Origin: Martelella radicis
GTDB taxonomy: Bacteria; Pseudomonadota; Alphaproteobacteria; Rhizobiales; Rhizobiaceae
Assembly: GCF_014196625.1 (NCBI RefSeq)
Contig: NZ_JACIDZ010000008.1
Location: 1-64,000 of the forward strand
Direction: 5' to 3'
DNA: 64,000 bases
Part shown: one piece after another, positions 1 through 64,000 of the stretch
How positions within the stretch are numbered: the first letter of the stretch is position 1
Layout of the letters: every line of letters starts with the position of its first letter
Notes under the pieces: generated by a model
The model's input: the letters and a program-made list of their open reading frames with translations, nothing else
Told to the model about the DNA's origin: nothing
The model's database searches: none
Made by a program: the position numbers and the translations under genes

Positions 1-249
1 GTAAACCAGTGGTATCAGGAGGCCGAAAGGCTGGACCGAGACACCGAAATGGCGCTGGTGTTGAAGGGCGAAAACGCAGTCTCGGCGATTTCAGCGCTCG
101 ATGACCTGCCACGCGCGAAAATCGACAGCAGCCGGACCAACAGCAACATGCTCTCGCCGCGAACGCGCATTCCCGGCCTGCGGCTGGAGCTTCCCGCAGG
201 TCGTCATGTCGTGAAACACGGGTTCTGCCTGTCGGAAACCGACGGCTGA
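1..249 (+). CDS. C-terminal fragment of an unrecognised protein (5' end outside window)
   Basis: The frame is open from base 1 and ends with TGA at 247-249, so about 82 codons of a longer gene are probably visible. An internal ATG at 49 exists but has no convincing ribosome site, and the codons before it read equally well as protein. The end contains a stretch around RIPGLRLELPAGRHVVKHGF, rather basic and proline/glycine rich. I do not recognise a family. It points away from the minus-strand operon that begins at 537, so the two are convergent and unlikely to be functionally linked. It could be a spurious frame. Confidence 0.4.
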   Translation, partial: VNQWYQEAERLDRDTEMALVLKGENAVSAISALDDLPRAKIDSSRTNSNMLSPRTRIPGLRLELPAGRHVVKHGFCLSETDG

Positions 250-435
250 CGGCCCGCCGCCAACCGCTGGAAGGGACCCCCTTGGCCTGCCTCCTCCGGT
301 CCCGGTCCCTCGCGGTCTCGGCGTTTCCGGGGTTTCCAGAAACAGGTTCTTTTGTTCGCGGCCCCCTTGCCGGGCGCGGGGAAACGGAACCGCGCTACAG
401 CGGCCCAGGCTTTCAGGGAAAATGCCGAGCTGGTC

Positions 436-539
436 TAGAGCGTTTCCGCCTTTCTTCGAATCGCGAAATCGCTCTATCTCTTTGTTTTTGTGCGTTTCCG
501 GGCGTAAAACCGGCGTCCACTCTTCCCGGAAACGCTCTA
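436..539. repeat. Rhizobiales-type intergenic palindromic repeat
   Basis: The ends are exact inverted 13-mers, TAGAGCGTTTCCG at 436-448 and CGGAAACGCTCTA at 527-539. The interior (TTCTTCGAATCGCGAAA, CTCTATCTCTTTGTTTTT) is typical of a dispersed intergenic element I recall from Rhizobium/Mesorhizobium genomes. It lies between two convergent genes and may fold as a transcript end. Bases 250-435 before it show no gene. Confidence 0.6.
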
Positions 540-1298
540 TAGCGCCGTCCAGCCGCCATCCAGCTTCAAGGCGCTTCCCGTCATCAGTCCGGCGGCGTCG
601 GAGGCCAGGTAGACCGCCGCGGCCGCGATCTCGTCGACCTTTCCCAGCCGTCCGAGCGGTATCTTCGCAAGAACCTCGTCGCGAAAATCCGGATTTTCGA
701 GAAATGGCTTCGTCATCGGGGTTTCGACAAAGGTCGGGCATATGGTGTTGACCCGGATGCCTGCAGGCGCGAGTTCAACCGCCAGCGCCTTGGTGAAGCC
801 CTCGAGCGCCCATTTCGAAGCGCAGTAGATTGTCCGGTTCGCGGCGCCCACATGGCCCATCTGCGAGGACATGTTGATCACCGTACCGGGACGGCTCTCC
901 GCGAGCATCCGCGCGGTTACCGCTTTCGTGGCAAAGACGGCGGCCCTCAGGTTGAGGGCCATGACGGCGTCGTAGTCCTCTTCGCAGGTCTGCGCGAGAG
1001 GAAGGGGCCGGTTCGTCCCGGCATTGTTGACCAGAATATCGAAGGCGGGAAGGGCGGCGACGGTCTCGGCGAAGTGCTGCGTGTCCGTCACATCCGTCAC
1101 CAGGGCTTCCGCACGGAAGCCCTGGTGACGCAATGCATCGGCAATCGCCTCGATCTCATCCGCCGTTCGGGCACAGAGCGTGACGTCGGCGCCCGAAGCG
1201 GCCATCGCCTCGGCGACGGCCCTGCCGATGCCCCTGCTTGCCCCGACGACGAGCGCGCGACGCCCGTCTAGACGGAATGAAGGTGCCGAAGCCGTCAT
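537..1298 (-). CDS. SDR-family NAD(P)-dependent oxidoreductase
   Basis: A 253-residue classical short-chain dehydrogenase. The cofactor motif GASRGIG is at residues 19-25, NNAG at about 91-94, the catalytic Ser near 144-145 and YCASK (Tyr158, Lys162) complete. The C-terminal region has the usual [12 protein letters not shown]-type loop. The ATG at 1298 overlaps the stop of the upstream histidinol-dehydrogenase-like gene (ATGA, 1295-1298), so they are translationally coupled. As last gene of the island A operon it probably oxidises or reduces a hydroxyl of the same polyol or sugar-acid intermediate. The substrate cannot be read from sequence. Confidence 0.9.
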
Positions 1299-2623
1299 TT
1301 CGAGGCCTTTCTGTAAGGCGCTTCCTCGCCATAGGGCACATTGATCCCGCCATAGCGACGCACGCGGATATTGCATTGTTCCGCGTGACCGACGAAACCT
1401 TCGAGCATGCAGAGGCGCGATCCGTATTCGCCGATCGTCGTGGCTGCCTCGTCCGTCGTGATCCGCTGATAGCTGTGGGTCTTGAGGAATTTGCCGACCC
1501 AAAGGCCGCCGGTGTAGCGGCCCGCCTTCTTCGTCGGGAGCGTGTGATTGGTGCCGATCACCTTGTCGCCATTGGCGACATTGGTGCGCGGACCCAGAAA
1601 CAACGCGCCGTAGGAGTGCATGTTTTCAAGGAACCAGTCGTCCCGGTCGGTCATGACCTGAACGTGCTCGGAAGCAATGTCATTGGCGACATCCAGCATC
1701 TCCTCGTAGGTGTCGCAAAGGACGATCTCGCCGTAATCCGCCCAGCTTACACTGGCCGTGCCGGCGGTCGGCAGGATTGCAAGAAGACGATCGATTTCGG
1801 AAAGCGTGCCTTCGGCAAGCTTCCTCGAATTGGTCACCAGAACGGCGGGCGAATTATAGCCATGCTCCGCCTGGCCGAGCAGGTCTGTCGCGCACATCTC
1901 GGCGTCGACGGTGTCATCGGCGATCACCATGGTCTCGGTCGGCCCGGCGAAGAGGTCGATGCCGACCCGACCGAAGAGCTGTCGCTTGGCCTCTGCTACG
2001 AAGGCATTGCCGGGACCGACCAGCATGTGGACCGGGTCGATGGTTTCCGTGCCGATGGCAAGGGCGCCGATGGCCTGAATACCGCCGAGAACATAGATTT
2101 CGTGCGCGCCGCCCAGATGCATGGCAGCGATCACGGCCGGGTTCGGTTCTCCCTTGAAGGGCGGCGTGGCCGCGGCGATGCGCGGAACGCCGGCTACATT
2201 CGCCGTCAATACGGACATGTGGGCGGAGGCCACCATCGGGAACTTGCCGCCCGGCACGTAGCAGCCGACCGACTGCACCGGGATGTTCTTGTGACCGAGG
2301 ATAACGCCCGGCAGCGTTTCGATCTCGATATCCGTCATCGATGCGCGCTGGGCTTCGGCAAACCGGCGAACCTGCGCCTGCGCGAAGCGGATATCCTCCA
2401 TGTCGCGCGCAGAGACCTTCTGCATCAGGGCCTCGATCTCGGATTCGGACAGCCTGAAAGAGGCCGGAGAATATCTGTCGAATTTTTCGGACAGGTCTTG
2501 CACGGCCGCATCGCCGCGCGTCTCGATTTCCTTGAGCGTTGCCTCCACGACCGAACGGACCTTGGCGTCCTCGTCCGAACGTTCGGCTTCCGGCTTGCCA
2601 CGCTTGAGATAGGTAACAGACAT
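1295..2623 (-). CDS. Histidinol-dehydrogenase-family polyol/sulfopolyol dehydrogenase
   Basis: 442 residues, full length for the HisD family. The family zinc and catalytic residues are visible: Gln251 and His254 in GQAEHG, Glu319-His320 in ASEHVQ, Asp353 in [10 protein letters not shown] and His413 in FVGHAEQ. These correspond to the HisD Gln/His/Asp/His metal set and the Glu-His base. Histidinol itself is an unlikely substrate because no his gene is nearby and the gene sits between two other dehydrogenases in a LacI-controlled sugar operon. Known catabolic paralogues include HpsN, the sulfopropanediol 3-dehydrogenase that takes an alcohol to a carboxylate in two NAD steps. I infer a similar alcohol-to-acid oxidation here. 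Confidence 0.85.
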
Positions 2624-2680
2624 GAGTTCATTCCTCGGTTTGGGTTTTTTCGGGTCGGGGTCTGATGGGAGTCTGCGTTC

Positions 2681-3622
2681 TCACGGACCCAGGCCGCTTG
2701 ATTTCTTGAAGGCCGCGAGGCGGGTGAGGGCGGCGTCGCGCCATGCGCGGCGTGTCGCCAGATCGCTCTGTGGCAGGACCTGCCGGCGTTCCTCTCCGGC
2801 CTTCCGGATCGTTTCCTGCGGCCATGGCCCGGGGACCCTTTTGGCGGCCATGTCGTGGTACATTCCGCCAAGGCGCGCCGCGTAGTCGGTGATCCCGCCA
2901 GGCGCATTGAGATCGATGGTTTCGAAAGGCCCCATGAACGACCAGCGCAGCCCCAGGCCGTGGGCGACGGTCGCGTCTATATCCTCAAGGCTTGCATAGC
3001 CCTCGTCATAAAGCGCCCAGGCTTCGTTCAGGAGAGCGCCCTGGAGGCGGTTGAGAATGAAACCGTCGATCTCGCGCGTCAGGCTGACGGGCACCTGGCC
3101 GACCTCGGTCATGAGCCGCTGCGTTTCGGCCATGGCGTCTTCATCGGTCCAAGGGGCGGGAACGAGTTCGACCACAGGCACCAGGTGAGGCGGATTGACC
3201 GGGTGGGCGATCAGGAAACGGCCCCTGTTGCGGCACGCTTCGGTAAACCTTGAAGCCGGAATGCCGGACGACGAGGAGCCGACGATGGCGTCGCTTCGCA
3301 TGGCCGCGTCGATGGCGCGGCAGGCGTTCGACTTCACCTCGACCGTCTCGAAAACGGATTCCTGAATGTATCCGGCGTCTTCAACCGCCTCAGCAAGGGT
3401 CGCGCAGACGGAAAGGCGTTGCATGACCGTTTCATCATCGGCAAGAAGCCCCGCTTCGGCCAGTTCCTTCGCGGAAGCTGTCGCCCAGGGCAGCACCCGT
3501 TCCCTTACCGCGGCATCGGGATCGAAAATTCTGACCTCATAGCCGGCCCTTGCAAAAACCAGCGCCCAGCCGGAGCCGACCAGTCCGGCCCCGACGATGG
3601 CAATGACTGCTTTCTCCGTCAT
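2681..3622 (-). CDS. 3-hydroxyacyl-CoA dehydrogenase-family enzyme (lambda-crystallin / L-gulonate 3-dehydrogenase type)
   Basis: 313 residues. The N-terminal Rossmann domain begins with GAGLVGSGW at residues 11-19. A middle segment with HPVNPPHLVPVVE carries the catalytic His, and the C-terminal helical domain contains FILNRLQGALLNEAW and GLGLRWSFMGPFE. This single-domain-pair architecture matches gulonate 3-dehydrogenase/carnitine dehydrogenase relatives rather than fatty-acid beta-oxidation enzymes. It starts one base inside the end of the upstream metallo-hydrolase gene (3622). In context it probably oxidises a 3-hydroxy acid released by that hydrolase. Substrate inferred, not proven. Confidence 0.85.
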   Translation of the reverse strand: MTEKAVIAIVGAGLVGSGWALVFARAGYEVRIFDPDAAVRERVLPWATASAKELAEAGLLADDETVMQRLSVCATLAEAVEDAGYIQESVFETVEVKSNACRAIDAAMRSDAIVGSSSSGIPASRFTEACRNRGRFLIAHPVNPPHLVPVVELVPAPWTDEDAMAETQRLMTEVGQVPVSLTREIDGFILNRLQGALLNEAWALYDEGYASLEDIDATVAHGLGLRWSFMGPFETIDLNAPGGITDYAARLGGMYHDMAAKRVPGPWPQETIRKAGEERRQVLPQSDLATRRAWRDAALTRLAAFKKSSGLGP

Positions 3623-4512
3623 CAGGCCGACACCTTCGACGTTTCTCCGTCGGCAAGGCAGATTTCAGTGATCCGAAGTCCCTCTTTCGTGATCCGTGAA
3701 GGGAAAGTGTCGCGCAGCCGTTCCTCGTGAATGGGAATGATGCGATGGGCATCGTAACCGACCTGCTTCATCATTTCCTCGGTTGCCAGAACGAGGTTGG
3801 CCTGGCTGCCGGTCGCAAGGCCGACGGGGGTGTAGATTTCCTCCGCATCCACCGCGGCGCCCGGTCCCTTGATGTTGTCAAAGACATAGATCAGGTCACC
3901 GGCAAGGATCCAGGTGTCCTCCGACTTGACCTGGCCGTCATTTCGAACGGTCACCCACATGGAGCCCCAGGTATGGCTGTCTTCCGCCGGGTGAAGATCG
4001 ATGCCGGGTAGGACGTCGGTGAGCGCGCCGTTGACCGTCTCCAGCCTGCGCTCGCGCGCCAGATCGACGCCGCGAACGATGTCACCGGGATCAACCGCCA
4101 CCATCATCCAGCGCATGCGGTCGGGAAGCGACATCGCCCAGACCCATTTGGAGATCTCGCGCTCCTGGATAAAGAACTTGGCGTTCGGAAAATCCTCGAC
4201 ATTGCCGAAATGGTCGAAATGGGCATGGGTGATGAAGCATGTGTCGACATCTTCCGGAGAAAGACCGATTTCGGCCATCACCGTCCTGGGGTCGCGCCAG
4301 TTTTCAACGCCGAAACGATCGCCCAGCGTCTTGCCATACTCCTTGTCGTTGTAGCCGACGTCGACCATGGCCACATGTCCCTTGCCCTTGATCACGACGT
4401 AGCAATAGGGAAGCTTCACATAGCCCTGATTGTGCGCGCCGTAGAGCACGCCGCTCTTGTGGTAGTTCGGGACATATGAATATTCACAGACCCAGATCGA
4501 ATAGTCAGCCAT
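3622..4512 (-). CDS. Metallo-beta-lactamase-fold hydrolase, N-acyl-homoserine lactonase-like
   Basis: 296 residues with the signature THAHFDHFGN (His96, His98, Asp100, His101), a later H near SHTWGS, the AGDLIY Asp and a C-terminal PIHEE His, giving a complete dinuclear metal site. The closest general type is the AHL-lactonase (AiiA/AttM) branch. No signal peptide is present, so it is cytoplasmic. Placed between the LacI/unknown pair and three dehydrogenases, it most plausibly opens a sugar or polyol-derived lactone to a hydroxy acid. Quorum quenching is an alternative I consider less likely in this operon. Confidence 0.82.
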   Translation of the reverse strand: MADYSIWVCEYSYVPNYHKSGVLYGAHNQGYVKLPYCYVVIKGKGHVAMVDVGYNDKEYGKTLGDRFGVENWRDPRTVMAEIGLSPEDVDTCFITHAHFDHFGNVEDFPNAKFFIQEREISKWVWAMSLPDRMRWMMVAVDPGDIVRGVDLARERRLETVNGALTDVLPGIDLHPAEDSHTWGSMWVTVRNDGQVKSEDTWILAGDLIYVFDNIKGPGAAVDAEEIYTPVGLATGSQANLVLATEEMMKQVGYDAHRIIPIHEERLRDTFPSRITKEGLRITEICLADGETSKVSA

Positions 4513-4546
4513 CGTTCAGTCTCCTCCGTATGAAATAAGCGCCTGC

Positions 4547-5095
4547 TCAGCGTCCGCAGGAGCAGCAGGCATGTGTGAGATCCACCATTTCCAGTCCGGC
4601 CTTTTCGGATGTCACGGCGCGCAGATGGGCATAGGCGCGGCGAACAAGTCGGGCGATGTCATCAAACAGGTCGTCGTTGTCCCGGCCCGACCGAATAAGT
4701 GAAAACGTTCTCAGCGCGCGACCTGAAAAAAAGTGCGCCGCAGTGAGTTGCCCCAGGTGAGCGGTCAGCGATGCCGGCGCGGAAAGTGCTGCGAGACGCT
4801 CGCCGCAATTCTGCCAGCGTGTCCGGCAGGCAGAGAGCTCGGAGAGATCCGCGACCTCGGTTGACCGTGTCATCTGGGCAAGGATCATGAGACCGGCAAG
4901 TTGACCGATCACGCGGCGCAGGTCCTCGAAGACCGGCCGGCATGCCTGGGCATAGGCGGCGGCCTCCGATGAGCCGAGCGCCTGAGCGATCGCCTCGGGA
5001 TCGGGCGCGGCCCTGGGCAGTGGTCCTTCCTCGAAGAGCGCGCAGTCCGGCCGGTGCACGGTGGCGAGCCGGGTGAAGAGGTCAACATTCTGCAT
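4547..5095 (-). CDS. Hypothetical helical protein with cysteine-rich C-terminus
   Basis: 182 residues from the ATG at 5095 (MQNVDLFTRL), which lies 14 bases inside the end of the lacI-type gene. Longer readings would overlap that gene further. The protein is alanine/leucine/arginine rich and looks mostly alpha-helical, without membrane segments or a signal peptide. It ends in HACCSCGR, a compact Cys cluster that could bind metal. I recognise no family. Tight coupling to the regulator and to the catabolic genes downstream argues for a real gene, perhaps an accessory or sensory protein of the pathway. Confidence 0.65.
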   Translation of the reverse strand: MQNVDLFTRLATVHRPDCALFEEGPLPRAAPDPEAIAQALGSSEAAAYAQACRPVFEDLRRVIGQLAGLMILAQMTRSTEVADLSELSACRTRWQNCGERLAALSAPASLTAHLGQLTAAHFFSGRALRTFSLIRSGRDNDDLFDDIARLVRRAYAHLRAVTSEKAGLEMVDLTHACCSCGR

Positions 5096-6146
5096 GCGGT
5101 GTCTCCTTGGCGGGTGAACGTGGCATCGTCGTTTTCCGTTGCACCAGTTCGCCTGGCGCAAGCCTGTTGATGCGCGGCGCCAGGCTGCGCTCGCGGGCGA
5201 GTTCCCGCGACAGTTCGACAGTCGCCTGCATCATTTCTTCCAGGGGCTGGGCGATCGTCGTGAGCCTGTGCGACGGCCAGCCCGCCATCGTGATGTTGTC
5301 AAAGCCGACCACCGAAAGGTCCTCGGGCACGCTGAGGCCGAGGCCTTCCTGGACGCCCTCGATAAAGCCGATCGCGACAATGTCGTTGGCGCAGAACACA
5401 CCGTCTATCGGACCGGGGATATCGGCCATTTTCAGGCCGGCGGAATACCCGGCCTCGTAGGTGAAATACCCGGCCTCAATGATCTGCGGCGCCTCCAGCC
5501 CGCGCTCCACGGCGCGCCGGCAAAACCCGTTCTGCCGTTCCACATTGGTGGAGGCGCCGGGAAAGGCGGATACATAGACAAGGTTTTTGTGGCCACTGTC
5601 GATCAGGAAGTCGGCAACCCTCCGTCCGCCCTCCTCATTGTCGCAACTGACACCAAAACCGAGGCCGTTCGCGGAAAGACGGTTGAAGAAGATGCAGGGC
5701 GCGCCGGCATTCTCGCATTTTTCCTGCGCGTGTGAGGAAAGCGTCACCGCGAGGACAATAACCAGATCGGGCTGATAGGACAGGAGCAGGTCCACGGCTT
5801 CGTCGGTCTTTTCAGGTTCGTTGGCGGCAGCCAGCATGACGTTCATTCCGGCTTCCTGCAGCTTGGCGGTCAGATGGGTCATGACCTCGGGATAGAACGG
5901 GTTGGTCAGGTCCGAGACCACCATGCCGACGATCTGGGTTTTCTTCGTGATGAGGCTTTGGGCGAACGGATTCGGCCGGTAACCGAGTTCCGCCGCCCGT
6001 TTCAGGACCGCGTCACGCGTTTTCTCGGCGACAATGGCGTCGGGATAAAAGGCGCGCGAAACCGTCGAGACCGACATTCCGAGATCCCTTGCCAGATCCT
6101 TCACGGTCACGCGCGCCGTTCTTGTGTCCTTCTGTTTTGTCGCCAT
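5082..6146 (-). CDS. LacI-family transcriptional regulator
   Basis: 354 residues. The N-terminal helix-turn-helix VTVKDLARDLGMSVSTVSRA and hinge (YRPNPFAQSL) are followed by a periplasmic-binding-like sugar sensor domain with IVGMVVSDLTNPFY and DGVFCANDIVAIGFI. It lies in the middle of the operon it should control: upstream is the ribose-type importer, downstream are the catabolic enzymes. The likely operator is the perfect palindrome at 11186-11201, and a related half-site arrangement precedes its own start (6162-6173). Ligand unknown, presumably a monosaccharide, polyol or sugar acid. Confidence 0.93.
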   Translation of the reverse strand: MATKQKDTRTARVTVKDLARDLGMSVSTVSRAFYPDAIVAEKTRDAVLKRAAELGYRPNPFAQSLITKKTQIVGMVVSDLTNPFYPEVMTHLTAKLQEAGMNVMLAAANEPEKTDEAVDLLLSYQPDLVIVLAVTLSSHAQEKCENAGAPCIFFNRLSANGLGFGVSCDNEEGGRRVADFLIDSGHKNLVYVSAFPGASTNVERQNGFCRRAVERGLEAPQIIEAGYFTYEAGYSAGLKMADIPGPIDGVFCANDIVAIGFIEGVQEGLGLSVPEDLSVVGFDNITMAGWPSHRLTTIAQPLEEMMQATVELSRELARERSLAPRINRLAPGELVQRKTTMPRSPAKETPHAEC

Positions 6147-6161
6147 CCGAAACTGTCCCTT

Positions 6162-6173
6162 CAGAGTTCTCTG
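6162..6173. promoter_or_regulatory. Candidate secondary LacI-type site before the regulator gene
   Basis: CAGAGTTCTCTG carries the CAGAG/CTCTG arms that also form the outer part of the strong palindrome at 11186-11201, but with a shorter centre. It sits 15-27 bases upstream of the lacI-type start, in the leader, where binding could give autoregulation. A separate perfect AGATATATCT palindrome at 6199-6208 is nearby. Weak, based on similarity only. Confidence 0.3.
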
Positions 6174-6278
6174 TCTGTGATCCGAAACCGAATTATTCAG
6201 ATATATCTAGCATGATATGACACTCGCTAAATCGATATGATCGTTCGTTTACGGATCCACCCAGCAAACTGGAGAGGA

Positions 6279-6300
6279 ACCGGCGGGACAGCCCGCCGGT
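6279..6300 (-). terminator. Hairpin after the binding-protein gene
   Basis: ACCGGCGGG (6279-6287) pairs perfectly with CCCGCCGGT (6292-6300) across a 4-base loop, just downstream of the binding-protein stop at 6315 on the minus strand. There is no U-run, so it is more likely an mRNA-stabilising or attenuating hairpin separating the abundant binding-protein message from the regulator and enzymes than a full terminator. Confidence 0.5.
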
Positions 6301-6314
6301 CGGTTTAAAGGTCG

Positions 6315-7529
6315 TCAGGGGCTGACCGTCGGCTCGATCTTGGTCAGCTCGTAAAGCGTCTCGGGTGCTTCGCAGCGCGAGCAGTTGATGCCGGGCTCGT
6401 TGGCCGCTTCCACCACCTCGGACGGCAAGGGCTGGATGGTCGCGCCGGCAACCGGCGTTCCGTCAAGAGCGGATTCGACGTTCACTTCGGGCAGAAGCAC
6501 GGGGTTCAGCACCTCACTGACGAAAGATGACGGAACCCTGTCGGCCGGAAAGACATTGCAGCCGTCCTCATAGACATCGCCCTCACAAACCTGAACGGCA
6601 TCGGCGGGCACCCAGGGCAACGGATACTCGATGTTCATCGGGGCAAGCTCGCGCTTGCCGGTGAGGATCTCCATCATCAGCTTGAACGCATAACCCGACT
6701 GGGCCGGCGGCGAACCCGCGGAAACGCCCGAAAGGCCCTTTTCCTGCATGGCCGGATCGGCGAGCGCAAGCCGGAAACCGGCTGAGTTTTCGCCCGTCAT
6801 CGGCACCAGCCGGTCGCCCGCATCGAGAAGCGCCTGCACCGCGCCGTATTCGCCGGCCTGTGCCCAGATGCCGTCGACATCCGGATGGGCCGCCAGCGCT
6901 TTCGCCGTTTCCTGCTGCGTCGTGCGGTCGTCCCAGTAGGAGTAGTATTCGGCGACGACATCGATGCCGGGATACTGGTTGAAGATGTGCATGGCGCCAT
7001 CCGTGTGGCGTTTGTCGACCGAATTGCCCGGCACGCCGCGCGAAAGGAAAATCTTGCCCTCGCCGCCAAGTTCGTTCACCAGCGCCTGGGCGGTATTCTC
7101 GCCGAAACCGGCGGTGAGATAGCTGACATTGTAGGCGCAATTCTCGGTGACCGTGGCGTCGTACATGAAGAACAGCACGCCCTCCTCGCATCCCCTGCGG
7201 ATCGTGCGGTTCAAGGCCGTGGACGAGATCGGGAAGCTGACAATGCCGTCGGCGCCGTCATCGATCATGCTCTCATAGGCGGAGATCTGCGCCTGCGGAT
7301 CGGTGCCGGAGATGACCTCGATCAGTTCGACCGTTTGGTCATAGGGCGGCGTTGCGGCGAGCGCCTTCACGATGTTGGCCGCTTCCGACTGCCAGGCATT
7401 GCCCGAATAGCTCAGGCTCAGATAGATCTTGAACTTCTCCTTGTCCTGGGCGACAGCCGGGTGGGCGAGCATGGCGGATGCTCCGACGGCGGCAGCCAGG
7501 GCGGCTATCTTCAAATTGCTGCGTTTCAT
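6315..7529 (-). CDS. Ribose-type (RbsB-like) ABC transporter substrate-binding protein
   Basis: 404 residues. A clear Sec signal peptide (MKRSNLKIAALAAAVGASAM, cleavage after AVAQ) precedes a type I periplasmic-binding fold: YLSLSYSGNAWQSEAANIVK, DDGADGIVSFPIS and DGIWAQAGEYGAVQALLDAG. It is about 70 residues longer than usual RbsB proteins. The extra C-terminal part has several cysteines (CEGDVYEDGC, INCSRCE) that may form disulfides. It is the last gene of the transporter block and precedes a hairpin, consistent with higher expression. Substrate probably a sugar or polyol. Confidence 0.92.
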   Translation of the reverse strand: MKRSNLKIAALAAAVGASAMLAHPAVAQDKEKFKIYLSLSYSGNAWQSEAANIVKALAATPPYDQTVELIEVISGTDPQAQISAYESMIDDGADGIVSFPISSTALNRTIRRGCEEGVLFFMYDATVTENCAYNVSYLTAGFGENTAQALVNELGGEGKIFLSRGVPGNSVDKRHTDGAMHIFNQYPGIDVVAEYYSYWDDRTTQQETAKALAAHPDVDGIWAQAGEYGAVQALLDAGDRLVPMTGENSAGFRLALADPAMQEKGLSGVSAGSPPAQSGYAFKLMMEILTGKRELAPMNIEYPLPWVPADAVQVCEGDVYEDGCNVFPADRVPSSFVSEVLNPVLLPEVNVESALDGTPVAGATIQPLPSEVVEAANEPGINCSRCEAPETLYELTKIEPTVSP

Positions 7530-7574
7530 GGTTCATTCCTCCTCTAGTGGACCGGGTAATCCTGATCTGTTCGG

Positions 7575-8600
7575 TCAGCGCCAAAGCGAACCGAGTTTTT
7601 GAAAAAGCTCCTCCCGCAGAAGCAATAGCGCGACCAGCACGATGGCCCCTTCGATGATCGTGCGAAGGCCGAATTCAAGTCCGATCGCGGAAATGATGGT
7701 TCCGAGCGTGGTCAGCATGAGCGCGCCGCCAGCCGTTCCGAGAAAGGTGCCTCGTCCTCCCAGGATCGAGGAGCCGCCGATCACCACGGCGGCGATGGAC
7801 GGCAGCAGATAGTCGTCGCCCATGCGCAGCGTCGCGCCGTTCGAATATCCGACCAGCATGATGCCGACGAAACCGGCGCAGGTCGCGCTCAATACATATG
7901 GCAGCACCTGGGCGGCAAACACCGGCACGCCGGCGATGCGCGCGGCCTCGACATTGGTTCCGATGGCGTAGAGATAGCGGCCGAAAACGGATCGGCTCTG
8001 GATCAGCCAGCCGAGGATCACGAAGCCGACCACGAAAACGATCGGCATCGGGACGCCTGCAACGGATCCCTTCATCAGCGCGATCGCGATTTCGGGCGCC
8101 GCGCCGCGGGGCGTGCCCTTGGTATAGCCAAGCAGCGCGGACGACACGACGATCGACATCGCGAGTGTCATGATGAAGGAGGGCACGCGGAGCACCACGA
8201 CCCCCAAGGCGGTCAGAAAACCGACTGCGGCGCATGCCAGCAACACTGCTGGCAGCAGGTACCAGGCGCCGGGATCGCTCGCGCCGACCCAGTTGGTCGC
8301 GAGAATGCCGCCAAGCGTGATCAGGGCAGGCAGGGACAGGTCGAGACCGCCGGCCAGAATCACGAGGCCCTGACCGAAGGACAGGACGATCAGGAAGGAG
8401 CCGAGGATCAGAACCGTTTCGACCTGCGACCAAGACCCCAGCGACGGGCTGACGAAGCGGGCGCTCAGCAGCAGGACGATGCAGAGCGCGGCCACGGCGA
8501 TCGCGCTGACGGTTTCCCGGCTGACCTTCGCGCTGCGGCGGGTATCGCCGGACCGGGTAAATGACGTTTCGGCAAGAGGTGTATTGTCGGATCCGGTCAT
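7575..8600 (-). CDS. Ribose-type ABC transporter permease (second)
   Basis: 341 residues from the ATG at 8600, which overlaps the first permease by 4 bases (8597-8600). An N-terminal cytoplasmic tail of about 35 residues is followed by 8-10 hydrophobic segments. Typical RbsC-family landmarks are LILGSFLIVLSFGQGLVILA, GGLDLS, IGTNVEAARIAGV and AAVVIGGSSILGGRGT. It pairs with the permease encoded at 8597-9595 to form a heterodimeric channel for the ATPase at 9592-11154. Confidence 0.92.
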   Translation of the reverse strand: MTGSDNTPLAETSFTRSGDTRRSAKVSRETVSAIAVAALCIVLLLSARFVSPSLGSWSQVETVLILGSFLIVLSFGQGLVILAGGLDLSLPALITLGGILATNWVGASDPGAWYLLPAVLLACAAVGFLTALGVVVLRVPSFIMTLAMSIVVSSALLGYTKGTPRGAAPEIAIALMKGSVAGVPMPIVFVVGFVILGWLIQSRSVFGRYLYAIGTNVEAARIAGVPVFAAQVLPYVLSATCAGFVGIMLVGYSNGATLRMGDDYLLPSIAAVVIGGSSILGGRGTFLGTAGGALMLTTLGTIISAIGLEFGLRTIIEGAIVLVALLLLREELFQKLGSLWR

Positions 8601-9595
8601 TTTCTCTCTCCGATCCGGGCGATTGTGGTGCTGAAGACAACGGCGATGATCAGAACAGCGCCTTGGAAAACGCCGGTGTAGAAAGAGGAAACGCCGGTGG
8701 AGAACAGGACTTTCTGCAATAGGGTCAGGGTCGCGGCGCCGATAACGGAGGCAAAGAGCCCGCCTCGTCCGCCAGACAGAGACGTTCCGCCAAGGGCGAC
8801 GGCGGCAAAGGTCAAGAGCAGCAATGGCGTTCCGGCATTGGGATTGCCCGTGGCCGTCTGGGCGCTCAGCATGAAGCCCGCCAGCCCGTAGAGCAGTCCG
8901 GCGCACACGAAGGCGCCGAAGCGGACGCGCGGTACATTGATGCCGGACAGCGAGGCAGCCTGTTCATCCGCGCCGATCGCATAGATGGCGACACCGAAAT
9001 CCGTGCGCCTGAGCGCCAGCCAGGCCGCGACCACCGCCAGAACGACAAGCCCCGATACCGGCACGATCCCCCAAAGGCGGTCCGTCATCTCGTAGACGAT
9101 CCACTCGGCGACATATCCGCCCGGCGCGTTCAAGATGACAAGCGCGATGCCCTGGCACATGATCATCGTGGCAAGTGTCGCGGCGATCGACTGCAGCTTC
9201 AGATAGGCGACGAGAAAACCGTTGACGGCGCCGACCGTGGCCCCGATCGCAAGGCAGATCAGCACCGAAAGCGCCGCGCCGCCCGGGCCCTCGATGGGGG
9301 CGACGGCGAGCGTCACATTGCAGATCGAAATCACCCCGGCCAGGGAGAGATCGAACCCGCGGCTCAAGACCACGAAGGTTTGTCCAGCAGCCGCAAGCGC
9401 GAGCGGCGCCGTGTTGTTCATGAGCGCGGCGATCCCGTAGGGCTCCAGCGCGCGCGGCTGCAGGTAGCCGTAAAAGGCATAGAGCGAGAAATAGATGATC
9501 ACGATGAGTCCGGCGCCCTGGCTCAGTTGCCTGAGCAGGCCGATGGCGAACGGCGTGTGGCGCGCGGAGGTCTCCGTGGAGGTGGCGTGGCTCAT
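8597..9595 (-). CDS. Ribose-type ABC transporter permease (first)
   Basis: 332 residues, multi-spanning, with the family hallmarks GQTFVVLSRGFDLSLAGV, NGFLVAYLKLQSIAATLATM, IGADEQAASLSGI and AVALGGTSLSGGRGG. The start at 9595 overlaps the ATPase stop (9592) by 4 bases, indicating translational coupling. Together with the following permease and the binding protein it forms one importer. Confidence 0.92.
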   Translation of the reverse strand: MSHATSTETSARHTPFAIGLLRQLSQGAGLIVIIYFSLYAFYGYLQPRALEPYGIAALMNNTAPLALAAAGQTFVVLSRGFDLSLAGVISICNVTLAVAPIEGPGGAALSVLICLAIGATVGAVNGFLVAYLKLQSIAATLATMIMCQGIALVILNAPGGYVAEWIVYEMTDRLWGIVPVSGLVVLAVVAAWLALRRTDFGVAIYAIGADEQAASLSGINVPRVRFGAFVCAGLLYGLAGFMLSAQTATGNPNAGTPLLLLTFAAVALGGTSLSGGRGGLFASVIGAATLTLLQKVLFSTGVSSFYTGVFQGAVLIIAVVFSTTIARIGERK

Positions 9596-11154
9596 ATGGC
9601 GGCCTCCTGCTCCGCTGTGTCGTGGTGACCGATCATGGCTGCGACGAGATGCTGTTCGTTGATCTGTCCGCCGGAAAAGCTGTCGAAGACCCGTCCGCCG
9701 TAGAGAACCAGGCAGCGGTCGGCCAGTTGAACGATCTCGGGCAGTTCCGACGAGTAGAACAGGACCGATCCGCCTTCCTCGGCGAATGCGCTGATTGCGG
9801 CATAGATGGATTCCTTGGTACCGACATCGACGCCGCGCGTCGGGTCGAACAGCAGGAGCGTCTTGGCGCCCGACGCCAGGGTGCGCGCCATCAGTGCCTT
9901 TTGCTGGTTGCCGCCTGACAGATCTCCGATGGGAAAAGTGAGGTAGCGCGGGTTCATTTCCACAGCCCCTGCCGCGACCTGTGCCGAGGCAACCTCGCGT
10001 TTCTGACTGACCAGTCCGGCCCTAGCGATGCGCGGCAGGAAGGGCAGCACGACATTGGTCGCCGCCGAAAGCCCTGCAAGGATGCCCTCGGTCTTGCGTT
10101 CTTCCGGCAGGTAGCTGACGCCGCTCCCAAACTTGAGCGCCTGCTTCGGCGAGTGATAGGACGCCGGCATGTCGTCAATCCGGATTTCACCGCGTTCCGG
10201 TCGCTCAAGGCCCGCAAGGCATCTGAACAGTTCGCGTTGTCCCTGACCTTCAAGAGCGGCAACGCCAAGAACCTCGCCGGCATTCAGTTCGAAGGACACT
10301 CCCTTCAGCTCGCTGCCGGCAACATCCTTCATCGCGATGCGGGGCGTTCCCGGCAGGGTCGCCCTGCGCGCCGAGGGTCTGTCGGCCTCCACCCGGTGGC
10401 CGACCATCATTTCGAAAATGTCGTCGTTGCTCGCATTGTCGAGGTCGACGGTGGCGATTGAGCGGCCGTTGCGCAGAACCGTTGCGACCGTGCAGATGGC
10501 ACGCACTTCGGCAAGGCGGTGGGAGATGTAGAGGATCGCGACGCCGCGCGCCTTTGCCTTCTCGATCTGTGCAAACAGCCAGTCGGTCTCCGCAAGCGAA
10601 GCGCTCGGCTCATCCAGGATGAGCACGCGGCCGGCGTTCTCGATGGCGCGGGCAATTTCGATTCTCTGACGATCCGACAGCGGAAGGCGCGCCATTTCGG
10701 CGGAAGGGTCGATCCGGTCCAGCCCGTGGCGGGCGAGTATTTCGCGCCCCTTCGCGATGACTTCTTTTCGGGAGATCAGTCCAAGGCCGGACGGGGCGAG
10801 CCTCGGCAGAAGGAGGTTTTGCGCGACCGAAAGATTGGGAACGAGGCTCAGTTCCTGAAAGGCGGTCGCGACCGCATCACGGCGGGCATCGGTGATGGAG
10901 TGGGGTGTGTAGGGCGCGCCGTGAAGCAGCATCCGCCCCGCGTCCGGCGTCACGGCCCCCGTGAGGATACGCACCAGGGTCGACTTGCCGGCCCCGTTCT
11001 CGCCAAGAAGGGCGTGCACCTGACCGGCCTTGAGCGCGATGTCGGCGTGTTCCAGCGCCACGGTGGCGCCGTAGGCCTTGCGCACCCCTTCGGCGCGCAA
11101 TTCCAGCGCCGCGTCCGGACTGTCTTGCCCGGCGGCGGTGACCGCTCCAGTCAT
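9592..11154 (-). CDS. Ribose-type ABC transporter ATPase (RbsA-like, two NBDs)
   Basis: 520 residues from the ATG at 11154, chosen because GGGAGG lies about 7 bases upstream; a longer reading runs into the operator. The N-terminal domain has Walker A GENGAGKST and Walker B LILDEPSASL, with a divergent signature (LPLSDRQRIEIA). The C-terminal domain has the usual degenerate Walker A (ALEGQGQREL), the signature LSGGNQQKALMARTL and FDPTRGVDVG. This asymmetric pair is normal for RbsA/MglA proteins. First gene of the island A operon. Confidence 0.93.
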   Translation of the reverse strand: MTGAVTAAGQDSPDAALELRAEGVRKAYGATVALEHADIALKAGQVHALLGENGAGKSTLVRILTGAVTPDAGRMLLHGAPYTPHSITDARRDAVATAFQELSLVPNLSVAQNLLLPRLAPSGLGLISRKEVIAKGREILARHGLDRIDPSAEMARLPLSDRQRIEIARAIENAGRVLILDEPSASLAETDWLFAQIEKAKARGVAILYISHRLAEVRAICTVATVLRNGRSIATVDLDNASNDDIFEMMVGHRVEADRPSARRATLPGTPRIAMKDVAGSELKGVSFELNAGEVLGVAALEGQGQRELFRCLAGLERPERGEIRIDDMPASYHSPKQALKFGSGVSYLPEERKTEGILAGLSAATNVVLPFLPRIARAGLVSQKREVASAQVAAGAVEMNPRYLTFPIGDLSGGNQQKALMARTLASGAKTLLLFDPTRGVDVGTKESIYAAISAFAEEGGSVLFYSSELPEIVQLADRCLVLYGGRVFDSFSGGQINEQHLVAAMIGHHDTAEQEAAI

Positions 11155-11185
11155 CGAATTCCTCCCGAAAATTCCTCCTCGTTTA

Positions 11186-11201
11186 CAGAGAACGTTCTCT
11201 G
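11186..11201. promoter_or_regulatory. Probable LacI-family operator of the island A operon
   Basis: CAGAGAACGTTCTCTG is a perfect 16-bp palindrome with the central CG step typical of LacI/GalR operators. It lies 32 bases upstream of the ATPase start, between the ribosome site and the upstream region. A second partial copy (CAAACGTTCC) follows directly. The only LacI-family gene in the operon is at 5082-6146, so it is the natural partner. Confidence 0.75.
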
Positions 11202-11646
11202 CAAACGTTCCCAATTTTCAGCAAATGATTTTGCAAGTGTCAAGGAAATTTACGAAATCAACCAGAGGGCGACTCCGGGAAGGAGTAATTGTGATAATTT
11301 AATCAACTACATAGGTGTGGATGAGTATGATAAGTTCTATGGCGCGATGTGCCTGAGGCCCGACGACAATGGGTGCCGAGAGCCGCGACAGAGAACTGCG
11401 GGCAGTTTCATCGCGGCGGCCGCCATCGACTATGTCGCCTGCAATGCCGAAATCGCGCGGGAAGGGCCTGACTGGACGGTAACCGCCCTACTTCGCATTG
11501 CGGACGCGACGCCGGGCAGGCCGCGCCGGAGGACGCTGCCGGCGCGGCGATCGCAGGGGCGTGTTTTCGACCTTCCCGGCATCGAAACCGCGTGCGCCGG
11601 GTGCCGGCGGCTTGCATCGTCATCGTGCCTGAAGGCCTTCGGTCGC
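11202..11646. other. Intergenic stretch without a recognised gene
   Basis: About 445 bases between the island A promoter and the end of island B. Bases 11205-11340 are AT-richer than the surroundings and should hold the minus-strand promoter of island A. I see no coding frame with a plausible start, no repeat and no RNA gene here. Short frames on both strands have arginine/proline-rich compositions typical of noise. Confidence 0.6.
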
Positions 11647-11675
11647 AAAAAAAAACCGGCAAGGGCGGCCGGTTA
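11647..11675 (-). terminator. Rho-independent terminator of the island B minus-strand operon
   Basis: Read on the minus strand, AACCGGC (11674-11668) pairs with GCCGGTT (11660-11654) around a 7-base loop and runs into a nine-base U tract (11655-11647). It overlaps the stop codon of the GntR gene (11673-11675). This is the clearest intrinsic terminator in the window. Confidence 0.85.
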
Positions 11676-12395
11676 AAGGACCAGAAGCGAGTTCCTGTCC
11701 GAAATCAGCGATTTGAGCAGGCCGAGGCGGGTATTCTCTGTGTGCTGAATGATGGCCTCGCGCGCGGCGTCGCCATCACGCCGGCGCAGGGCGGCGACGA
11801 TGCGGGCGTGGTCGGTGGTGGTTTCCGGGTTCACGTCGCGGACGGCGGCGCCCATGTGAAACAGCCGGGTCGACTCCTCGAGATAAGAGCGGATGAGCAT
11901 CGTCAGTCGCGGCACCTGGGCGCCCTCGGCGATGGCGACGTGGAAATCGTTGTTCTGCTTGATGAAGGCTTCGATCGTGGGCTGTTCGCCCGGCACATAG
12001 CGCGCGTTGGAGAGCGCCTCCACATGGTCGAGCTCCTCCGCGCTCAGCCGTTCGGCCGCCAGCTCTCCCGCCACGCCCTCGATCGCCTTGCGCACCGTGA
12101 AGACGTCGTTGACGCTTTTTACGGTTACGGCGGTGATGCGATATCCGCGTCGCGGAAAGGCCTCGACGAGACCCTCGAGCGTGAGGCGCGCCAGCGCCTC
12201 GCGCACCGGGGTCTTGCTCATGTCGAGTTTTTCGGCAAGCTCCTGCTCGCCGAGATCCGTGCCCGGCGGCAGTTTGCAGGTAATGATCTCCTGACGCAGT
12301 TGATCATAGGCCCGGTCGGTCAGCGATTTCGATTTCTCCGAATGATTGTCGGATTTGCGCGCTGCCGTTCTGGCCCCGCTATTGCCACGAGACAT
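11673..12395 (-). CDS. GntR-family regulator, FadR/FCD type
   Basis: 240 residues. After a basic 25-residue leader comes the winged helix (LTDRAYDQLRQEIITCKLPP ... MSKTPVREALARLTLEGLVE), then an all-helical FCD effector domain with a metal-ligand pattern (His in NNDFHVAIAE, further His in TTTDHARI and AIIQHTENT). It is the last gene of the minus-strand arm of island B. The matching 14-bp motifs at 19220-19233 and 20234-20247 are the likely operators in the divergent promoter regions. Ligands of FCD proteins are usually carboxylates, which fits amino-acid or ureide degradation. Confidence 0.92.
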   Translation of the reverse strand: MSRGNSGARTAARKSDNHSEKSKSLTDRAYDQLRQEIITCKLPPGTDLGEQELAEKLDMSKTPVREALARLTLEGLVEAFPRRGYRITAVTVKSVNDVFTVRKAIEGVAGELAAERLSAEELDHVEALSNARYVPGEQPTIEAFIKQNNDFHVAIAEGAQVPRLTMLIRSYLEESTRLFHMGAAVRDVNPETTTDHARIVAALRRRDGDAAREAIIQHTENTRLGLLKSLISDRNSLLVL

Positions 12396-12412
12396 CAGTT
12401 TCCCTCTTCGCT

Positions 12413-13558
12413 TTAAGGTTTTGCCAACGCCCTTGCCATACGCGAGAGCGCTTCGGCAAGGGTTTCCGGCGAACAGGCGAAATTAAGCCGGATCCAGCCG
12501 TCGAGACCTGAACCGAAATCCGCCCCGCCGCTGACGCCGACGCGCGCATTTTCCAGCAGCCATCCCGCCGCCGGCTTTTCGAGCCGGTAGGCGGAAAGAT
12601 CGATCCACGAGAGAAAGCTGGCTTCGGCCGGTATCGACCGCGCCTCGGGCAGGTTCTCGGCCAGAAAGCGGTGCAGCATGTCGCGGTTTCTCATCAGGGT
12701 CTCGCGCACGGCGCTTCGCCAGCCCTGGCAGTTGCCATAGGCGGCCTGCATTGCGGCAAGGCCCAGAATATTGACGCTGTCGACAAGGCCCTTTTTCGCC
12801 CCGACAAACCTCTCCCGGATCGCTTCATCGGCAATGATGGCGAAGGCGGCCTTCAGACCGGCGATGTTCCAGGTCTTGCTCGCCGCCATCAATGTGATGG
12901 TTCTGGCTTCGATTTCTCCGGAAAGCGAGGCCACGGGTATGTGCCGTCTTCCATCAAGGGTCAGGCCGCCGTGGATCTCGTCGGAGACGAGGAGCATGTC
13001 ATGCTTCAGGCAGAGTTCGGCCCTGAAAGCGAGCTCGTCACGCGTATAGACCCGTCCCGTCGGATTTTGCGGGTTGCACAACAACATCATGGACGATCGG
13101 GCGGCGGCTTCCTCAAGCTCGTCTCTGTCGGATCGCCAGTGGCCGTTGCCGTCGGGCTTTTGCCAGACTGCCGCCGTTTCCAGCCCCCATGTCCCGGGCG
13201 CGATGCGCAAAGGCTTGTAGACCGGATATTCCTGCATGATCGTCCGGTCCGGCGCTGCGAAGGCATTCAGCGCCATGTTGAAGCCGGGTTCGACGCCAGG
13301 CAGGAACACCAGCCATTCAGGCTGGATGATCCATCCATATTCCGCACCTATGGCGTCGACGAGCGTCTGGCGCAGTTCGGCGGTTGCCGAGCCGTAGCCG
13401 AGAACCGGATGGCTCATGCGCTGCTCGATCGCGGCGATGATTGCCGGATCGGCGGCGAAATCCATATCGGCGACGGGCAGCGGGATCACGTCCGGATCAA
13501 AGCTTCGCCATTTGTTGCAGTCGCTGTCGCGCCGGTCGACAGGGATGATTTCCGTCAT
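12413..13558 (-). CDS. PLP-dependent MalY/PatB-type C-S beta-lyase or aminotransferase
   Basis: 381 residues, fold type I class I/II aminotransferase. Landmarks are FDPDVIPLPVADMDF near the start (a MalY/PatB hallmark), CNPQNPTGRVYTR at 161-173, SDEIHGGL near 192-199 and the PLP lysine K228 in AASKTWNIAGLK. MalY/PatB members are cystathionine beta-lyases or related C-S lyases that release a thiol, pyruvate and ammonia. The start at 13558 overlaps the SDR stop by one base. With a rhodanese in the opposite arm, a sulfur-containing amino-acid-like substrate is suggested. A plain aminotransferase is the alternative. Confidence 0.88.
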   Translation of the reverse strand: MTEIIPVDRRDSDCNKWRSFDPDVIPLPVADMDFAADPAIIAAIEQRMSHPVLGYGSATAELRQTLVDAIGAEYGWIIQPEWLVFLPGVEPGFNMALNAFAAPDRTIMQEYPVYKPLRIAPGTWGLETAAVWQKPDGNGHWRSDRDELEEAAARSSMMLLCNPQNPTGRVYTRDELAFRAELCLKHDMLLVSDEIHGGLTLDGRRHIPVASLSGEIEARTITLMAASKTWNIAGLKAAFAIIADEAIRERFVGAKKGLVDSVNILGLAAMQAAYGNCQGWRSAVRETLMRNRDMLHRFLAENLPEARSIPAEASFLSWIDLSAYRLEKPAAGWLLENARVGVSGGADFGSGLDGWIRLNFACSPETLAEALSRMARALAKP

Positions 13559-14328
13559 CAGATGCTCCGGATCATGCCGCCATCGGCGCGGATCATCGAG
13601 CCATTGACGAAGCTTGCCTGCTCGGAGGCGAGAAAGGCCACCACGGCGGCGAATTCTTCCGGCTTTCCATAGCGGCCAGCGGGAATGGTCGCGCGCGAGG
13701 CCTCGCGCACGGCTTCGACCGACTGTCCGGTCTTTTCGGCCTTGCCGGCGTCAAGTTCGGCAACCCGATCGGTCGCGATCCTGCCGGGCAGGACCATGTT
13801 GACGGTGACGCCCCTGGAAGCGACTTCGCCGGCGAGCGTTTTCGACCAGCCCGCCATGGCGCCGCGCACGCCGTTGGACAGCGCGAGATTGGGGATCGGC
13901 GCCTCGATGCCGGACGAGCCGATCGTGATGATCCGGCCCCAGCCATTTTCGGTCATGCCGGCAAGGGCGGCGTCAGTGATGTCGAAGACCGGAGCGGCCA
14001 TCGCCATGAAGGCCGCCTGCCAGGTGGCGGTCGACTGGCCCCAGGCGGGGCCGGCTTTCGGGCCGCCGCAATTATTGACCAGGATGTCGACGGGGTTGTC
14101 GCGAAGCGTCTGCTTGACGGTCTCGACGGAGGCCGGATCTTCCAGATCGAGCCGGACCGCCGTGACGCGTTTGCCCAGCGCCTCGGGCAGGCCTTGCGGC
14201 AGCGCGCCGGAGCGGGACGCGGCGACGACGCTTGCGCCTTCCTCGGCCAGAAGAATGGCCGATGCCGCGCCGAGGCCGCGGCTTGCGCCCAGAACCAGGG
14301 CGCGTTTCCCGTTGAGCTTGAAATCCAT
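13558..14328 (-). CDS. Atypical SDR-family protein lacking the YxxxK catalytic pair
   Basis: 256 residues from the ATG at 14328, which overlaps the preceding stop codon by one base. The cofactor loop GASRGLG (14-20) and NNCGG (85-89) are intact and the serine pair SS (138-139) is present. At the position expected for YxxxK the sequence reads SNGVR (151-155), so Ser replaces Tyr and Arg replaces Lys. The rest, including the C-terminal FVNGSMIRADGG, is ordinary SDR. I recall a subgroup of SDRs with this SNxxR variation. Its chemistry may differ from simple hydride transfer to a ketone. Confidence 0.85.
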   Translation of the reverse strand: MDFKLNGKRALVLGASRGLGAASAILLAEEGASVVAASRSGALPQGLPEALGKRVTAVRLDLEDPASVETVKQTLRDNPVDILVNNCGGPKAGPAWGQSTATWQAAFMAMAAPVFDITDAALAGMTENGWGRIITIGSSGIEAPIPNLALSNGVRGAMAGWSKTLAGEVASRGVTVNMVLPGRIATDRVAELDAGKAEKTGQSVEAVREASRATIPAGRYGKPEEFAAVVAFLASEQASFVNGSMIRADGGMIRSI

Positions 14329-15254
14329 TATTTCAGTTCCTTCAGTTTTTTCGTCTGGCGTTCGATCAGCCGCTCGACTTCGGCAATGGCCGCCGGCTGC
14401 AGTCCGGCGCCCGGCTTGCGAAGGGCAGCGGACGCGATGGCGCCGCGCCTGGCAAGGACATGTTTGCGCACGGCAAGACCCAGGCCCGGCTGCTGCTCGT
14501 AGCGCACCAGGGGCAGATAGGCATCGAAGAGGTCCTGGGCCCGGTCCATCTCGCCATTTCCGGCAAGGGCGACGACCTCGGCCATCATTTCGGGATAGCC
14601 AAAGCCGGTCATCGCGCCATCGGCGCCGCGACCCATTTCTTCCGGCAGGAACAGCGCGCCATTGCCGCACAGGATGGAGATCCGCCGCCGGCCCTCGCTC
14701 TCCGCCTTGCGCAGGGCCGAAATCTTGGCGAGTCCTGGCCAGTCCTCATGCTTGAGCATGACGATCTGATCATTGTCCTCGATGATCCTGCCGAGCGTCG
14801 CGTTCGAGATCTGAACACCGGTGGAAAGCGGAAAGTCCTGCAGAACCACCGGCACGCCGTCTCCGGCGGCCTGGCAGGCCTGCGCATAATAGCCGGCGAT
14901 CTGGTCGTCGGTCCTGAGGCTTGAAGGTGGCGCGATCATCACGCCGGCAGCGCCCATATCCATCACCGCCGAAGACAGTTCGGAAATCGCGGCGAGGCCG
15001 GGTGCGGACACGCCGGCGACAACCGGCTTGCCGCCGGCGCGCTTGATCACGCGGGCAACGATCTCGCGGGCTTCCGCCTGAGTCAGTTTCGGGGCTTCAC
15101 CCATCATGCCGAGAACGGTGATGCCGGTCGCGCCCTTTTCGAGGTAGAAGTCGGTCACGCGGTCAAGGCTGTCGAAATCGATCGCGCCGTTCTCGTGAAA
15201 CGGCGTAACCGAAATAACGAACACGCCATTGGCTTCGGCTGTCAGTCTGCTCAT
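14328..15254 (-). CDS. DHDPS/N-acetylneuraminate lyase-family aldolase or dehydratase
   Basis: 308 residues from the ATG at 15254 (MSRLTAEANGVF), chosen for its AGGAC ribosome site and clean family N-terminus. A TIM-barrel class I lyase: the pyruvate-carboxylate motif is GMMGEAPKL, and the Schiff-base lysine lies in VMLKHEDWPG. Where DHDPS enzymes have the YNxP tyrosine, this one has LQDFP, so the usual proton-relay Tyr is absent. Biosynthetic dihydrodipicolinate synthase is therefore unlikely; a 2-keto-3-deoxy-acid lyase or dehydratase acting on a catabolic intermediate is more probable. Gene order ties it to the hydantoinase-like gene just upstream. Confidence 0.87.
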   Translation of the reverse strand: MSRLTAEANGVFVISVTPFHENGAIDFDSLDRVTDFYLEKGATGITVLGMMGEAPKLTQAEAREIVARVIKRAGGKPVVAGVSAPGLAAISELSSAVMDMGAAGVMIAPPSSLRTDDQIAGYYAQACQAAGDGVPVVLQDFPLSTGVQISNATLGRIIEDNDQIVMLKHEDWPGLAKISALRKAESEGRRRISILCGNGALFLPEEMGRGADGAMTGFGYPEMMAEVVALAGNGEMDRAQDLFDAYLPLVRYEQQPGLGLAVRKHVLARRGAIASAALRKPGAGLQPAAIAEVERLIERQTKKLKELK

Positions 15255-15264
15255 CTGTCTGTCC

Positions 15265-16632
15265 TCAGTTTCCAAACCAGTGATCGCCGCCACGCGCGAC
15301 ATAACGCCCCGCGCCGGCCGCGCCGGTAATGTCCTTTCCGTCAAAGGCAAGGCTGCCGCGCAGATAGGTTGCGGCGGTGCGAACCGAAAAGACCTCTCCG
15401 TGGAAAGGCGACCAGTTCAGCCCGTCATGGGCGCTTGCCTCATCGAAGATGAATGAACCGGCCTCGAGCACCGCGAAGTCGGCGTCCAGGCCGACCTTTA
15501 TCGCGCCCTTGCGGTCGGAGATGCCGAAGAAAATGGCGGGCCGCTCAGAAAGCTGGCTGGCGGCAAGCAGGGCCGCATCGAGCCCGCGGGAGGCCGCGGC
15601 GGTGTAAAAGGCGGGCAGAAGCGTTTCGAGACCCGGCACGCCGGCCCCGGCATCGAAGATCGACTCCGTCAGCTTTCCGTCGATCGGCCAGCTTGAGTGG
15701 TCAGACGAAGTGAAGGCGACCTTGCCTTCGATGATGGCGTCCCAGAGATTGTCGACCTCACCGGGCCGGATCGGCGGGTTGACCTTCATGCGCGGTCCGA
15801 GCCTGAGGCCGTCGCGGCCTGCGTCGAACCAGAGGTAATGGACACAGGTCTCGCCGGTGGCCCGCACGCCCATCTCGGCAAAGGCGTCTACGATCGCAAA
15901 ACCCTCGCCGCTGGTCAGGTGAACGGGATGGGCATGGGCGCCGCTTGCCTGCGCAAGCGCGAGGAACTGGGCCGTCGCGGCCAGTTCGGCCGCCGCCGGG
16001 CGGGAGCGCGAATGGGCGGTGATGCCGTTCTGGCCAGCCGCCCGGGCACGGGCCATGCGCGCCAGAACGATTTCCTGATCTTCATTGTGAAGGCCAAGCG
16101 GCAGATCGCCCGGCGCGAGCTTTTCCATGATGTCCAGCATCAGATCCGCGCTGATCCGCGGGAAACGCGTGGGCGAGCTTTCGAAAGAGGAGATCTTGAA
16201 GGCGGCAACGCCGCCCTCGCTCAGCGCGGCGATATGGCTTGTGCCCGTCTCTGCAGTCACCGTCGCATAGAGCGCCATGTCGGCGAAGCTGTGTTCGGCG
16301 ATTGCCGCCACCTTGGCAGCGAGCCGCTCGGGCCGGTCCAGCGGCGCGGGATTGTCGAAGGGCATGTCGACCAGCGTCGTCACGCCGCCGGCGATCGCTG
16401 CGCGCGTCGTGTCGGCTATGCCGGGGAGACCCTTGGCGCTGGTCGCATGGGTCTGGCCGTCAATGACGCCCGGCAGGATCATCCGATCACCGTGATCGAT
16501 GGTCTCGGCGGCGGAAGGCGGCGGCGTTGCCGCATCGCCGAGAGCGGCGATCCTGCCATCCTTGACTGCCACCCAGCCGCTCTCAATGGCGGCAAGCGGT
16601 GTGACGATGGTTCCGCGCAATACGAGGTCCAT
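15265..16632 (-). CDS. Dihydroorotase/hydantoinase-family cyclic amidohydrolase
   Basis: 455 residues. Composite beta-sandwich plus TIM barrel. Metal-site residues are the carboxylated lysine K146 (AAFKISS), H182 (GLHNED), H238 (HPVHLTSGEG) and D311 (SSDHSSW). The usual HxH motif after strand 1 reads DGQTH (58-62), so the first histidine is Gln60. The family opens cyclic amides such as hydantoins, dihydropyrimidines and allantoin. The neighbouring hydantoin-racemase-like gene, 4 bases upstream, supports a cyclic ureide substrate. The altered metal ligand could mean one metal ion or a changed substrate. Confidence 0.88.
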   Translation of the reverse strand: MDLVLRGTIVTPLAAIESGWVAVKDGRIAALGDAATPPPSAAETIDHGDRMILPGVIDGQTHATSAKGLPGIADTTRAAIAGGVTTLVDMPFDNPAPLDRPERLAAKVAAIAEHSFADMALYATVTAETGTSHIAALSEGGVAAFKISSFESSPTRFPRISADLMLDIMEKLAPGDLPLGLHNEDQEIVLARMARARAAGQNGITAHSRSRPAAAELAATAQFLALAQASGAHAHPVHLTSGEGFAIVDAFAEMGVRATGETCVHYLWFDAGRDGLRLGPRMKVNPPIRPGEVDNLWDAIIEGKVAFTSSDHSSWPIDGKLTESIFDAGAGVPGLETLLPAFYTAAASRGLDAALLAASQLSERPAIFFGISDRKGAIKVGLDADFAVLEAGSFIFDEASAHDGLNWSPFHGEVFSVRTAATYLRGSLAFDGKDITGAAGAGRYVARGGDHWFGN

Positions 16633-16636
16633 TTCT

Positions 16637-17302
16637 TTAAGCCTTTGTAATATATTTCAAATTGAGTACAGAGATTGCGGCGGCGACGCCGGCCTGCACG
16701 GGGTCCACGACCGGAAGTCCGATCTCGCGCTGCAGAAACGGCCTTTGCCGCCCCATGCCGGCGCATCCCAGAATGATGACATCGGCCCCGTCTTTTTCTG
16801 CCAGGGCTCGCCCGGTTTCGATCACCTTCGCGCGCGCAAGCCCCTCGTCGCCAGATTCCTCGACGCTGAGGGAGGCGGAGCGATCGCCGGCCAGGCGCGC
16901 TCCGAGGCCGAGTTCATCGATGCGCCTCGCATGCCGCGCGATCGAGGCCGGGCCGAGCGAGACGACGCCGAAGCGGCGACCGAGCTGAAGCGCGGCATAG
17001 TAGCCGGCCTCGGCAATGCCGATGACGGGAATATGCCGGACCGCCTTCCTGACAGCCTCGACGCCCGGATCGGAGAAACAGGAGACGACGAGTGCGTCCG
17101 CGTCGGTCGAGCGGGCATGGTCCATCACCATGGGGGCGACCCGCGCGACATCGTCGTCGCTTTCAATGCCGGTTGGGGCCGCCGGAATGAGGTCGCAGTC
17201 AATCCTGTGCCGCGTCGAGGCCTTGAGGTCGCCGAGGCAGGCCTCGATGGAGGCCGTCACTTTTTTCGAGCTGTTGGGGTTCAATACGAGAATGCTGGGC
17301 AT
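16637..17302 (-). CDS. Asp/Glu/hydantoin racemase-family protein
   Basis: 221 residues, full length for the family. The two catalytic cysteines sit in the expected places, one in VVSCFSDPG (around residue 79) and one in ILGCAGMG (around 180). The start ILVLNPNSSKKVT is characteristic of hydantoin racemases (HyuE/HyuA branch). It probably interconverts the enantiomers of a 5-substituted hydantoin or related acid so that the downstream amidohydrolase can use both. Transcribed between the transporter ATPase and the amidohydrolase. Confidence 0.88.
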   Translation of the reverse strand: MPSILVLNPNSSKKVTASIEACLGDLKASTRHRIDCDLIPAAPTGIESDDDVARVAPMVMDHARSTDADALVVSCFSDPGVEAVRKAVRHIPVIGIAEAGYYAALQLGRRFGVVSLGPASIARHARRIDELGLGARLAGDRSASLSVEESGDEGLARAKVIETGRALAEKDGADVIILGCAGMGRQRPFLQREIGLPVVDPVQAGVAAAISVLNLKYITKA

Positions 17303-17332
17303 GGAGTGTCTTTGCTGGTTGCGCGAACAGGC

Positions 17333-19126
17333 TCAGGCGGCCGCGTCGCGCATCACGAAATGATCGGGGCCGACAGGGTCGTAGACACGTTCCGGCGGTA
17401 CGAAATCGGCGGGAAAGATCGGGCTCTTCAGCTCCTGGAGCGGAATGTTCCGGCGCATGTTCCTGCGGGCCGGATCGGGTTCCGGCACGGCTGACAACAG
17501 ACGGCGCGTGTAGGGGTGCGAGGGGTTCGCGAAGATCCGGGCGCGCGGCCCGATCTCGACGATCTCGCCGAGCAACATGACGGCGACCCGATGGCTGATC
17601 CGCTCGACAACGGCCATGTCGTGGCTGATGAACAGGTAGGCAAGGCCCAGTTCCTGCTGCAGCTTCATCATCAGGTTAACGACCTGGGCCTTGATCGTCA
17701 CGTCCAGGGCAGAGACCGATTCATCGGCGATGATGACCTTGGGATTGAGGCCGAGCGCGCGGGCGATGGCGATCCGCTGACGCTGGCCGCCGGAGAATTC
17801 GTGTGGCCAGCGGTTGCCCATGTCGGGCGAAAGGCCGACCTGCTGCAGAAGGGAGGCAACACGTTCGCGGGCCTCGGCCGGCGTCGCGATCGAATGGGCA
17901 ACCATCGGCTCCGCGATGGCCTCGCCGATCCGCATGCGCGGGTTGAGGCTGGAGAAGGGATCCTGAAAGATCATCTGCATCGACTGGCGCAGTTTCATCA
18001 ACTCGCGACGAGACAGTTGACCGACATCCTGACCCGCCAGTGTCACCTTGCCCCTTGCCGGTTCGCTCAGGCGCAGGATCGAGCGGCCGGTGGTCGATTT
18101 GCCACAACCCGATTCTCCCACCAGCGCAAGGGTTTCGCCCCTGCGCAGGCGGAAGGAGACGTTTTCCACCGCGTGAACGCGGGCATGGACGCGCCCGAGC
18201 ACGCCCTTCTTGAGATCAAATCGCGTCGTCAGGTTCTCAACGTCCAGAAGGGCGGGACCATCCTTGTCGACCGTGTCTTCGGCCGGAGCGACAATGCCGT
18301 CTCGGTCCGGGTAAGGCCGGGGGAGCGGGCTTTCCCCCAGATCGCCAAGGCGCGGGGCCGCCGCCAGGAGTTCGCGCGTGTAATCGGTGGCCGGGTTGGC
18401 AAAAATCGTCTCGGTTGGCCCGGCCTCCATCATCTTCGAGCGGAACATCACGACGGTTCGATCGGCGATTTCGGCGACAACGCCCATGTCATGGGTGATG
18501 AACATCACCGCCATGTGGTCTTCGGCCTGCAATTCCTTGATCAGTTCCAGTATCTGCGCCTGGATCGTGACATCGAGCGCGGTGGTGGGTTCGTCGGCGA
18601 TCAGGAGTTTGGGTGAGCAGGCAAGCGCGGTCGCGATCATTACCCGCTGGAGCATGCCGCCCGACATTTCGTGCGGATACTCATGCGCCCGCTTGGCCGC
18701 GGCTGGAATGCGCACCCGGTCCATCAGGCGAATGGCCTCCTTCATCGCCTGGCGGCGGGGCACGCCGCGATGACGCGTGATTGGTTCCGCGATCTGGCGG
18801 CCGACGGTCATGACCGGGTTGAGCGAGGTCATCGGCTCCTGAAAGATCATCGCCGCCTCATTGCCCCGGACGTCCTGCATCTCCGCATCGCTCAGCGCGA
18901 GCAGGTTCTTGCCGCGAAACAGGACCTCGCCCGAAACGCGCGTCTTGCCTCTGGGCAGGAGGCCCATGACCGAAAGGGCGGTGACGCTCTTGCCCGATCC
19001 GGACTCGCCGACGATCGCAACGGTTTCGCCCGCGTCGACATCGAAACCGATGCCTTCGACCACGTTCTTCCACCCCGAGGATGTCGAAAATGCCGTGGTC
19101 AGATCCCGGATTGAAAGTACGGACAT
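17333..19126 (-). CDS. Dipeptide/opine-type ABC transporter ATPase, DppD-DppF fusion
   Basis: 597 residues from the ATG at 19126; a TTG 18 bases upstream is possible. Two full nucleotide-binding domains: first GESGSGKSVTAL, ...SGGMLQRVMIATAL..., LIADEPTTALD; second GESGCGKSTTGRS, FSGGQRQRIAIARAL, IIADESVSALD (with Asp-Glu-Ser). Each ends with the oligopeptide-transporter C-terminal extension. Fused DppDF-type ATPases are common in rhizobia. It must serve the permeases and binding protein encoded on the opposite arm (20304-23928), since neither arm has a complete transporter by itself. First gene of the minus-strand operon. Confidence 0.93.
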   Translation of the reverse strand: MSVLSIRDLTTAFSTSSGWKNVVEGIGFDVDAGETVAIVGESGSGKSVTALSVMGLLPRGKTRVSGEVLFRGKNLLALSDAEMQDVRGNEAAMIFQEPMTSLNPVMTVGRQIAEPITRHRGVPRRQAMKEAIRLMDRVRIPAAAKRAHEYPHEMSGGMLQRVMIATALACSPKLLIADEPTTALDVTIQAQILELIKELQAEDHMAVMFITHDMGVVAEIADRTVVMFRSKMMEAGPTETIFANPATDYTRELLAAAPRLGDLGESPLPRPYPDRDGIVAPAEDTVDKDGPALLDVENLTTRFDLKKGVLGRVHARVHAVENVSFRLRRGETLALVGESGCGKSTTGRSILRLSEPARGKVTLAGQDVGQLSRRELMKLRQSMQMIFQDPFSSLNPRMRIGEAIAEPMVAHSIATPAEARERVASLLQQVGLSPDMGNRWPHEFSGGQRQRIAIARALGLNPKVIIADESVSALDVTIKAQVVNLMMKLQQELGLAYLFISHDMAVVERISHRVAVMLLGEIVEIGPRARIFANPSHPYTRRLLSAVPEPDPARRNMRRNIPLQELKSPIFPADFVPPERVYDPVGPDHFVMRDAAA

Positions 19127-19219
19127 AGGTTTTGGTTCCCGCAAGAGCGCGTTTGATGGATTCTTTTTTCTTGCCTCGATTTACATCGTATTGCATTGCT
19201 TATGTCAAACATAAAGTTT

Positions 19220-19233
19220 CTCGTGATATATCT
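19220..19233. promoter_or_regulatory. Candidate GntR/FCD operator, divergent promoter of island B
   Basis: CTCGTGATATATCT is the exact reverse complement of the 14-mer at 20234-20247. The core GATATATC is palindromic. It sits only 6 bases upstream of the rhodanese start and within 95 bases of the ATPase start, so one site could control both arms. The island's own GntR/FCD regulator (11673-12395) is the obvious candidate. Confidence 0.6.
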
Positions 19234-19238
19234 CAGGT

Positions 19239-20120
19239 ATGGATTTTAGTATTGAAATGATGAAGATCGATGATGAGACCAGACGCAAGGTGCTGGTCAC
19301 GCCAGAACAGCTCGAAGCAATGATGTCCGGCGAGGCGCCACCGCATATTATCGCCGTGCAGTCGGTCAATCCGTATACGGGGGCCGATTCCCATGGCGAT
19401 CCCGTTATTCCGGGGGCGGTCGAGGCGGAGGCCTATACCGATTTTCAGGCGCCGGCGCGTGCGGATCTCGGCAATCGCCCCTTGCCCGACATCACCGATC
19501 TGCAAGAGGCTGCGCGGCGCTGGGGTTTGAGCGCGGATCGGCCTGTCGTGGTCTATGACGGCGACCGGTCGATGACCGCCGCGCGCGCCTGGTGGGTGCT
19601 CAGATGGGCAGGGCTTGCGGACGTCCGGGTGCTGGACGGCGGCCTTCCCGCGTGGGTTTCCGCCGGCAAGCCCCTGGCGGAAGCTCCTGCGGTCAAGGGC
19701 GAAACGAATATTGTCCTGTCGCCCGGCCATATGCCGGAGTTCGGTGCGGAAGAAGCCCTGAAGATTGCCCGCGACGGCGTTCTGCTCGATGCACGCATCA
19801 GGCCGAATTATATCGGCGGCCCGGAAACGGGAGGGGATCCTGAGCGTGGACATATTCCGGGCGCGCTTAGCGCGCCGACGCTGGATACGCTGACGGACCC
19901 GGGACATTTTGCCGACAGCGCAACCTTGCGAGAGCTGTTCTCAGGACTTGGTGTCGATGGCCAAAGGCAGGTCGGCGTCTACTGCGGCGCGGGCATGTCC
20001 GCCGCGCATGAAGTGCTTGCGCTTGCTGCGATCGGGGTTGAGGCGGCGATGTATCCGGGGTCCTGGTCACAGTGGATTTATGATCCGTCCCGGCCGGTGA
20101 GGCGCGGCTCGCGACCATGA
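19239..20120 (+). CDS. Rhodanese-family sulfurtransferase (two-domain, SseA/TST type)
   Basis: 293 residues. Two rhodanese domains: an inactive N-terminal one (VVVYDGDRSMTAARAWWVLR) and a catalytic C-terminal one with the active-site loop CGAGMSA, cysteine about residue 249. No signal peptide. Such enzymes move sulfane sulfur from thiosulfate or 3-mercaptopyruvate to thiol acceptors. It heads the plus-strand arm, separated by 180 bases and a second copy of the putative operator from the binding protein gene. With a C-S lyase in the other arm it hints that the imported compound contains sulfur. Start could also be the internal ATG pair near 19257. Confidence 0.88.
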   Translation: MDFSIEMMKIDDETRRKVLVTPEQLEAMMSGEAPPHIIAVQSVNPYTGADSHGDPVIPGAVEAEAYTDFQAPARADLGNRPLPDITDLQEAARRWGLSADRPVVVYDGDRSMTAARAWWVLRWAGLADVRVLDGGLPAWVSAGKPLAEAPAVKGETNIVLSPGHMPEFGAEEALKIARDGVLLDARIRPNYIGGPETGGDPERGHIPGALSAPTLDTLTDPGHFADSATLRELFSGLGVDGQRQVGVYCGAGMSAAHEVLALAAIGVEAAMYPGSWSQWIYDPSRPVRRGSRP

Positions 20121-20233
20121 TGCCTCCGGAGTGGGCATTTCTCGGTGCAAATGCATAAACGCTGTTCAATCTACTTTGATCCGCGAAAAAATACCGTCGA
20201 ATCAGATAAAAATCTCGTGTTAGATATTGCAAA

Positions 20234-20247
20234 AGATATATCACGAG
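20234..20247. promoter_or_regulatory. Candidate GntR/FCD operator before the binding-protein gene
   Basis: AGATATATCACGAG matches the site at 19220-19233 base for base in opposite orientation and lies about 57 bases before the binding-protein start. The gap 20121-20303 is AT-rich compared with its neighbours, as expected of a separate promoter for the transporter genes. Confidence 0.6.
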
Positions 20248-20303
20248 TATTCAAATATGCCTGTTCCGGGTGACCGGAGAGAAAAACATAAGAGGAGATC
20301 AGC

Positions 20304-21902
20304 ATGAGCCTGACCCGCAGAACTTTCGGCGCGAAGTCGGGCGCAGCATTGGCCGCAGGGTTTGTCGCCCTCGCTTCGGCCGGTATTGTCGCCAGTTTCG
20401 CCACGACCGCCACGGCCCAGGAGAGCGAAACGCTCGTTGTCGCCGTTCCGTCCGATCCCGCCGGCCTGGAGCCTGGCGCCAACAAGGCCGAGCCGGTCGG
20501 CAGCGAAATCATTCTCAACGTCTTCGATACGCTGGTCGCCTGGCAGGCGCCGGATTTCTCCGAACTCGAGGGCCGCCTGGCCGAGGACTGGTCGATTTCC
20601 GAGGATGGCCAGACCTTCACCTTTGATTTGCGCGACGGCGTTTCCTTCCAGGACGGCACGCCGTTCAATGCCGAGGCCGTGAAGTTCTCGCTCGAGCGCA
20701 CCAAGGAGATGAACCCTTATGTCGAAGCCTCGCTCGGCATGATCGACAGCATCGAAACGCCGAGCGATGACGAGGTCGTCATTCATCTGAGCGAAGCCTA
20801 TCCGGCCTTCATGTCCATCCTGGCGCAGCCGCAGGCAGCGATTGTCTCTCCGGCCGCTGTCGAGAAATACGGCGATGATTTCGCCAATCATCCGGTCGGA
20901 ACCGGGCCGTTCTCCTTCCGTGCCTACGAGCCCGATACGCGCGTGGTGCTGGATGCGAACCCGGACTATTATCGCGGCGCGCCCGCGCTGAAGCGGATCA
21001 TCTACCGCATCATTCCGGAGGCCTCGACCCGTCGTCTCGAACTTGAGAATGGCGGTGTCGACATCATCCAGCAGCAGAGCCAGCTTTCGGCCGTTCCTTC
21101 GGAGGAAATGAAGGCTTTCGCGGACGATCCCGAAATCACGATCATCGAAAAACCCTCGCAGATCATCCGCCAGCTCGAGTTCAACAACTCGGCCACGGGC
21201 TCGCCGGTTGCCGACAAGAAGGTGCGTGAAGCGATCGTGCACGCCATCGATTATGACGGCCTTCTTGCCGGCGTCTTTGACGGCACGGCCGACCGGGTTT
21301 ACGGACCGCTGACGTCGAACAGCTGGGCCTATGATCCCAAGGTCACGGACATGTCGCCCAAATACGATCCCGAGCTTTCCAGGGAACTGCTTGCCGAAGC
21401 CGGCTACGGCCCGGGCGATCTTGATCTCACGCTCTATTCCTTCCAGGGTTCGCTCTGGGGCGATGTCGCGACCTTCGTCCAGGCCAATCTCGCCGATGTC
21501 GGCATCACTACCGAGATCGCCCAGACCGAGTTCCCGTCCTACCGCGCGCTTCATGTCGCAGGGGAATGGGACATTGCGCTTGATGGTCGCCAGCCCTGGT
21601 ACAACGACCCGGATGCGCACATCACCCTCGGCTACCTGTCCAGCCTGAAGAACTCGGCCATGACCTTCCGCATGCCGGAAAACGCCGAGCTGGACGCGCT
21701 GATCCTCAAGGCCCAGCAGGAGCCCGACATGGAGGCCAGGAAGGCGCTCTATGCCGAGATCCAGGTACAGCTCGTCGATCACGTGCCGGGCGCCTACCTG
21801 TTCAGCCCGAAGCTGATCGTCTTCGCCCGCTCGAATGTCGACGGACTGGTCATCAACTCGGCTCCGCCGCTCAACGAATATTGGGGCGTTTCCAAGAACT
21901 AG
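20304..21902 (+). CDS. Dipeptide/oligopeptide-type ABC transporter substrate-binding protein
   Basis: 532 residues, SBP_bac_5 family. The N-terminus has a twin-arginine-like signal (LTRRTFGAKSGA, then a hydrophobic stretch ending TATAQE), so Tat export of a folded protein is possible. Family landmarks are ILNVFDTLVAW, LAEDWSISEDGQTFTFDLRDG, HPVGTGPFSF and the late AYLFSPKLIVFARSNVDGL. A good ribosome site (AGAGGAG) precedes it. It delivers the substrate to the permeases at 22074-23928. Peptides, opines, ureides and glutathione-like compounds are typical of the family. Confidence 0.93.
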   Translation: MSLTRRTFGAKSGAALAAGFVALASAGIVASFATTATAQESETLVVAVPSDPAGLEPGANKAEPVGSEIILNVFDTLVAWQAPDFSELEGRLAEDWSISEDGQTFTFDLRDGVSFQDGTPFNAEAVKFSLERTKEMNPYVEASLGMIDSIETPSDDEVVIHLSEAYPAFMSILAQPQAAIVSPAAVEKYGDDFANHPVGTGPFSFRAYEPDTRVVLDANPDYYRGAPALKRIIYRIIPEASTRRLELENGGVDIIQQQSQLSAVPSEEMKAFADDPEITIIEKPSQIIRQLEFNNSATGSPVADKKVREAIVHAIDYDGLLAGVFDGTADRVYGPLTSNSWAYDPKVTDMSPKYDPELSRELLAEAGYGPGDLDLTLYSFQGSLWGDVATFVQANLADVGITTEIAQTEFPSYRALHVAGEWDIALDGRQPWYNDPDAHITLGYLSSLKNSAMTFRMPENAELDALILKAQQEPDMEARKALYAEIQVQLVDHVPGAYLFSPKLIVFARSNVDGLVINSAPPLNEYWGVSKN

Positions 21903-21929
21903 GTCTGTCCCCGGACCACGCCCCGATCA

Positions 21930-21970
21930 GGCGCCGGCCCACTCCCACCAAGATCAGGTGGGCCGGCGCC
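21930..21970 (+). terminator. Strong hairpin between binding protein and permease genes
   Basis: GGCGCCGGCCCAC (21930-21942) and GTGGGCCGGCGCC (21958-21970) form a perfect 13-bp stem with a 15-base loop. No U-run follows. Located 28 bases after the binding-protein stop, it probably protects the 3' end of the binding-protein message or attenuates read-through to the permeases. Confidence 0.6.
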
Positions 21971-22025
21971 GGCCCGTTTCAAGAAAAACGGAACTTCCTC
22001 CTCACGCCAGACGAGCGAGGTTCCC

Positions 22026-22054
22026 GCCGGTCCGGTCTGTCAGGCCGGACCGGC
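22026..22054 (+). terminator. Second hairpin before the permease genes
   Basis: GCCGGTCCGG (22026-22035) pairs perfectly with CCGGACCGGC (22045-22054) over a 9-base loop, ending 19 bases before the permease ATG. The first hairpin is only 55 bases upstream. The tandem arrangement suggests graded expression of binding protein over permeases. Confidence 0.5.
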
Positions 22055-22073
22055 TTGCGAGCAAGGTGTCTTA

Positions 22074-23084
22074 ATGTTTGCATTTCTCGTGCGGCGATTA
22101 TTGTCTTTGATCCCCGTCCTGCTTCTGGTTCTGGTGATCGTGTTCTCCCTGGTTCGCATGATCCCGGGCGATCCGGCCGTTACCTTGCTCGGGCCTGGCG
22201 CTACCGACAGCCAGATTGCCGCCTTGCGGGCCCAGCTCGACCTTGACCAGCCCGCGCTCCTGCAGTTCTGGAACTATCTTGTCGGCCTGCTACACGGCGA
22301 TATGGGCAATTCGTTGAAGAGCGGAAGGCCGGTTCTCGACGAGATCATGCTGCGTCTTCCGGCAACGCTTGAGATCTCCGTCACGGCCGTCATCATCGCG
22401 GTGATCGTCGGCATCCCGATCGGGGTCGTTTCCGCCACGCGCGCCAATTCAGGTTTCGATCACGCCGTACGCGTCATCTCGCTGACCGGCGTGTCGATGC
22501 CCGCCTTTCTGCTGGCCCTTCTGCTTCAGCTCATCTTTGCCACATGGCTTGGCTGGCTGCCGGTTTCCGGCCGCATGTCGTCCTATATTTTCGTTGACCG
22601 CGTCACCGGCTTCTCGATCATCGATGCGGCGCTTTCGGGAGAACCCGGCGCGGTGGCAAGCGCTGTAGCCCATATGATCCTGCCGACGACGGTGCTCGCG
22701 ATCTTCCTGGCGGCAACACTCGGACGGTTCGTGCGATCGACCATGCTGGAGGTGATGGACGAGGATTTCGTCCGCACGGCCCGCGCCAAGGGGCTGAGCC
22801 AGCGCGAGGTCGTCTATACCCACGCCCTGCGCAATTCGCTGCTGCCGGCGATCACGGTCGTTGGCCTGAAATTCGCGGAAATGCTGGGCGGCGCCATTCT
22901 GACGGAGACGATCTTCTCCTGGCCGGGCATCGGTCGCTTCATGTATGAGGCGATCCGCAATCGCGACTATCCCGTCATTCAGGGTGCGACCCTGGTCTTC
23001 GCCCTGATGTTCATGCTGACCTCGCTTCTGGTCGATATCCTCTACGCCATGCTTGATCCTCGCGTGCGGCGGAAGATGAGCTGA
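22074..23084 (+). CDS. Dipeptide-type ABC transporter permease (DppB-like)
   Basis: 336 residues. Classic DppB start (MFAFLVRRLLSLIPVLLLVL ... VRMIPGDPAVTLLGPGA), six predicted membrane segments and the EAA cytoplasmic loop DEDFVRTARAKGLSQREVVYTHALRNSLLP. The conserved EVIFSWPG-type motif reads ETIFSWPGIGRF. Preceded by AAGGTG. Forms a heterodimer with the next gene, 10 bases downstream. Confidence 0.94.
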   Translation: MFAFLVRRLLSLIPVLLLVLVIVFSLVRMIPGDPAVTLLGPGATDSQIAALRAQLDLDQPALLQFWNYLVGLLHGDMGNSLKSGRPVLDEIMLRLPATLEISVTAVIIAVIVGIPIGVVSATRANSGFDHAVRVISLTGVSMPAFLLALLLQLIFATWLGWLPVSGRMSSYIFVDRVTGFSIIDAALSGEPGAVASAVAHMILPTTVLAIFLAATLGRFVRSTMLEVMDEDFVRTARAKGLSQREVVYTHALRNSLLPAITVVGLKFAEMLGGAILTETIFSWPGIGRFMYEAIRNRDYPVIQGATLVFALMFMLTSLLVDILYAMLDPRVRRKMS

Positions 23085-23094
23085 GGAGAGATTG

Positions 23095-23928
23095 ATGCAC
23101 GACCTGATCACCTTCCTGAAAAACAATACGCTGGCCCTTGTCGGTACCGTGATTCTCGGCCTGCTCATGCTTGCGGTGCTGTTCGGTCCGTTCTTTCTGC
23201 CGTCGCCGTTGGCGATCGACATGGCCGACAAACTGCAGCCGCCATCCTTCTCCCACCTGCTCGGCACGGATAATTTCGGCCGCGACATGCTCTCGCGCGT
23301 TCTCAATGGCGGGCGCTACACGCTGGCGATCGGCGTATTCGTCGTCGCCATCGCCTTTGTCGTCGGCGTGTTCTTCGGCCTGATTGCGGGCTTTGCCGGC
23401 GGCGTGATCGATACCATCATCATGCGCGTCGTCGATGCGATCCTTTCCTTTCCCGCGCTCGTGCTGGCGATCGCGCTAGCGGCCGCTTTCGGTCCCAGCC
23501 TGGAAAATGCCATGCTGGCTGTCGCGATCACGCTCGCGCCCCAGTTCGCGCGCGTTGCGCGCGCTCAGGCGCTTGGCGTTTCGTCGCGGCTCTACGTCGA
23601 GGCCGCCAACGCCCTCGGCCTGCCGCGCGCGCGTATCCTGAACCGCTACATCCTGGTTAATTCCATAGGCCCGCTTCTGGTCCAGGCCTCTCTCGCCTTC
23701 GGCAGCGCGATCCTGCAGACCTCGGCACTCGGCTTTCTCGGGCTCGGCGCCCAGCCGCCCATGCCGGAATGGGGTGCTGATGTCTCCGCCAATCTGAGCT
23801 TCGTGCGTTCCAGCCCCTGGACCGCGCTTGGTCCCGGCTTTGCGATCCTGATCACGGTCCTGTCCTTCAACCTGATCGGAGATTCGCTTGCGGACTGGTT
23901 CAATCCCCGCCGCAGGAGCGCCGCATGA
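23095..23928 (+). CDS. Dipeptide-type ABC transporter permease (DppC-like)
   Basis: 277 residues from the ATG at 23095, with GAGGAGAG directly upstream; a TTG at 23092 is in the same frame. DppC hallmarks are HLLGTDNFGRDMLSRVLNGG and the EAA loop YVEAANALGLPRARILNRYILVNSIGPL, then GLGAQPPMPEWG. Five or six hydrophobic segments. Its stop overlaps the start of the next gene by 4 bases. Confidence 0.93.
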   Translation: MHDLITFLKNNTLALVGTVILGLLMLAVLFGPFFLPSPLAIDMADKLQPPSFSHLLGTDNFGRDMLSRVLNGGRYTLAIGVFVVAIAFVVGVFFGLIAGFAGGVIDTIIMRVVDAILSFPALVLAIALAAAFGPSLENAMLAVAITLAPQFARVARAQALGVSSRLYVEAANALGLPRARILNRYILVNSIGPLLVQASLAFGSAILQTSALGFLGLGAQPPMPEWGADVSANLSFVRSSPWTALGPGFAILITVLSFNLIGDSLADWFNPRRRSAA

Positions 23929-25286
23929 TCACGATCGCGCTTGAGAAAGTCGATTTCCTGCCCGCCGACCGGGTGACGGACGACGCCAGCATTCTGACGC
24001 TGAAAAACCTTGTCATGGAGCCGATGCTGCGCTGGGAAAACGGCGCGCCGCGCCCCGGCCTTTTCGATCGCTGGTCGCTGTCGGAGGATGGCTGCCGGTG
24101 GACGCTGACCCTTCGCGAAGGCGCCGCCTATCATGACGGATCGGCCGTTGCCGCTGAGGATGCGAAGTGCTTCATCGAGGCGATCTGCGACGCGCGCGAC
24201 ATGTTCGGAATGCCCTGGTCCTATGCCCGATATCTTGAGGGCGCGTCCTTCGAGGCAAGCGGTGCGACGCTCGAGATCATGACGCCGAAGCCGTTTCCAG
24301 ACCTGCCCGACATCCTTTCGGAGTTCTACCTTCCGAAACTTGACGGCGCCGGGCAACCGACGCTTGGAACCGGTCCGTGGCAGGTGAAGGACTTTGACAG
24401 GGGCAGATCCGTCACGCTCGGCGATGCCGCTGGCCGCAGCCTGCGGTTTCTGGCAATCGCCGGGGCAGGCGAACGGCTTTCAGCCCTGCGCGCGGGTGAC
24501 GTCCAGCTTGCCACGCATCTCGAAAGGCTGGAGACGCCGGCCAGGTCGCTTGAAGGGTATGCATGGCACGAGCAGGCGACGACGATGTCGGTTATTGCCT
24601 ATATGAACGGAAGCGAAGGGGCGTTCTCTGATCCCGCGCTGCGGCTTGCGGCCAACCTAGCGATAGACCGCGCGCGCCTGATCGATGAGGTCATGGGCGG
24701 ATTGGGCGTGCCAGCCAGAACCATTGTCAGCCCGTTCCACAATGGCATGTCGCCGGAACTCGCGGCCATCCCCTTTGATCCGGAAGGCGCGGCGCGGCTG
24801 GTTGGCGAAAGCAGTGAAAAACGCGAGATCGTTCTGCGCACGCCGCTTTACATGCCGGAACGGGCGCCGGAAACCGCCGCCTTCATCAGGGACTGTCTCC
24901 AGGCCGTCGGGTTTTCGGTTTCCATCGACATCGCCGAAGACCGGCCCGGCTATGCGCGCGAGCTTGGCGAGAAGAGGACCGGCGACCTGGCGATTTTCGA
25001 TTCCTCACCGCACAGCACGTTCCGTGTTCTCGATGACAAGATTTCCAGCCGCTCGCGCGCCGTCTGGTGGCAAGGCGTTGAGGATCCGCTTGTCGATGCG
25101 CTGTTCGAGGAGGCGCGGCGCAGCGTCGACCCGCAGACCCGAACCGGTCTTTACGGCGGGATCCTCGCCCATCTCGGCGCAAACCCGCACTGGCTCTATC
25201 TGTATCACCCGATCGATTGCATGGCGCGCAAGCCTGGCCTCGAAGGCTTCAGCCTCGACCCCAAGGGCATTTTGCGCGTCGCCTGA
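23925..25286 (+). CDS. SBP_bac_5-like protein without signal peptide
   Basis: 453 residues, coupled to the permease by an ATGA overlap. The body follows the oligopeptide-binding-protein pattern: LVMEPMLRWENGAPRPGLFD, SLSEDGCRWTLTLREGAAYH, LGTGPWQVKDF, LRLAANLAIDRARLIDEVMG and a late AIDSS-type segment, but the start MITIALEKVDFLPADRV is directly the first beta-strand. There is no Sec or Tat signal and no hydrophobic N-terminus, nor an earlier start that could add one without running back into the permease. It is also about 50-80 residues shorter than exported relatives. It should therefore stay in the cytoplasm, perhaps as a substrate sensor, chaperone or SgrR-like effector domain without the DNA-binding part. 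Confidence 0.8.
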   Translation: MITIALEKVDFLPADRVTDDASILTLKNLVMEPMLRWENGAPRPGLFDRWSLSEDGCRWTLTLREGAAYHDGSAVAAEDAKCFIEAICDARDMFGMPWSYARYLEGASFEASGATLEIMTPKPFPDLPDILSEFYLPKLDGAGQPTLGTGPWQVKDFDRGRSVTLGDAAGRSLRFLAIAGAGERLSALRAGDVQLATHLERLETPARSLEGYAWHEQATTMSVIAYMNGSEGAFSDPALRLAANLAIDRARLIDEVMGGLGVPARTIVSPFHNGMSPELAAIPFDPEGAARLVGESSEKREIVLRTPLYMPERAPETAAFIRDCLQAVGFSVSIDIAEDRPGYARELGEKRTGDLAIFDSSPHSTFRVLDDKISSRSRAVWWQGVEDPLVDALFEEARRSVDPQTRTGLYGGILAHLGANPHWLYLYHPIDCMARKPGLEGFSLDPKGILRVA

Positions 25287-25307
25287 AGAACAAGAAGGAA
25301 CGAGAAG

Positions 25308-25700
25308 ATGACCGATCTGCCGAAAGAATGCGCGATCACCTTTTTCTATTACGAAGACATCCATGCAGTCGCGCCGTTTTACGAGAACGTGCTCGATTTC
25401 GAGCTCGTCCTGGATCAGGGCATGGCGCGGATATACCGGATTTCGGGAAATGCCTATTTCGGCATCGTCGACGGCAATAAGGGGCATATCAGGCACCAGC
25501 CCAAAAGCGCGGCATTGCTGACGATCGTCACCGAAGAAGTGGCGGCCTGGCACGAAAAGCTCAAGGAGACGGACGTGATCGGCCTTTCGGAGATATTGCG
25601 CGGGAACTACTGCGAGCACTTCTTTTTTGAAGATCCCGCGGGCTATGCCATCGAAATCCAGCGTTTTCACAATCCTGACGTGGCCAAGCTGTTCAAATGA
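25308..25700 (+). CDS. VOC/glyoxalase-superfamily protein
   Basis: 130 residues, one vicinal-oxygen-chelate module pair: TFFYYEDIHAVAPFYENVLDF (shown in part) then FEDPAGYAIEIQRF at the end, with E in AIEIQ as a possible metal ligand. A clean AAGAAGGAACG ribosome region lies upstream. Members include glyoxalase, fosfomycin-resistance, extradiol dioxygenase-like and binding proteins, so the reaction cannot be named. It sits between the cytoplasmic binding-protein homologue and the NTPase-FGE gene, whose ATG overlaps its stop. Confidence 0.82.
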   Translation: MTDLPKECAITFFYYEDIHAVAPFYENVLDFELVLDQGMARIYRISGNAYFGIVDGNKGHIRHQPKSAALLTIVTEEVAAWHEKLKETDVIGLSEILRGNYCEHFFFEDPAGYAIEIQRFHNPDVAKLFK

Positions 25701-27532
25701 TGGGATCACAGGAGAGAAATGGTGCCGGCGGACGGCGGAGCTATGGGCAGGAGGCGTTTTTGCCGCTTCTTGCGAGCTTCACGCATGAGGATCGGGAGGC
25801 CAAGGGTCTTCGTGCCTTCAGCGTCGAGGATGCCGGTCGCGCCCGGCCCGTCCATTTCACAGCAGCGGAGATGGTCTTCATGTTTCCCAATCTCCTGCTG
25901 CATGCGCCGCATGGCGGCGGTAAGACCGGTTTTGCGGAACTTCTCGCCGCTTGCGGCGGCGACCGCGCCCGATGCCCGGATCTCGCTCGCGCGGCCTTCC
26001 GAAATGCCGAGGGCGACCGCCTTGCGCAGGACATTCCCGAAACGCTTCCGTCCGTCGTTTTCTGCGGCGAAGGGGATGATGCCGATGGCATGCTGGCACG
26101 CGCGCTGGAAGAAGAGCGCGCGCCTTTGCTTTTCATTGTCGATGCGCTTGAGACGCGCGCCGATCCCGAGGCCCTGTTGACCCGGCTTCTGGATGCGGCA
26201 GCCTCAGCGCAGACTTTCCGGCTTCTCGTTCTGTGCGAAACCATCGCGCTTGAGGGAATGCGCCGCCCGGCGAGCCTTCCGGAATACCGCCTCCTCGGCC
26301 TTTCGCGCGCCGAGCGGGCGGCTATGCTCGAACCTTACGGCCTGGACGATCCTTGCGCGGGCCGGGACTACGTGCTGCCCGGCCTCTGGCGTCTGTCGCT
26401 TGAGACGGATCGATGCGTTTCCGAAGAGCAGGCCGGACGCATCGCCCCGGCTTCCGCCGCCTGGGCCGATGACTATCGGCTCGCCGCCGACTTGGCGGAA
26501 ATGTCGACCGAAACGCTGGTTGCAGCGGTGGTTTCGGACCCTCGCCAATGGTCCGGCCCGCTTCGCCTCTACTGTAATTGGGCAGAGCCCGGTACGTCGC
26601 GGGCGGCCGCCCTGGCAAAGGGGCTGGCGGGCGTTGACAGCGGCGTTGACGTTCTGCTTTGCGCCGGCGCCTTGTGCGCCCCGAATTCGGCCGAGGCCGA
26701 TCATGTCACCGCAAGGCTGGTTGCGGCTGTGAATGCAGGCGGCGCTCCGGCGGGACTTCGCCGGCGGGCGGGCGAAACGCTCGCGCGTCTCGGCGATCCG
26801 CGCGATCTGGAGGAACTCGTCGCCATTCCCGCGGGCGAGTATGACATGGGCGGCACGATCCATCCGAACTCAGAGCCGCCCCATCGGGCGGCGGTCGGGT
26901 CGGTGAAGATAGGCCGCTATCCGGTCGTAAACGCGGCCTACCGGCTGTTCGTCGAGGAAACCGGACGGGTCTGGACGAGCGCCACCGGCCGCCTTGCCGA
27001 ACGCGCCTCGCATCCGGCAACCGACCTTTCCTGGCATGACGCGCGCGCCTATTGCACCTGGTTGACCGCGCTTTGGCGCAGGCAGGACCGGATTGCCTCC
27101 GACGAGGTCGTGCGCCTGCCCGATGAGCGTGAATGGGAGGCTGCGGCGCGCGGGCCGCACGGCAAGCTCTATCCATGGGGCAATGACTGGGCGCCGGAAC
27201 ATGCCAATGGCGAGGAAACCGGCTTCAATGACATCTGCGCTGTCGGGCTATTCCCGGAAGGCCGGTCCGATTTCGGATGCGAGGACATGGCCGGTCAGGC
27301 CTGGGAATGGTGCACGACGCTCTGGGGACCGGATATGAGCCGGCCGGACTATGCCTTTCCCTGGGCCGATGACGGCCGAGAGGCGCTGGATGCGCCGGCC
27401 AACATCCGCAGGGTCTTGCGCGGGGGCTGCTTTTCGAGCCCCGACTGGAAGGCGAACGGCGTCTACCGAGGCTCGCTCGAGCCGGCGGGCTCGTGGCGCG
27501 GAAACGGTTTCCGCATTGTCGTTTCACGATAG
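25697..27532 (+). CDS. P-loop NTPase (STAND/NACHT-like) fused to FGE/SUMF1 domain
   Basis: 611 residues, coupled by ATGA overlap to the VOC gene. Residues about 55-210 look like an NTPase: LLLHAPHGGGKTGFAELL with Walker A APHGGGKT at 70-77 (Ala instead of the first Gly) and Walker B LLFIVDA with Asp149. Residues about 210-365 are helical and repeat-like. From about 368 the sequence GDPRDLEELVAIPAGEYDMG opens a complete FGE-sulfatase/SUMF1 domain (VRLPDEREWEAAARG, YPWGNDW, DMAGQAWEWCT, VLRGGCF, GNGFRI at the end). The two catalytic cysteines of true formylglycine-generating enzyme are not both present; Cys578 lies in RGGCF. No signal peptide. Such fusions are usually linked to signalling or conflict systems, so its place at the end of a transporter operon is unexpected. 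Confidence 0.85.
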   Translation: MMGSQERNGAGGRRSYGQEAFLPLLASFTHEDREAKGLRAFSVEDAGRARPVHFTAAEMVFMFPNLLLHAPHGGGKTGFAELLAACGGDRARCPDLARAAFRNAEGDRLAQDIPETLPSVVFCGEGDDADGMLARALEEERAPLLFIVDALETRADPEALLTRLLDAAASAQTFRLLVLCETIALEGMRRPASLPEYRLLGLSRAERAAMLEPYGLDDPCAGRDYVLPGLWRLSLETDRCVSEEQAGRIAPASAAWADDYRLAADLAEMSTETLVAAVVSDPRQWSGPLRLYCNWAEPGTSRAAALAKGLAGVDSGVDVLLCAGALCAPNSAEADHVTARLVAAVNAGGAPAGLRRRAGETLARLGDPRDLEELVAIPAGEYDMGGTIHPNSEPPHRAAVGSVKIGRYPVVNAAYRLFVEETGRVWTSATGRLAERASHPATDLSWHDARAYCTWLTALWRRQDRIASDEVVRLPDEREWEAAARGPHGKLYPWGNDWAPEHANGEETGFNDICAVGLFPEGRSDFGCEDMAGQAWEWCTTLWGPDMSRPDYAFPWADDGREALDAPANIRRVLRGGCFSSPDWKANGVYRGSLEPAGSWRGNGFRIVVSR

Positions 27533-27577
27533 CGACGCCCGCTCGTGTGTTGTTTTCCGGGCGGCGTGCCGCCGCGT

Positions 27578-28735
27578 TCAGGCGGAAACGGGCGGCCTGC
27601 GGGTAGCGTCTATGGAAAGGCGGGAGGTCTTGCCCGCATCGATGAGGGTCAGGCTGGCGGCGAGGTTGACGACGACGCAGGCGTGGTTCGGATAGATCAG
27701 CAGGCGTTCGCCGATCTCAAGGTCGCTGCCCTGTCGCGCCACCATGCCATGCTCTTCGGAGAGTTTCGCGATCGCAAGCGGCTGCTCCAGTCGCTTGTTC
27801 CAGGCCTCGCCGAAGCCGGAGACGGGACCCGTGCTGTGCGGTCCGAGGTCTGAACTCAGCGTTTTCGAGCCGGCGTCGATGATATAGAAATCACGGTTCC
27901 TCGAGATGATCGTCGCGGCTACGGCAAGCGAGATGCGCTCGCGCCCGACAATGCCGAGACGCACGGCGGTCATGTCGTAGAAGGCGTAATTTCCGGGCCT
28001 TACCTCGTCGATCCCGTCAAAACCGTCATTGGCAATCAGGGAGGGCGTGCTGCCGACGGAAATCAGCGGTACCGGATACCCGCGTGCTTCGAGCCGTTGC
28101 CTGAGGTTCAAAAGAAGATGACGCTCCCCGGCTGCCACCTTGCGCACGCCGTCCGGCGTTCCGGCGCCATAGGCCTGGCCCGCATGGGAGAGAAGGCCAG
28201 CAAAGCAGAGCGACGAGGACATCAGCCGGCCAGCGAGGGCGATGCCCTCGTCTGTCGCCGGATCGACGCCGCAGCGGTGAAGGCCGACATCGACCTTGAT
28301 GAACACATCGGGCGTTTCGCCTGTCTTCTTCGCCCCCGCTTCCAGGGCCTCAACGCCTGCCAGACTGTCGACAATGAAGCGGAGCTTCACATCATGTTCC
28401 CGGCCAAGCGCCAGCAGTGCCGTCACCGGCTCCGGCCGGACCAGCGGATAGGCGAGCGTGACCGGTGAAAATCCTGCGCGGACGAAGACGGCCGCTTCGC
28501 CCGGATGCGAGGCGGTGATGCCCCTCGCTCCGGCCCGGCGCTGCCTGTCGGCAATGGCGAGCGATTTGTGCGTCTTGATATGAGGATGCAGCGCGACCTT
28601 GCCCGCCGAAGCAACCGCCTGCATTTCCTCGATATTGGTCTGAAGGCGGGCCGCGTCGACGACCACGCAAGGGGTTTCAAGCTGATCCGCGCCCTCGAAT
28701 GCGGGCCGCGCAGGCGTCCGGTTTGTGTCGGTCAT
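27578..28735 (-). CDS. D-threonine aldolase / alanine-racemase-N-domain PLP enzyme (DSD1 family)
   Basis: 385 residues from the ATG at 28735, four bases after the upstream stop. PLP-barrel start LETPCVVVDAARL, Schiff-base lysine in HIKTHKS (ALHPHIKTHKS), then FIKVDVGLHRCG, SVGSTPS and the C-terminal metal-binding part with PNHACVVVN, as in D-threonine aldolases and D-serine dehydratases. Reactions of the family cleave or deaminate D-beta-hydroxy amino acids. Last gene of the island C operon; the nearby D-carbamoylase-like gene gives a consistent D-amino-acid theme. Confidence 0.86.
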   Translation of the reverse strand: MTDTNRTPARPAFEGADQLETPCVVVDAARLQTNIEEMQAVASAGKVALHPHIKTHKSLAIADRQRRAGARGITASHPGEAAVFVRAGFSPVTLAYPLVRPEPVTALLALGREHDVKLRFIVDSLAGVEALEAGAKKTGETPDVFIKVDVGLHRCGVDPATDEGIALAGRLMSSSLCFAGLLSHAGQAYGAGTPDGVRKVAAGERHLLLNLRQRLEARGYPVPLISVGSTPSLIANDGFDGIDEVRPGNYAFYDMTAVRLGIVGRERISLAVAATIISRNRDFYIIDAGSKTLSSDLGPHSTGPVSGFGEAWNKRLEQPLAIAKLSEEHGMVARQGSDLEIGERLLIYPNHACVVVNLAASLTLIDAGKTSRLSIDATRRPPVSA

Positions 28736-28739
28736 CACC

Positions 28740-30581
28740 TTACCAGACCACTTTGTGGGTTTCACCGGTTGCGACATTAACGAGACCCTCCGGCGCATAG
28801 TCCGACGGCGCGACCAGAACCCATCGCCAGGGCGCGCAGGTCAGCGTCGCGAAGGCAAGGCGTTCGGGAAAGCCGGCCCACCAGCGCGGCGATGACGATG
28901 GCTCGTACATCCATTCGATCTTTTCGCCCTCGGCATAGAGCATCTGCATGTCTGCATCGAGGTCTTCGGCGGAGCGCTGCGACATCAGTCCGGCAATCTC
29001 GTAGCGCACGGTGGCAACGACCTCATTGCCACGCACCATCGCCCAGCCGCCGCCGATCTCGCCGAGCGCATTGACGGCTATGGCCATGGCCTTGTCCGAT
29101 GATCCGACGCACCAGATATTGTGCTTGTCATGGGCGAGTGAGCTTGCCAGCGCGCAATCGGAAGTCTTTGGCCCGGTGCCGGCCCAGAACATTTTCGAGA
29201 CGGATTTTTTGCCGGAAAACCGGTCGACAATGGCGAATTTTGTGATGTTCCGCGCCGCATCGCGCTGGACGAGGCCGTTTGCCACCGGAAGTTCATAGGT
29301 CAGGAAATCGTCTTCCCAGTGGAACGGTCGCAGCACCGCCGCCGTCATCGTGTCACGGCCTGGTTCGGCGCGGATCGCAAAATCGTCAGCGCTGAAAATG
29401 CCGCCGGTCTGAACCGTGTTGCGGGCCCAGTCCGGCCAGTCGATCTCAGGGACGGGGAGGATGTATTCCTCGCCCTTTGAAACCTGCTCTCCGTCGGCCC
29501 AGACCTCGGCGATCTTGAGACTCTCCAGGTCGGACAGAAGAACGATATCGGCGAAGCGGCCCGGCGCGATCGCGCCGACCCAGGGTGTCAGCCGCATATG
29601 CCGGGCGGGATTGATGGTGACGCACTGGATCGCGATCTCGGCCTTGAGCCCCGACTGGATCGCAAGGCGGACATTGTAGTCCGTCGCCCCCTTCGCAAGG
29701 GTCTCGGAGGCCGAACGGTCGTCGGTGGCGAAGGCGATCTGCGACCAGTCCTCAAGGCCGCGTTCGAGAAGGCCCTTGATGACGTCCGGCATGGAATGGG
29801 GCCTGAGCTCGGCAAAAAGGCCATGGGTGAGCTTGTCCCAGAACTCTTCCGCCGTCCATGCCTCGTGATCGGAGGCAAGACCGGCTGCGGCAAAGGCATT
29901 GATCGTCGGCAGATCCTTCAGGCCTGCGGCATGGCCCTCGACGACGCCGCGCGCGGCAAAGGTTGCCTCGATCATGCCCCAGAGCCGCTCGTGAGAGGCG
30001 TTTTCCGGGTTCCAGACGGCCGGCCAGTCCATCACCTCGTCGAGGCCTGCAACCATCAGGCTGCCTGCGAGAAAATCGCGCTGTTCGTCATGACCGAGCC
30101 AGCCGCCGCCATGTTCATAGGCCGTCGGCGGCACGGCGGAACCCGGCAGCGGGAAGATCTTCAGCGGCGAGCCGTGTTTGCGCGCCGTCATCCAGAAATC
30201 CAATGTTTTCGAGCCGCGCACATTGGAGAATTCGTGGCTTGCCTCGCAGGTCCAGGTGTTGCCGCGCGGTATTACCAGAGCCGCTTCCCATTCCGGCGTC
30301 AGATGCGAACTCTCGATATGCTTATGCACTTCGCCAAGTCCGGGGATCGCCATCAGATCGGGCCGTTCATCGATATTGTCGCATGTTCCCGGCCACGATC
30401 CGGCGGCTCCGACATAGGCGATCCTGCCCTCGGACATGACGATTTCCTGATTGTCGCTCCAGGTACGGGTTGCCGTGTCGAGCAGCTTTCCCACCCTGAG
30501 AATGCGCTCGGCCGGCGCCTTTCCAAGTGCGACAAGGGTCAGCCGCTGGCGGAGCCGGACTTCGGATCTTGCATCGATCAT
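28740..30581 (-). CDS. Adenine-deaminase-family amidohydrolase
   Basis: 613 residues from the ATG at 30581; a TTG two codons earlier would overlap the regulator stop. Landmarks of the adenine deaminase (COG1001) family are GEVHKHIESSHLTP (HxH metal site), an ATDDRSA aspartate, the middle INPARHMRLTPWVGAIAPGR, and the C-terminal domain with SLAHDKHNIWCVGSSD and GEIGGGWAMV. The segment after the HxH motif (IPRGNTWTCEASHEFSNVRG) diverges from the usual HGTTTVVADPHEIANV. Adenine itself is therefore only one possibility; another amidine or cyclic N-heterocycle is plausible given the polyamine-type importer and carbamoylase in the same operon. Confidence 0.83.
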   Translation of the reverse strand: MIDARSEVRLRQRLTLVALGKAPAERILRVGKLLDTATRTWSDNQEIVMSEGRIAYVGAAGSWPGTCDNIDERPDLMAIPGLGEVHKHIESSHLTPEWEAALVIPRGNTWTCEASHEFSNVRGSKTLDFWMTARKHGSPLKIFPLPGSAVPPTAYEHGGGWLGHDEQRDFLAGSLMVAGLDEVMDWPAVWNPENASHERLWGMIEATFAARGVVEGHAAGLKDLPTINAFAAAGLASDHEAWTAEEFWDKLTHGLFAELRPHSMPDVIKGLLERGLEDWSQIAFATDDRSASETLAKGATDYNVRLAIQSGLKAEIAIQCVTINPARHMRLTPWVGAIAPGRFADIVLLSDLESLKIAEVWADGEQVSKGEEYILPVPEIDWPDWARNTVQTGGIFSADDFAIRAEPGRDTMTAAVLRPFHWEDDFLTYELPVANGLVQRDAARNITKFAIVDRFSGKKSVSKMFWAGTGPKTSDCALASSLAHDKHNIWCVGSSDKAMAIAVNALGEIGGGWAMVRGNEVVATVRYEIAGLMSQRSAEDLDADMQMLYAEGEKIEWMYEPSSSPRWWAGFPERLAFATLTCAPWRWVLVAPSDYAPEGLVNVATGETHKVVW

Positions 30582-30583
30582 GA

Positions 30584-31216
30584 TCAAACCGTCAGGTAGT
30601 CCGGCGCTTCATTGGAGCCGGAATAGCAGATGGACAGAATGCGGGCGCCGCCGGGCCCGGCGGAATAGAAGCCGTGGCTGGAGGCCGCGTCGAAATAGAC
30701 GGTATCGCCCTCCGCCAGGACAACCGGCGTATAGGGTTCCATCTCGAAAATCACGTCGCCGGACAGGACGAAAACGAATTCCTCGCCGCTGTGGGCGCTG
30801 CGGGCAGGCTCTGAATTTTCGGCGCGCGGAGGAATGTCGATCACCATCGGCGTCAGGGCCTTCGCCGCAAGTTCTGTGGAGAGGAGCCGGTAGATGCCCA
30901 TGTCGTTCTTGAGCCGCTTTCCCTCGCCCTTCCGGGTGATGGCGCGGGCTGCGCGCGCAAAGCTCGGCCGACCGGCCTTTCCTTCCAGGAGATCGGCAAA
31001 GTCGAGGCCGAGACCACTGGAGAGCCGGGTCAGAACGGAATAGGCCGGCTGGCTCTGGCCGTTCTCGATCTTGGAGAGTGCCGAGATCGAGACGCCGGTT
31101 CGCTTCGAGACCTCGGCGAGCGTCCAGCCGTTTTCTCGGCGCAGTTCCGACAGGATGCGGGCCACAGAACTCGTCGCGCTCTGTTCACTCTCTCCCAATA
31201 CGTCTGGCTCAATCAA
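30584..31216 (-). CDS. XRE-cupin transcriptional regulator
   Basis: 210 residues. A TTG start at 31216 is chosen because GGGGGAGAG stands 5 bases before it and no ATG is available. Residues about 20-75 form an XRE helix-turn-helix (LAEVSKRTGVSISALSKIEN), residues about 120-205 a cupin (SGEEFVFVLSGDVIFEM ... GDTVYFDAASSHGFYSAG). This architecture (PuuR/SutR class) normally regulates the uptake and catabolic operon in which it is embedded, sensing a small amine or amino acid through the cupin. Confidence 0.92.
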   Translation of the reverse strand: MIEPDVLGESEQSATSSVARILSELRRENGWTLAEVSKRTGVSISALSKIENGQSQPAYSVLTRLSSGLGLDFADLLEGKAGRPSFARAARAITRKGEGKRLKNDMGIYRLLSTELAAKALTPMVIDIPPRAENSEPARSAHSGEEFVFVLSGDVIFEMEPYTPVVLAEGDTVYFDAASSHGFYSAGPGGARILSICYSGSNEAPDYLTV

Positions 31217-31252
31217 TTTTTCTCTCCCCCAATCGATAGATCTGTCATGCGC

Positions 31253-32185
31253 TCAGTCTGTTACCGGACCCTTGGTTTCAACGATCAGCCGGTACTGGTC
31301 GGGCTCGCGGTGGCGCGCAAAATCGAAAATGGTCTTGCGGTAAAGCGCGGCCATGTCGAGATCGCATCTTGCCGCAACCACTTCATCGTCCGTGGAGGTC
31401 GCCATGGCGACGATCTGCCCTGACGGCGCGACGATCATCGACTGTCCTATCAGGTTGGAGCCTTCTTCCCGGCCGGCCTTGGCGGTCGCGACCACCCAGT
31501 TGGAGTTCTGGTAGGCGCCGGCCTGGATCGAAAGCTGGTTGTGAAACTGTGTCAGGCTGTCGAAATCGAAATTGCCCGTATGGTCGTCCGGCGTGTTGTA
31601 GCCGACGAGGATCATCTCCGATCCCTTCAATGCCATCACGCGATAGGTCTCCGGCCAGCGGCGATCATTGCAGATCGCCATGCCGATGCGCGTTCCCATG
31701 GTCTTGAACACGTTGAAGCCGAGATTGCCGGGTTCGAAATAGTATTTCTCCAGATGTTGGGACGCCATGTCCGGCTGCGGCGTATCCCAGCCCGGAAGGT
31801 GGATTTTGCGGTATTTGCCGACGAACTCGCCATCCCGGTCGATCAGGATCGAGGTGTTGAAGCGCCGCTGTACGCCGTTTTCGACGACAAGCTCGGCATA
31901 GCCGAGATAGAAGCCGATCTTCAGCCTCTTGGCCGCCTCGAACAGCGGGCGCGTCTCGCCGCCCGGCATCTCCGTTTCGTAAAAGGCGTCGATTTCCGCC
32001 GGGTCGGTCATGTGCCAGCGTGGAAAGAAGGTCGTCAGCGTCAGTTCGGGAAAGACGACGAGCTCCGCTCCTCTGGATGCGGCTTCGCCGAGAAGACCGA
32101 CGAGGCGCTCGACGACGGTCTTGCGCGTGTCCGAGCGCGCGATCGGACCCATCTGTGCGGCAGCGGCGACGATCAAGCGGCTCAT
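31253..32185 (-). CDS. Carbon-nitrogen hydrolase, N-carbamoyl-D-amino-acid amidohydrolase-like
   Basis: 310 residues, nitrilase superfamily. The catalytic triad is intact: Glu47 in VFPELT, Lys127 in KYRKIHLPG and Cys172 in AICNDRRWPE. Both spacing and length agree with Agrobacterium D-carbamoylase (triad at 46/126/171 as I recall), and NDRRWPETYRVMALKG is typical of that branch. It would release CO2 and ammonia from an N-carbamoyl amino acid. Start overlaps the end of the transporter ATPase by 4 bases. Together with an amidohydrolase downstream it fits degradation of a ureide or heterocycle. Confidence 0.9.
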   Translation of the reverse strand: MSRLIVAAAAQMGPIARSDTRKTVVERLVGLLGEAASRGAELVVFPELTLTTFFPRWHMTDPAEIDAFYETEMPGGETRPLFEAAKRLKIGFYLGYAELVVENGVQRRFNTSILIDRDGEFVGKYRKIHLPGWDTPQPDMASQHLEKYYFEPGNLGFNVFKTMGTRIGMAICNDRRWPETYRVMALKGSEMILVGYNTPDDHTGNFDFDSLTQFHNQLSIQAGAYQNSNWVVATAKAGREEGSNLIGQSMIVAPSGQIVAMATSTDDEVVAARCDLDMAALYRKTIFDFARHREPDQYRLIVETKGPVTD

Positions 32186-33258
32186 GGCGTTTCCCCTTCA
32201 TTCCGAAGAATGCAGCAATGGGTGAAATCAAAGGAAAGGCCGACATTTTCATCCGCCTCGATCGGGTTCGACAGCGGACCATTGGCGGACAAAACGCCGG
32301 CGGCCGTTTCGATCTTGTACTGGTAGGCCCGGCCCAGATAGGAGCGCATATGCGCCTTGCCTGAAATCGTGTCGGCGCTTCCGGCAGCGCAAAGGACGAG
32401 ACCCTCCGGTCGGGCGCCGATCACGAATTCATTGGGCAAGGGGCCGGTCAGACCCTCGTCGAGATCGATCTTGCCGCCACCGGCAAATTCGGCCGTGACC
32501 CTCGTGCCATCCCGGGCGGTTGCCCGCATCGCGATCAGGTTGTCAAAGCCGACAAAGCGGGCGACGAAGGCGTTGACGGGCCGTGTATAGAGCACTTCCG
32601 GCGTATCAAGCTGCACGATGTTGCCGGCATTCATGATCGCCACGCGATCGGAAATGGAAAACGCCTCTTCCTGATCGTGGGTCACATAGATGGCCGTGCG
32701 GTTATTGGCCTTCTGCAGTTCGCGGATTTCCACCCGCATGTCGACGCGCAGCTTGGCGTCGAGGTTGGAAAGCGGCTCGTCGAACATCAGGAGCGGTGGA
32801 TCGATAGCAAGCGCCCGGGCCACGGCAACGCGCTGGCGCTGGCCGCCGGAAAGGGCGGCCGGCAGGCGGTCGGCGAAGCCTGAGAGCCCGACGCGCTCCA
32901 GCATCCCGGCAACGCGTTTTCTCTGTTCAGCGGAGGAGACCTTGCGCTGCTTCAGTCCGAAACCGACGTTCTCGGCAACGGTCAGATGTGGGAACAGGGC
33001 ATAGTTCTGGAACACGATGCCGGCATCGCGCTTGTGCGGCGGCAGGCCGGTGACATCGCGGCCGGCAACCGAGATGCTGCCGCCCGTTGGTTGCAGGAAG
33101 CCAGCCAGAAGGCGCAGCGTAGTTGTCTTGCCGCAGCCGCTGGACCCCAGAAGCGAGACCAGTTCGCCCTCGCCAACGGAAAGGTTCAGCCCGTGCAGAA
33201 CCTGCGTCGTGCCGTAATGGGCTGTGACATTGTTCAGGATGACGGCGTTCTCAGCCAT
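32182..33258 (-). CDS. Polyamine/iron-type ABC transporter ATPase (PotA-like)
   Basis: 358 residues from the ATG at 33258 with AGGAG 5-6 bases upstream. Walker A GSSGCGKTTTLR, signature [15 protein letters not shown], Walker [14 protein letters not shown]-loop YVTHDQEEA, then a C-terminal TOBE domain (FVIGARPEGLVL). Serves the two permeases directly upstream and the binding protein at 34927-35964. PotA/FbpC-type ATPases import polyamines, iron, phosphonates or similar charged molecules. Confidence 0.93.
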   Translation of the reverse strand: MAENAVILNNVTAHYGTTQVLHGLNLSVGEGELVSLLGSSGCGKTTTLRLLAGFLQPTGGSISVAGRDVTGLPPHKRDAGIVFQNYALFPHLTVAENVGFGLKQRKVSSAEQRKRVAGMLERVGLSGFADRLPAALSGGQRQRVAVARALAIDPPLLMFDEPLSNLDAKLRVDMRVEIRELQKANNRTAIYVTHDQEEAFSISDRVAIMNAGNIVQLDTPEVLYTRPVNAFVARFVGFDNLIAMRATARDGTRVTAEFAGGGKIDLDEGLTGPLPNEFVIGARPEGLVLCAAGSADTISGKAHMRSYLGRAYQYKIETAAGVLSANGPLSNPIEADENVGLSFDFTHCCILRNEGETP

Positions 33259-33266
33259 TGGAGCTC

Positions 33267-34058
33267 CTATTGAACGGTCTTGGACAGACCGAGGCTGCGT
33301 TCGATCAGCATCATGACGAGAATGGTGACGCCCATCAGCAGCACGGAAACGGCGCTGACGGTCGGGTCGAAAAACTGCTGCACGTAAGTGAAGACCTCGA
33401 TCGGCAGCGTCGAGATGCCGGGGCCGGTCAGAAACAGCGCCACGGCCATGTCGTTCAGCGACGTGATGAAGGCGAGAACCATGCCGGCGACCACGCCGGA
33501 GCGGATATTGGGCAGGACAATGGTCCAGAACGCTTTCACCGGATGCATGCCGAGACTGATGGCGGCCTCCTGGATGGAAAAGTCGAAACCTGAAAGGCTC
33601 GCCCCAATCACCCGCACCATATAGGGCAGGCACAAGATCGCGTGGCCGAGGATGAGTGACGGCAGGATCGGCAGCTGGAACTGGACGATCAGCGTCTTCA
33701 AGAGCGAAAAGCCGAAGACGATTTCCGGAATGAAGAACGGCAGGAAGAAGACCGAGCCGTACCAGCCGGGGATCCGCATCTTGTAGCGCGTCAGCGCATA
33801 TGCAGCCGCAAGCCCTGTGATGAGCGCGATCAGCGTGCCGCCGACGGCAACCTGCATGGAAATGATGAAAGTGTCGAGGAAGCCGCTGTGATTGAACACA
33901 TTGGCATACCATTTGAGCGTGAAGCCCTGCGGCGGAAAGGCGAGAAAGGGCGTATCGGACACGGATGTGCCGATGACGATGACGATCGGTCCCGCCAGGA
34001 AAAGGATGACCAGCCAACCGAACAGTTTTGAAAGCGGATGAATGCGACGACCGGTCAA
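33267..34058 (-). CDS. Polyamine-type ABC transporter permease (PotC-like)
   Basis: 263 residues, six hydrophobic segments. PotC-type features are FLAFPPQGFTLKWYANVF near the start and the EAA loop FSIQEAAISLGMHPVKAFWTIVLPNI. Start overlaps the preceding permease stop by 4 bases (34055-34058). Confidence 0.92.
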   Translation of the reverse strand: MTGRRIHPLSKLFGWLVILFLAGPIVIVIGTSVSDTPFLAFPPQGFTLKWYANVFNHSGFLDTFIISMQVAVGGTLIALITGLAAAYALTRYKMRIPGWYGSVFFLPFFIPEIVFGFSLLKTLIVQFQLPILPSLILGHAILCLPYMVRVIGASLSGFDFSIQEAAISLGMHPVKAFWTIVLPNIRSGVVAGMVLAFITSLNDMAVALFLTGPGISTLPIEVFTYVQQFFDPTVSAVSVLLMGVTILVMMLIERSLGLSKTVQ

Positions 34059-34915
34059 TGGACGGCCCTCCGTGCCGAGATGCGGCTGGCGATCGTGCCG
34101 AGCACGACAACGCAGAAGATCGCGGTTCCCATCATGATCGCGGCAATCGTGTTGGCCGCACCCCAGTCGAACGAGATCATCGCCTTTTGGTAGAGCAGGG
34201 TGGCAAGCGTCATCTGCGGTTCGCCGCCGAGCAATGTCGGGGTGACGAAGGTCGCGAGCGAGCCGGTGAAGACGAGGATCGAGCCGACGATCATGCCGGG
34301 AACTGCAAGCGGCAGCGTGACCTGGAAGAAGACGGCAACCGGAGAGGCGCCAAGCGAGCCTGCGGCAAGATAGAGATCATCCTCGATATTCTCGAGCACG
34401 CCCACTAGCGACAGGATCATCAGCGGCGTGAACAGATAGGCAAGGCCCGCAATCACGGCGCCCTGCGTGAACAGCATTTCCATGGGTTCGCTGATGATGC
34501 CGAGCTTCATCAGCGCGGTGTTGACCACGCCGTTGCGACCAAGGATCGCCATGAAGGAGAAGGAGCGCACGACCACGCTTGTCAGAAGCGGGAAGACCGA
34601 AAGGATCAGGAGGACACGCTTCACGCCTTGCGAGGCATTGGCGATCATGTAGGCGCCGCCGAAGCCCAGAATGAGCGCCGTCAGCGTCGACAGGAATGCG
34701 ATGCGGAACGAGCGGATCATCACCGTGCGATTATAGCTGTCGGCGAAGAAGTCGCGGTAGTTGACGAAAAACCCTGCCGGGTTGGAAAAGCTTTCGGCAA
34801 GGGTTCCCGCCACCGGAATGATCAGGATGAAGGCGAGCACCGCGGTTGCCGGAAGAACCAGCAACCACGGGCCTAGAGCGTTGATGCGCTCAACGAGGGA
34901 AGGGCGGGCGTTCAA
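34055..34915 (-). CDS. Polyamine-type ABC transporter permease (PotB-like)
   Basis: 286 residues, TTG start at 34915, since no ATG precedes the first membrane helix. PotB-type segments are LPATAVLAFILIIPVAGTLA, the FAMLGRNG-like FMAILGRNGVVN and the EAA loop LYLAAGSLGASPVAVFFQVTLPLA. The 11-base spacing to the binding-protein stop indicates one transcript. Confidence 0.9.
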   Translation of the reverse strand: MNARPSLVERINALGPWLLVLPATAVLAFILIIPVAGTLAESFSNPAGFFVNYRDFFADSYNRTVMIRSFRIAFLSTLTALILGFGGAYMIANASQGVKRVLLILSVFPLLTSVVVRSFSFMAILGRNGVVNTALMKLGIISEPMEMLFTQGAVIAGLAYLFTPLMILSLVGVLENIEDDLYLAAGSLGASPVAVFFQVTLPLAVPGMIVGSILVFTGSLATFVTPTLLGGEPQMTLATLLYQKAMISFDWGAANTIAAIMMGTAIFCVVVLGTIASRISARRAVH

Positions 34916-34926
34916 TTGCGCGTCCG

Positions 34927-35964
34927 TTAGCGTCCGAAGACTTCGTTCCAGCGGCTTTCCCAGTCATCATTGACCTCAAGCAGCTTGTCGTAGGGGGTCG
35001 GCTGCATGCTGAGCACGGCCTTTTCGCCATAGACGAGCTGGGATGCCTGTTCCGGCGTCAGCTCGACAGTCTTGTTGACCGGGCCGGAGCCGCTGACCAG
35101 TTCGATCGCGGCATCCTTCTGGGCCTGCATCGAGATCGAGAAGTCGATGAAGGCAAGCGCCAGTTCCTTGTGCTTGGCGTTTTTCGGGATGTTGTAGGTG
35201 TTCATCATCCGGAAATCGCCTTCGGAAAGCTCCGCCCAGCCGATATTCGGATTGGCCGCCTGGATTGCCGGAAAGGCGTAGTCCTGCGCAAGGCCGATAA
35301 AGGCTTCGCCGGTCGACAGAAGATTGGTCAGTTCCGAGCCGGAGGAAAAGGTCTTGACGATGTTCGGCTTCAACTCGGCCATCTTGGCGAAAGCGGTGTC
35401 GGGGTCTTCGAAGGCATCCGAGCCGGCGCATTTGCCGGCCATCATCACCGTCAGCGGGCCGCCGGTGGTGTTGAAGGCGGGCATGGCGATCGAATCAGCG
35501 AAATCCTCGCGCCACAGGTCGCACCAGGAGGTGATCGGCGTGTCGGTGCGGGTCTTGTCATAGACAATGCCATAGCGGCCGAAGGTATAGGCCGGGCCGT
35601 AATCACCCTGCGGGTTCTTCGCCGCATCGTAGAGCTCGTCGAAATTCGACAGCTTGGAATCATCGATCGTTTCAAAGGCGCCTTGGTTGATGCCGATCTG
35701 GGAGAACTTGTCGGTCAGCAGGATGACGTCGACACCACCGCGGATACGGGCCTTGTTGAGGCGCTCCGGCGCGCCGCCCGTCTCCGTCACGACCTTTACA
35801 TTATGCTCTTTTTCAAAGGGCTCGAAAATGAAGGGCTCGTAGAAATCGTTGGAATAGCCCCAGTTGGAAACGACGAAGGTTTCCTGGGCCTGGGCTGAAA
35901 CGGCGGGAACGACGAGCAGGGCGGCAACCGCACTGGCCCGGAGAAGAGAAGTGGAATGCAGCAT
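34927..35964 (-). CDS. Polyamine-type ABC transporter substrate-binding protein (PotD-like)
   Basis: 345 residues from the ATG at 35964. Sec signal peptide LLRASAVAALLVVPAVSAQA, then FVVSNWGYSNDFYEPFIFEP, GGVDVILLTDKF, GPAYTFGRYGIVYDKT and late PTPYDKLLEVNDDWESRWNE, which is the PotD/type II binding-protein layout. Two cysteines (near SWCDLW and GKCAGS) may form a disulfide. First gene of the island C operon; its promoter must lie in the AT-rich 35965-36060 region. Confidence 0.92.
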   Translation of the reverse strand: MLHSTSLLRASAVAALLVVPAVSAQAQETFVVSNWGYSNDFYEPFIFEPFEKEHNVKVVTETGGAPERLNKARIRGGVDVILLTDKFSQIGINQGAFETIDDSKLSNFDELYDAAKNPQGDYGPAYTFGRYGIVYDKTRTDTPITSWCDLWREDFADSIAMPAFNTTGGPLTVMMAGKCAGSDAFEDPDTAFAKMAELKPNIVKTFSSGSELTNLLSTGEAFIGLAQDYAFPAIQAANPNIGWAELSEGDFRMMNTYNIPKNAKHKELALAFIDFSISMQAQKDAAIELVSGSGPVNKTVELTPEQASQLVYGEKAVLSMQPTPYDKLLEVNDDWESRWNEVFGR

Positions 35965-36235
35965 GCGGGAGGATCCTTGAATATCTCGAAAAGGAAAACT
36001 TTTTTCCAACTAGAGAATTTTTGCCGATCTGTCAATTTTTATGCAATCTAAAATCTGCATAATATTTAGGCCCTGCTGTCGTGCTCGACACAGGGTGCAA
36101 GGCTTGACGTGTGTCTCCGAGCCGGTCCCCTTCGTCGCTGCATGTCCGCGCCGCATTCTTAGTTGCCGACTGCAAGCAGCCAGAGCTGGAAATCAGATGT
36201 CGACCTTGGCGGAGTTGACTTGCGGGTGATTTATA
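35965..36235. other. Divergent promoter region between islands C and D
   Basis: No gene. On the minus strand TTGACA (36035-36030) followed 17 bases later by TAGTTG (36012-36007) is a possible promoter for the PotABCD-type operon, with a weak -10. Bases 36060-36230 show no repeat or RNA gene that I can recognise. Confidence 0.4.
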
Positions 36236-36253
36236 TGACTACATGTGCAGTCA
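36236..36253. promoter_or_regulatory. GntR/UTRA operator 1 (before TIM-barrel gene)
   Basis: TGACTACATGTGCAGTCA has inverted TGACT/AGTCA arms and shares the GACTACAT core with the sites at 37519-37540 and, in reverse complement, 46219-46246. It ends 23 bases before the ATG at 36277, covering the probable promoter. The regulator is presumably the UTRA protein encoded at 43832-44695. Confidence 0.7.
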
Positions 36254-36276
36254 AGTAAACAACAAAGGAGCCGGCG

Positions 36277-37467
36277 ATGAATCTTTCCATGTGGACCTAT
36301 CCCTGGGACGTTCAGGATCAGGGGCTTGAACGAACGTTTTCGGATCTGGGCGCTCGGGCGGGGCTCAACACGATTTCGCTGGCTTCCTCTTACCATGCCG
36401 GCCGTTTCCTGCAGCCGCGCAGTCCGGCGCAGAAGGCCTATTTCCCGCAGGACGGCACTGTCTATTTCCGCCCTGACGAGACGTTGTGGGAGGGCAAGAC
36501 GATCCGCCCGCTTGTGGCCGACAATGTGCCGGAGCGCGGCGACATGCTCGAGGCGCTGACGACGGCGCGTGATACCGGCGACGGCATGAAGGTCAATTGC
36601 TGGACGGTCTGCCTGCACAATACGCGCCTCGGTACGCTGCACCCCGAGCATGTGACGCGCAACGCCTTCGGCAATCCCAATTACTACAATCTCTGCCCGT
36701 CGAGCCCTCAGGCGCGCGACTATGTGGTCACCCTCGTGCGCGACATGACGACGCGCTACCGCCCGGACATGGTGGAGCTCGAAAGCCCGAATTTCATGGG
36801 TTTCGCCCACGAATTCCATCATGAGAAGGACGGCGTCGGGCTGAACGATGAGGATGATTTTCTGCTGTCGCTCTGCTTTTGCGATCACTGCATGGCGCGC
36901 GGCAAGCTGGCCGGCGTGCCGATGGACGAGGCGCGCGAAACGGTGCGCGGCTTCATCGCCGAGATGTGCGCGCGCGAAGTGCCCGAAAGGCAGTTCCCGA
37001 ACTTTCCTGACGCCGGGAACGACGCCTTCAACGCCTATCCCGCGCTGAGAGCCTTTCTCGAATGGCGCACGGAGCCGGTCACCAGCCTGATCAAAGAGAT
37101 CCGCGCCGCCGCCGACCCGGCGAGCAAGATTGTTCTGATCGATCTTGCCGATGGCTGGAAAGGCGGCGTTGACCTCGCGGCCGTCGGAAAGGTCTGCGAC
37201 GGCGCGATCCTCTGCTGCTATTTCATGGAGCCTGAAAAGGTTGCAGAACTGATGCAGTCAGGGCGCGCCGCATTGGGGCCGGAAAAATATCTCGGCGCCG
37301 GCTACCGCGTCTTCTATCCGGAAGTGACCTCGGCGGAAGCGCTTGCGGACCGCGCAAGGGCTGCGGTCGAGGCGGGCGCAGACGGCATCAACTTCTACAA
37401 TTACGGCCTGATCCCTGAAAAGAGACTGGACTGGGTGCGCCAAGCCGTGGACGCTCTGCCGAAATAA
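36277..37467 (+). CDS. TIM-barrel (glycosidase-like) protein of unknown function
   Basis: 396 residues, AAGGAG ribosome site. No signal peptide. The start NLSMWTYPWDVQDQGLERTF and an alternating strand-helix pattern suggest a beta/alpha barrel; MVELESPNFMGFAHEFHHEK and the CFCDHC motif near residue 208 are the most distinctive parts, the latter seen in several uncharacterised glycoside-hydrolase-like barrels and possibly zinc-binding. The end (ADGINFYNYGLIPEKRLDWV) is barrel-like too. It starts the island D regulon under its own operator, just ahead of a ribose-type importer, so a role in processing the imported sugar or lactone is likely. Exact activity unknown. Confidence 0.75.
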   Translation: MNLSMWTYPWDVQDQGLERTFSDLGARAGLNTISLASSYHAGRFLQPRSPAQKAYFPQDGTVYFRPDETLWEGKTIRPLVADNVPERGDMLEALTTARDTGDGMKVNCWTVCLHNTRLGTLHPEHVTRNAFGNPNYYNLCPSSPQARDYVVTLVRDMTTRYRPDMVELESPNFMGFAHEFHHEKDGVGLNDEDDFLLSLCFCDHCMARGKLAGVPMDEARETVRGFIAEMCAREVPERQFPNFPDAGNDAFNAYPALRAFLEWRTEPVTSLIKEIRAAADPASKIVLIDLADGWKGGVDLAAVGKVCDGAILCCYFMEPEKVAELMQSGRAALGPEKYLGAGYRVFYPEVTSAEALADRARAAVEAGADGINFYNYGLIPEKRLDWVRQAVDALPK

Positions 37468-37518
37468 CAGGCAGGGCGTCACGCTGATGTGAAATCCGGC
37501 AGATTTTGCAGATTCCAA

Positions 37519-37540
37519 CTTGACTACATGAGTGTACAAG
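37519..37540 (+). promoter_or_regulatory. GntR/UTRA operator 2 with promoter before the importer
   Basis: CTTGACTACATGAGTGTACAAG has CTTG/CAAG outer arms and includes TTGACT, a good -35; TAACAA about 17 bases later could be the -10. It precedes the binding-protein start at 37590. Repressor binding here would block transcription of the importer and the enzymes to 43810. Confidence 0.7.
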
Positions 37541-37589
37541 ATAACAATAAGGCATAAACACGCTCGGCTTCTCGAAAAAGGGGAAAAAC

Positions 37590-38585
37590 ATGAAACTGAA
37601 GAAAATGCTTCTCGTCGCCTCCGTGCTTGCGGGCATCGCGGCGCCTGCCATGGCGCAGGAAAAATACACCGTCGGCTACGACAATTATTTCAACGGCAAT
37701 TCCTGGTCGGTTCAGCTTTCCAGGGAATTCGAGGCCGAGGCCGAGCGTAACGCTGACACGGTCGACGTCATCTACACCGAATCCGAAATGAAGGCCGACC
37801 GCCAGGTCTCCAACATCGAGGACATGATCACCCGCGGCGTCGATGCCATCGTCTTCACCCCGATTTCGCCCACCGCCGTCATTCCGGTGCTGAAGAAGGC
37901 CGAAGCGCAGGGCATCAAGATCGTACTCCTGGCTTCCACCATCCGCAGCGACGACTACGACGCGCTTGTTACCGTTGATGACGTCGATTTCGGCAAGGCC
38001 GGCGCTGAATGGCTGGCCGAAAAGCTCGGCGGCGAGGGCCGGATCATCGCGCTCAACGGCATTTCCGGCATTTCCGCCAGCGATGACCGGTGGGAAGGCG
38101 CTGAGGCCGTCTTCGACGCATATCCGGGCATCGAGGTCATCAGCGTCGTTGATGCCGGCTGGGACTATGCCAAGGCCAAGGTCGCCGTCTCCAACCTGCT
38201 GGCCGCCAATCCCGAAGTTGACGGCGTCTGGTCGCAGGGCGGCAGCATGACGCTCGGCGCAATCGATGCCTTCGACGCCGCGCAGCGCCCGCTGGTGCCG
38301 ATGACCGGCGAAGACAATAATGGCTATCTGAAGCGCTGGGCCGCGCTTGAATCCGACGGTTATGAATCCGTCGCCCCGTCCAAGCCGACCTGGCTTGGCT
38401 CGGAAGCCCTTCTGGTCGCGATCGACCTTCTGGAAGGCGAAGAGGTCGAGAAGGACAAAGTCTACGAAGTGCCGATGATCACCTCGGAAAACCTGTCCGA
38501 ATTCACCCGCGACGACCTGTCGGATTCCTTCTGGGCCAATACGCGCCTCAGCGACGAACAGATCCGGGCAACCTTTGAGGACTGA
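37590..38585 (+). CDS. Ribose-type ABC transporter substrate-binding protein
   Basis: 331 residues. Signal peptide MKLKKMLLVASVLAGIAAPA with cleavage after MAQE. Type I sugar-binding fold: YTVGYDNYFNGNSWSVQLSR, DMITRGVDAIVFTPIS, GGEGRIIALNGISGI and VDGVWSQGGSMTLGA. Normal length, unlike the extended paralogue in island A. Followed within 26 bases by its ATPase. Confidence 0.93.
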   Translation: MKLKKMLLVASVLAGIAAPAMAQEKYTVGYDNYFNGNSWSVQLSREFEAEAERNADTVDVIYTESEMKADRQVSNIEDMITRGVDAIVFTPISPTAVIPVLKKAEAQGIKIVLLASTIRSDDYDALVTVDDVDFGKAGAEWLAEKLGGEGRIIALNGISGISASDDRWEGAEAVFDAYPGIEVISVVDAGWDYAKAKVAVSNLLAANPEVDGVWSQGGSMTLGAIDAFDAAQRPLVPMTGEDNNGYLKRWAALESDGYESVAPSKPTWLGSEALLVAIDLLEGEEVEKDKVYEVPMITSENLSEFTRDDLSDSFWANTRLSDEQIRATFED

Positions 38586-38611
38586 CCGATCTATCAGGTG
38601 AGAGAGAAACA

Positions 38612-40174
38612 GTGACAAGCCAAACCTCCGCACAACGCCCCCCTCTGCTCGCGGTCTCGGGTCTGTCCAAGTCCTTCGGTCGCAACACCGTCCTGAAGGA
38701 CGTTTCTTTCTCGCTCGGCCGGGGAGAAGTTCTGGCCCTTGTCGGCGAAAATGGCGCCGGCAAGTCGACCTTGATGAACATTCTCTCCGGCAACCTTCAC
38801 TATGACAGCGGCGAGATCCGGCTGAAGGGGGATGCCTATCGTCCCGCCAGCCCGGCAGACGCAGCCTCAAGCGGGGTCGCGATCGCGCATCAGGAAACGG
38901 CGATCATGCCGGACCTGACGGTGGCCGAAAATGCCTTCTTCCGCCGCGAGCCGCGCAACGGCCTCGGCATGATCCGGCAGAAGCCGCTTCATGCCGATTT
39001 CAAGACGCTCGCGGCTTCCCTTGGCTTCAGCCTGGACGGCAGGAAACTCGGACGGCGGCTGAGTGCTGCTGAACGGCAACTCGTTGAAATCTCCCGCGCC
39101 GTTTCCGCGCAACCCGGCCTGCTGATCCTCGACGAGCCGACGGCCTCGCTTTCATCGGAGGCCGCGCAGACCGTGCTGAAGCTGATGCGGCAGCTGAAGG
39201 ACGAGGGCACGTCGGTCATCTTCATTTCGCATCGCATGGGCGAGATCATGGAGGCCGCCGACCGCGTTGTCGTCCTGAAGGACGGCGCGCTGACCCTTGC
39301 GGCCGCGCGCGGCGAATTCGATGAAGACGACCTCGTCCAGGCCATGGTCGGCCGCAAACTTGAAAACATCTTTCCCGCACGCCCTGCGCTTGAAGGCAGG
39401 CCGGTGCGCTTCGCCGTCAGCGGCGGCGCCAATGCCCGCCTGCCGGAGATCGATTTTGTCGTCCGGCGCGGCGAAGTGCTTGGCATTGCCGGCCTCGAAG
39501 GCCAGGGGCAGAAGCCGCTTGCCGATGCGCTGTGCGGCATCGCGCCGTTCCGCTCCGGCACGGTGGAGCTTGACGGCAAGGCCGTGAAGCTGAAGACGCC
39601 GGCGGCCGCGATCGGCGCCGGCATTGCCAGTATCCCCGATGACCGCAAGCATGAGGGACTGGCGCTGTCGCTGCCGATCCGCCTCAATATGAGCCTGTTT
39701 GCCATCTCGGAACGGTCGCGCGCAGGCTTCCTGCCGCTCGACTACGAGCGTGAATTCGTCGAAGGCGCCCGAAAGCGTTTCTCGATCCGCTCGACGGATA
39801 TGGAACAGCCGGTCGGCGAACTCTCTGGCGGCAACCAGCAGAAGGTCGTCTTCGCCCGCTGGCTGGCGCATGAGCCGAAGCTTCTGGTGCTCTACGAGCC
39901 GACCAAGGGCGTCGATGTCCAGTCGAAGAGCGAGATCTACCATCTGGTGGACGAGCTTTCGAAAAAGGGCGTTTCCGTCATTCTCATCTCGTCCGACCTG
40001 ATGGAGCTGATCGGCCTCTCGGACCGCATTCTGGCGCTCTACGAAGGTCGCATCACGGGCGAGATCGCCCGTGCCGATTTCTCCGAGGAAAAGATCATGC
40101 GCTATGCCGCCGGCCTGCCATCCGCCGGACAGAACGCAGCCAGGGCCGAAGACGGGGAGAGGCTCCATGTTTGA
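38612..40174 (+). CDS. Ribose-type ABC transporter ATPase (RbsA-like, two NBDs)
   Basis: 520 residues, GTG start at 38612 with AGAGAGA upstream. First domain GENGAGKSTLMNILSG, signature LSAAERQLVEISRAV and LILDEPTASLS; second domain with degenerate Walker A (GLEGQGQKPL), LSGGNQQKVVFARWL and YEPTKGVDV. Normal RbsA asymmetry. Its last 8 bases overlap the next permease gene. Confidence 0.94.
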   Translation: MTSQTSAQRPPLLAVSGLSKSFGRNTVLKDVSFSLGRGEVLALVGENGAGKSTLMNILSGNLHYDSGEIRLKGDAYRPASPADAASSGVAIAHQETAIMPDLTVAENAFFRREPRNGLGMIRQKPLHADFKTLAASLGFSLDGRKLGRRLSAAERQLVEISRAVSAQPGLLILDEPTASLSSEAAQTVLKLMRQLKDEGTSVIFISHRMGEIMEAADRVVVLKDGALTLAAARGEFDEDDLVQAMVGRKLENIFPARPALEGRPVRFAVSGGANARLPEIDFVVRRGEVLGIAGLEGQGQKPLADALCGIAPFRSGTVELDGKAVKLKTPAAAIGAGIASIPDDRKHEGLALSLPIRLNMSLFAISERSRAGFLPLDYEREFVEGARKRFSIRSTDMEQPVGELSGGNQQKVVFARWLAHEPKLLVLYEPTKGVDVQSKSEIYHLVDELSKKGVSVILISSDLMELIGLSDRILALYEGRITGEIARADFSEEKIMRYAAGLPSAGQNAARAEDGERLHV

Positions 40175-41105
40175 AGGCTCGCTTCGTTCCAACCTGCTCC
40201 TGAGCCTGCCTGCTTTCGTGCTTGCGGCGCTGCTGGTCGCAATCACCGGCTTCCTGTCGCCGAACTTTTTCAGCGATTCCAACCTGACGAACCTGGCCAC
40301 CCGCCTTCTGCCGCTCGGTCTGGTGGCGCTCGGTCAGGCGATGGTGCTGTTTGCCGGCCGCATCGACCTTTCCGTCGGCGCGATCATGAGCCTTGCGACG
40401 GCGATCATGGCGCTGACCTCGGCGAGCCTCGGCTGGCTTTCGGTTCCGCTGGCGCTCGTCGCCGGCCTTTTCTGTGGCGTCTTCACCGCCTGCGGCGTCA
40501 ATTTCCTGAAGATCAATCCGCTGGTCATGACGCTGGCGACCGCTGCCATCGTCAAGGGCATCACCATGCTTCTCCTGCCCTCTCCGGGCGGAGAAGTAGA
40601 CTATGCTTTCTACGAAGCGCTGTTCGGCGCCGAGCGTCTCTTTTCCGCGCCGCTGATCATCACGCTCGTCGTGTTTGCCGTCATCGCCATTGCGATGAAC
40701 TGGTCGCGCCTTGGCCGCTCGATCTATGCCTTCGGCTCCGATCCGCGCGCGGCCTTTTCCAACGGCATCTCGGCCTTGCGCGTCGATCTCGTGGTCTTCG
40801 GCCTTTCCGGCCTGCTGGCTGCGGGCGCGGGTATCGTGCTGTCGATCCGCATCCTCTCCGGCGATCCGCTGATCGGCGAATCCTACACGCTCGATGCCGT
40901 CTCGGCGGCGATCCTCGGCGGCGTTGCGCTGCAGGGCGGGCGCGGCAATGCCGTCGGCGTGTTCTTCGCCGCGCTTTCGCTCGTGCTCATCAACAACATG
41001 TTCAACCTGCTCGATATCGACACCAGTCTGCAGAACATCGCCAAGGGCCTGATCTTCATCGTCGCGCTGGTCTTCTTCATGCGCGGCAAGGCGGAGGAAA
41101 ACTGA
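40167..41105 (+). CDS. Ribose-type ABC transporter permease (first)
   Basis: 312 residues from the ATG at 40167 (MFEGSLRSNLLLSLPAFVLA), which overlaps the ATPase stop. RbsC landmarks are GLVALGQAMVLFAGRIDLSV, NFLKINPLVMTLATAAIVKG, GSDPRAAFSNGI and AAILGGVALQGGRGN. Eight to ten membrane segments. Confidence 0.93.
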   Translation: MFEGSLRSNLLLSLPAFVLAALLVAITGFLSPNFFSDSNLTNLATRLLPLGLVALGQAMVLFAGRIDLSVGAIMSLATAIMALTSASLGWLSVPLALVAGLFCGVFTACGVNFLKINPLVMTLATAAIVKGITMLLLPSPGGEVDYAFYEALFGAERLFSAPLIITLVVFAVIAIAMNWSRLGRSIYAFGSDPRAAFSNGISALRVDLVVFGLSGLLAAGAGIVLSIRILSGDPLIGESYTLDAVSAAILGGVALQGGRGNAVGVFFAALSLVLINNMFNLLDIDTSLQNIAKGLIFIVALVFFMRGKAEEN

Positions 41106-41106
41106 T

Positions 41107-42060
41107 ATGACATTCTCTGCCGTCCTTTCGAACGCAAAGCCAGCCGGCGCCACCTGGCGCGCGCTCGGGCTGCTCGCCATCCTGCTGGTTGTCCTCTTCG
41201 TCTTCTCCGGCCGCGTATCCGTGGTTCAGGTCATGGACAATGCCCGCCAGGCCGTGCCGCTCGGGCTGATCGCGCTCGGCCAGGCGCTGATCCTGATGAT
41301 GGGCCGGCTCGACCTTTCCGTCGGGGCGACGGCTGGGCTTGCAAACGTGGTTCTGGCCGCAAGCTTCTCCGGCGACATGGACAACATGGCCGCGGCTCTG
41401 GCGATCACCGTATTCTTCGGTCTTCTCGTCGGGCTCGCAAACGGCGTGCTGGTCGTGGTGCTGCGCATCCCCGCGTTCCTGGCGACGCTCGCCACCTCGC
41501 TGGTGCTGGCGGGTGCGATCCTCGTCTATACCGGCGGCAGCCCGCGCGGCTCGATCCCGGCCGGGTTCCGGGTGATCACCGAAGGCTGGGTCTTCGGCAT
41601 TCTGCCGTGGTCGGTGGTCATCTGGATCATAGCGAGTCTCCTCCTGCTGGCCTTCGTCCACTACTCGCTCGCTGGGCGGAAGATGCTGCTCTCCGGCGCA
41701 AACGCCCGTTCGGCGCGGCGCAACGGCATTGCCGCGGATCGCATGGTGATCTTTTCATTCGTGCTGGCAAGCTTCATGGCCACGCTTGGCGGCATCATGC
41801 TGTCGTCGATCACCGGCATGGCCTCGATCGGCATTGCCGACACCTACACGGTCGATTCGATCGCCGCGGCCGTCATCGGCGGGGCGCTTTTCACCGGCGG
41901 CGTCTTCCTGCCGCTGGGGGCTGCTGCCGGCGCCCTCATCCTCTTCTTTCTCCAGAGCCTGCTCTACGTCCTGTCGCTGCCGCCCGCGGCGCGCTTCGTC
42001 CTGCAGGGCTCGATCATCATTCTCGCGCTTGCGCTCTCAAACTTCAAAAAGGATCGCTGA
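41107..42060 (+). CDS. Ribose-type ABC transporter permease (second)
   Basis: 317 residues. GLIALGQALILMMGRLDLSV, LRIPAFLATLATSLVLAGAI, SGANARSARRNGI and AAVIGGALFTGGVFL follow the RbsC pattern. One base separates it from the first permease. Partner in the heterodimeric channel. Confidence 0.93.
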   Translation: MTFSAVLSNAKPAGATWRALGLLAILLVVLFVFSGRVSVVQVMDNARQAVPLGLIALGQALILMMGRLDLSVGATAGLANVVLAASFSGDMDNMAAALAITVFFGLLVGLANGVLVVVLRIPAFLATLATSLVLAGAILVYTGGSPRGSIPAGFRVITEGWVFGILPWSVVIWIIASLLLLAFVHYSLAGRKMLLSGANARSARRNGIAADRMVIFSFVLASFMATLGGIMLSSITGMASIGIADTYTVDSIAAAVIGGALFTGGVFLPLGAAAGALILFFLQSLLYVLSLPPAARFVLQGSIIILALALSNFKKDR

Positions 42061-42062
42061 AC

Positions 42063-43037
42063 ATGGAATTCATTCGGACACTCAACGGCGATATCGCACC
42101 GGAAGAACTCGGCGTCACCTATTCGCATGACCATCTCTATTGTATCCCGCCGCTCTGGCAGGAAAAGAAGATCGACGACTTCATGATCGATGACATCGAG
42201 GCCTCGATCAAGGATGTGGAACTGTTCACTGCCCAGGGCGGCCAGGCCGTCTATGATGCGACCGCCATCGATTACGGCCGCAAGACCGCCGAGCTGAAGG
42301 AAATCTCCGACCGCACCGGCATCAAGATCATCGCCACCGCCGGCTTCAACAAGGCCGTGATGTGGCCGGGCCAGATGGCCGGCACGGGCGGCACCTTCCA
42401 GCAGTGGATCGATGGCCATACGCGCGCCGAGATCCGCGATCATGTCGTCAGCGAACTGACCGTCGGCATGGACGGCACCAGCTACAAGGGCGGCGTCGCC
42501 AAGTTCGGCACGGGCTACAACACGATTTCCGAAGCCGAGGACAAGGTCACCCGCGCCGTTCTCGACGCCCACAAGGAAACCGGCTGCCCGCTGCATTCCC
42601 ACACCGAGCTCGGCACGCTGATCCTCGAACAGCTCGCCATCCTGAGGCAAGAAGGCGTCGACCCGACCCGTCTGACCATGGCCCATGTCGACCGCAACCC
42701 GGACCACTGGCTGCATCTGAAGGCGGCAGAAACCGGCCTCTTCATGTGCTTCGACGGCATCAGTCGCGTCAAATACCACCCCGAGAGCGTGCTGATCGAC
42801 TGCATCCTCAATCTCGTCCGTCACGGCCACGAGGACCAGATCGTCGTCGGCGGCGATATCGCCCGGCGGACGATGTATCGCAATTACGGCGAGGGCGGGC
42901 TGGGTCTCGGCTACATTCTCGAAAGTTGGGCGCCCCGCTTCATGGAACAGGCCGGCGATGCCGGTTTCGACGGCAAGGCGCTGTTCGAGAAGTTCTTCGT
43001 CAAGAACCCGCAGCGCGCCTTCGTCTTCAAGCAGTGA
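42063..43037 (+). CDS. Phosphotriesterase-family metallo-hydrolase (probable sugar lactonase)
   Basis: 324 residues from the ATG at 42063. Binuclear amidohydrolase site: SHDHLY (HxH), the bridging lysine in GGVAKFGTG, H in LHSHTELG, H in MAHVDRN and D in VGGDIAR. The family includes bacterial lactonases of sugar pathways and organophosphate hydrolases. Location directly after the importer permeases and in front of a creatininase-like hydrolase argues for opening of a sugar-derived lactone in the cytoplasm. It may replace the SMP-30 type lactonases seen in other islands. Confidence 0.85.
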   Translation: MEFIRTLNGDIAPEELGVTYSHDHLYCIPPLWQEKKIDDFMIDDIEASIKDVELFTAQGGQAVYDATAIDYGRKTAELKEISDRTGIKIIATAGFNKAVMWPGQMAGTGGTFQQWIDGHTRAEIRDHVVSELTVGMDGTSYKGGVAKFGTGYNTISEAEDKVTRAVLDAHKETGCPLHSHTELGTLILEQLAILRQEGVDPTRLTMAHVDRNPDHWLHLKAAETGLFMCFDGISRVKYHPESVLIDCILNLVRHGHEDQIVVGGDIARRTMYRNYGEGGLGLGYILESWAPRFMEQAGDAGFDGKALFEKFFVKNPQRAFVFKQ

Positions 43038-43810
43038 GCATCCCCTTGGCATACGATAAGACCGATATCTCGCGGCTGAACGACAGCGACATGGAAGCGG
43101 CACTGGCCAGGACGCCGGTGCTTCTTCTGCCCATCGGCGCTGTGGAAAGCCATGGCGACCACCTGCCGGCGGGGACCGACAACATTCTGGCAGTCCGTCT
43201 TGCCGAGGAACTGGTGAAGACCATCGACGGGGAAACGCCGGTGCTGAGGCTTCCGGTGCTGCCCTTCGGCCAGGTCTGGTCGCTGGCAGAAGCGCCGTGC
43301 TCCTTCGGGGTTTCCAACGAGACCGTCAGCAACACGATCGTCGAGATTGCCCAAAGCGCCGCGCAGAAGGGCATCCGCACGGTCGTGGTGGTCAATGCGC
43401 ATCTCGGCAATGCCGTCGCCATCCGCGATGCGCAGCGCCGTCTGCGTGAAGACGGCATCACGCTCGCTAATTTCTTCTATCCCGGCGCCGGTCCCGTGAT
43501 TGAGGACGTGCGCGAGAAGAAGGAGGCGCATGCGTCCTACATGCATGCCTGCGAGATCGAGACATCCTATGTGCTGCATCTGGCGCCCGATGCCGTCGAT
43601 ATGGACAAGGCCATTGAAAACTATCCGGAATTTCCGGAGGATTTTTCGACAGTCGCCTATCGCTGGACCGATTTCTCCAAGAGCCCGGTTCTCGGCGATG
43701 CACGCGCGGCAACGGCCGAAAAGGGCGAAAAAATCCTCAAGGTTGTGCTCGCCAATATGGCAAAGCAGATAGCCGTCCTTTATGCTAGGCAGTTCAACGG
43801 CAATTCCTGA
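43034..43810 (+). CDS. Creatininase-family amidohydrolase/lactonase
   Basis: 258 residues if the GTG at 43034, overlapping the upstream TGA, is used; a TTG at 43046 is an alternative. Metal-binding motifs are LPIGAVESHGDHLPAGTD (Glu, His, Asp ligands), VNAHLGNA and HACEIETSYVL (Glu). Family members hydrolyse cyclic amides (creatinine), formamides (ArfB/MftE-like) and, in inositol-type pathways, cyclic ketones (IolN). In a sugar island with a phosphotriesterase-like hydrolase and a kinase, ring opening of a keto-sugar, lactone or diketo intermediate is more likely than creatinine use. Confidence 0.86.
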   Translation: MSIPLAYDKTDISRLNDSDMEAALARTPVLLLPIGAVESHGDHLPAGTDNILAVRLAEELVKTIDGETPVLRLPVLPFGQVWSLAEAPCSFGVSNETVSNTIVEIAQSAAQKGIRTVVVVNAHLGNAVAIRDAQRRLREDGITLANFFYPGAGPVIEDVREKKEAHASYMHACEIETSYVLHLAPDAVDMDKAIENYPEFPEDFSTVAYRWTDFSKSPVLGDARAATAEKGEKILKVVLANMAKQIAVLYARQFNGNS

Positions 43811-43831
43811 GAACGCCGGATTTCTCCGGAA

Positions 43832-44695
43832 TTGCGTCAAAGCATAAATTACGAGCTTTTTCAGGAGCCGCTCTTGCGTGCAGATGCCCCCGTGGCGAAA
43901 GACCATCGCCCGGTCTACATCCAGATTGCCGAGACGCTGAGAGCCCGGATCGTTTCGGGCTATTACGAGGACAAGATCGACGGCGAACTGAAGCTGGCCG
44001 CGCAGTGGCAGGTCAGCCGCCGGACGATCCAGCAGGCGCTGGAAATTCTGGTGCGCGAGGGTCTGCTCGTGCGCCAGCACGGCATGGGCACCTTCATCAA
44101 CCGCAAGGGCGTCGAGAAGCGCTACCACGCCATCGCCTCGATCACCGAAAGCCTGGTCGGGCAGGGGCTGAAACCGGATTATTCGGTTCTGGAAAGCGGC
44201 AAGGTGGCGGCGGGCGAGCAGGAGCGGCGCTTTTTCAGGCTTGGCGACAATGCCATGGTCTACCGCCACAAGCGGCTGGCGGTCGCCGGCGGCAAGCCGC
44301 TCGCGATCGTTTCCACCAGTCTCAACCTCGATGTTCTGGAGGGGCTGGAGCTCTCCGCGCTTTCCGGTTCGCTCTACAAGGTGCTGCGTGAAAGGTTCGG
44401 CCGCACGGTCGTTGTCGCCGATGACAAATACATGCCGGTCGCAGCCGATGCCGAAATCGCCGCGCTTCTGCAAATCCCGGAAGGCGCGCCGGTGTTTCTC
44501 GCCGTGAGGGAAGGGCGCGACCAGACCGGCGGGCCGCTCGAGGTCTCGCGCATCGTCATGCTGCCCGTGCCGCTCGATATCTCCATCCGCAATGTCGGCT
44601 TTCCCGCCGCCGAGCCGGACAATCGCAGTCCGGCTGCGAGGGAGTGGACCTATACGGTCGGCTTCGGCGATTTTCGTCGGGACGGCGAGAAATAG
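43832..44695 (+). CDS. GntR-family regulator, HutC/UTRA type
   Basis: 287 residues, TTG at 43832; a TTG at about 43874 is also possible. The winged helix (VYIQIAETLRARIVSGYYED ... VSRRTIQQALEILVREGLLV, then GMGTFI) is followed by a UTRA ligand domain ending DISIRNVGF. Last gene of the plus-strand operon. The three palindromes at 36236, 37519 and 46219, all containing a TGACTACAT or ATGTAGTCA core, are the expected binding sites, which would make it a local repressor of island D including the divergent kinase. Confidence 0.92.
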   Translation: MRQSINYELFQEPLLRADAPVAKDHRPVYIQIAETLRARIVSGYYEDKIDGELKLAAQWQVSRRTIQQALEILVREGLLVRQHGMGTFINRKGVEKRYHAIASITESLVGQGLKPDYSVLESGKVAAGEQERRFFRLGDNAMVYRHKRLAVAGGKPLAIVSTSLNLDVLEGLELSALSGSLYKVLRERFGRTVVVADDKYMPVAADAEIAALLQIPEGAPVFLAVREGRDQTGGPLEVSRIVMLPVPLDISIRNVGFPAAEPDNRSPAAREWTYTVGFGDFRRDGEK

Positions 44696-44704
44696 GCTTT
44701 CGGG

Positions 44705-46207
44705 CTAATCGGCGACGGCTTTCAGTACGCCGAGCGCGGCCTCGCTGCCGGCCTTGAAACGCGCAAATCCCGCTTCATAGGCCTTTCTGCTTTCCGCTGA
44801 CGGTTCGAAACGCGCCTTCAGCGCGAATGTCGCCGCGCAGGCTTCATCAAGGGAGGCGTAGTCGCCGATGGCGACGGCGGCGCAGAGCGCTGCCCCCTTG
44901 GCACCGAACTGCGTGCCCTCCGGCACTTCGACGGGCGCACCGGTGACATCGGCAATCATCTGCGACCAGAACGGGCTGCGCGCGCCGCCGCCAACAAGCC
45001 GGATGGAGGATTTCACGCCGCCGATCGCTTCGAAACAGTCGCGGATCGCATAGGCCAGTCCCTCATAGACGGCGCGCACCATGTCGGCCCGACGATGGTG
45101 CGGGGCAAGGCCGTTGAAGCCGGCGCGGGCCTTCGGCTCGATGCGCGGCGCAATCACGCCGGAGGCCGAGAGATAGGGAACGAAGGAAACGCCGTTCGCG
45201 CCCGCCGGGCTCTGTTCGGCAAGCGCGCCCAGCGCCTCATAGGGCGCGTCGCCGGCGGCGAGATCGGGGCAGAGCGTTTCAAGCGCCCAATCGAGCACGG
45301 TGGTGCCGGCCACATTGACCATCGACTTCATCCACCGTTCGCCCGGAACGATGAACAGCAGCCCGAGGTCGCGCGGTTCATAGACGGCGCGGTCGAAGAT
45401 CACGCCGTTGAGGCAGGTCGTGCCGAGCACGGTGACGGCCTGACCCGGCTCGTGGGCGCCGGCGCCGAGCACGCAGGCGCTGGTGTCGCCTGTGCCGATG
45501 GCAACGGGCGTGCCAGCCTTCAGGCCGGTTGCCCTGGCCGCAGCCTCGGTGACCGCGCCAGCCAGCGTTTCCCCACGGGCGACCGGCGAAAGCAGATGGA
45601 CATGATCCTCGATGCCGAGAAGGGCGGCCTGTCCGGGATGAAAATCGCGCGTCGTCGCCGAGCCCGGGGCCATGGCGGCTTCCGATTCATCGGTGGCGAC
45701 CGCGCCGGTCAGCCGGTAGCGGATGAAATCCTTGGCCGTCAGGATATGGCGGGCCCTTGCCAGCACGTCCGGCTCGTTTTCTGCGAGCCAGGCCATCACC
45801 GGCAACGTGCAGCCGAGCTGCATCACCGAGCCGGAATGGGCGAAGACGGCGGAGATCAGGTCCGGATTTTCGGCCTGAAGCCTGTCGACGAGATCCTGCG
45901 CGCGCGCGTCGTTCCAGAGGATCGGCGGACGCAGAAGCCGGTCGTTTTCATCCAGCGCCCAGACGCCGACCATGACGCCGGTAATGCCGATGCCCCTGAT
46001 CGCGGCAGGGTCGAAGCCTGTCTGTCGAAGAAGGCCGCGGATCACCCGCGTCGCGGTCTCCCAGGTCGCCTCGCCGTCAAGCTCCGACCAACCGATGGGT
46101 GCCTCGAGCAGAGACATGCGTTCGCTTGCCTCGGCCTGCTGATGTCCGTCCCGGTCAAGGAGCGCTGCCTTGATGACCGAGGTGCCGATGTCAATTCCAA
46201 GATACAT
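44705..46207 (-). CDS. FGGY-family carbohydrate kinase (xylulokinase-like)
   Basis: 500 residues from the ATG at 46207 (MYLGIDIGTSVIKAALLD); a TTG three codons upstream lacks a ribosome site. Phosphate-1 loop GIDIGTS, substrate region GWSELDGEATW and WNDARAQ, the GTGDTSACVLGAG loop and the FGGY C-terminal signature region RLVGGGARSPFWSQMIADV are all present. Kinases of this branch phosphorylate xylulose, ribulose or related ketoses and sugar acids. Convergent to the UTRA regulator with 9 bases between stops, and preceded by its own strong operator. Confidence 0.9.
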   Translation of the reverse strand: MYLGIDIGTSVIKAALLDRDGHQQAEASERMSLLEAPIGWSELDGEATWETATRVIRGLLRQTGFDPAAIRGIGITGVMVGVWALDENDRLLRPPILWNDARAQDLVDRLQAENPDLISAVFAHSGSVMQLGCTLPVMAWLAENEPDVLARARHILTAKDFIRYRLTGAVATDESEAAMAPGSATTRDFHPGQAALLGIEDHVHLLSPVARGETLAGAVTEAAARATGLKAGTPVAIGTGDTSACVLGAGAHEPGQAVTVLGTTCLNGVIFDRAVYEPRDLGLLFIVPGERWMKSMVNVAGTTVLDWALETLCPDLAAGDAPYEALGALAEQSPAGANGVSFVPYLSASGVIAPRIEPKARAGFNGLAPHHRRADMVRAVYEGLAYAIRDCFEAIGGVKSSIRLVGGGARSPFWSQMIADVTGAPVEVPEGTQFGAKGAALCAAVAIGDYASLDEACAATFALKARFEPSAESRKAYEAGFARFKAGSEAALGVLKAVAD

Positions 46208-46218
46208 GCGAGCCAATA

Positions 46219-46246
46219 TGACTTGTCTATATATGTAGTCAAGTCA
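46219..46246. promoter_or_regulatory. GntR/UTRA operator 3 (before FGGY kinase)
   Basis: A 28-bp near-perfect palindrome: TGACTTG (46219-46225) and CAAGTCA (46240-46246) are exact, and 12 of the 14 paired positions match overall. The inside reads TCTATATATGTAGT. It lies 12 bases upstream of the kinase ATG, overlapping the probable promoter, and is the strongest of the three island D sites. Confidence 0.8.
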
Positions 46247-46270
46247 AAACTCGTTTCTTGAGGCAGGCTT

Positions 46271-47935
46271 TCAGCCCGGGGCGCCGGGCGTGAGGAAGAC
46301 CTCGTAGAGCCAGTCGCTCATGATCCTGAGCTTGTCCTCGGCTGCGGTGCAGTGGCTCTGGGCGCGCAGATAATCATGGACGAGGCCTTCGCCTTCGTCG
46401 ACGGTCACGCTGACGCCCCCCCTTTGCAGCGCTTCGGCGTATTGCGCTGCGCTATCGCGCATCGGGTCGTTGGCGGCAAGCGCGAGGAAGGTCGGCGGCA
46501 GGCCTTCGTGTCGCTCCGCCCGAAGCGGCGCGGCCATTGGATCGGATGAAAGCAGGGCCGTATCGGGACAATAATGCCGGGCTGCCGTTTCCACGTCTTC
46601 AAGGCGCAGCAGCGGCCCGTCGGCGTTCTGCCGGCAGGAGGGCCGCGTGAGATCGAAATCGAGGATCGGATAGATCAGCAGCGCGGCGCGCAGCGGCAAT
46701 TTTGCATCCCGACAGGCGGTCGCGGCGGCAGCCGCGAGGTTCCCGCCGGTCCCGTCGCCGCCGACCGCGATGCGCGCCGCGTCGATGCCAAGGCGCTCGG
46801 CCTGTTCGCGCGCCCAGGCGATGACGGCGAGCGCTTGCTTCAGCGCTACCGGATACGGGTTTTCGGGCGCGAGCGCATAGTCCACCGAGATCACCGTCTG
46901 TCTGGTCCATGAGGCGAGGCGCGCGGTCGTGTCCCAGTGGCTTTCGGGGCTGCCGCGCCAGAAACCGCCGCCATGGAGATAGACGAGCGCCGGCTGTGGA
47001 CCGCTGCCCTGGTGTCTGAAGATGCGGACGCGGACGGGGCCGCCATCGCTGTCGATCCAGTCTTCCCGGTCCGTTTCGATATTGGGCGGCGTCGGCAGCC
47101 GGAGATTGCGGGCGATCGAATTGTAGAGCACGCGCCTTGCCTCGAGCGTCGTTGCCTCCGGCAGGCTGTTTTTCTGCGCCTCGAGCACTTCGAGGAAACG
47201 GTAGATGCCGGGATCGATCATGCGCGGCTTCGTCTGCGGCGGCTTTTCGACATCCTCCGGCGAAAGCCCCGGCTTCATCACGAAGCGCAGCACCATGTCG
47301 CCGGTATGCCGCCTCAGCATTTCCTGGCCCTTGGGCTCGAACAGGTCGGGGCCGAAAATGTTGGAGAAGGTCGCGCGGTTGGAGACGTTGAAGACGGCCA
47401 GCGCGGAAATGTGCCAGTGCAGTTCGAGCGCCGTCAGGCCGGGCCGGAACAGGCCATCATCGCAGCCGCGCCTGTAGATCTCCTCCAGAAGCCGGATCGC
47501 CGAGCTGTTCTGTCCCGAGATCATCTCCGACTTCGACATGTGACGGCCTTCGTGAATGTTCTCGACCATTACCAGCCGCACGAAATCGCGCTCGCGGCTG
47601 TGGTGGTCGAAAGTGAACTCCGTCAACTGCCGCAGGGCTTCGACGGGATGAAGGCGGCCGAGGTCGAGCGCGTCCTCGGCGCGTCGCATGCGTGCATAGG
47701 CGTCCTCCAGAACCGCGCGGTAGAGGCCTTCCTTGTCGCCGAAATAATAATAGATCATCCGTTTCGAGGTTCGGGTCCGGGCGGCGATCTCATCCATCTT
47801 GGCGCCGGACAGGCCGTGAGCGACGAAGACGGCGCGGGCTGTCTGAAGGATGTTCTCGCGCACGGCTTCGGGATTCTGCTTCCAGCTTCGCCGTGACGTC
47901 ATGTCCGGTTGTTCATTGATCTGGCCCTTTGCCAA
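46271..47935 (-). CDS. TetR regulator fused to a serine-less alpha/beta-hydrolase (HSL-type) domain
   Basis: 554 residues, TTG start at 47935, chosen for the strong GGGGAGGAG site 8 bases before it. Residues about 22-70 are a TetR helix-turn-helix (ILQTARAVFVAHGLSGAKMD ... TSKRMIYYYFGDKEGLYRAV), and 71-225 the helical TetR C-domain. Residues about 240-550 are a hormone-sensitive-lipase-type alpha/beta hydrolase with the oxyanion motif HGGG (321-324), the catalytic Asp region ANDPMRD (489-494) and His520 (VHDY). The nucleophile elbow GDSAG reads GDGTG (394-397... Asp394, Gly395), so the catalytic Ser is Gly and the codon is GGG. The domain should bind but not cleave an ester-like ligand. It faces the quinate operon at 48097. 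Confidence 0.9.
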   Translation of the reverse strand: MAKGQINEQPDMTSRRSWKQNPEAVRENILQTARAVFVAHGLSGAKMDEIAARTRTSKRMIYYYFGDKEGLYRAVLEDAYARMRRAEDALDLGRLHPVEALRQLTEFTFDHHSRERDFVRLVMVENIHEGRHMSKSEMISGQNSSAIRLLEEIYRRGCDDGLFRPGLTALELHWHISALAVFNVSNRATFSNIFGPDLFEPKGQEMLRRHTGDMVLRFVMKPGLSPEDVEKPPQTKPRMIDPGIYRFLEVLEAQKNSLPEATTLEARRVLYNSIARNLRLPTPPNIETDREDWIDSDGGPVRVRIFRHQGSGPQPALVYLHGGGFWRGSPESHWDTTARLASWTRQTVISVDYALAPENPYPVALKQALAVIAWAREQAERLGIDAARIAVGGDGTGGNLAAAAATACRDAKLPLRAALLIYPILDFDLTRPSCRQNADGPLLRLEDVETAARHYCPDTALLSSDPMAAPLRAERHEGLPPTFLALAANDPMRDSAAQYAEALQRGGVSVTVDEGEGLVHDYLRAQSHCTAAEDKLRIMSDWLYEVFLTPGAPG

Positions 47936-48012
47936 TTTCTCTCCTCCCCTCGATCCTTCCCTTGCGGGTCTACTGCAAAGCAGGCGATTGCGCGACCCTC
48001 AAAAAACAAAAC

Positions 48013-48057
48013 TAACCGATCCGAACATTGCCTTGACATAATTAACCGAGTTGAACA
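48013..48057 (+). promoter_or_regulatory. Candidate TetR operator repeats and promoter of the quinate operon
   Basis: Two direct copies, TAACCGATCCGAACA (48013-48027) and TAACCGAGTTGAACA (48043-48057), are exactly 30 bases apart, about three helical turns. TTGACA (48033-48038) lies between them as a good -35, and the second copy overlaps the following spacer and -10. The adjoining TetR-fusion gene is divergent, so these repeats probably control both directions. Confidence 0.6.
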
Positions 48058-48096
48058 AAATCAAAAACAGGAGATTGTTTGGGAGGACGCTTCTGC

Positions 48097-48975
48097 ATGG
48101 ATGTCACACGGGCACGCTCGCCACGCGCCGGTTCCGGTCATAGCTTCAGAGCCGGTCTTCTGGGCAAGGGCATTGGCGGCTCGCGCACGCCGGGCATGCA
48201 TATGGCCGCGGCCAGGGCGCTCGGAATTGACTATCGCTATGATTTCATCGACGCGCTCGAACGCGACCTGCCGGAGGATGCCGGCGCGATCCTCGATGTG
48301 CTTGAAGCCGAGAGTTATCGCGGCCTAAACGTCACCTATCCCTTCAAGCAGGCCGTTATTCCGCATCTCGACGCGCTTTCCGAAGAGGCGCAATTGGTCG
48401 GCGCGGTTAATACCATTGTTTTTGAAGGCGACCGCCGCATTGGACACAATACCGATTGCTGGGGCTTTGCCCGGAGCTTTCGCGAGGGTCTGGCGGAAAA
48501 TGTCGCGCGCGGTCGTGTGCTGCTTTTGGGCGCCGGCGGAGCTGGCGGGGCCGTGGCGCATGCACTGCTCGACGAAGGCATCGGCCGGCTGCTGATCCTC
48601 GATCCCGACGAGGCGCGCGCCGGCGCGCTTGTCGATAGCCTTGCGCATCATTTCAGCGCTGAAAGGGTCGAGGCCGCATCAGGCGTGGAGGTTGCCGCCA
48701 GTGTCGACGGGATCGTCAACGCCTCACCGGTTGGCATGGAGAAACTGCCGGGCTGCCCGCTTCCCGAACGGCTGATCTCGCCCGGCCACTGGGTCGCAGA
48801 CATCGTCTATTTTCCGCCCAGAACGGAGTTGATCGTCGCCGCCGAAGCGAAGGGATGCGCGGTGTTGCCGGGCACGGGCATGGCGCTCTGGCAGGCCGTT
48901 CGCGCATTCGAACTGTTCACCGGGGAAGAGCCCGATATCTCCGAAATGATGCCGGCCCTCATGGCGGCATCGTGA
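48097..48975 (+). CDS. Shikimate/quinate dehydrogenase (AroE family)
   Basis: 292 residues from the ATG at 48097, with GGGAGGA 10 bases before it. Substrate-binding loop GIGGSRTPGMH, catalytic Lys in NVTYPFKQ, Asp in HNTDCWGF, cofactor loop LLGAGGAGGAVAHAL. The SRTP variant and the operon with a dehydroshikimate dehydratase point to a catabolic quinate/shikimate dehydrogenase rather than the biosynthetic AroE. Starts the operon opposite the TetR fusion. Confidence 0.9.
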   Translation: MDVTRARSPRAGSGHSFRAGLLGKGIGGSRTPGMHMAAARALGIDYRYDFIDALERDLPEDAGAILDVLEAESYRGLNVTYPFKQAVIPHLDALSEEAQLVGAVNTIVFEGDRRIGHNTDCWGFARSFREGLAENVARGRVLLLGAGGAGGAVAHALLDEGIGRLLILDPDEARAGALVDSLAHHFSAERVEAASGVEVAASVDGIVNASPVGMEKLPGCPLPERLISPGHWVADIVYFPPRTELIVAAEAKGCAVLPGTGMALWQAVRAFELFTGEEPDISEMMPALMAAS

Positions 48976-48997
48976 GCGGGAAGGGAAGAGTGACGGG

Positions 48998-50890
48998 ATG
49001 AAGACCTCAATCGCCACCGTTTGCATTGCCGGGGACCTGCAGGAAAAACTGGGGGCGATCGCCGCGGCCGGCTTTGACGGCATCGAAATCTTCGAACAGG
49101 ATTTCATCGCCTTCGACGCTTCGCCGCGCGATGTGGGGCAGATGGTTCGCGATCACGGGCTGGACATCACGTTGTTCCAGCCGTTCCGCGATTTCGAGGG
49201 GTTGCCTGAGCCGCTGCGGACACGCGCCTTCGACCGCATGGAGCGCAAGTTCGACCTGATGCAGGAACTGGGCACCGATCTGGTGCTGGTCTGTTCGTCA
49301 ACCCATCCCGAAGCGCTCGGCGGCATTGACCGCATGGCCGGCGACTTCGCCGCACTTGGAGAGCGGGCGGCGAAACGCGGGCTGCGCGTCGGCTTCGAGG
49401 CGCTGGCATGGGGCCGGCATGTTTTCGATCATCGCGATGCCTGGGAGGTCGTCCGCCGCGCGGATCATCCCAATATCGGGCTCATCCTCGACAGTTTCCA
49501 TACGCTTGGGCGTGGAATCGACCCCGATTCGATCCGCCGTATCCCCGGTGACCGTATCTTCTTCGTCCAGCTTGCCGATGCACCGATCATCGAGATGGAC
49601 CTGCTCTACTGGTCGCGGCATTTCCGCAACATGCCGGGCGAGGGGGACCTCGACGTCGTTTCCTTCATGCGCGCGGTCGCGGCGACAGGTTATAGCGGGC
49701 CGCTTAGCCTTGAAGTGTTCAACGATCAGTTCCGCGGCGGCAGCCCGGGCGCGATCGCGCGCGACGGGCATCGCTCGCTCGTCTACCTCATGGATCAGGT
49801 CCGCCGGCTGGAACCGGCCAATGCCTTCGGCCTTTCGGACATGCCGCCGCGCATTTCTACGCGCGGCGTGTCCTTTGTCGAATTCGCGGCTGATGAGACG
49901 GAAGCGGCCGACGTGGCCGGCATTCTGTCGACGCTCGGCTTCAGGCGGGCGGGCCGGCACATCGCCAAGCAGGTCGAGGTCTGGCGGCAGGGCGATATCC
50001 GTGTGGTCATCAATACCGAGCGCGAAGGCTTTGCCCACAGCGCCCATATCGTGCACGGCCTCAATATCTGCGATATCGGGCTTACGGTGGAAAGCGCGAA
50101 GGATACGGTCACGCGGGCCGAGGCGCTTGGCATCGTGCCCTTCCGCCAGCCGGTCGGCGCGGGCGAACTCGATATTCCGGCCATTCGCGGCGTTGGCGCC
50201 GGGCTGATGCATTTCATTGATGACAGCAGCGGCCTCGCGGATGTCTGGGATACGGAATTCCGCCCGGTGGACGATGAGACGCCGGCGCGCGCTGCGGGGC
50301 TCAAGCGCATCGACCACATCGCCCAGACGATGAATTATGAAGAGATGCTGACATGGTCGCTGTTCTACCTGTCGCTGTTTGAAACCGAGAAATCGCCGAC
50401 CGTCGATGTCGTGGATCCCGGCGGACTGGTGCGCAGCCAGGCCATCCAGTCGCCGGACGGCGCGCTGCGCGTCACCCTCAACGGCGCGGAAACGCACCGC
50501 ACCTTTGCTGGTCGCTTCGTTGCCGACAGTTTCGGCTCGTCGGTGCAGCATGTCGCCTTTGAGACCGGTGATATCTTCGCCACGGCCGAGGCGCTTGCGG
50601 CAAACGGCTTTGCGGTCTTGCCAATGCCGGACAACTACTATGACGACCTTGTTGCGCGACTTGCGGTCGCGCCGGAGATGGTCGAGCGCCTACGGGGCCA
50701 CAACATTCTCTATGACGAAGACAAGAACGGAGCCTATTTCCAGCTTTACAGCCGGCCGTTCGGCGACGGCATCTTCTTCGAGATCGTGGAGAGACGCGGT
50801 GCCTATTCGGGCTATGGCGCGGTCAACGCGCCCTTCCGCACCGCCGCGCAGCGCAGGCTGATGCGGCCGGCATCGGTGCCGCGGCGATGA
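48998..50890 (+). CDS. quiC: 3-dehydroshikimate dehydratase, two-domain (QuiC1 type)
   Basis: 630 residues. The N-terminal sugar-phosphate-isomerase/AP-endonuclease-type barrel (1-270) carries the four metal ligands Glu134 (GFEALAW), Asp165 (LILDSFH), Gln191 (FVQLAD) and Glu239 (SLEVFND), the set described for Pseudomonas QuiC1 as I recall it. The C-terminal half (290-620) is a 4-hydroxyphenylpyruvate-dioxygenase-like VOC domain with metal ligands His in IDHIAQ, His in VQHVAF and Glu in FFEIVERR. The enzyme dehydrates 3-dehydroshikimate to protocatechuate. The role of the second domain is not settled; its ligands are intact here. Protocatechuate degradation genes are not in this window. Confidence 0.92.
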   Translation: MKTSIATVCIAGDLQEKLGAIAAAGFDGIEIFEQDFIAFDASPRDVGQMVRDHGLDITLFQPFRDFEGLPEPLRTRAFDRMERKFDLMQELGTDLVLVCSSTHPEALGGIDRMAGDFAALGERAAKRGLRVGFEALAWGRHVFDHRDAWEVVRRADHPNIGLILDSFHTLGRGIDPDSIRRIPGDRIFFVQLADAPIIEMDLLYWSRHFRNMPGEGDLDVVSFMRAVAATGYSGPLSLEVFNDQFRGGSPGAIARDGHRSLVYLMDQVRRLEPANAFGLSDMPPRISTRGVSFVEFAADETEAADVAGILSTLGFRRAGRHIAKQVEVWRQGDIRVVINTEREGFAHSAHIVHGLNICDIGLTVESAKDTVTRAEALGIVPFRQPVGAGELDIPAIRGVGAGLMHFIDDSSGLADVWDTEFRPVDDETPARAAGLKRIDHIAQTMNYEEMLTWSLFYLSLFETEKSPTVDVVDPGGLVRSQAIQSPDGALRVTLNGAETHRTFAGRFVADSFGSSVQHVAFETGDIFATAEALAANGFAVLPMPDNYYDDLVARLAVAPEMVERLRGHNILYDEDKNGAYFQLYSRPFGDGIFFEIVERRGAYSGYGAVNAPFRTAAQRRLMRPASVPRR

Positions 50891-50904
50891 CGGGGAGGCG
50901 GCTG

Positions 50905-51786
50905 ATGGAACCCAGGGTGGAATGCGTTCAGACCGTCGAGGCGCGACTCGGGGAAACGCCGCTGTGGTGCGAGCGCACGCAAAGGCTGGTGTGGATCGAC
51001 ATCGAGGAACCGCGCCTGTTCCGGCTTGATCCGGCAACCGGCAAGGCAAGCGTCAGCACGCAGGCCTCGACCTATCTCGGCTGCCACGCCCTGACTCGCT
51101 CGGGACTTCATCTGATCGCACGCGATCTGGAACTGGTGATGGAAGATCCGGAGACGGGCCGGTCGGAGCCCTTCGGGCGCGTTCCCGACGAGGCTTTGCC
51201 CGCGACAAGGCTGAATGACGGGCGCGTCGACAGGAACGGGCGGCTTTGGATCGGGACGATGGACAATGGGCTGAACCAGGGGCTGGGGCGGCTTTATCGC
51301 GTCGATGCCGATGGCGCGTTCACGCCCTTTTACGACGATGTGATTGTGGCAAACGGCATCGCCTTCGACCCCGGCGGGCGTCATATGTATTTCACCGATA
51401 CGCGCAGGCATCTGACATGGAAGATAACGCTGGACGAGGCCGGAGAGCGGCCGGTCTCGCGCACGGTCTTCGCCGATTACAGCGCCGGCGGTGAACGTCC
51501 CGACGGCGCCTGCGTGGATGCCGATGGCTGCCTCTGGCAGGCCTTTTTCGCGGGCGGCGCGATCGTGCGCTATACGCCCGATGGCCGGATCGACCGAAAG
51601 ATTGGTTTGCCGGTGACCAATCCGACCTGCCTTTGTTTCGGCGGCCCGGATTACAAGACGCTGTTCGTCACCACAGCGTACAAATTCTTGAGCGAGGAAC
51701 AACGCGCAGACGAGCCGCTCGCCGGCAGCGTTTTCGCTATAACCGGAGCGGGCCAGGGGGTGGCCGAGCACCGTTTCGATTTCTAG
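50905..51786 (+). CDS. SMP-30/gluconolactonase-family lactone hydrolase
   Basis: 293 residues from the ATG at 50905, which has GGGGAGG 6-7 bases upstream; an ATG at 50887 overlapping the previous stop is the alternative. Six-bladed propeller landmarks are ARLGETPLWCERTQRLVWID (Glu metal ligand), RLNDGRVDRNGRLWIGTMD, NGIAFDPGG and RPDGACVDADG. Family enzymes open gluconolactone and similar lactones. In this operon a cyclitol- or chlorogenate-derived lactone (quinide-like) is conceivable, but this is inference. Confidence 0.88.
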   Translation: MEPRVECVQTVEARLGETPLWCERTQRLVWIDIEEPRLFRLDPATGKASVSTQASTYLGCHALTRSGLHLIARDLELVMEDPETGRSEPFGRVPDEALPATRLNDGRVDRNGRLWIGTMDNGLNQGLGRLYRVDADGAFTPFYDDVIVANGIAFDPGGRHMYFTDTRRHLTWKITLDEAGERPVSRTVFADYSAGGERPDGACVDADGCLWQAFFAGGAIVRYTPDGRIDRKIGLPVTNPTCLCFGGPDYKTLFVTTAYKFLSEEQRADEPLAGSVFAITGAGQGVAEHRFDF

Positions 51787-51808
51787 GGATGCTGAGGAGG
51801 AGGATAAT

Positions 51809-52795
51809 ATGACATTTCACAGCAAAATCAGGAGGCTGGCAATAATAACGGCCGTCGCGGTAATGACGGCGGCCGGCGCGCAGGCGCAGGACAGGATCGA
51901 ACTTCTCTATTCCGACGTGACTTCGGCGGATGTGCCGCGGTCCGAGGCGATGACCGGTATCTTCGCCGATGAGATCAGCGACGACTTCGACCTGAAGGCG
52001 CATTTCAACGGCACGCTGGTCAAGCAGGGCGCGGAACTGGTCGCCGTCCAGCGCGGCAATCTGGATCTGGCCATTCTGCCGCCGTCGGATTTTGCCGAAC
52101 AGGCGCCGGCATTCGATATTCTCGGCGCGGCCTACGTCGTACGGGATGCAGACCATCTGATGCGGATCTTCAACAGCGATGTCGGCGATTCCTTCCGCGA
52201 GATGGCGCGCGAGAAGATGGGGGTCGAGATCCTTGCGCCCGCCTATTACGGCCGCCGCCAGGTCAATGTCGTCGGCGACGAGAGGATCATGACGCCCGAA
52301 GACATGGCAGGCATCAAGCTACGCATGCCCGGCGGCGATAGCTGGCAGTTCCTCGGCAAGGCCATCGGCGCCAATCCTGTGCCGATTCCCTATCCAGAGG
52401 TCTACACCGCCCTGCAGACCGGCGTCATCGATGGCCAGGACAACCCGCTTCCCAATGACAAGGCGATGAAGTTCTACGAGGTGACGGACCAGATCGTGCT
52501 GACCGGGCACAATGTCGGTTTCGGCATGCTGATCATGAGCGCGGACCGCTTCGACAGCCTGAGCGAAGCCCAGCAGCAGACCCTGCGCGACGCGGCCGAG
52601 AAGGCGTTTACCTGGTCGAACGCGCAGTACCTGAAGCAGGAAGACGAGTTGGTATCCTTCTTCAAGGACCAGGGTCTCGATGTCTACACCCCCGATGTCG
52701 AGGCGTTCCGTGCCTACGCGCAGAAGCAATATCTCGATTCGGACATGTCCGAGCACTGGCCCGAAGGCATGCTGGACAGGATCAACGGCCTTTGA
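51809..52795 (+). CDS. TRAP transporter substrate-binding protein DctP, copy 1
   Basis: 328 residues. Signal peptide IRRLAIITAVAVMTAAGAQA, then the DctP pattern FNGTLVKQGAELVAVQRGNL, the conserved arginine region MAGIKLRMPGGDSWQFLG and ALQTGVIDGQDNPLP. AGGAGGAGG ribosome site. It is followed by a second, clearly paralogous DctP gene with which it shares most of the core motifs. Confidence 0.93.
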   Translation: MTFHSKIRRLAIITAVAVMTAAGAQAQDRIELLYSDVTSADVPRSEAMTGIFADEISDDFDLKAHFNGTLVKQGAELVAVQRGNLDLAILPPSDFAEQAPAFDILGAAYVVRDADHLMRIFNSDVGDSFREMAREKMGVEILAPAYYGRRQVNVVGDERIMTPEDMAGIKLRMPGGDSWQFLGKAIGANPVPIPYPEVYTALQTGVIDGQDNPLPNDKAMKFYEVTDQIVLTGHNVGFGMLIMSADRFDSLSEAQQQTLRDAAEKAFTWSNAQYLKQEDELVSFFKDQGLDVYTPDVEAFRAYAQKQYLDSDMSEHWPEGMLDRINGL

Positions 52796-52904
52796 GGAGG
52801 GAAAGGCCAGCCCCCGCAATTCAAGTGAACGTGCGATGCCTCGCGCGTCAATGAGGACATTCCGCGATGGGAGATCGCCGGGATGAAAACAGGAGGAGAG
52901 AGAA

Positions 52905-53891
52905 ATGATCAATCGCAGAACTCTGTTGGGCGCCGTCGCCGTCATCGGCATGGCGTTTGCAAGCGCGGCCCCGTCGCTGGCGCAGGACGCTCCGCAGAAG
53001 CTACGCTTCTCGGCCGTGTTCTCCGAGCAGGACATTCGCGCGGACATGATGAAACAGCTTGAGGAAGACGTGTCGGCCATGGCAGACCTCGAGCTCTACT
53101 ACGGCGGCAACCTGTTCAAGCAGACAACCGAGATCATCGCCATCCAGCGCGGCAATCTCGAAATGGGCAATGTTTCGCCGCAGGATATCGCCACGCAGGT
53201 TCCGGCCTTTTCCATTCTGACCTCGGCCTATCTTTTCCGCGATGCCGAGCATCTGAATGAATTCTTCAAGAGCGATGCCGGCGCCGAGATGAAGGCCCTG
53301 GCCGAAGATCAGCTCGGCATCCATATTCTCGGACCGACCTATTTCGGCACCCGCCAGGTCGGGTTGCGCATCGACAAGAAGATCAACACGCCGGAGGACA
53401 TGGCGGGGGTGAAGCTCAGAATGCCGGGCGGCGACGCATGGCAATTCCTTGGCCGCGCGCTCGGCGCCAATCCCACGCCCATGGCCTATGCCGAGGTCTA
53501 TACCGGTCTTCAGACCGGCGCGATCGACGGACAGGACAATCCGCTGCCGAACGTCGAGAACATGAAGTTCTACGAGGTGATGGATCAGATCGCGCTGACC
53601 TCGCATCTGGTGGGGTATGATCTGCTGGTTATCTCGCAGGATGCGTGGGATTCTTTTACCGATGAGCAGAGGGCCGAGTTCGAGGCCGCCGCCGACAAGG
53701 CGATCGCCTGGAGCACCGAGCAGCATCTGAAGCGCGAAGGGGAGCTTGCCTCCTTCTTCGAGGAGCAGGGGCTGGATATCTACACGCCCGATGTCGACGC
53801 CTTCCGCGCGCATGCGCAGGAGATGTATCTGAATTCCGACCTGTCGAAGGACTGGCCGGAAGGCATGCTCGACCGCATCAACGCGCTCTGA
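52905..53891 (+). CDS. TRAP transporter substrate-binding protein DctP, copy 2
   Basis: 328 residues, signal peptide INRRTLLGAVAVIGMAFASA ending SLAQD. Same length as copy 1 and the same landmarks (MAGVKLRMPGGDAWQFLGRA, GLQTGAIDGQDNPLP, DWPEGMLDRIN at the end), but with many substitutions, so it is an old duplication rather than a recent repeat. Only one DctQ/DctM pair follows. Two binding proteins sharing one membrane complex could widen the substrate range. AGGAGGAG ribosome site. Confidence 0.93.
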   Translation: MINRRTLLGAVAVIGMAFASAAPSLAQDAPQKLRFSAVFSEQDIRADMMKQLEEDVSAMADLELYYGGNLFKQTTEIIAIQRGNLEMGNVSPQDIATQVPAFSILTSAYLFRDAEHLNEFFKSDAGAEMKALAEDQLGIHILGPTYFGTRQVGLRIDKKINTPEDMAGVKLRMPGGDAWQFLGRALGANPTPMAYAEVYTGLQTGAIDGQDNPLPNVENMKFYEVMDQIALTSHLVGYDLLVISQDAWDSFTDEQRAEFEAAADKAIAWSTEQHLKREGELASFFEEQGLDIYTPDVDAFRAHAQEMYLNSDLSKDWPEGMLDRINAL

Positions 53892-53908
53892 GCGGCTCCA
53901 ACATCAAC

Positions 53909-53937
53909 GACCGTATCCGGCTTTTCCGGATACGGTC
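53909..53937 (+). terminator. Hairpin between DctP copy 2 and DctQ
   Basis: GACCGTATCCGG (53909-53920) pairs perfectly with CCGGATACGGTC (53926-53937) over a 5-base loop, with no U-run. It follows the second binding-protein gene by 17 bases and should stabilise the upstream message and reduce read-through to the membrane components. Confidence 0.6.
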
Positions 53938-53957
53938 CCGCCTGAGGCAGAACAACC

Positions 53958-54467
53958 TTGCAAAGACTGAAGCAAATAGGCGCGTGGCTGCACCGCAGGG
54001 CTGAAAACATCGCCGCTTTGATGCTGGCGATCATGTTCTGCGCCTTCATCGTCCAGGTGGCCTTCCGCTATCTTCTGAACCTGCCGATCGGCGGAGCGTC
54101 GGAACTCACCATCCTGATGTGGCTTTGGCTCGTGCTCTGGGGCGCGGCCTTCGTCCTTCGCGAATCCGACGAAATCCGCTTTGATTTCGTGCTCACGCTC
54201 GCCAGCCGGCGCGTGCGCCGCGTCATGTCGCTTCTGGCGGCCGGCGCGCTTCTGTTTCTCTACGGTTATTCCCTGCCGGCGGTGTGGGATTACGTGACCT
54301 TCATGAAGGTCCAGGACACGTCCTATCTCGATATCCGCTATGATTATGTCTATTCGATCTACATCATCTTCGCCGTGGCCGTTCTGGTGCGCTATGCTTG
54401 GCTGTTCTGGAGCGCTCTGACCAACCGCTATGTCGAACATTCCGAGTTCGGGGAGCCCGACGAATGA
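53958..54467 (+). CDS. TRAP transporter small permease DctQ
   Basis: 169 residues, TTG start at 53958. Four hydrophobic helices; landmarks are QVAFRYLLNLPIGGASELTI, a tryptophan-rich LMWLWLVLWGAAFVLRESDEI and a C-terminal tail. Overlaps the DctM ATG. Supports assembly of the large subunit with the binding protein. Confidence 0.9.
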   Translation: MQRLKQIGAWLHRRAENIAALMLAIMFCAFIVQVAFRYLLNLPIGGASELTILMWLWLVLWGAAFVLRESDEIRFDFVLTLASRRVRRVMSLLAAGALLFLYGYSLPAVWDYVTFMKVQDTSYLDIRYDYVYSIYIIFAVAVLVRYAWLFWSALTNRYVEHSEFGEPDE

Positions 54468-55759
54468 TGGACCCCTTCGCGCTCAGCGTCATCTCGATCA
54501 TTCTTCTGGCGCTTCTCGGGCTGCCGGTCGGCCACGCCATGATCGCCTCGTCGATCCTCTATCTGATGCTTGCCGGCCTCGACATGGGGACCGCGGCCGA
54601 GCAGATTCTGAACGGGCTGTTTTCAAGCTATATCCTGCTGGCGGTGCCGCTCTTCATTCTGGCTGCTGAACTGATGAATTCCGGCAGCATGACGCTGCGC
54701 CTTCTTGCCTTCTGCAATGCCTTTGTCGGGCGCTTCCCGGGCGGTCTTGCACTCGTCAACGTCGCCCAGAGCATCATTTTCGCGGGCATGTCGGGTTCCG
54801 CTCTTGCCGATGCGGCGGGCACCGGCAAGATGATGCAGAAGATGATGACGGATGGCGGCAAATATCCGCCCGCCTTCGCCGCCGCGCTCACCGCCTCCAC
54901 CGCCGTCATCGGGCCGATCATTCCGCCGTCGATCCCGATGGTTATCTATGCGCTCGTGTCGGATGCCTCGATCGGCTACCTCTTTCTTGCCGGCGTCGTG
55001 CCGGGCCTTCTGATGGGGCTGGTGCAGATCGTGATCATCGTCACGACCGCCAAGCGCCGGGCTTTTCCGGTGGAGGATCCGGTGCCGATGCGCAGGCTGC
55101 CCAGGATCGTCATCAAGGCCTTCCCTGTGCTGATGATGCCGGTCGTGCTTTTGAGCGGCATTTACGGCGGCGCCACGACGCCGACAGAGGCGGCGGCGAT
55201 CGCGGCGCTCTATGCTCTGGTTATCTCCGCATTGCTGTACAACAGCGTTAGCGTGAACGCAGTCTACCACTCGCTGCTGTCGAGCGCGCGCACCACCGCT
55301 TCGATCGGCATGCTGATCGCCGGCGCGCTGGTCTTCAATTATGTGGTGACGATCGAGAATGTGCCGACGGCGCTCAGCCAGTGGCTGGCAGGCTTCGATC
55401 TGACGCCGGTGATGTTCCTGCTGATCGTGAACGTCATCCTGCTTGCGCTCGGCTGCCTGCTGGAGGGCACGACGGTTCTTCTGGTGATCGTGCCGGTGTT
55501 CATCCCGACCGCCAACGCGCTCGGGATCGATCTCGTGCATTTCGGCGTCGTCTGCGTGGTCAATATCATGCTGGGCCTGATCACGCCGCCCTATGGGCTG
55601 CTGCTCTTCGTCATGTCCAGCATATCGGGAAAATCCCTGCACGCGATCATTCGCGAGATCCTGCCCTTCCTGGTGGCGCTCCTTGCCGCGCTGCTCCTGA
55701 TCACGCTGTTTCCGGACATTTCGCTCTGGCTGCCAAGGCAGTTCGGCTACAAGGGATAA
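54464..55759 (+). CDS. TRAP transporter large permease DctM
   Basis: 431 residues from the ATG at 54464 inside the DctQ stop. Around 12 hydrophobic segments; family motifs NILFAGMSGSALADAAGTG-like (IFAGMSGSALADAAGTGKMM), ASTAVIGPIIPPSIPMVIYA, GIYGGATTPTEAAA and the late GLITPPYGLLLFVMS are present. This subunit carries the sodium-coupled transport. Confidence 0.93.
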   Translation: MMDPFALSVISIILLALLGLPVGHAMIASSILYLMLAGLDMGTAAEQILNGLFSSYILLAVPLFILAAELMNSGSMTLRLLAFCNAFVGRFPGGLALVNVAQSIIFAGMSGSALADAAGTGKMMQKMMTDGGKYPPAFAAALTASTAVIGPIIPPSIPMVIYALVSDASIGYLFLAGVVPGLLMGLVQIVIIVTTAKRRAFPVEDPVPMRRLPRIVIKAFPVLMMPVVLLSGIYGGATTPTEAAAIAALYALVISALLYNSVSVNAVYHSLLSSARTTASIGMLIAGALVFNYVVTIENVPTALSQWLAGFDLTPVMFLLIVNVILLALGCLLEGTTVLLVIVPVFIPTANALGIDLVHFGVVCVVNIMLGLITPPYGLLLFVMSSISGKSLHAIIREILPFLVALLAALLLITLFPDISLWLPRQFGYKG

Positions 55760-55765
55760 GTTGCG

Positions 55766-56218
55766 ATGAACAAACCGATCTATGTCCTGAACGGGCCCAA
55801 TCTGAATCGGCTCGGCCTGCGCGAGCCGGAGATCTATGGCGCGACGACGCTGGCCGAGGTCGAGGCGATGTGCATGGAGGCCGCCGGCGAGGAGGGATTG
55901 GTGTTCCGCCAGACCAATTCCGAAGAAGAGATGATTGCATGGATCCACGAGGCGATCGATGCTTCGAGCGCGCTTCTGATCAATCCGGCCGCCTTTACCT
56001 TCTATTCGATGGCGATCATGGACGCGTTGAAGATGTATCCCGGTCCGATGATCGAATTCCACATCTCCAATGTCCACAAGCGCGAGCCGATCTATCACAA
56101 TTCCCTGGTCTCCCCCGTGGCGACGGCGGTGATGGCTGGCTGCGGCGCACGCGGCTATCCTCATGCGGTGCGCATCCTGCGGGAAATGGTAGCTGAGACG
56201 TTCCCGTCGGATCAATAG
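55766..56218 (+). CDS. aroQ: Type II 3-dehydroquinate dehydratase
   Basis: 150 residues, usual length for the dodecameric type II enzyme. Motif NGPNLNRLGLREPEIYG contains the flexible-loop Arg and catalytic Tyr; the substrate Asn in LINPAAF and catalytic His in EFHISNVH follow. The usual AYTHTS segment reads AFTFYS. In this operon it should convert 3-dehydroquinate to 3-dehydroshikimate for the QuiC enzyme, giving quinate to protocatechuate together with the AroE-like dehydrogenase. A housekeeping copy would be expected elsewhere. Confidence 0.93.
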   Translation: MNKPIYVLNGPNLNRLGLREPEIYGATTLAEVEAMCMEAAGEEGLVFRQTNSEEEMIAWIHEAIDASSALLINPAAFTFYSMAIMDALKMYPGPMIEFHISNVHKREPIYHNSLVSPVATAVMAGCGARGYPHAVRILREMVAETFPSDQ

Positions 56219-56399
56219 CGGCAACAGGGGACGGCCCCTTGCCATCGGGAGTTTGCCGCCTTTTTTTGGGAAAAAAGCGCGATCCTTCCTGGCCTCTGAC
56301 TGGCCTCCAGCCCGAACCGCGCTTGCCAAAATGGCCTGTCGCTGCGGCCCGGAAAGCGGCATCGTCGGAAACGGGCCTTGTCATCTTCTGGCATCAGAT

Positions 56400-56422
56400 A
56401 TATCAATCATGATAATTGATAT
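56400..56422. promoter_or_regulatory. FCD-GntR operator before the aldo-keto reductase
   Basis: ATATCAAT (56400-56407) and ATTGATAT (56415-56422) are perfect 8-bp inverted arms around CATGATA. The sequence just left of it gives GATATATCAA, shared with the site at 58138-58147. It ends two bases before the AAGGAGG ribosome site, so a bound repressor would cover the transcription start. Bases 56219-56399 contain no gene. Confidence 0.7.
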
Positions 56423-56436
56423 CTAAGGAGGTGCCT

Positions 56437-57399
56437 TTGACGGAGGTTGGGCAAAGAGCGCAAATCGCCTTTGGCTGCGCGGCGTTGGCTGGTCTTTACG
56501 CGCCGGTTTCCGCCGATGAAGCTCATGATGTGCTGGCGGCAGCATGGGATGCCGGGATCCGCCGTTTCGACACGGCGCCCTTTTATGGCCTTGGCCTTTC
56601 GGAGCGCCGCGTCGGCGATTTCCTCCGCAGCAGGCCGCGCGCCGATTTCACCCTTTCGAGCAAGGTCGGCCGGCTGCTGGAGCCGCTGAAAGGCGATGTG
56701 CCGGACCCGCCGCTTGGGCATTTGCGAAACGGCGTGCGCTACGACTACAGCCATGACGGAATCCTGCGTTCCCACGAGAAGAGCCTTGCCCGACTCGGTC
56801 TCGACCGGATCGATATTCTCTACGTTCACGACATCGGTGAGTTTGCCCACGGACCCGAGGCGAATGCGCGTCACATGAAGGACCTGACCGGTTCGGGCCT
56901 GAAGGCGCTTGAAAGGTTGAAGAGCGAGGGTGCGATTGACGGCTTCGGCCTTGGCGTCAACGAAACGGAGGTCTGCCTCGAACTGATGAAGCACGCGCAT
57001 TTCGACGAGATCCTGCTCGCGGGGCGCTATACGCTGCTCGATCGCTCGGCCGAGGCGGCGCTTCTACCGCGCGCGCAGACTGCAGGAACCCGGCTTGTCA
57101 TCGGCGGCGTGTTCAATTCTGGCATTCTGGCGACCGGGCCGGGGCCGGACGCGCACTTCAACTATGAGCCGGCAACGCCTGAGATCAAGGAGAAGGTCGC
57201 CGCGATCGCCGAAATTGCCGGCAGGTACGGTCTGGCCCTTCCGGAAGCGGCGATCAACTTTCCGGCGGATCATCCATGCGTCTCGCACATCCTGATCGGG
57301 ACGGGCAAACGCAGCAGTCTGATGCGCAACCTGAAACAGTTCGGGCGGGCGCTTCCTCAGGAATTGCTAAACGAAATCAAACCTTTCACCATCCGCTGA
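56437..57399 (+). CDS. Aldo/keto reductase, L-fucose / D-threo-aldose 1-dehydrogenase type
   Basis: 320 residues from a TTG at 56437, six bases after AAGGAGG; earlier in-frame TTG and GTG codons would put the ribosome site inside the gene. Catalytic Asp-Tyr-Lys are visible in FDTAPFYGLGLSERRVG and LSSKVGRL, and the usual catalytic His is in YVHDIGEF. The C-terminal half (GGVFNSGILATGPGP, FNYEPATPEI) matches bacterial L-fucose dehydrogenases, which oxidise the aldose at C1 to the lactone. It precedes an enolase-type dehydratase that would act on the resulting acid. Confidence 0.88.
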   Translation: MTEVGQRAQIAFGCAALAGLYAPVSADEAHDVLAAAWDAGIRRFDTAPFYGLGLSERRVGDFLRSRPRADFTLSSKVGRLLEPLKGDVPDPPLGHLRNGVRYDYSHDGILRSHEKSLARLGLDRIDILYVHDIGEFAHGPEANARHMKDLTGSGLKALERLKSEGAIDGFGLGVNETEVCLELMKHAHFDEILLAGRYTLLDRSAEAALLPRAQTAGTRLVIGGVFNSGILATGPGPDAHFNYEPATPEIKEKVAAIAEIAGRYGLALPEAAINFPADHPCVSHILIGTGKRSSLMRNLKQFGRALPQELLNEIKPFTIR

Positions 57400-57405
57400 T
57401 TCTCG

Positions 57406-58098
57406 TCAATAGAGTCCCATATGACGGCGCAGAGCCGCATCGAAATGCGCCCGAACGGCGTCTTCGGCGGCCTGGACGTCGCGCGCCCGACAGGCCTTGA
57501 GGATCGCCATATGCTCGTTCAGCGAGCGCTGGGCGAGCGGCGGCGTCATCTTCCGGTCGAGCCGCACAAGCCGCAGATAGTGATGCATGCGCTTGTAGCT
57601 GGAATTGATCAGCGGGTTGTCCAGGGCGCCGATGATTGAATCGTGCAGCGCCGCCTCGAGGTGCTCGATCTCCGCCAGAGCATCCGCGTCAAGACCGGTC
57701 TGGCCGATCTTCTCGGACAGCGTTTCATGCTCGTTGAGCAGAGCCGCGATTTCGTCGTCGCTGGCCGTTTCGGCGAAGACCTTCACCGCCGCGCACTCAA
57801 GGATCGTGCGATACTGATAGGTCGAGCGCGTCAGCTCCAGCCCTGGTTTGACGAATTCGATGCCGGAGCGTGGGTGAATGGTCAACACGCCTTCCACTTC
57901 CAGAACCCGTAGGGCATCGCGCAGCGGGGCGACCGGTATGTCCAGCATCTCGACAAGCTGGTTCTGCGAGACGAAGGCGCCGGCCGGCAGCTTCTTCGCG
58001 AACAGATGTTCGAGAATTCGCTCATAGGCAACATCGCTGAGACGTTTTGCGCCATGGGGCTCGGCGGCGCCGGAATTTGACAATTTCGAAGAAACCAC
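57406..58098 (-). CDS. GntR-family regulator, FadR/FCD type
   Basis: 230 residues, GTG start at 58098 with GAGAGG upstream. Winged helix (SDVAYERILEHLFAKKLPAG ... IPVAPLRDALRVLEVEGVLT) then an FCD helical domain with His residues in EAALHDSII and SLNEHMAIL. It is convergent to the aldo-keto reductase gene (6 bases apart) and divergent from the enolase-type gene. GATATATCA palindromes lie in front of both, making it the likely local repressor, responding to a sugar acid. Confidence 0.92.
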   Translation of the reverse strand: MVSSKLSNSGAAEPHGAKRLSDVAYERILEHLFAKKLPAGAFVSQNQLVEMLDIPVAPLRDALRVLEVEGVLTIHPRSGIEFVKPGLELTRSTYQYRTILECAAVKVFAETASDDEIAALLNEHETLSEKIGQTGLDADALAEIEHLEAALHDSIIGALDNPLINSSYKRMHHYLRLVRLDRKMTPPLAQRSLNEHMAILKACRARDVQAAEDAVRAHFDAALRRHMGLY

Positions 58099-58137
58099 TT
58101 GCCTCTCACCCTCAGTATCTATATTACATCCATCATC

Positions 58138-58147
58138 TGATATATCA
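58138..58147. promoter_or_regulatory. FCD-GntR operator in the divergent promoter
   Basis: TGATATATCA is a perfect 10-bp palindrome, 40 bases from the regulator start and 23 bases before the enolase-type gene start, so it could give autoregulation and control of the catabolic operon. The same GATATATCAA core is seen at 56397-56406. Confidence 0.65.
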
Positions 58148-58169
58148 ACTATCGGGAATAGTCTACCAG

Positions 58170-59330
58170 ATGCCCATGCCTATAGCGAGCTTTCGTATCA
58201 CACGCTACCAGTTTCGTCGTCATCGTCCGATTGGCGACAGTCAGGTGCGTGCCGATGATGTGCATGTGGCCGCGCTGGAATTGATCGCCGAAGATGGCAC
58301 CGTCGGACTGGGGTTCATCCAGTCGCTGTTCTTTCCCCTCCCGTCGCAGGCGGAACTGACGCGGATTTTCGCGGCGGAAGTGTTTCCTGGACTTGAGGGC
58401 GAGCAGGCGGGCGCGCTGGTGCACCGCATTGCGAGGCCGCGCGGCGGCAGGCAGCGCGCCGCCTCCATTCCGGCCCACGAGGCGGTGCAGGTCGCGCTCT
58501 GGGACATGTTTGCCAAGCAGCTTGGCATGCCGCTCTACAAACTACTTGGCGGCGGTCACAAGGATCGGGTCCGCGGTTACGCCTCCGGGCTGGACTTCCA
58601 CCTGAGCGATCACGAATTCAGCGAGCTTTTCGGAGCGGCGGATGAACAGGGTTTTTCCGCCTTCAAGATCAAGGTCGGGCACCCTGATTTCGAGTGGGAC
58701 CTGCACCGGCTTGCCCTGTTGAAAAAGGCCGTGCGCGCAGGTGCCGAGATCATGATCGACGCAAACGAGGCCTGGGGCGCGAAGGAAGCGCTCGTCAAGA
58801 TCAACGCGATCGAAGCGCTTGGCTATCGCCTCACCTGGGTCGAGGATCCGATCTTGCGCTCGGATTTCGCCGGACTGAGGATGCTGTGTCAGGCGACCGG
58901 CAATACGCTGATCAATTCCGGCGAATATCTCGATGCCTCCGGCAAGCGGGCGCTGATGACGGCGGGGGCGACCGACATGGTCAACGTTCATGGCCAGATC
59001 ACCGACGTCATGCATGTCGGCTGGCTCGCCGCCGAACTCGGCATACCTGTGTCGCTCGGCAACACCTTTCTGGAGGTCGGCCTGCACCCGGCTCTGGCCC
59101 TGCCGGAGGTCGAGTGGGTCGAATATTCGTTCCAGAATTTCGATCATCTTGTCGAGGAAACCTTTGAAATCCGCGACGGCTATTTCATCGCGCCGGAAAG
59201 ACCCGGCCACGGGTTGGTTCTTGATGAAGCGACGCGCGAGGAATGGGCGCGCCCGGAAATTGTCGCGGCTGACGCCATCGGGCCGGTTCCGCCCGGTTCC
59301 GCGCCTGAGATTTCGGCCGCATCGGCCTGA
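58170..59330 (+). CDS. Enolase-superfamily sugar-acid dehydratase (mandelate racemase/muconate lactonizing type)
   Basis: 386 residues from the ATG at 58170; a second ATG lies two codons later. Barrel motifs: KIKVG (Lys base), MIDANEAW (first Mg ligand), WVEDPIL (second) and INSGEYLD (third); a His on the opposite face is in NVHGQITD. The capping domain begins IASFRITRYQFRRHRPIGDS. Members dehydrate aldonic or aldaric acids to 2-keto-3-deoxy acids. With an L-fucose-dehydrogenase-like gene upstream, a fuconate- or arabinonate-type acid is a reasonable guess. Confidence 0.9.
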   Translation: MPMPIASFRITRYQFRRHRPIGDSQVRADDVHVAALELIAEDGTVGLGFIQSLFFPLPSQAELTRIFAAEVFPGLEGEQAGALVHRIARPRGGRQRAASIPAHEAVQVALWDMFAKQLGMPLYKLLGGGHKDRVRGYASGLDFHLSDHEFSELFGAADEQGFSAFKIKVGHPDFEWDLHRLALLKKAVRAGAEIMIDANEAWGAKEALVKINAIEALGYRLTWVEDPILRSDFAGLRMLCQATGNTLINSGEYLDASGKRALMTAGATDMVNVHGQITDVMHVGWLAAELGIPVSLGNTFLEVGLHPALALPEVEWVEYSFQNFDHLVEETFEIRDGYFIAPERPGHGLVLDEATREEWARPEIVAADAIGPVPPGSAPEISAASA

Positions 59331-59395
59331 ACCAGTGACCGGCCGGCGGCGCCGAGGAGCGCCAGGGCTGCCGGAAACGAAAGAGGGAGGAGAAA

Positions 59396-60640
59396 ATGAT
59401 GCATATCGTGAAACTGTCCATGGCGGCGGCAGCCATGACTGCCATCGCGGCACCTGCAATTTCCGCCGAACTGACCGTCTGGGACTGGAAGTCCGGCGAT
59501 CCGGCTGCCGGCAGCTATATCCAGGCGGCGAAGGAAAAATTCGAAGCCGATAATCCCGGCGACACGGTGAAATTCGTCATGCAGCCGCATGACCAGTATT
59601 ACACCATCCTCGGAACGGCGCTCGCCTCCGGCAAGGGCCCGGACGTGTTCCTGCTGCATGGCGGCGCGCAGACCCGCGCCCGCATTCCGGCCCTTCTCGA
59701 TCTTTCCGCCCACAATGAAAATCTTGTCGGCACGGAAGAATTCCAGGGCGAGGACGGCAAGCTTTACGCGCTGCCGATCACCATTCAGGGCTTCGTCGTC
59801 TATTACAACAAGGAACTCTATGCCGATGCCGGGCTTGACCCGGAAAGCCCGCCGCAGACCTTCGACGAACTGGTCGCTGTCTGTGAAGCGATCAAGGAAA
59901 AGGGCGATGTTCCCTGCTTTGCCATGGGCAACAAGGAAGGCTTCGGCGCCGAGTTCCTGCTTTCGGCACTGGCCGCCTCGATGCTGACCGAAGAACAGCA
60001 GCAGGCCTTCGCCGATGGCACGCTCACATGGTCGAGCCCGGAGATCAGCGCGATCCTTCAGACCTGGGTCGATCAAGGCGAAATGGGCTGGTACAACAAG
60101 GGCGCCAATTCGCAGGCCAAGTTCATGGACGAATACGAGCAGTTCATGCGCTCCGACGCGGCCAATGTCATCGGTCTGGTCTCCGACATCGCTCACTGGA
60201 AACAGTTCGACGATTTCCTGGGCGCCGACAATCTTGGCGTCTTCATTCATCCCGCACCGGAAATGGCGTTCGATCAGCCGCGCATGCCGGTCGCCGGCGG
60301 CATCGGCTATGGCGTCAACAAGGACAGCGAAAATCTCGAACTGGCGGAAAAGCTCGCGGCGACGCTTGCCGATCCCGAGCCGGTCGCCGTCTTCGTCAAT
60401 GATGCCGGCGTCGTCCCAGCCAGCACGGTTGTCGATACCTCGAGCCTTTCGAGCCCTTCGGTCATCAAGATCCTCGGTTTCCTGAACGAGCAGAGCGCGC
60501 CGATGGCTCACTCCAACGTCACGGCCGAGGAACTGGCCGAATGGCACCGCCAGAGCCAGCTTCTGCTGAACGGCGACACCACGGTCGAAGAAGCCGCCAG
60601 CCGCATGGATGATGTGCAGGCGAAGGCCCACGGCGGCTGA
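59396..60640 (+). CDS. Maltose/sugar-type ABC transporter substrate-binding protein
   Basis: 414 residues, strong GGAGGAGAAA ribosome site. Signal peptide KLSMAAAAMTAIAAPAISAE, then type II fold LTVWDWKSGDPAAGSYIQAA, GPDVFLLHGGAQTR, LPITIQGFVVYYNKELYADA and EAASRMDDVQAKA at the end (ugpB/malE-like). It begins the island F importer, 65 bases after the dehydratase gene. Confidence 0.93.
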   Translation: MMHIVKLSMAAAAMTAIAAPAISAELTVWDWKSGDPAAGSYIQAAKEKFEADNPGDTVKFVMQPHDQYYTILGTALASGKGPDVFLLHGGAQTRARIPALLDLSAHNENLVGTEEFQGEDGKLYALPITIQGFVVYYNKELYADAGLDPESPPQTFDELVAVCEAIKEKGDVPCFAMGNKEGFGAEFLLSALAASMLTEEQQQAFADGTLTWSSPEISAILQTWVDQGEMGWYNKGANSQAKFMDEYEQFMRSDAANVIGLVSDIAHWKQFDDFLGADNLGVFIHPAPEMAFDQPRMPVAGGIGYGVNKDSENLELAEKLAATLADPEPVAVFVNDAGVVPASTVVDTSSLSSPSVIKILGFLNEQSAPMAHSNVTAEELAEWHRQSQLLLNGDTTVEEAASRMDDVQAKAHGG

Positions 60641-60666
60641 TCATCCCTCTCATTTCAACGACCGAC

Positions 60667-60692
60667 CTGCGGGGCTTTCTGAGGCCCCGCAG
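60667..60692 (+). terminator. Hairpin between binding protein and permease genes
   Basis: CTGCGGGGC (60667-60675) pairs perfectly with GCCCCGCAG (60684-60692) with an 8-base loop; no U-run. It follows the binding-protein stop by 27 bases, matching the same pattern in islands A, B and E, and would favour excess binding protein. Confidence 0.55.
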
Positions 60693-60721
60693 TCATGACC
60701 AAAGCAATCGGGATCCAGATT

Positions 60722-61621
60722 ATGGCCAAGGACCAGACAGCAACACGTCACCGTCACCGCCTTGGGGCGGAGCGGCGCTTTGCCTATTTCTGCATCCTGC
60801 CGCCGATCATTCTGGTGCTGGTCTTCCGCATCGTGCCGCTGATCTGGGGCTTCTTCCTGTCGCTCACGGATTCGACCGGCTTCAACGACGCGTCCTTCAT
60901 CGGTCTGGAAAACTATCGCGAGATGGCGGTCGATCCGAATGTTCATGCCGCGGCCCGCAATACCGGCATCCTGATCCTGTCGCTGCCGGTCTGGATCATG
61001 CTGCCCATGCTTTTTGCAACGCTCATTCATGTGGGCGTGCCGGGCGGCAAGCTCTACCGCTCCGTCTATTTCTTCCCCGCCGTGCTTTCGAGCGTCATCG
61101 TCGGTTCGATCTTCAATATCGTGCTGCGCTATGATGGCGGCCTCAATGCCCTTCTTGGCATATTCGGCATCGAAGGCGTTGACTGGCTCGGCAGCGGCTC
61201 GACCGCGCTCCTGTCGCTGTTTTCCGTCCAGCTCTGGGCGACCTTCGGCATGAGCCTGCTGATCTTTCTGGCCGGGCTTTCGACGCTGTCATCGGAGATG
61301 CTGGAGGCGGCCAGGCTCGACGGCGCCAAGCTCTGGCAGACCTGGGTCTATGTCATCATCCCGGCGATGATGCCGATCATCGAATTCGTCGCGGTCGTCA
61401 CCACGATCGGCGTTCTCACCAACATGTTCGGCCTGATCTATGTGCTGACGGCCGGCGGGCCGGGCACGGCGACGACGCTGCCGGAATTCCTGATCTGGCT
61501 CGAACAGGGGCAGATGAACAGACCGGGCTATGCCGCCTCGCTGTCCATGGTGCTGTTCGCGCTGATGGGCGGCATCGCCTATCTGCAGATCCGCATCATG
61601 AACCGCAACGCCAACGTCTGA
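60722..61621 (+). CDS. Maltose-type ABC transporter permease (UgpA/MalF-like)
   Basis: 299 residues from the ATG at 60722. An ATG at 60695 directly behind the hairpin is possible but has no ribosome site. Six membrane segments starting RFAYFCILPPIILVLVFRIV; EAA loop EMLEAARLDGAKLWQTWVYVIIP. Pairs with the next gene. Confidence 0.9.
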   Translation: MAKDQTATRHRHRLGAERRFAYFCILPPIILVLVFRIVPLIWGFFLSLTDSTGFNDASFIGLENYREMAVDPNVHAAARNTGILILSLPVWIMLPMLFATLIHVGVPGGKLYRSVYFFPAVLSSVIVGSIFNIVLRYDGGLNALLGIFGIEGVDWLGSGSTALLSLFSVQLWATFGMSLLIFLAGLSTLSSEMLEAARLDGAKLWQTWVYVIIPAMMPIIEFVAVVTTIGVLTNMFGLIYVLTAGGPGTATTLPEFLIWLEQGQMNRPGYAASLSMVLFALMGGIAYLQIRIMNRNANV

Positions 61622-61637
61622 GGAAAGGGCAATCAGC

Positions 61638-62471
61638 ATGGCTCAGGCCGGCAACAAGCAGAAACGGCTGCTCTGGGTGGTTTCCGTGCCCATGGCGCTT
61701 CTGGCGCTCAGCTGCGTCTACCCGGTGTTTTTCGCGATCAACAATGCGCTGAAGACCAACAAGGGCTATATTCTCGATCGTTTCGGGATCGTATCGGAGC
61801 CGACATTGATGAACTTCATCAATGTCTGGAACCGCTCGGGCCTGTCGGCCTATTTCTTCAATTCCGTCATTGTCACGCTCGGCGCGGTGCTGGCGCTTCT
61901 GGTGATCTCCTCACTTGCGGGCTTCGCCTTTGCCGTGCTGCGCTTTCCACTCAGGAAGCTGATCTTCGTGGTCATCCTCGCTTCGCTGATGATCCCCGTG
62001 CAGGTGGTGCTGGTGCCGTTCTACCAGACGATTATCGGTCTCAATCTGCTCAATACGCGTATCGGGCTGATCATCTCCTATACGGCATTCTTCCTGCCGT
62101 TCTCGGTCTATCTGATGACCTCGTTTTATTCCGGCCTGCCGCGCGAACTGGTGGAGGCCGCCCGCATCGACGGGGCGAAGCTGATCCAGATCTGGTGGCA
62201 TGTCATGGTGCCGATGGGCAAACCGGCCCTGATCACGCTCGGCATTCTCAACACGCTTTACTGCTGGAACGACGTGCTGATCTCGCTGCTCGTCCTGCAG
62301 GACAAGCGCACGCTGATGGTCGGCATCGCGGCGTTGCGCGGCGAATACACCACCAATGTGCCGCTGCTTTCCGCCGGCATCGTCCTGGCGGCAGCGCCAA
62401 TCGTCATTCTCTACATCGTATTCCAGCGCCAGATTGTCAGCGGCATCGCCGTCGGCGCGGTGAAAGGCTAA
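61638..62471 (+). CDS. Maltose-type ABC transporter permease (UgpE/MalG-like)
   Basis: 277 residues. [40 protein letters not shown] and the EAA loop [20 protein letters not shown] are standard; six hydrophobic segments. Four bases separate its stop from the ATPase ATG. Confidence 0.92.
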
Positions 62472-62475
62472 TTCC

Positions 62476-63549
62476 ATGGCTCAGCTTGCACTTTCCGATA
62501 TCCGCAAGTCCTACGGCTCGGTCGATGTGATTCATGGCGTTTCACTGGAAGTGGAAAAGGGCGAACTTGTCGTCTTCGTCGGCCCGTCGGGCTGCGGCAA
62601 GTCCACGCTGTTGCGCATGATAGCAGGGCTTGAGGAAATCTCCGGCGGAGACCTGACGATCGGCGGCAAGCGCATGAACGATATCGAACCGGCGGATCGC
62701 GGCGTGGCGATGGTGTTCCAGTCCTACGCTCTCTACCCGCATATGAGCGTGTTCGACAATATGAGCTTCGGCCTCAGGATGACGCATCATCCCAAGGCGG
62801 AGATCCAGGAAAAGGTCGGTCGCGCCGCCGATATCCTGCAATTGACCCCGCTTCTCGACCGCAAGCCCTCGCAACTCTCCGGCGGCCAGCGCCAGCGCGT
62901 GGCGATCGGGCGGGCGATCGTGCGCAATCCGGACGTGTTTCTGTTCGACGAGCCGCTCTCCAATCTGGATGCGGAGCTTCGGGTGCAGACCCGGGTCGAA
63001 ATCGCCAAGCTGCATGCGGCACTGGGCAACACGATGATCTACGTCACCCACGACCAGACCGAGGCCATGACGCTTGCCGACAGGATCGTGGTGTTGCGCG
63101 GCGGGCGGGTCGAGCAGATCGGCGCTCCGGTTTCACTCTATCACGACCCGGACAACCTTTTCGTTGCGGGCTTCATCGGCTCTCCGCGCATGAATTTTCT
63201 GAAGGCCGTTGCGAATGGCGATGGCTCCGTCACCGTTGCCGGCATCGATGTCAGGCTGCCGACCCTGGAGCGCCCGCTGATCGCCGGCGAGGAAGTAACC
63301 TTCGGCATCCGGCCCGAGCATCTCGACGCGGAAACCGGCAGCGCCTTGTCGCTGACGGTCGACGTGTCGGAGGAGCTCGGCGCAACGACCTATGTTTATG
63401 GCACGGTTGGCGACGGCGAGGCTGTCATCGCCGAACGCCGGAACCATGAGACCCCGTGCCATGGCGACACGATCACGCTGAGCTTCGATCCCGCCAATGC
63501 GCGGCTGTTCGACGGAGACGGCGTCCGGATCCGGGAGGCTGCAGTTTGA
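62476..63549 (+). CDS. Sugar ABC transporter ATPase (UgpC/MsmK-like)
   Basis: 357 residues. Walker [13 protein letters not shown], signature [15 protein letters not shown], Walker [15 protein letters not shown]-loop [16 protein letters not shown] and a C-terminal regulatory TOBE/OB domain ([22 protein letters not shown]). Closes the island F operon. Confidence 0.94.
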
Positions 63550-63726
63550 TGCGGCAAAGAACGCGGCGCGCCGGTGACCTCGGGCAACCACGGCGCTTCC
63601 TCCTAAAGTCCCGAGGTCCCGGTGCACCGCGAACCTGAGTCGCGGCGCAGGTGGCGTTTCTTGCAAGACTGCTTGCCGCTATCGGTTCGTTGGCTAGTTT
63701 GCTGACAGACCTACCGTTTTTACCGA

Positions 63727-63754
63727 CGTCATCCTCGGGCTTGTCCCGAGGATC
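63727..63754. repeat. Dispersed hairpin repeat, copy 1
   Basis: CCTCGGG (63733-63739) and CCCGAGG (63745-63751) flank CTTGT; the whole CGTCATCCTCGGGCTTGTCC region is near-identical in reverse complement to the copy at 63834. Such GTCATxCTCGGGCTTG elements are widespread intergenic repeats in alphaproteobacteria as I recall. It may act as the transcript end of the island F operon. Confidence 0.6.
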
Positions 63755-63833
63755 TAACCACCTATCCGCACGAGTAGCGTTGGCGTTTCGCAATGGATTT
63801 CACCGAGACGCTTGTCGCATCGATATGTGCATA

Positions 63834-63860
63834 GATGCTCGGGACAAGCCCGAGCATGAC
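63834..63860. repeat. Dispersed hairpin repeat, copy 2 (inverted)
   Basis: GCTCGGG (63837-63843) and CCCGAGC (63849-63855) flank ACAAG, followed by ATGAC. This is the inverted copy of the element at 63727-63754, about 80 bases apart, so the two can also pair with one another. Confidence 0.6.
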
Positions 63861-64000
63861 GGAGGAACGTGGAGCGGGCTTTGTTAGCAGTCTGCTTGGC
63901 TAGTCTTTTTGCCTCCTTCCCGTCACCCGGCCAATTCATCCACATACCTAAAAAACGTCATTCCAGCGCTGCTTTCCCAGGATGGCTGTCGGCAGCTTTG

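Follow-up and report, generated by a model that had tools for sequence, protein, structure and literature searches.

The stretch of DNA analyzed here, referred to below as the window, spans 64,000 nucleotides of the Martelella radicis genome and contains on its minus strand a gene in which a TetR repressor is joined to a hydrolase of the hormone-sensitive-lipase (HSL) type, with the following features:

46271 to 47935, minus strand: fused gene, TetR repressor plus HSL-type alpha/beta-hydrolase (554 amino acids, TTG start, stop codon included; from the open frame and Pfam)
47270 to 47872, minus strand: TetR part, helix-turn-helix and TetR_C_29, residues 22-222 (Pfam, dN/dS)
47210 to 47269, minus strand: interdomain linker, residues 223-242 (GD-to-HGG distance)
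46301 to 47209, minus strand: HSL-type domain that has lost its nucleophile, residues 243-545 (Pfam, alignment, tree, dN/dS)
46745 to 46759, minus strand: degenerate nucleophile elbow GDGTG, residues 393-397, with the Gly395 codon GGG (sequence, alignment)

The sequence GGGGAGGAG precedes the TTG start by five bases. The first-pass annotation had described a full TetR protein and a full HSL-type domain in one 554-residue frame, and Pfam indeed recognized three domains in this single open frame: TetR_N at residues 29-75 (PF00440; whole-protein E value 1.4e-13; 50.8 bits versus a cut-off of 24), TetR_C_29 at residues 97-215 (PF17938; 1.7e-43; 148 bits, profile positions 1-119 of 119, i.e. essentially the whole profile) and Abhydrolase_3 at residues 317-523 (PF07859; 1e-59; again essentially the whole profile). 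The protein has, then, both the N-terminal helix-turn-helix and a known C-terminal domain of TetR-type regulators, as well as the Abhydrolase_3 domain and HGG oxyanion motif of HSL-type (family IV) esterases. In the alignment with relatives, the oxyanion and catalytic positions are occupied by HGGG (residues 321-324), D490 (in NDPMRD) and H520 (in LVHDYL), which are therefore kept, as had been claimed. The Ser-Asp-His triad with its Gly-x-Ser-x-Gly motif is incomplete: Asp490 and His520 remain, but the elbow reads G393-D-G395-T-G instead of GDSAG, as also seen at first pass, with the residue following Gly395 altered too (A396T). Because Gly395 takes the place of the nucleophile, we do not class the protein as an esterase; judged by its sequence, it is a TetR regulator with a pseudo-esterase domain and belongs to the enzyme-derived kind of regulators.

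In sequence, the C-terminal half comes closest to HSL-type esterases of bacteria, such as Est8 (4ypv, E value 1e-44), Est2 (1evq/1qz3) and the LipP1 model, which it matches with 241 bits against a cut-off of 350; those of these relatives that were displayed in alignment carry GDSAG, whereas the window protein carries GDGTG. Among the 60 of 136 PDB matches that were listed, each matched one stretch and one half only. No close second copy was found in the window's own genome: after the fused gene itself, the best hydrolase match shares 40% identity with residues 306-541 of the window protein, and the best TetR match shares 35% with residues 14-214. An AlphaFold2 model (three rows) had a mean pLDDT of 49.0 and a pTM of 0.36, which was too poor to view the pocket, and it was set aside.

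Query P0001 was searched in 13 genomes of the window's genus, 394 of its family, 385 of its class and 349 of its phylum, as well as in 36 genomes of family f109 and 394 of the family of Alloyangia pacifica G815. Thresholds ranged from 1e-50 to 1e-70, and in the searches of the window's family, the class, the phylum and the G815 family scoring was confined to the top 3 or 4 candidates of each genome, so that weaker relatives were missed. Fused genes were found in three genomes of the window's family (its own, G222 and G383; the same three among the 13 genus genomes), in the window's own genome and G500 in the class and phylum searches, in three of 36 genomes of family f109 (G500, G794 and G796), and at seven loci in six genomes of the G815 family (G815, G857, G907, G1007, G1054 and, twice, G1037). 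Furthermore, six plasmid records hold fused genes covering at least 80% of the query, while full-length matches in G199 (C117) and G1044 are interrupted by stops and were read as two genes; scans of viral_contigs revealed no relatives. Removal of duplicates (L038 equals L090, L112 equals L039 and L111 equals L040) left 18 fused loci. Among the best matches in the open-licence literature, judged by title and the start of the abstract, we recognized no description of a TetR-HSL fusion.

Because the 40 stretches fetched were the better matches, the counts of states lean toward close relatives: glycine occupies the nucleophile position at seven of the 18 fused loci (the window, L090, L091, L039, L041, L043 and, as the seventh copy, L141), and serine is kept at 11 (L040, L042, L107, L108, L109, L110, L113, L114, L115, L117 and L140). 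Asp and His are aligned in ten of the 11 serine-bearing fusions, and L140 has the Ser and His motifs. All 23 non-fused alignment rows possess Ser, Asp and His, and Ser395 is invariant across the live rows (33/33), with Gly in the six dead ones; GDSAG is also present in the further short loci L021, L022, L030, L045 and L048. The three copies of the window's group keep His and Asp, while their Alloyangia/Salipiger sister branch is without both Ser and the catalytic His. The change from Ser to Gly, whose conservation among homologues of this architecture had been proposed as a check, is thus shared by the copies of one clade and absent from the majority of the fusions.

The glycine recurs in seven fused loci from different genomes or strains. 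Its codon is GGG in the window, GGC and GGA in two genomes of the same genus with the same fusion, and GGT, GGC and GGG in the Alloyangia/Salipiger fusions. Since the fusions of other genomes carry Gly with differing codons, all four Gly codons being found among the six read, a base or sequencing error at Gly395 is ruled out. An assembly error as the source of the fusion is likewise ruled out by the 18 fused loci from many genomes, and is further disfavored by the spacing of the two halves. The distance from the GD motif of TetR to HGG, measured at 13 loci (L114, L115 and L117 were unmatched; L140 and L141 were left out), was 109 residues in all 12 distinct loci fitting one pattern, and 108 in L113, for which a second pattern, beginning one residue earlier, was used.

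Divergent from the fused gene lies a quinate/shikimate uptake and catabolism operon, composed as follows:

48079 to 48975, plus strand: AroE-family shikimate/quinate dehydrogenase, transcribed away from the fused gene (357 bits with NCBIfam NF009201, exceeding its cut-off; Pfam)
48998 to 50890, plus strand: 3-dehydroshikimate dehydratase-like protein, QuiC type with an HPPD-like C-terminus (NF042435, 680 bits, below the cut-off of 1200; Pfam)
50887 to 51786, plus strand: SMP-30/gluconolactonase-like protein (Pfam SGL, 3e-75)
51809 to 55759, plus strand: TRAP transporter, comprising DctP (51809-52795), DctP (52905-53891), DctQ (53958-54467) and DctM (54464-55759) (profile matches)
55766 to 56218, plus strand: type II 3-dehydroquinate dehydratase, AroQ (Pfam DHquinase_II, 6.6e-47)

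The QuiC-type dehydratase (48998-50890) has an HPPD-like C-terminal half (xylose-isomerase-like barrel plus Glyoxalase_5). The flanks of the operon (44705-46216 and 56416-63549) hold other catabolic genes, including an FGGY kinase (XylB model, below cut-off) and an aldo/keto reductase and, judged from their translations alone, a GntR regulator, an enolase-superfamily enzyme and an ABC sugar transporter.

The neighborhood was compared by tblastn of the window genes on 46 locus rows, three of which are repeats. The TetR gene is directly divergent from AroE in 33 of the 46 rows, AroE is matched in 37 and QuiC in 26; this arrangement, together with the conserved operator-like sites described below, bears out the divergence from a quinate/shikimate operon noted at first pass. 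In some loci the divergent TRAP genes end with the esterase (L101-L106, L129); in others it is a separate gene behind TetR (e.g. L094-L099, L121-L123) or is fused to it. Esterases of the same subfamily with a complete triad share the quinate neighborhood, and the fused clade nests among them; the esterase presumably serves the quinate pathway. No esterase gene was found in the fetched stretch at L100 and L126-L128. The TetR_C_29-type regulators of these four loci are 64-67% identical to the window's and resemble it in being divergent from AroE and QuiC and in having tandem operator-like sites, 28-30 bp apart, but differ in the lack of a detected esterase; TRAP and AroQ genes are also present at L100, L127 and L128. 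Among the best matches in the open-licence literature, as judged by title and the start of the abstract, we recognized no description of a TetR regulator of a TRAP-quinate operon.

The region between the two divergent genes contains three candidate regulatory elements:

48012 to 48029, plus strand: operator-like site 1, CTAACCGATCCGAACATT, directly preceding the -35 box (conserved pattern)
48033 to 48061, plus strand: sigma-70-like promoter TTGACA-17-CAAAAT before the quinate operon (consensus match only)
48042 to 48059, plus strand: operator-like site 2, TTAACCGAGTTGAACAAA, lying in the spacer of the promoter and overlapping the first part of the -10 box (conserved pattern)

The promoter scan found this one promoter, with 10 of 12 matches, against a mean of 0.1 in shuffles. 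The intergenic regions share TTAACCGnnnnGAACATT, and since this consensus was read from the very regions scored, the scoring describes rather than tests it: 29 of the 36 regions hold a site matching at least 11 of 14 positions, 27 of them on the strand of the operon, compared with 0.016 such sites per shuffled region, and two sites lie 28-31 bp apart in 18 of the 36. No site at this threshold was detected in the seven remaining regions (L039, L041, L043, L105, L116, L121 and L123). Across the 4,985,483-base genome, the core YTAACCGNNNNGAACA occurs exactly only twice, at sites 1 and 2; with up to one mismatch it has 27 matches in all versus 24 for the reversed control. Because these are the only exact matches in the genome, the pattern suggests a local repressor with one main target. 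The TetR part very probably binds the sites at 48012-48029 and 48042-48059 and thereby shuts the TTGACA...CAAAAT promoter of the divergent operon. A match to the core with one mismatch lies within AroE (48395-48410, minus strand), which may be due to chance in view of the control. The idea that the esterase domain is needed to bridge the tandem operators is disfavored, as such sites also occur where the esterase is separate or was not found nearby (L094-L096, L126-L128).

The order of events was addressed with a maximum-likelihood tree of 39 HSL-type rows and two outgroup rows, from which the elbow and His columns had been taken out. The six Gly rows form one clade (100/98) that sits in a fused set of nine rows (99/98), itself contained in a set of 15 rows (100/100) that are all fused except L118. 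Since the Gly rows are a single clade inside the fused clade, the tree places one loss of the nucleophile, after the fusion, in the ancestor of the window-type and Alloyangia/Salipiger copies, and the direction from Ser to Gly is secure because every other row has Ser. As the outgroup branches were very long and the backbone mostly open, it is only the way in which fused genes nest among separate ones that gives the direction from separate to fused. The relatives suggest a series that leads from a separate TetR and esterase with Ser, through a fusion with Ser, to a fusion with Gly. The first-pass annotation had regarded homologues of the same architecture with Ser and esterase activity as evidence against its reading; 11 of the 18 fusions do have Ser and may be active esterases, but they form a grade enclosing the Gly clade, which fits a step from enzyme to non-enzyme.

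Two further fusions with intact GDSAG, L115 and L117 (both from G1037), are placed outside the 15-row set, and L117 has a long branch and no quinate genes were found beside it. L118 (G882:C19, 7173-8144) is a stand-alone esterase of the fused clade that is divergent from AroE and has no neighboring TetR match. A TetR gene 65% identical to the window's (L119) is situated on a different contig, some 1.2 kb short of its end; the arrangement looks like a fission or rearrangement.

Constraint on the dead domain was estimated as dN/dS by the method of Nei and Gojobori, from branch lengths and by a neutral simulation, all of them crude with so few sequences. For the HSL part, dN/dS amounted to 0.155, 0.190 and 0.266 among the three same-genus copies of the window's group and to 0.190, 0.301 and 0.320 in Alloyangia/Salipiger, compared with 0.101-0.174 in seven live fused pairs; because bootstrap ranges overlap (0.097-0.226 for window/L090 versus 0.117-0.243 for the live pair L040/L042), dN/dS alone cannot part dead from live domains. 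For the TetR half, the values were 0.035-0.050 in the window's group, 0.091-0.171 in Alloyangia/Salipiger and 0 to 0.239 in live pairs, zero coming from the near-identical L107/L108. On a fixed topology, the ratio of HSL to TetR branch length was 1.12 for live lineages; it rose to 1.79 on the stem, to 1.99 for Alloyangia/Salipiger and to 4.35 for the window's group, where an unusually slow TetR half accounts for part of the figure. The frames are open in all seven dead copies, while a neutral simulation with 300 runs per setting left the sequence free of stops only twice at 0.25 substitutions per site and never at 0.5 (mean 4.9 to 7.7 stops). With the branch ratio raised, yet dN/dS far below 1 and no stops, the dead domain remains under purifying selection that seems loosened but by no means lost.

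In the 59 columns whose conservation across live rows reaches 97% or more, Ser-to-Gly is the sole change common to both dead groups. The window's group alters ten of these columns and keeps 49, and Alloyangia/Salipiger alters nine, i.e. eight further ones including H520R and D335N, whereas eight live control trios changed 0-6 of 59-65. In the window's group, W251L, W255K/Q, F271Y, T332S and L492M are found in all three copies, and A396T, Q418A, P432T and G496A each in single copies. The earlier statement that only the nucleophile was lost while the pocket was kept was thus too strong, since A396T and the changes at W251, W255 and F271 accompany it; these three aromatic residues, invariant in 33 of 33 live relatives, precede HGGG and would lie in the presumed cap region of such esterases. 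The linker (20 columns) seemed better conserved between the two dead groups (48%) than among live pairs (33%), a difference that was suggestive in bins but comes from too few columns to be used.

As in other enzyme-derived regulators, the window protein contains a homologue of an enzyme that probably served the neighboring pathway. By analogy, BzdR and the fungal QutR are closer parallels to it than plant GID1. BzdR differs in its XRE-type helix-turn-helix, its shikimate-kinase-like effector domain with a kinase fold and its role in anaerobic benzoate degradation, whereas the window protein combines TetR with an esterase; moreover, the BzdR intermediates were built by hand, while the separate, fused-Ser and fused-Gly forms described here are all found in sequenced bacteria. 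The likeness lies in a DNA-binding domain joined to an enzyme-derived domain that has lost catalysis (PMC3602430), as the missing nucleophile predicts for the window protein. In a BzdR-like chimera whose shikimate kinase domain was killed by one mutation, shikimate is reported to reduce repression in vivo, and the active chimera showed no such effect (PMC3602430). The fungal quinate repressors, A. nidulans QutR, N. crassa qa-1s and A. niger QutX (PMC12610400), likewise control the quinate pathway with domains resembling shikimate-pathway enzymes, and a working hypothesis holds that the repressor is catalytically inactive but still binds its inducer (PMC10512348). They are AROM-related, eukaryotic and directed at an activator protein rather than DNA, with neither a TetR nor an esterase part; as an analogy, the same pathway having such a repressor in another kingdom is striking. 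The first-pass comparison with GID1 holds for the outcome, as GID1 is an HSL-type carboxylesterase fold turned non-catalytic receptor, but not for the residue, because GID1 is reported to have lost its catalytic His while keeping Ser and Asp (PMC10873640, PMC3531792). GID1 retains the Ser, which contacts the hormone, whereas the window's group is without Ser, keeps His and is fused to a DNA-binding protein; its sister branch has neither residue.

The best explanation of these data, which in our view has an even chance of being correct, is a quinate-operon repressor with a captured, once-active esterase, whose dead domain is kept as an allosteric module that probably binds a ligand. The TetR repressor of the divergent operon would have fused with an esterase of the same neighborhood, and the early fusion would have retained an intact Ser-Asp-His triad. 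The nucleophile would then have changed once from Ser to Gly, with the pseudo-esterase domain staying at a near-fixed distance behind the repressor. The dead domain might bind a small molecule akin to the old substrate, i.e. a quinate or shikimate ester, a lactone or an acid of the pathway, which would stay bound because it is not hydrolyzed, and the ligand state might be passed on to the repressor; chlorogenate or a lactone is a guess. Retention of the domain, the near-fixed GD-to-HGG distance, the origin in the same neighborhood and the BzdR precedent count in favor of this explanation. Against it count the relatives with TetR only at such operons, the raised branch length, the changes at otherwise invariant columns, the lost aromatics of the presumed cap and the Alloyangia/Salipiger fused genes without an adjoining quinate operon or an operator-like site of 11 or more; the reading of the operator consensus from the scored regions also weakens it. 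The fuller reading, that the repressor senses a quinate-pathway ester, lactone or acid through the dead esterase, that loss of the nucleophile made a self-clearing enzyme into a stable sensor and that all three stages survive in living species, is put forward tentatively and falls somewhat short of probable.

An unlikely alternative, though one that carries some weight, is that the dead domain is kept for structure only, dimerizing or stabilizing the repressor with no ligand of its own, and that the effector is sensed by the TetR C-terminal domain. As TetR_C_29 is complete and TetR-only genes occur at such operons, sensing may take place elsewhere than in the esterase domain; given the TetR-only genes at L100, L126-L128 and L142, a quinate operon can presumably be regulated without it. 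The strong conservation of the TetR half and the loss of the cap aromatics in the window's group also agree with a structural role. However, this group keeps HGG, D490, H520 and most of the invariant columns, and the tandem sites without a fused esterase show that the domain is not needed for pairing. The proposal that the domain is a slowly decaying relic of a bifunctional fusion, whose activity became useless and whose tail is being lost, is quite improbable: the raised branch length relative to TetR, the many changes at invariant sites and the loss of the catalytic His in the sister branch agree with it, but the dN/dS values of the two dead groups (0.155-0.320) extend at their lower end into the live range, and none of the seven dead copies has a broken frame, even though a single stop behind TetR would suffice to delete the domain and neutral drift yields several. 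Least probable of all is catalysis without serine, e.g. elimination or hydration by H520/D490 and the oxyanion loop, for which the His and Asp that all three members of the window's group retain and the plant carboxylesterase-like cyclases, reported to carry out non-hydrolytic chemistry with a broken triad (PMC10873640), could be cited, but the sister branch is without His and nothing was found that points to a reaction.

Returning to the captured esterase as a ligand-binding module, the change from enzyme to regulator has mostly been argued from end products or engineered chimeras, whereas here the separate esterase, the fusion with an intact triad and the dead fusion coexist, one loss is placed on a tree, the kind of operon is shared and a candidate operator is defined. 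The series makes it testable whether killing catalysis creates, changes or merely does not disturb sensing, and the fused domain could supply a new type of ligand module for TetR biosensors.

The Alloyangia/Salipiger copies L039, L041, L043 and L141 have neither Ser nor His and no adjoining quinate operon; L041, L043 and L141 are on plasmids, adjoining a peptide MFS transporter and a ParB-type gene. No operator-like site of at least 11 of 14 positions was detected at L039, L041 and L043 either. Retargeting of this repressor is possible. The genome of L039 has an AroE/QuiC/DctM neighborhood with a TetR gene elsewhere (L142), where no HSL match was found in 18 kb and the strict operator pattern gave no match. 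Finally, the public annotation of L040-L043, L140 and L141 reads carboxylesterase NlhH or alpha/beta hydrolase fold domain-containing protein and, as it names only the hydrolase, the regulator half is hidden from keyword searches.
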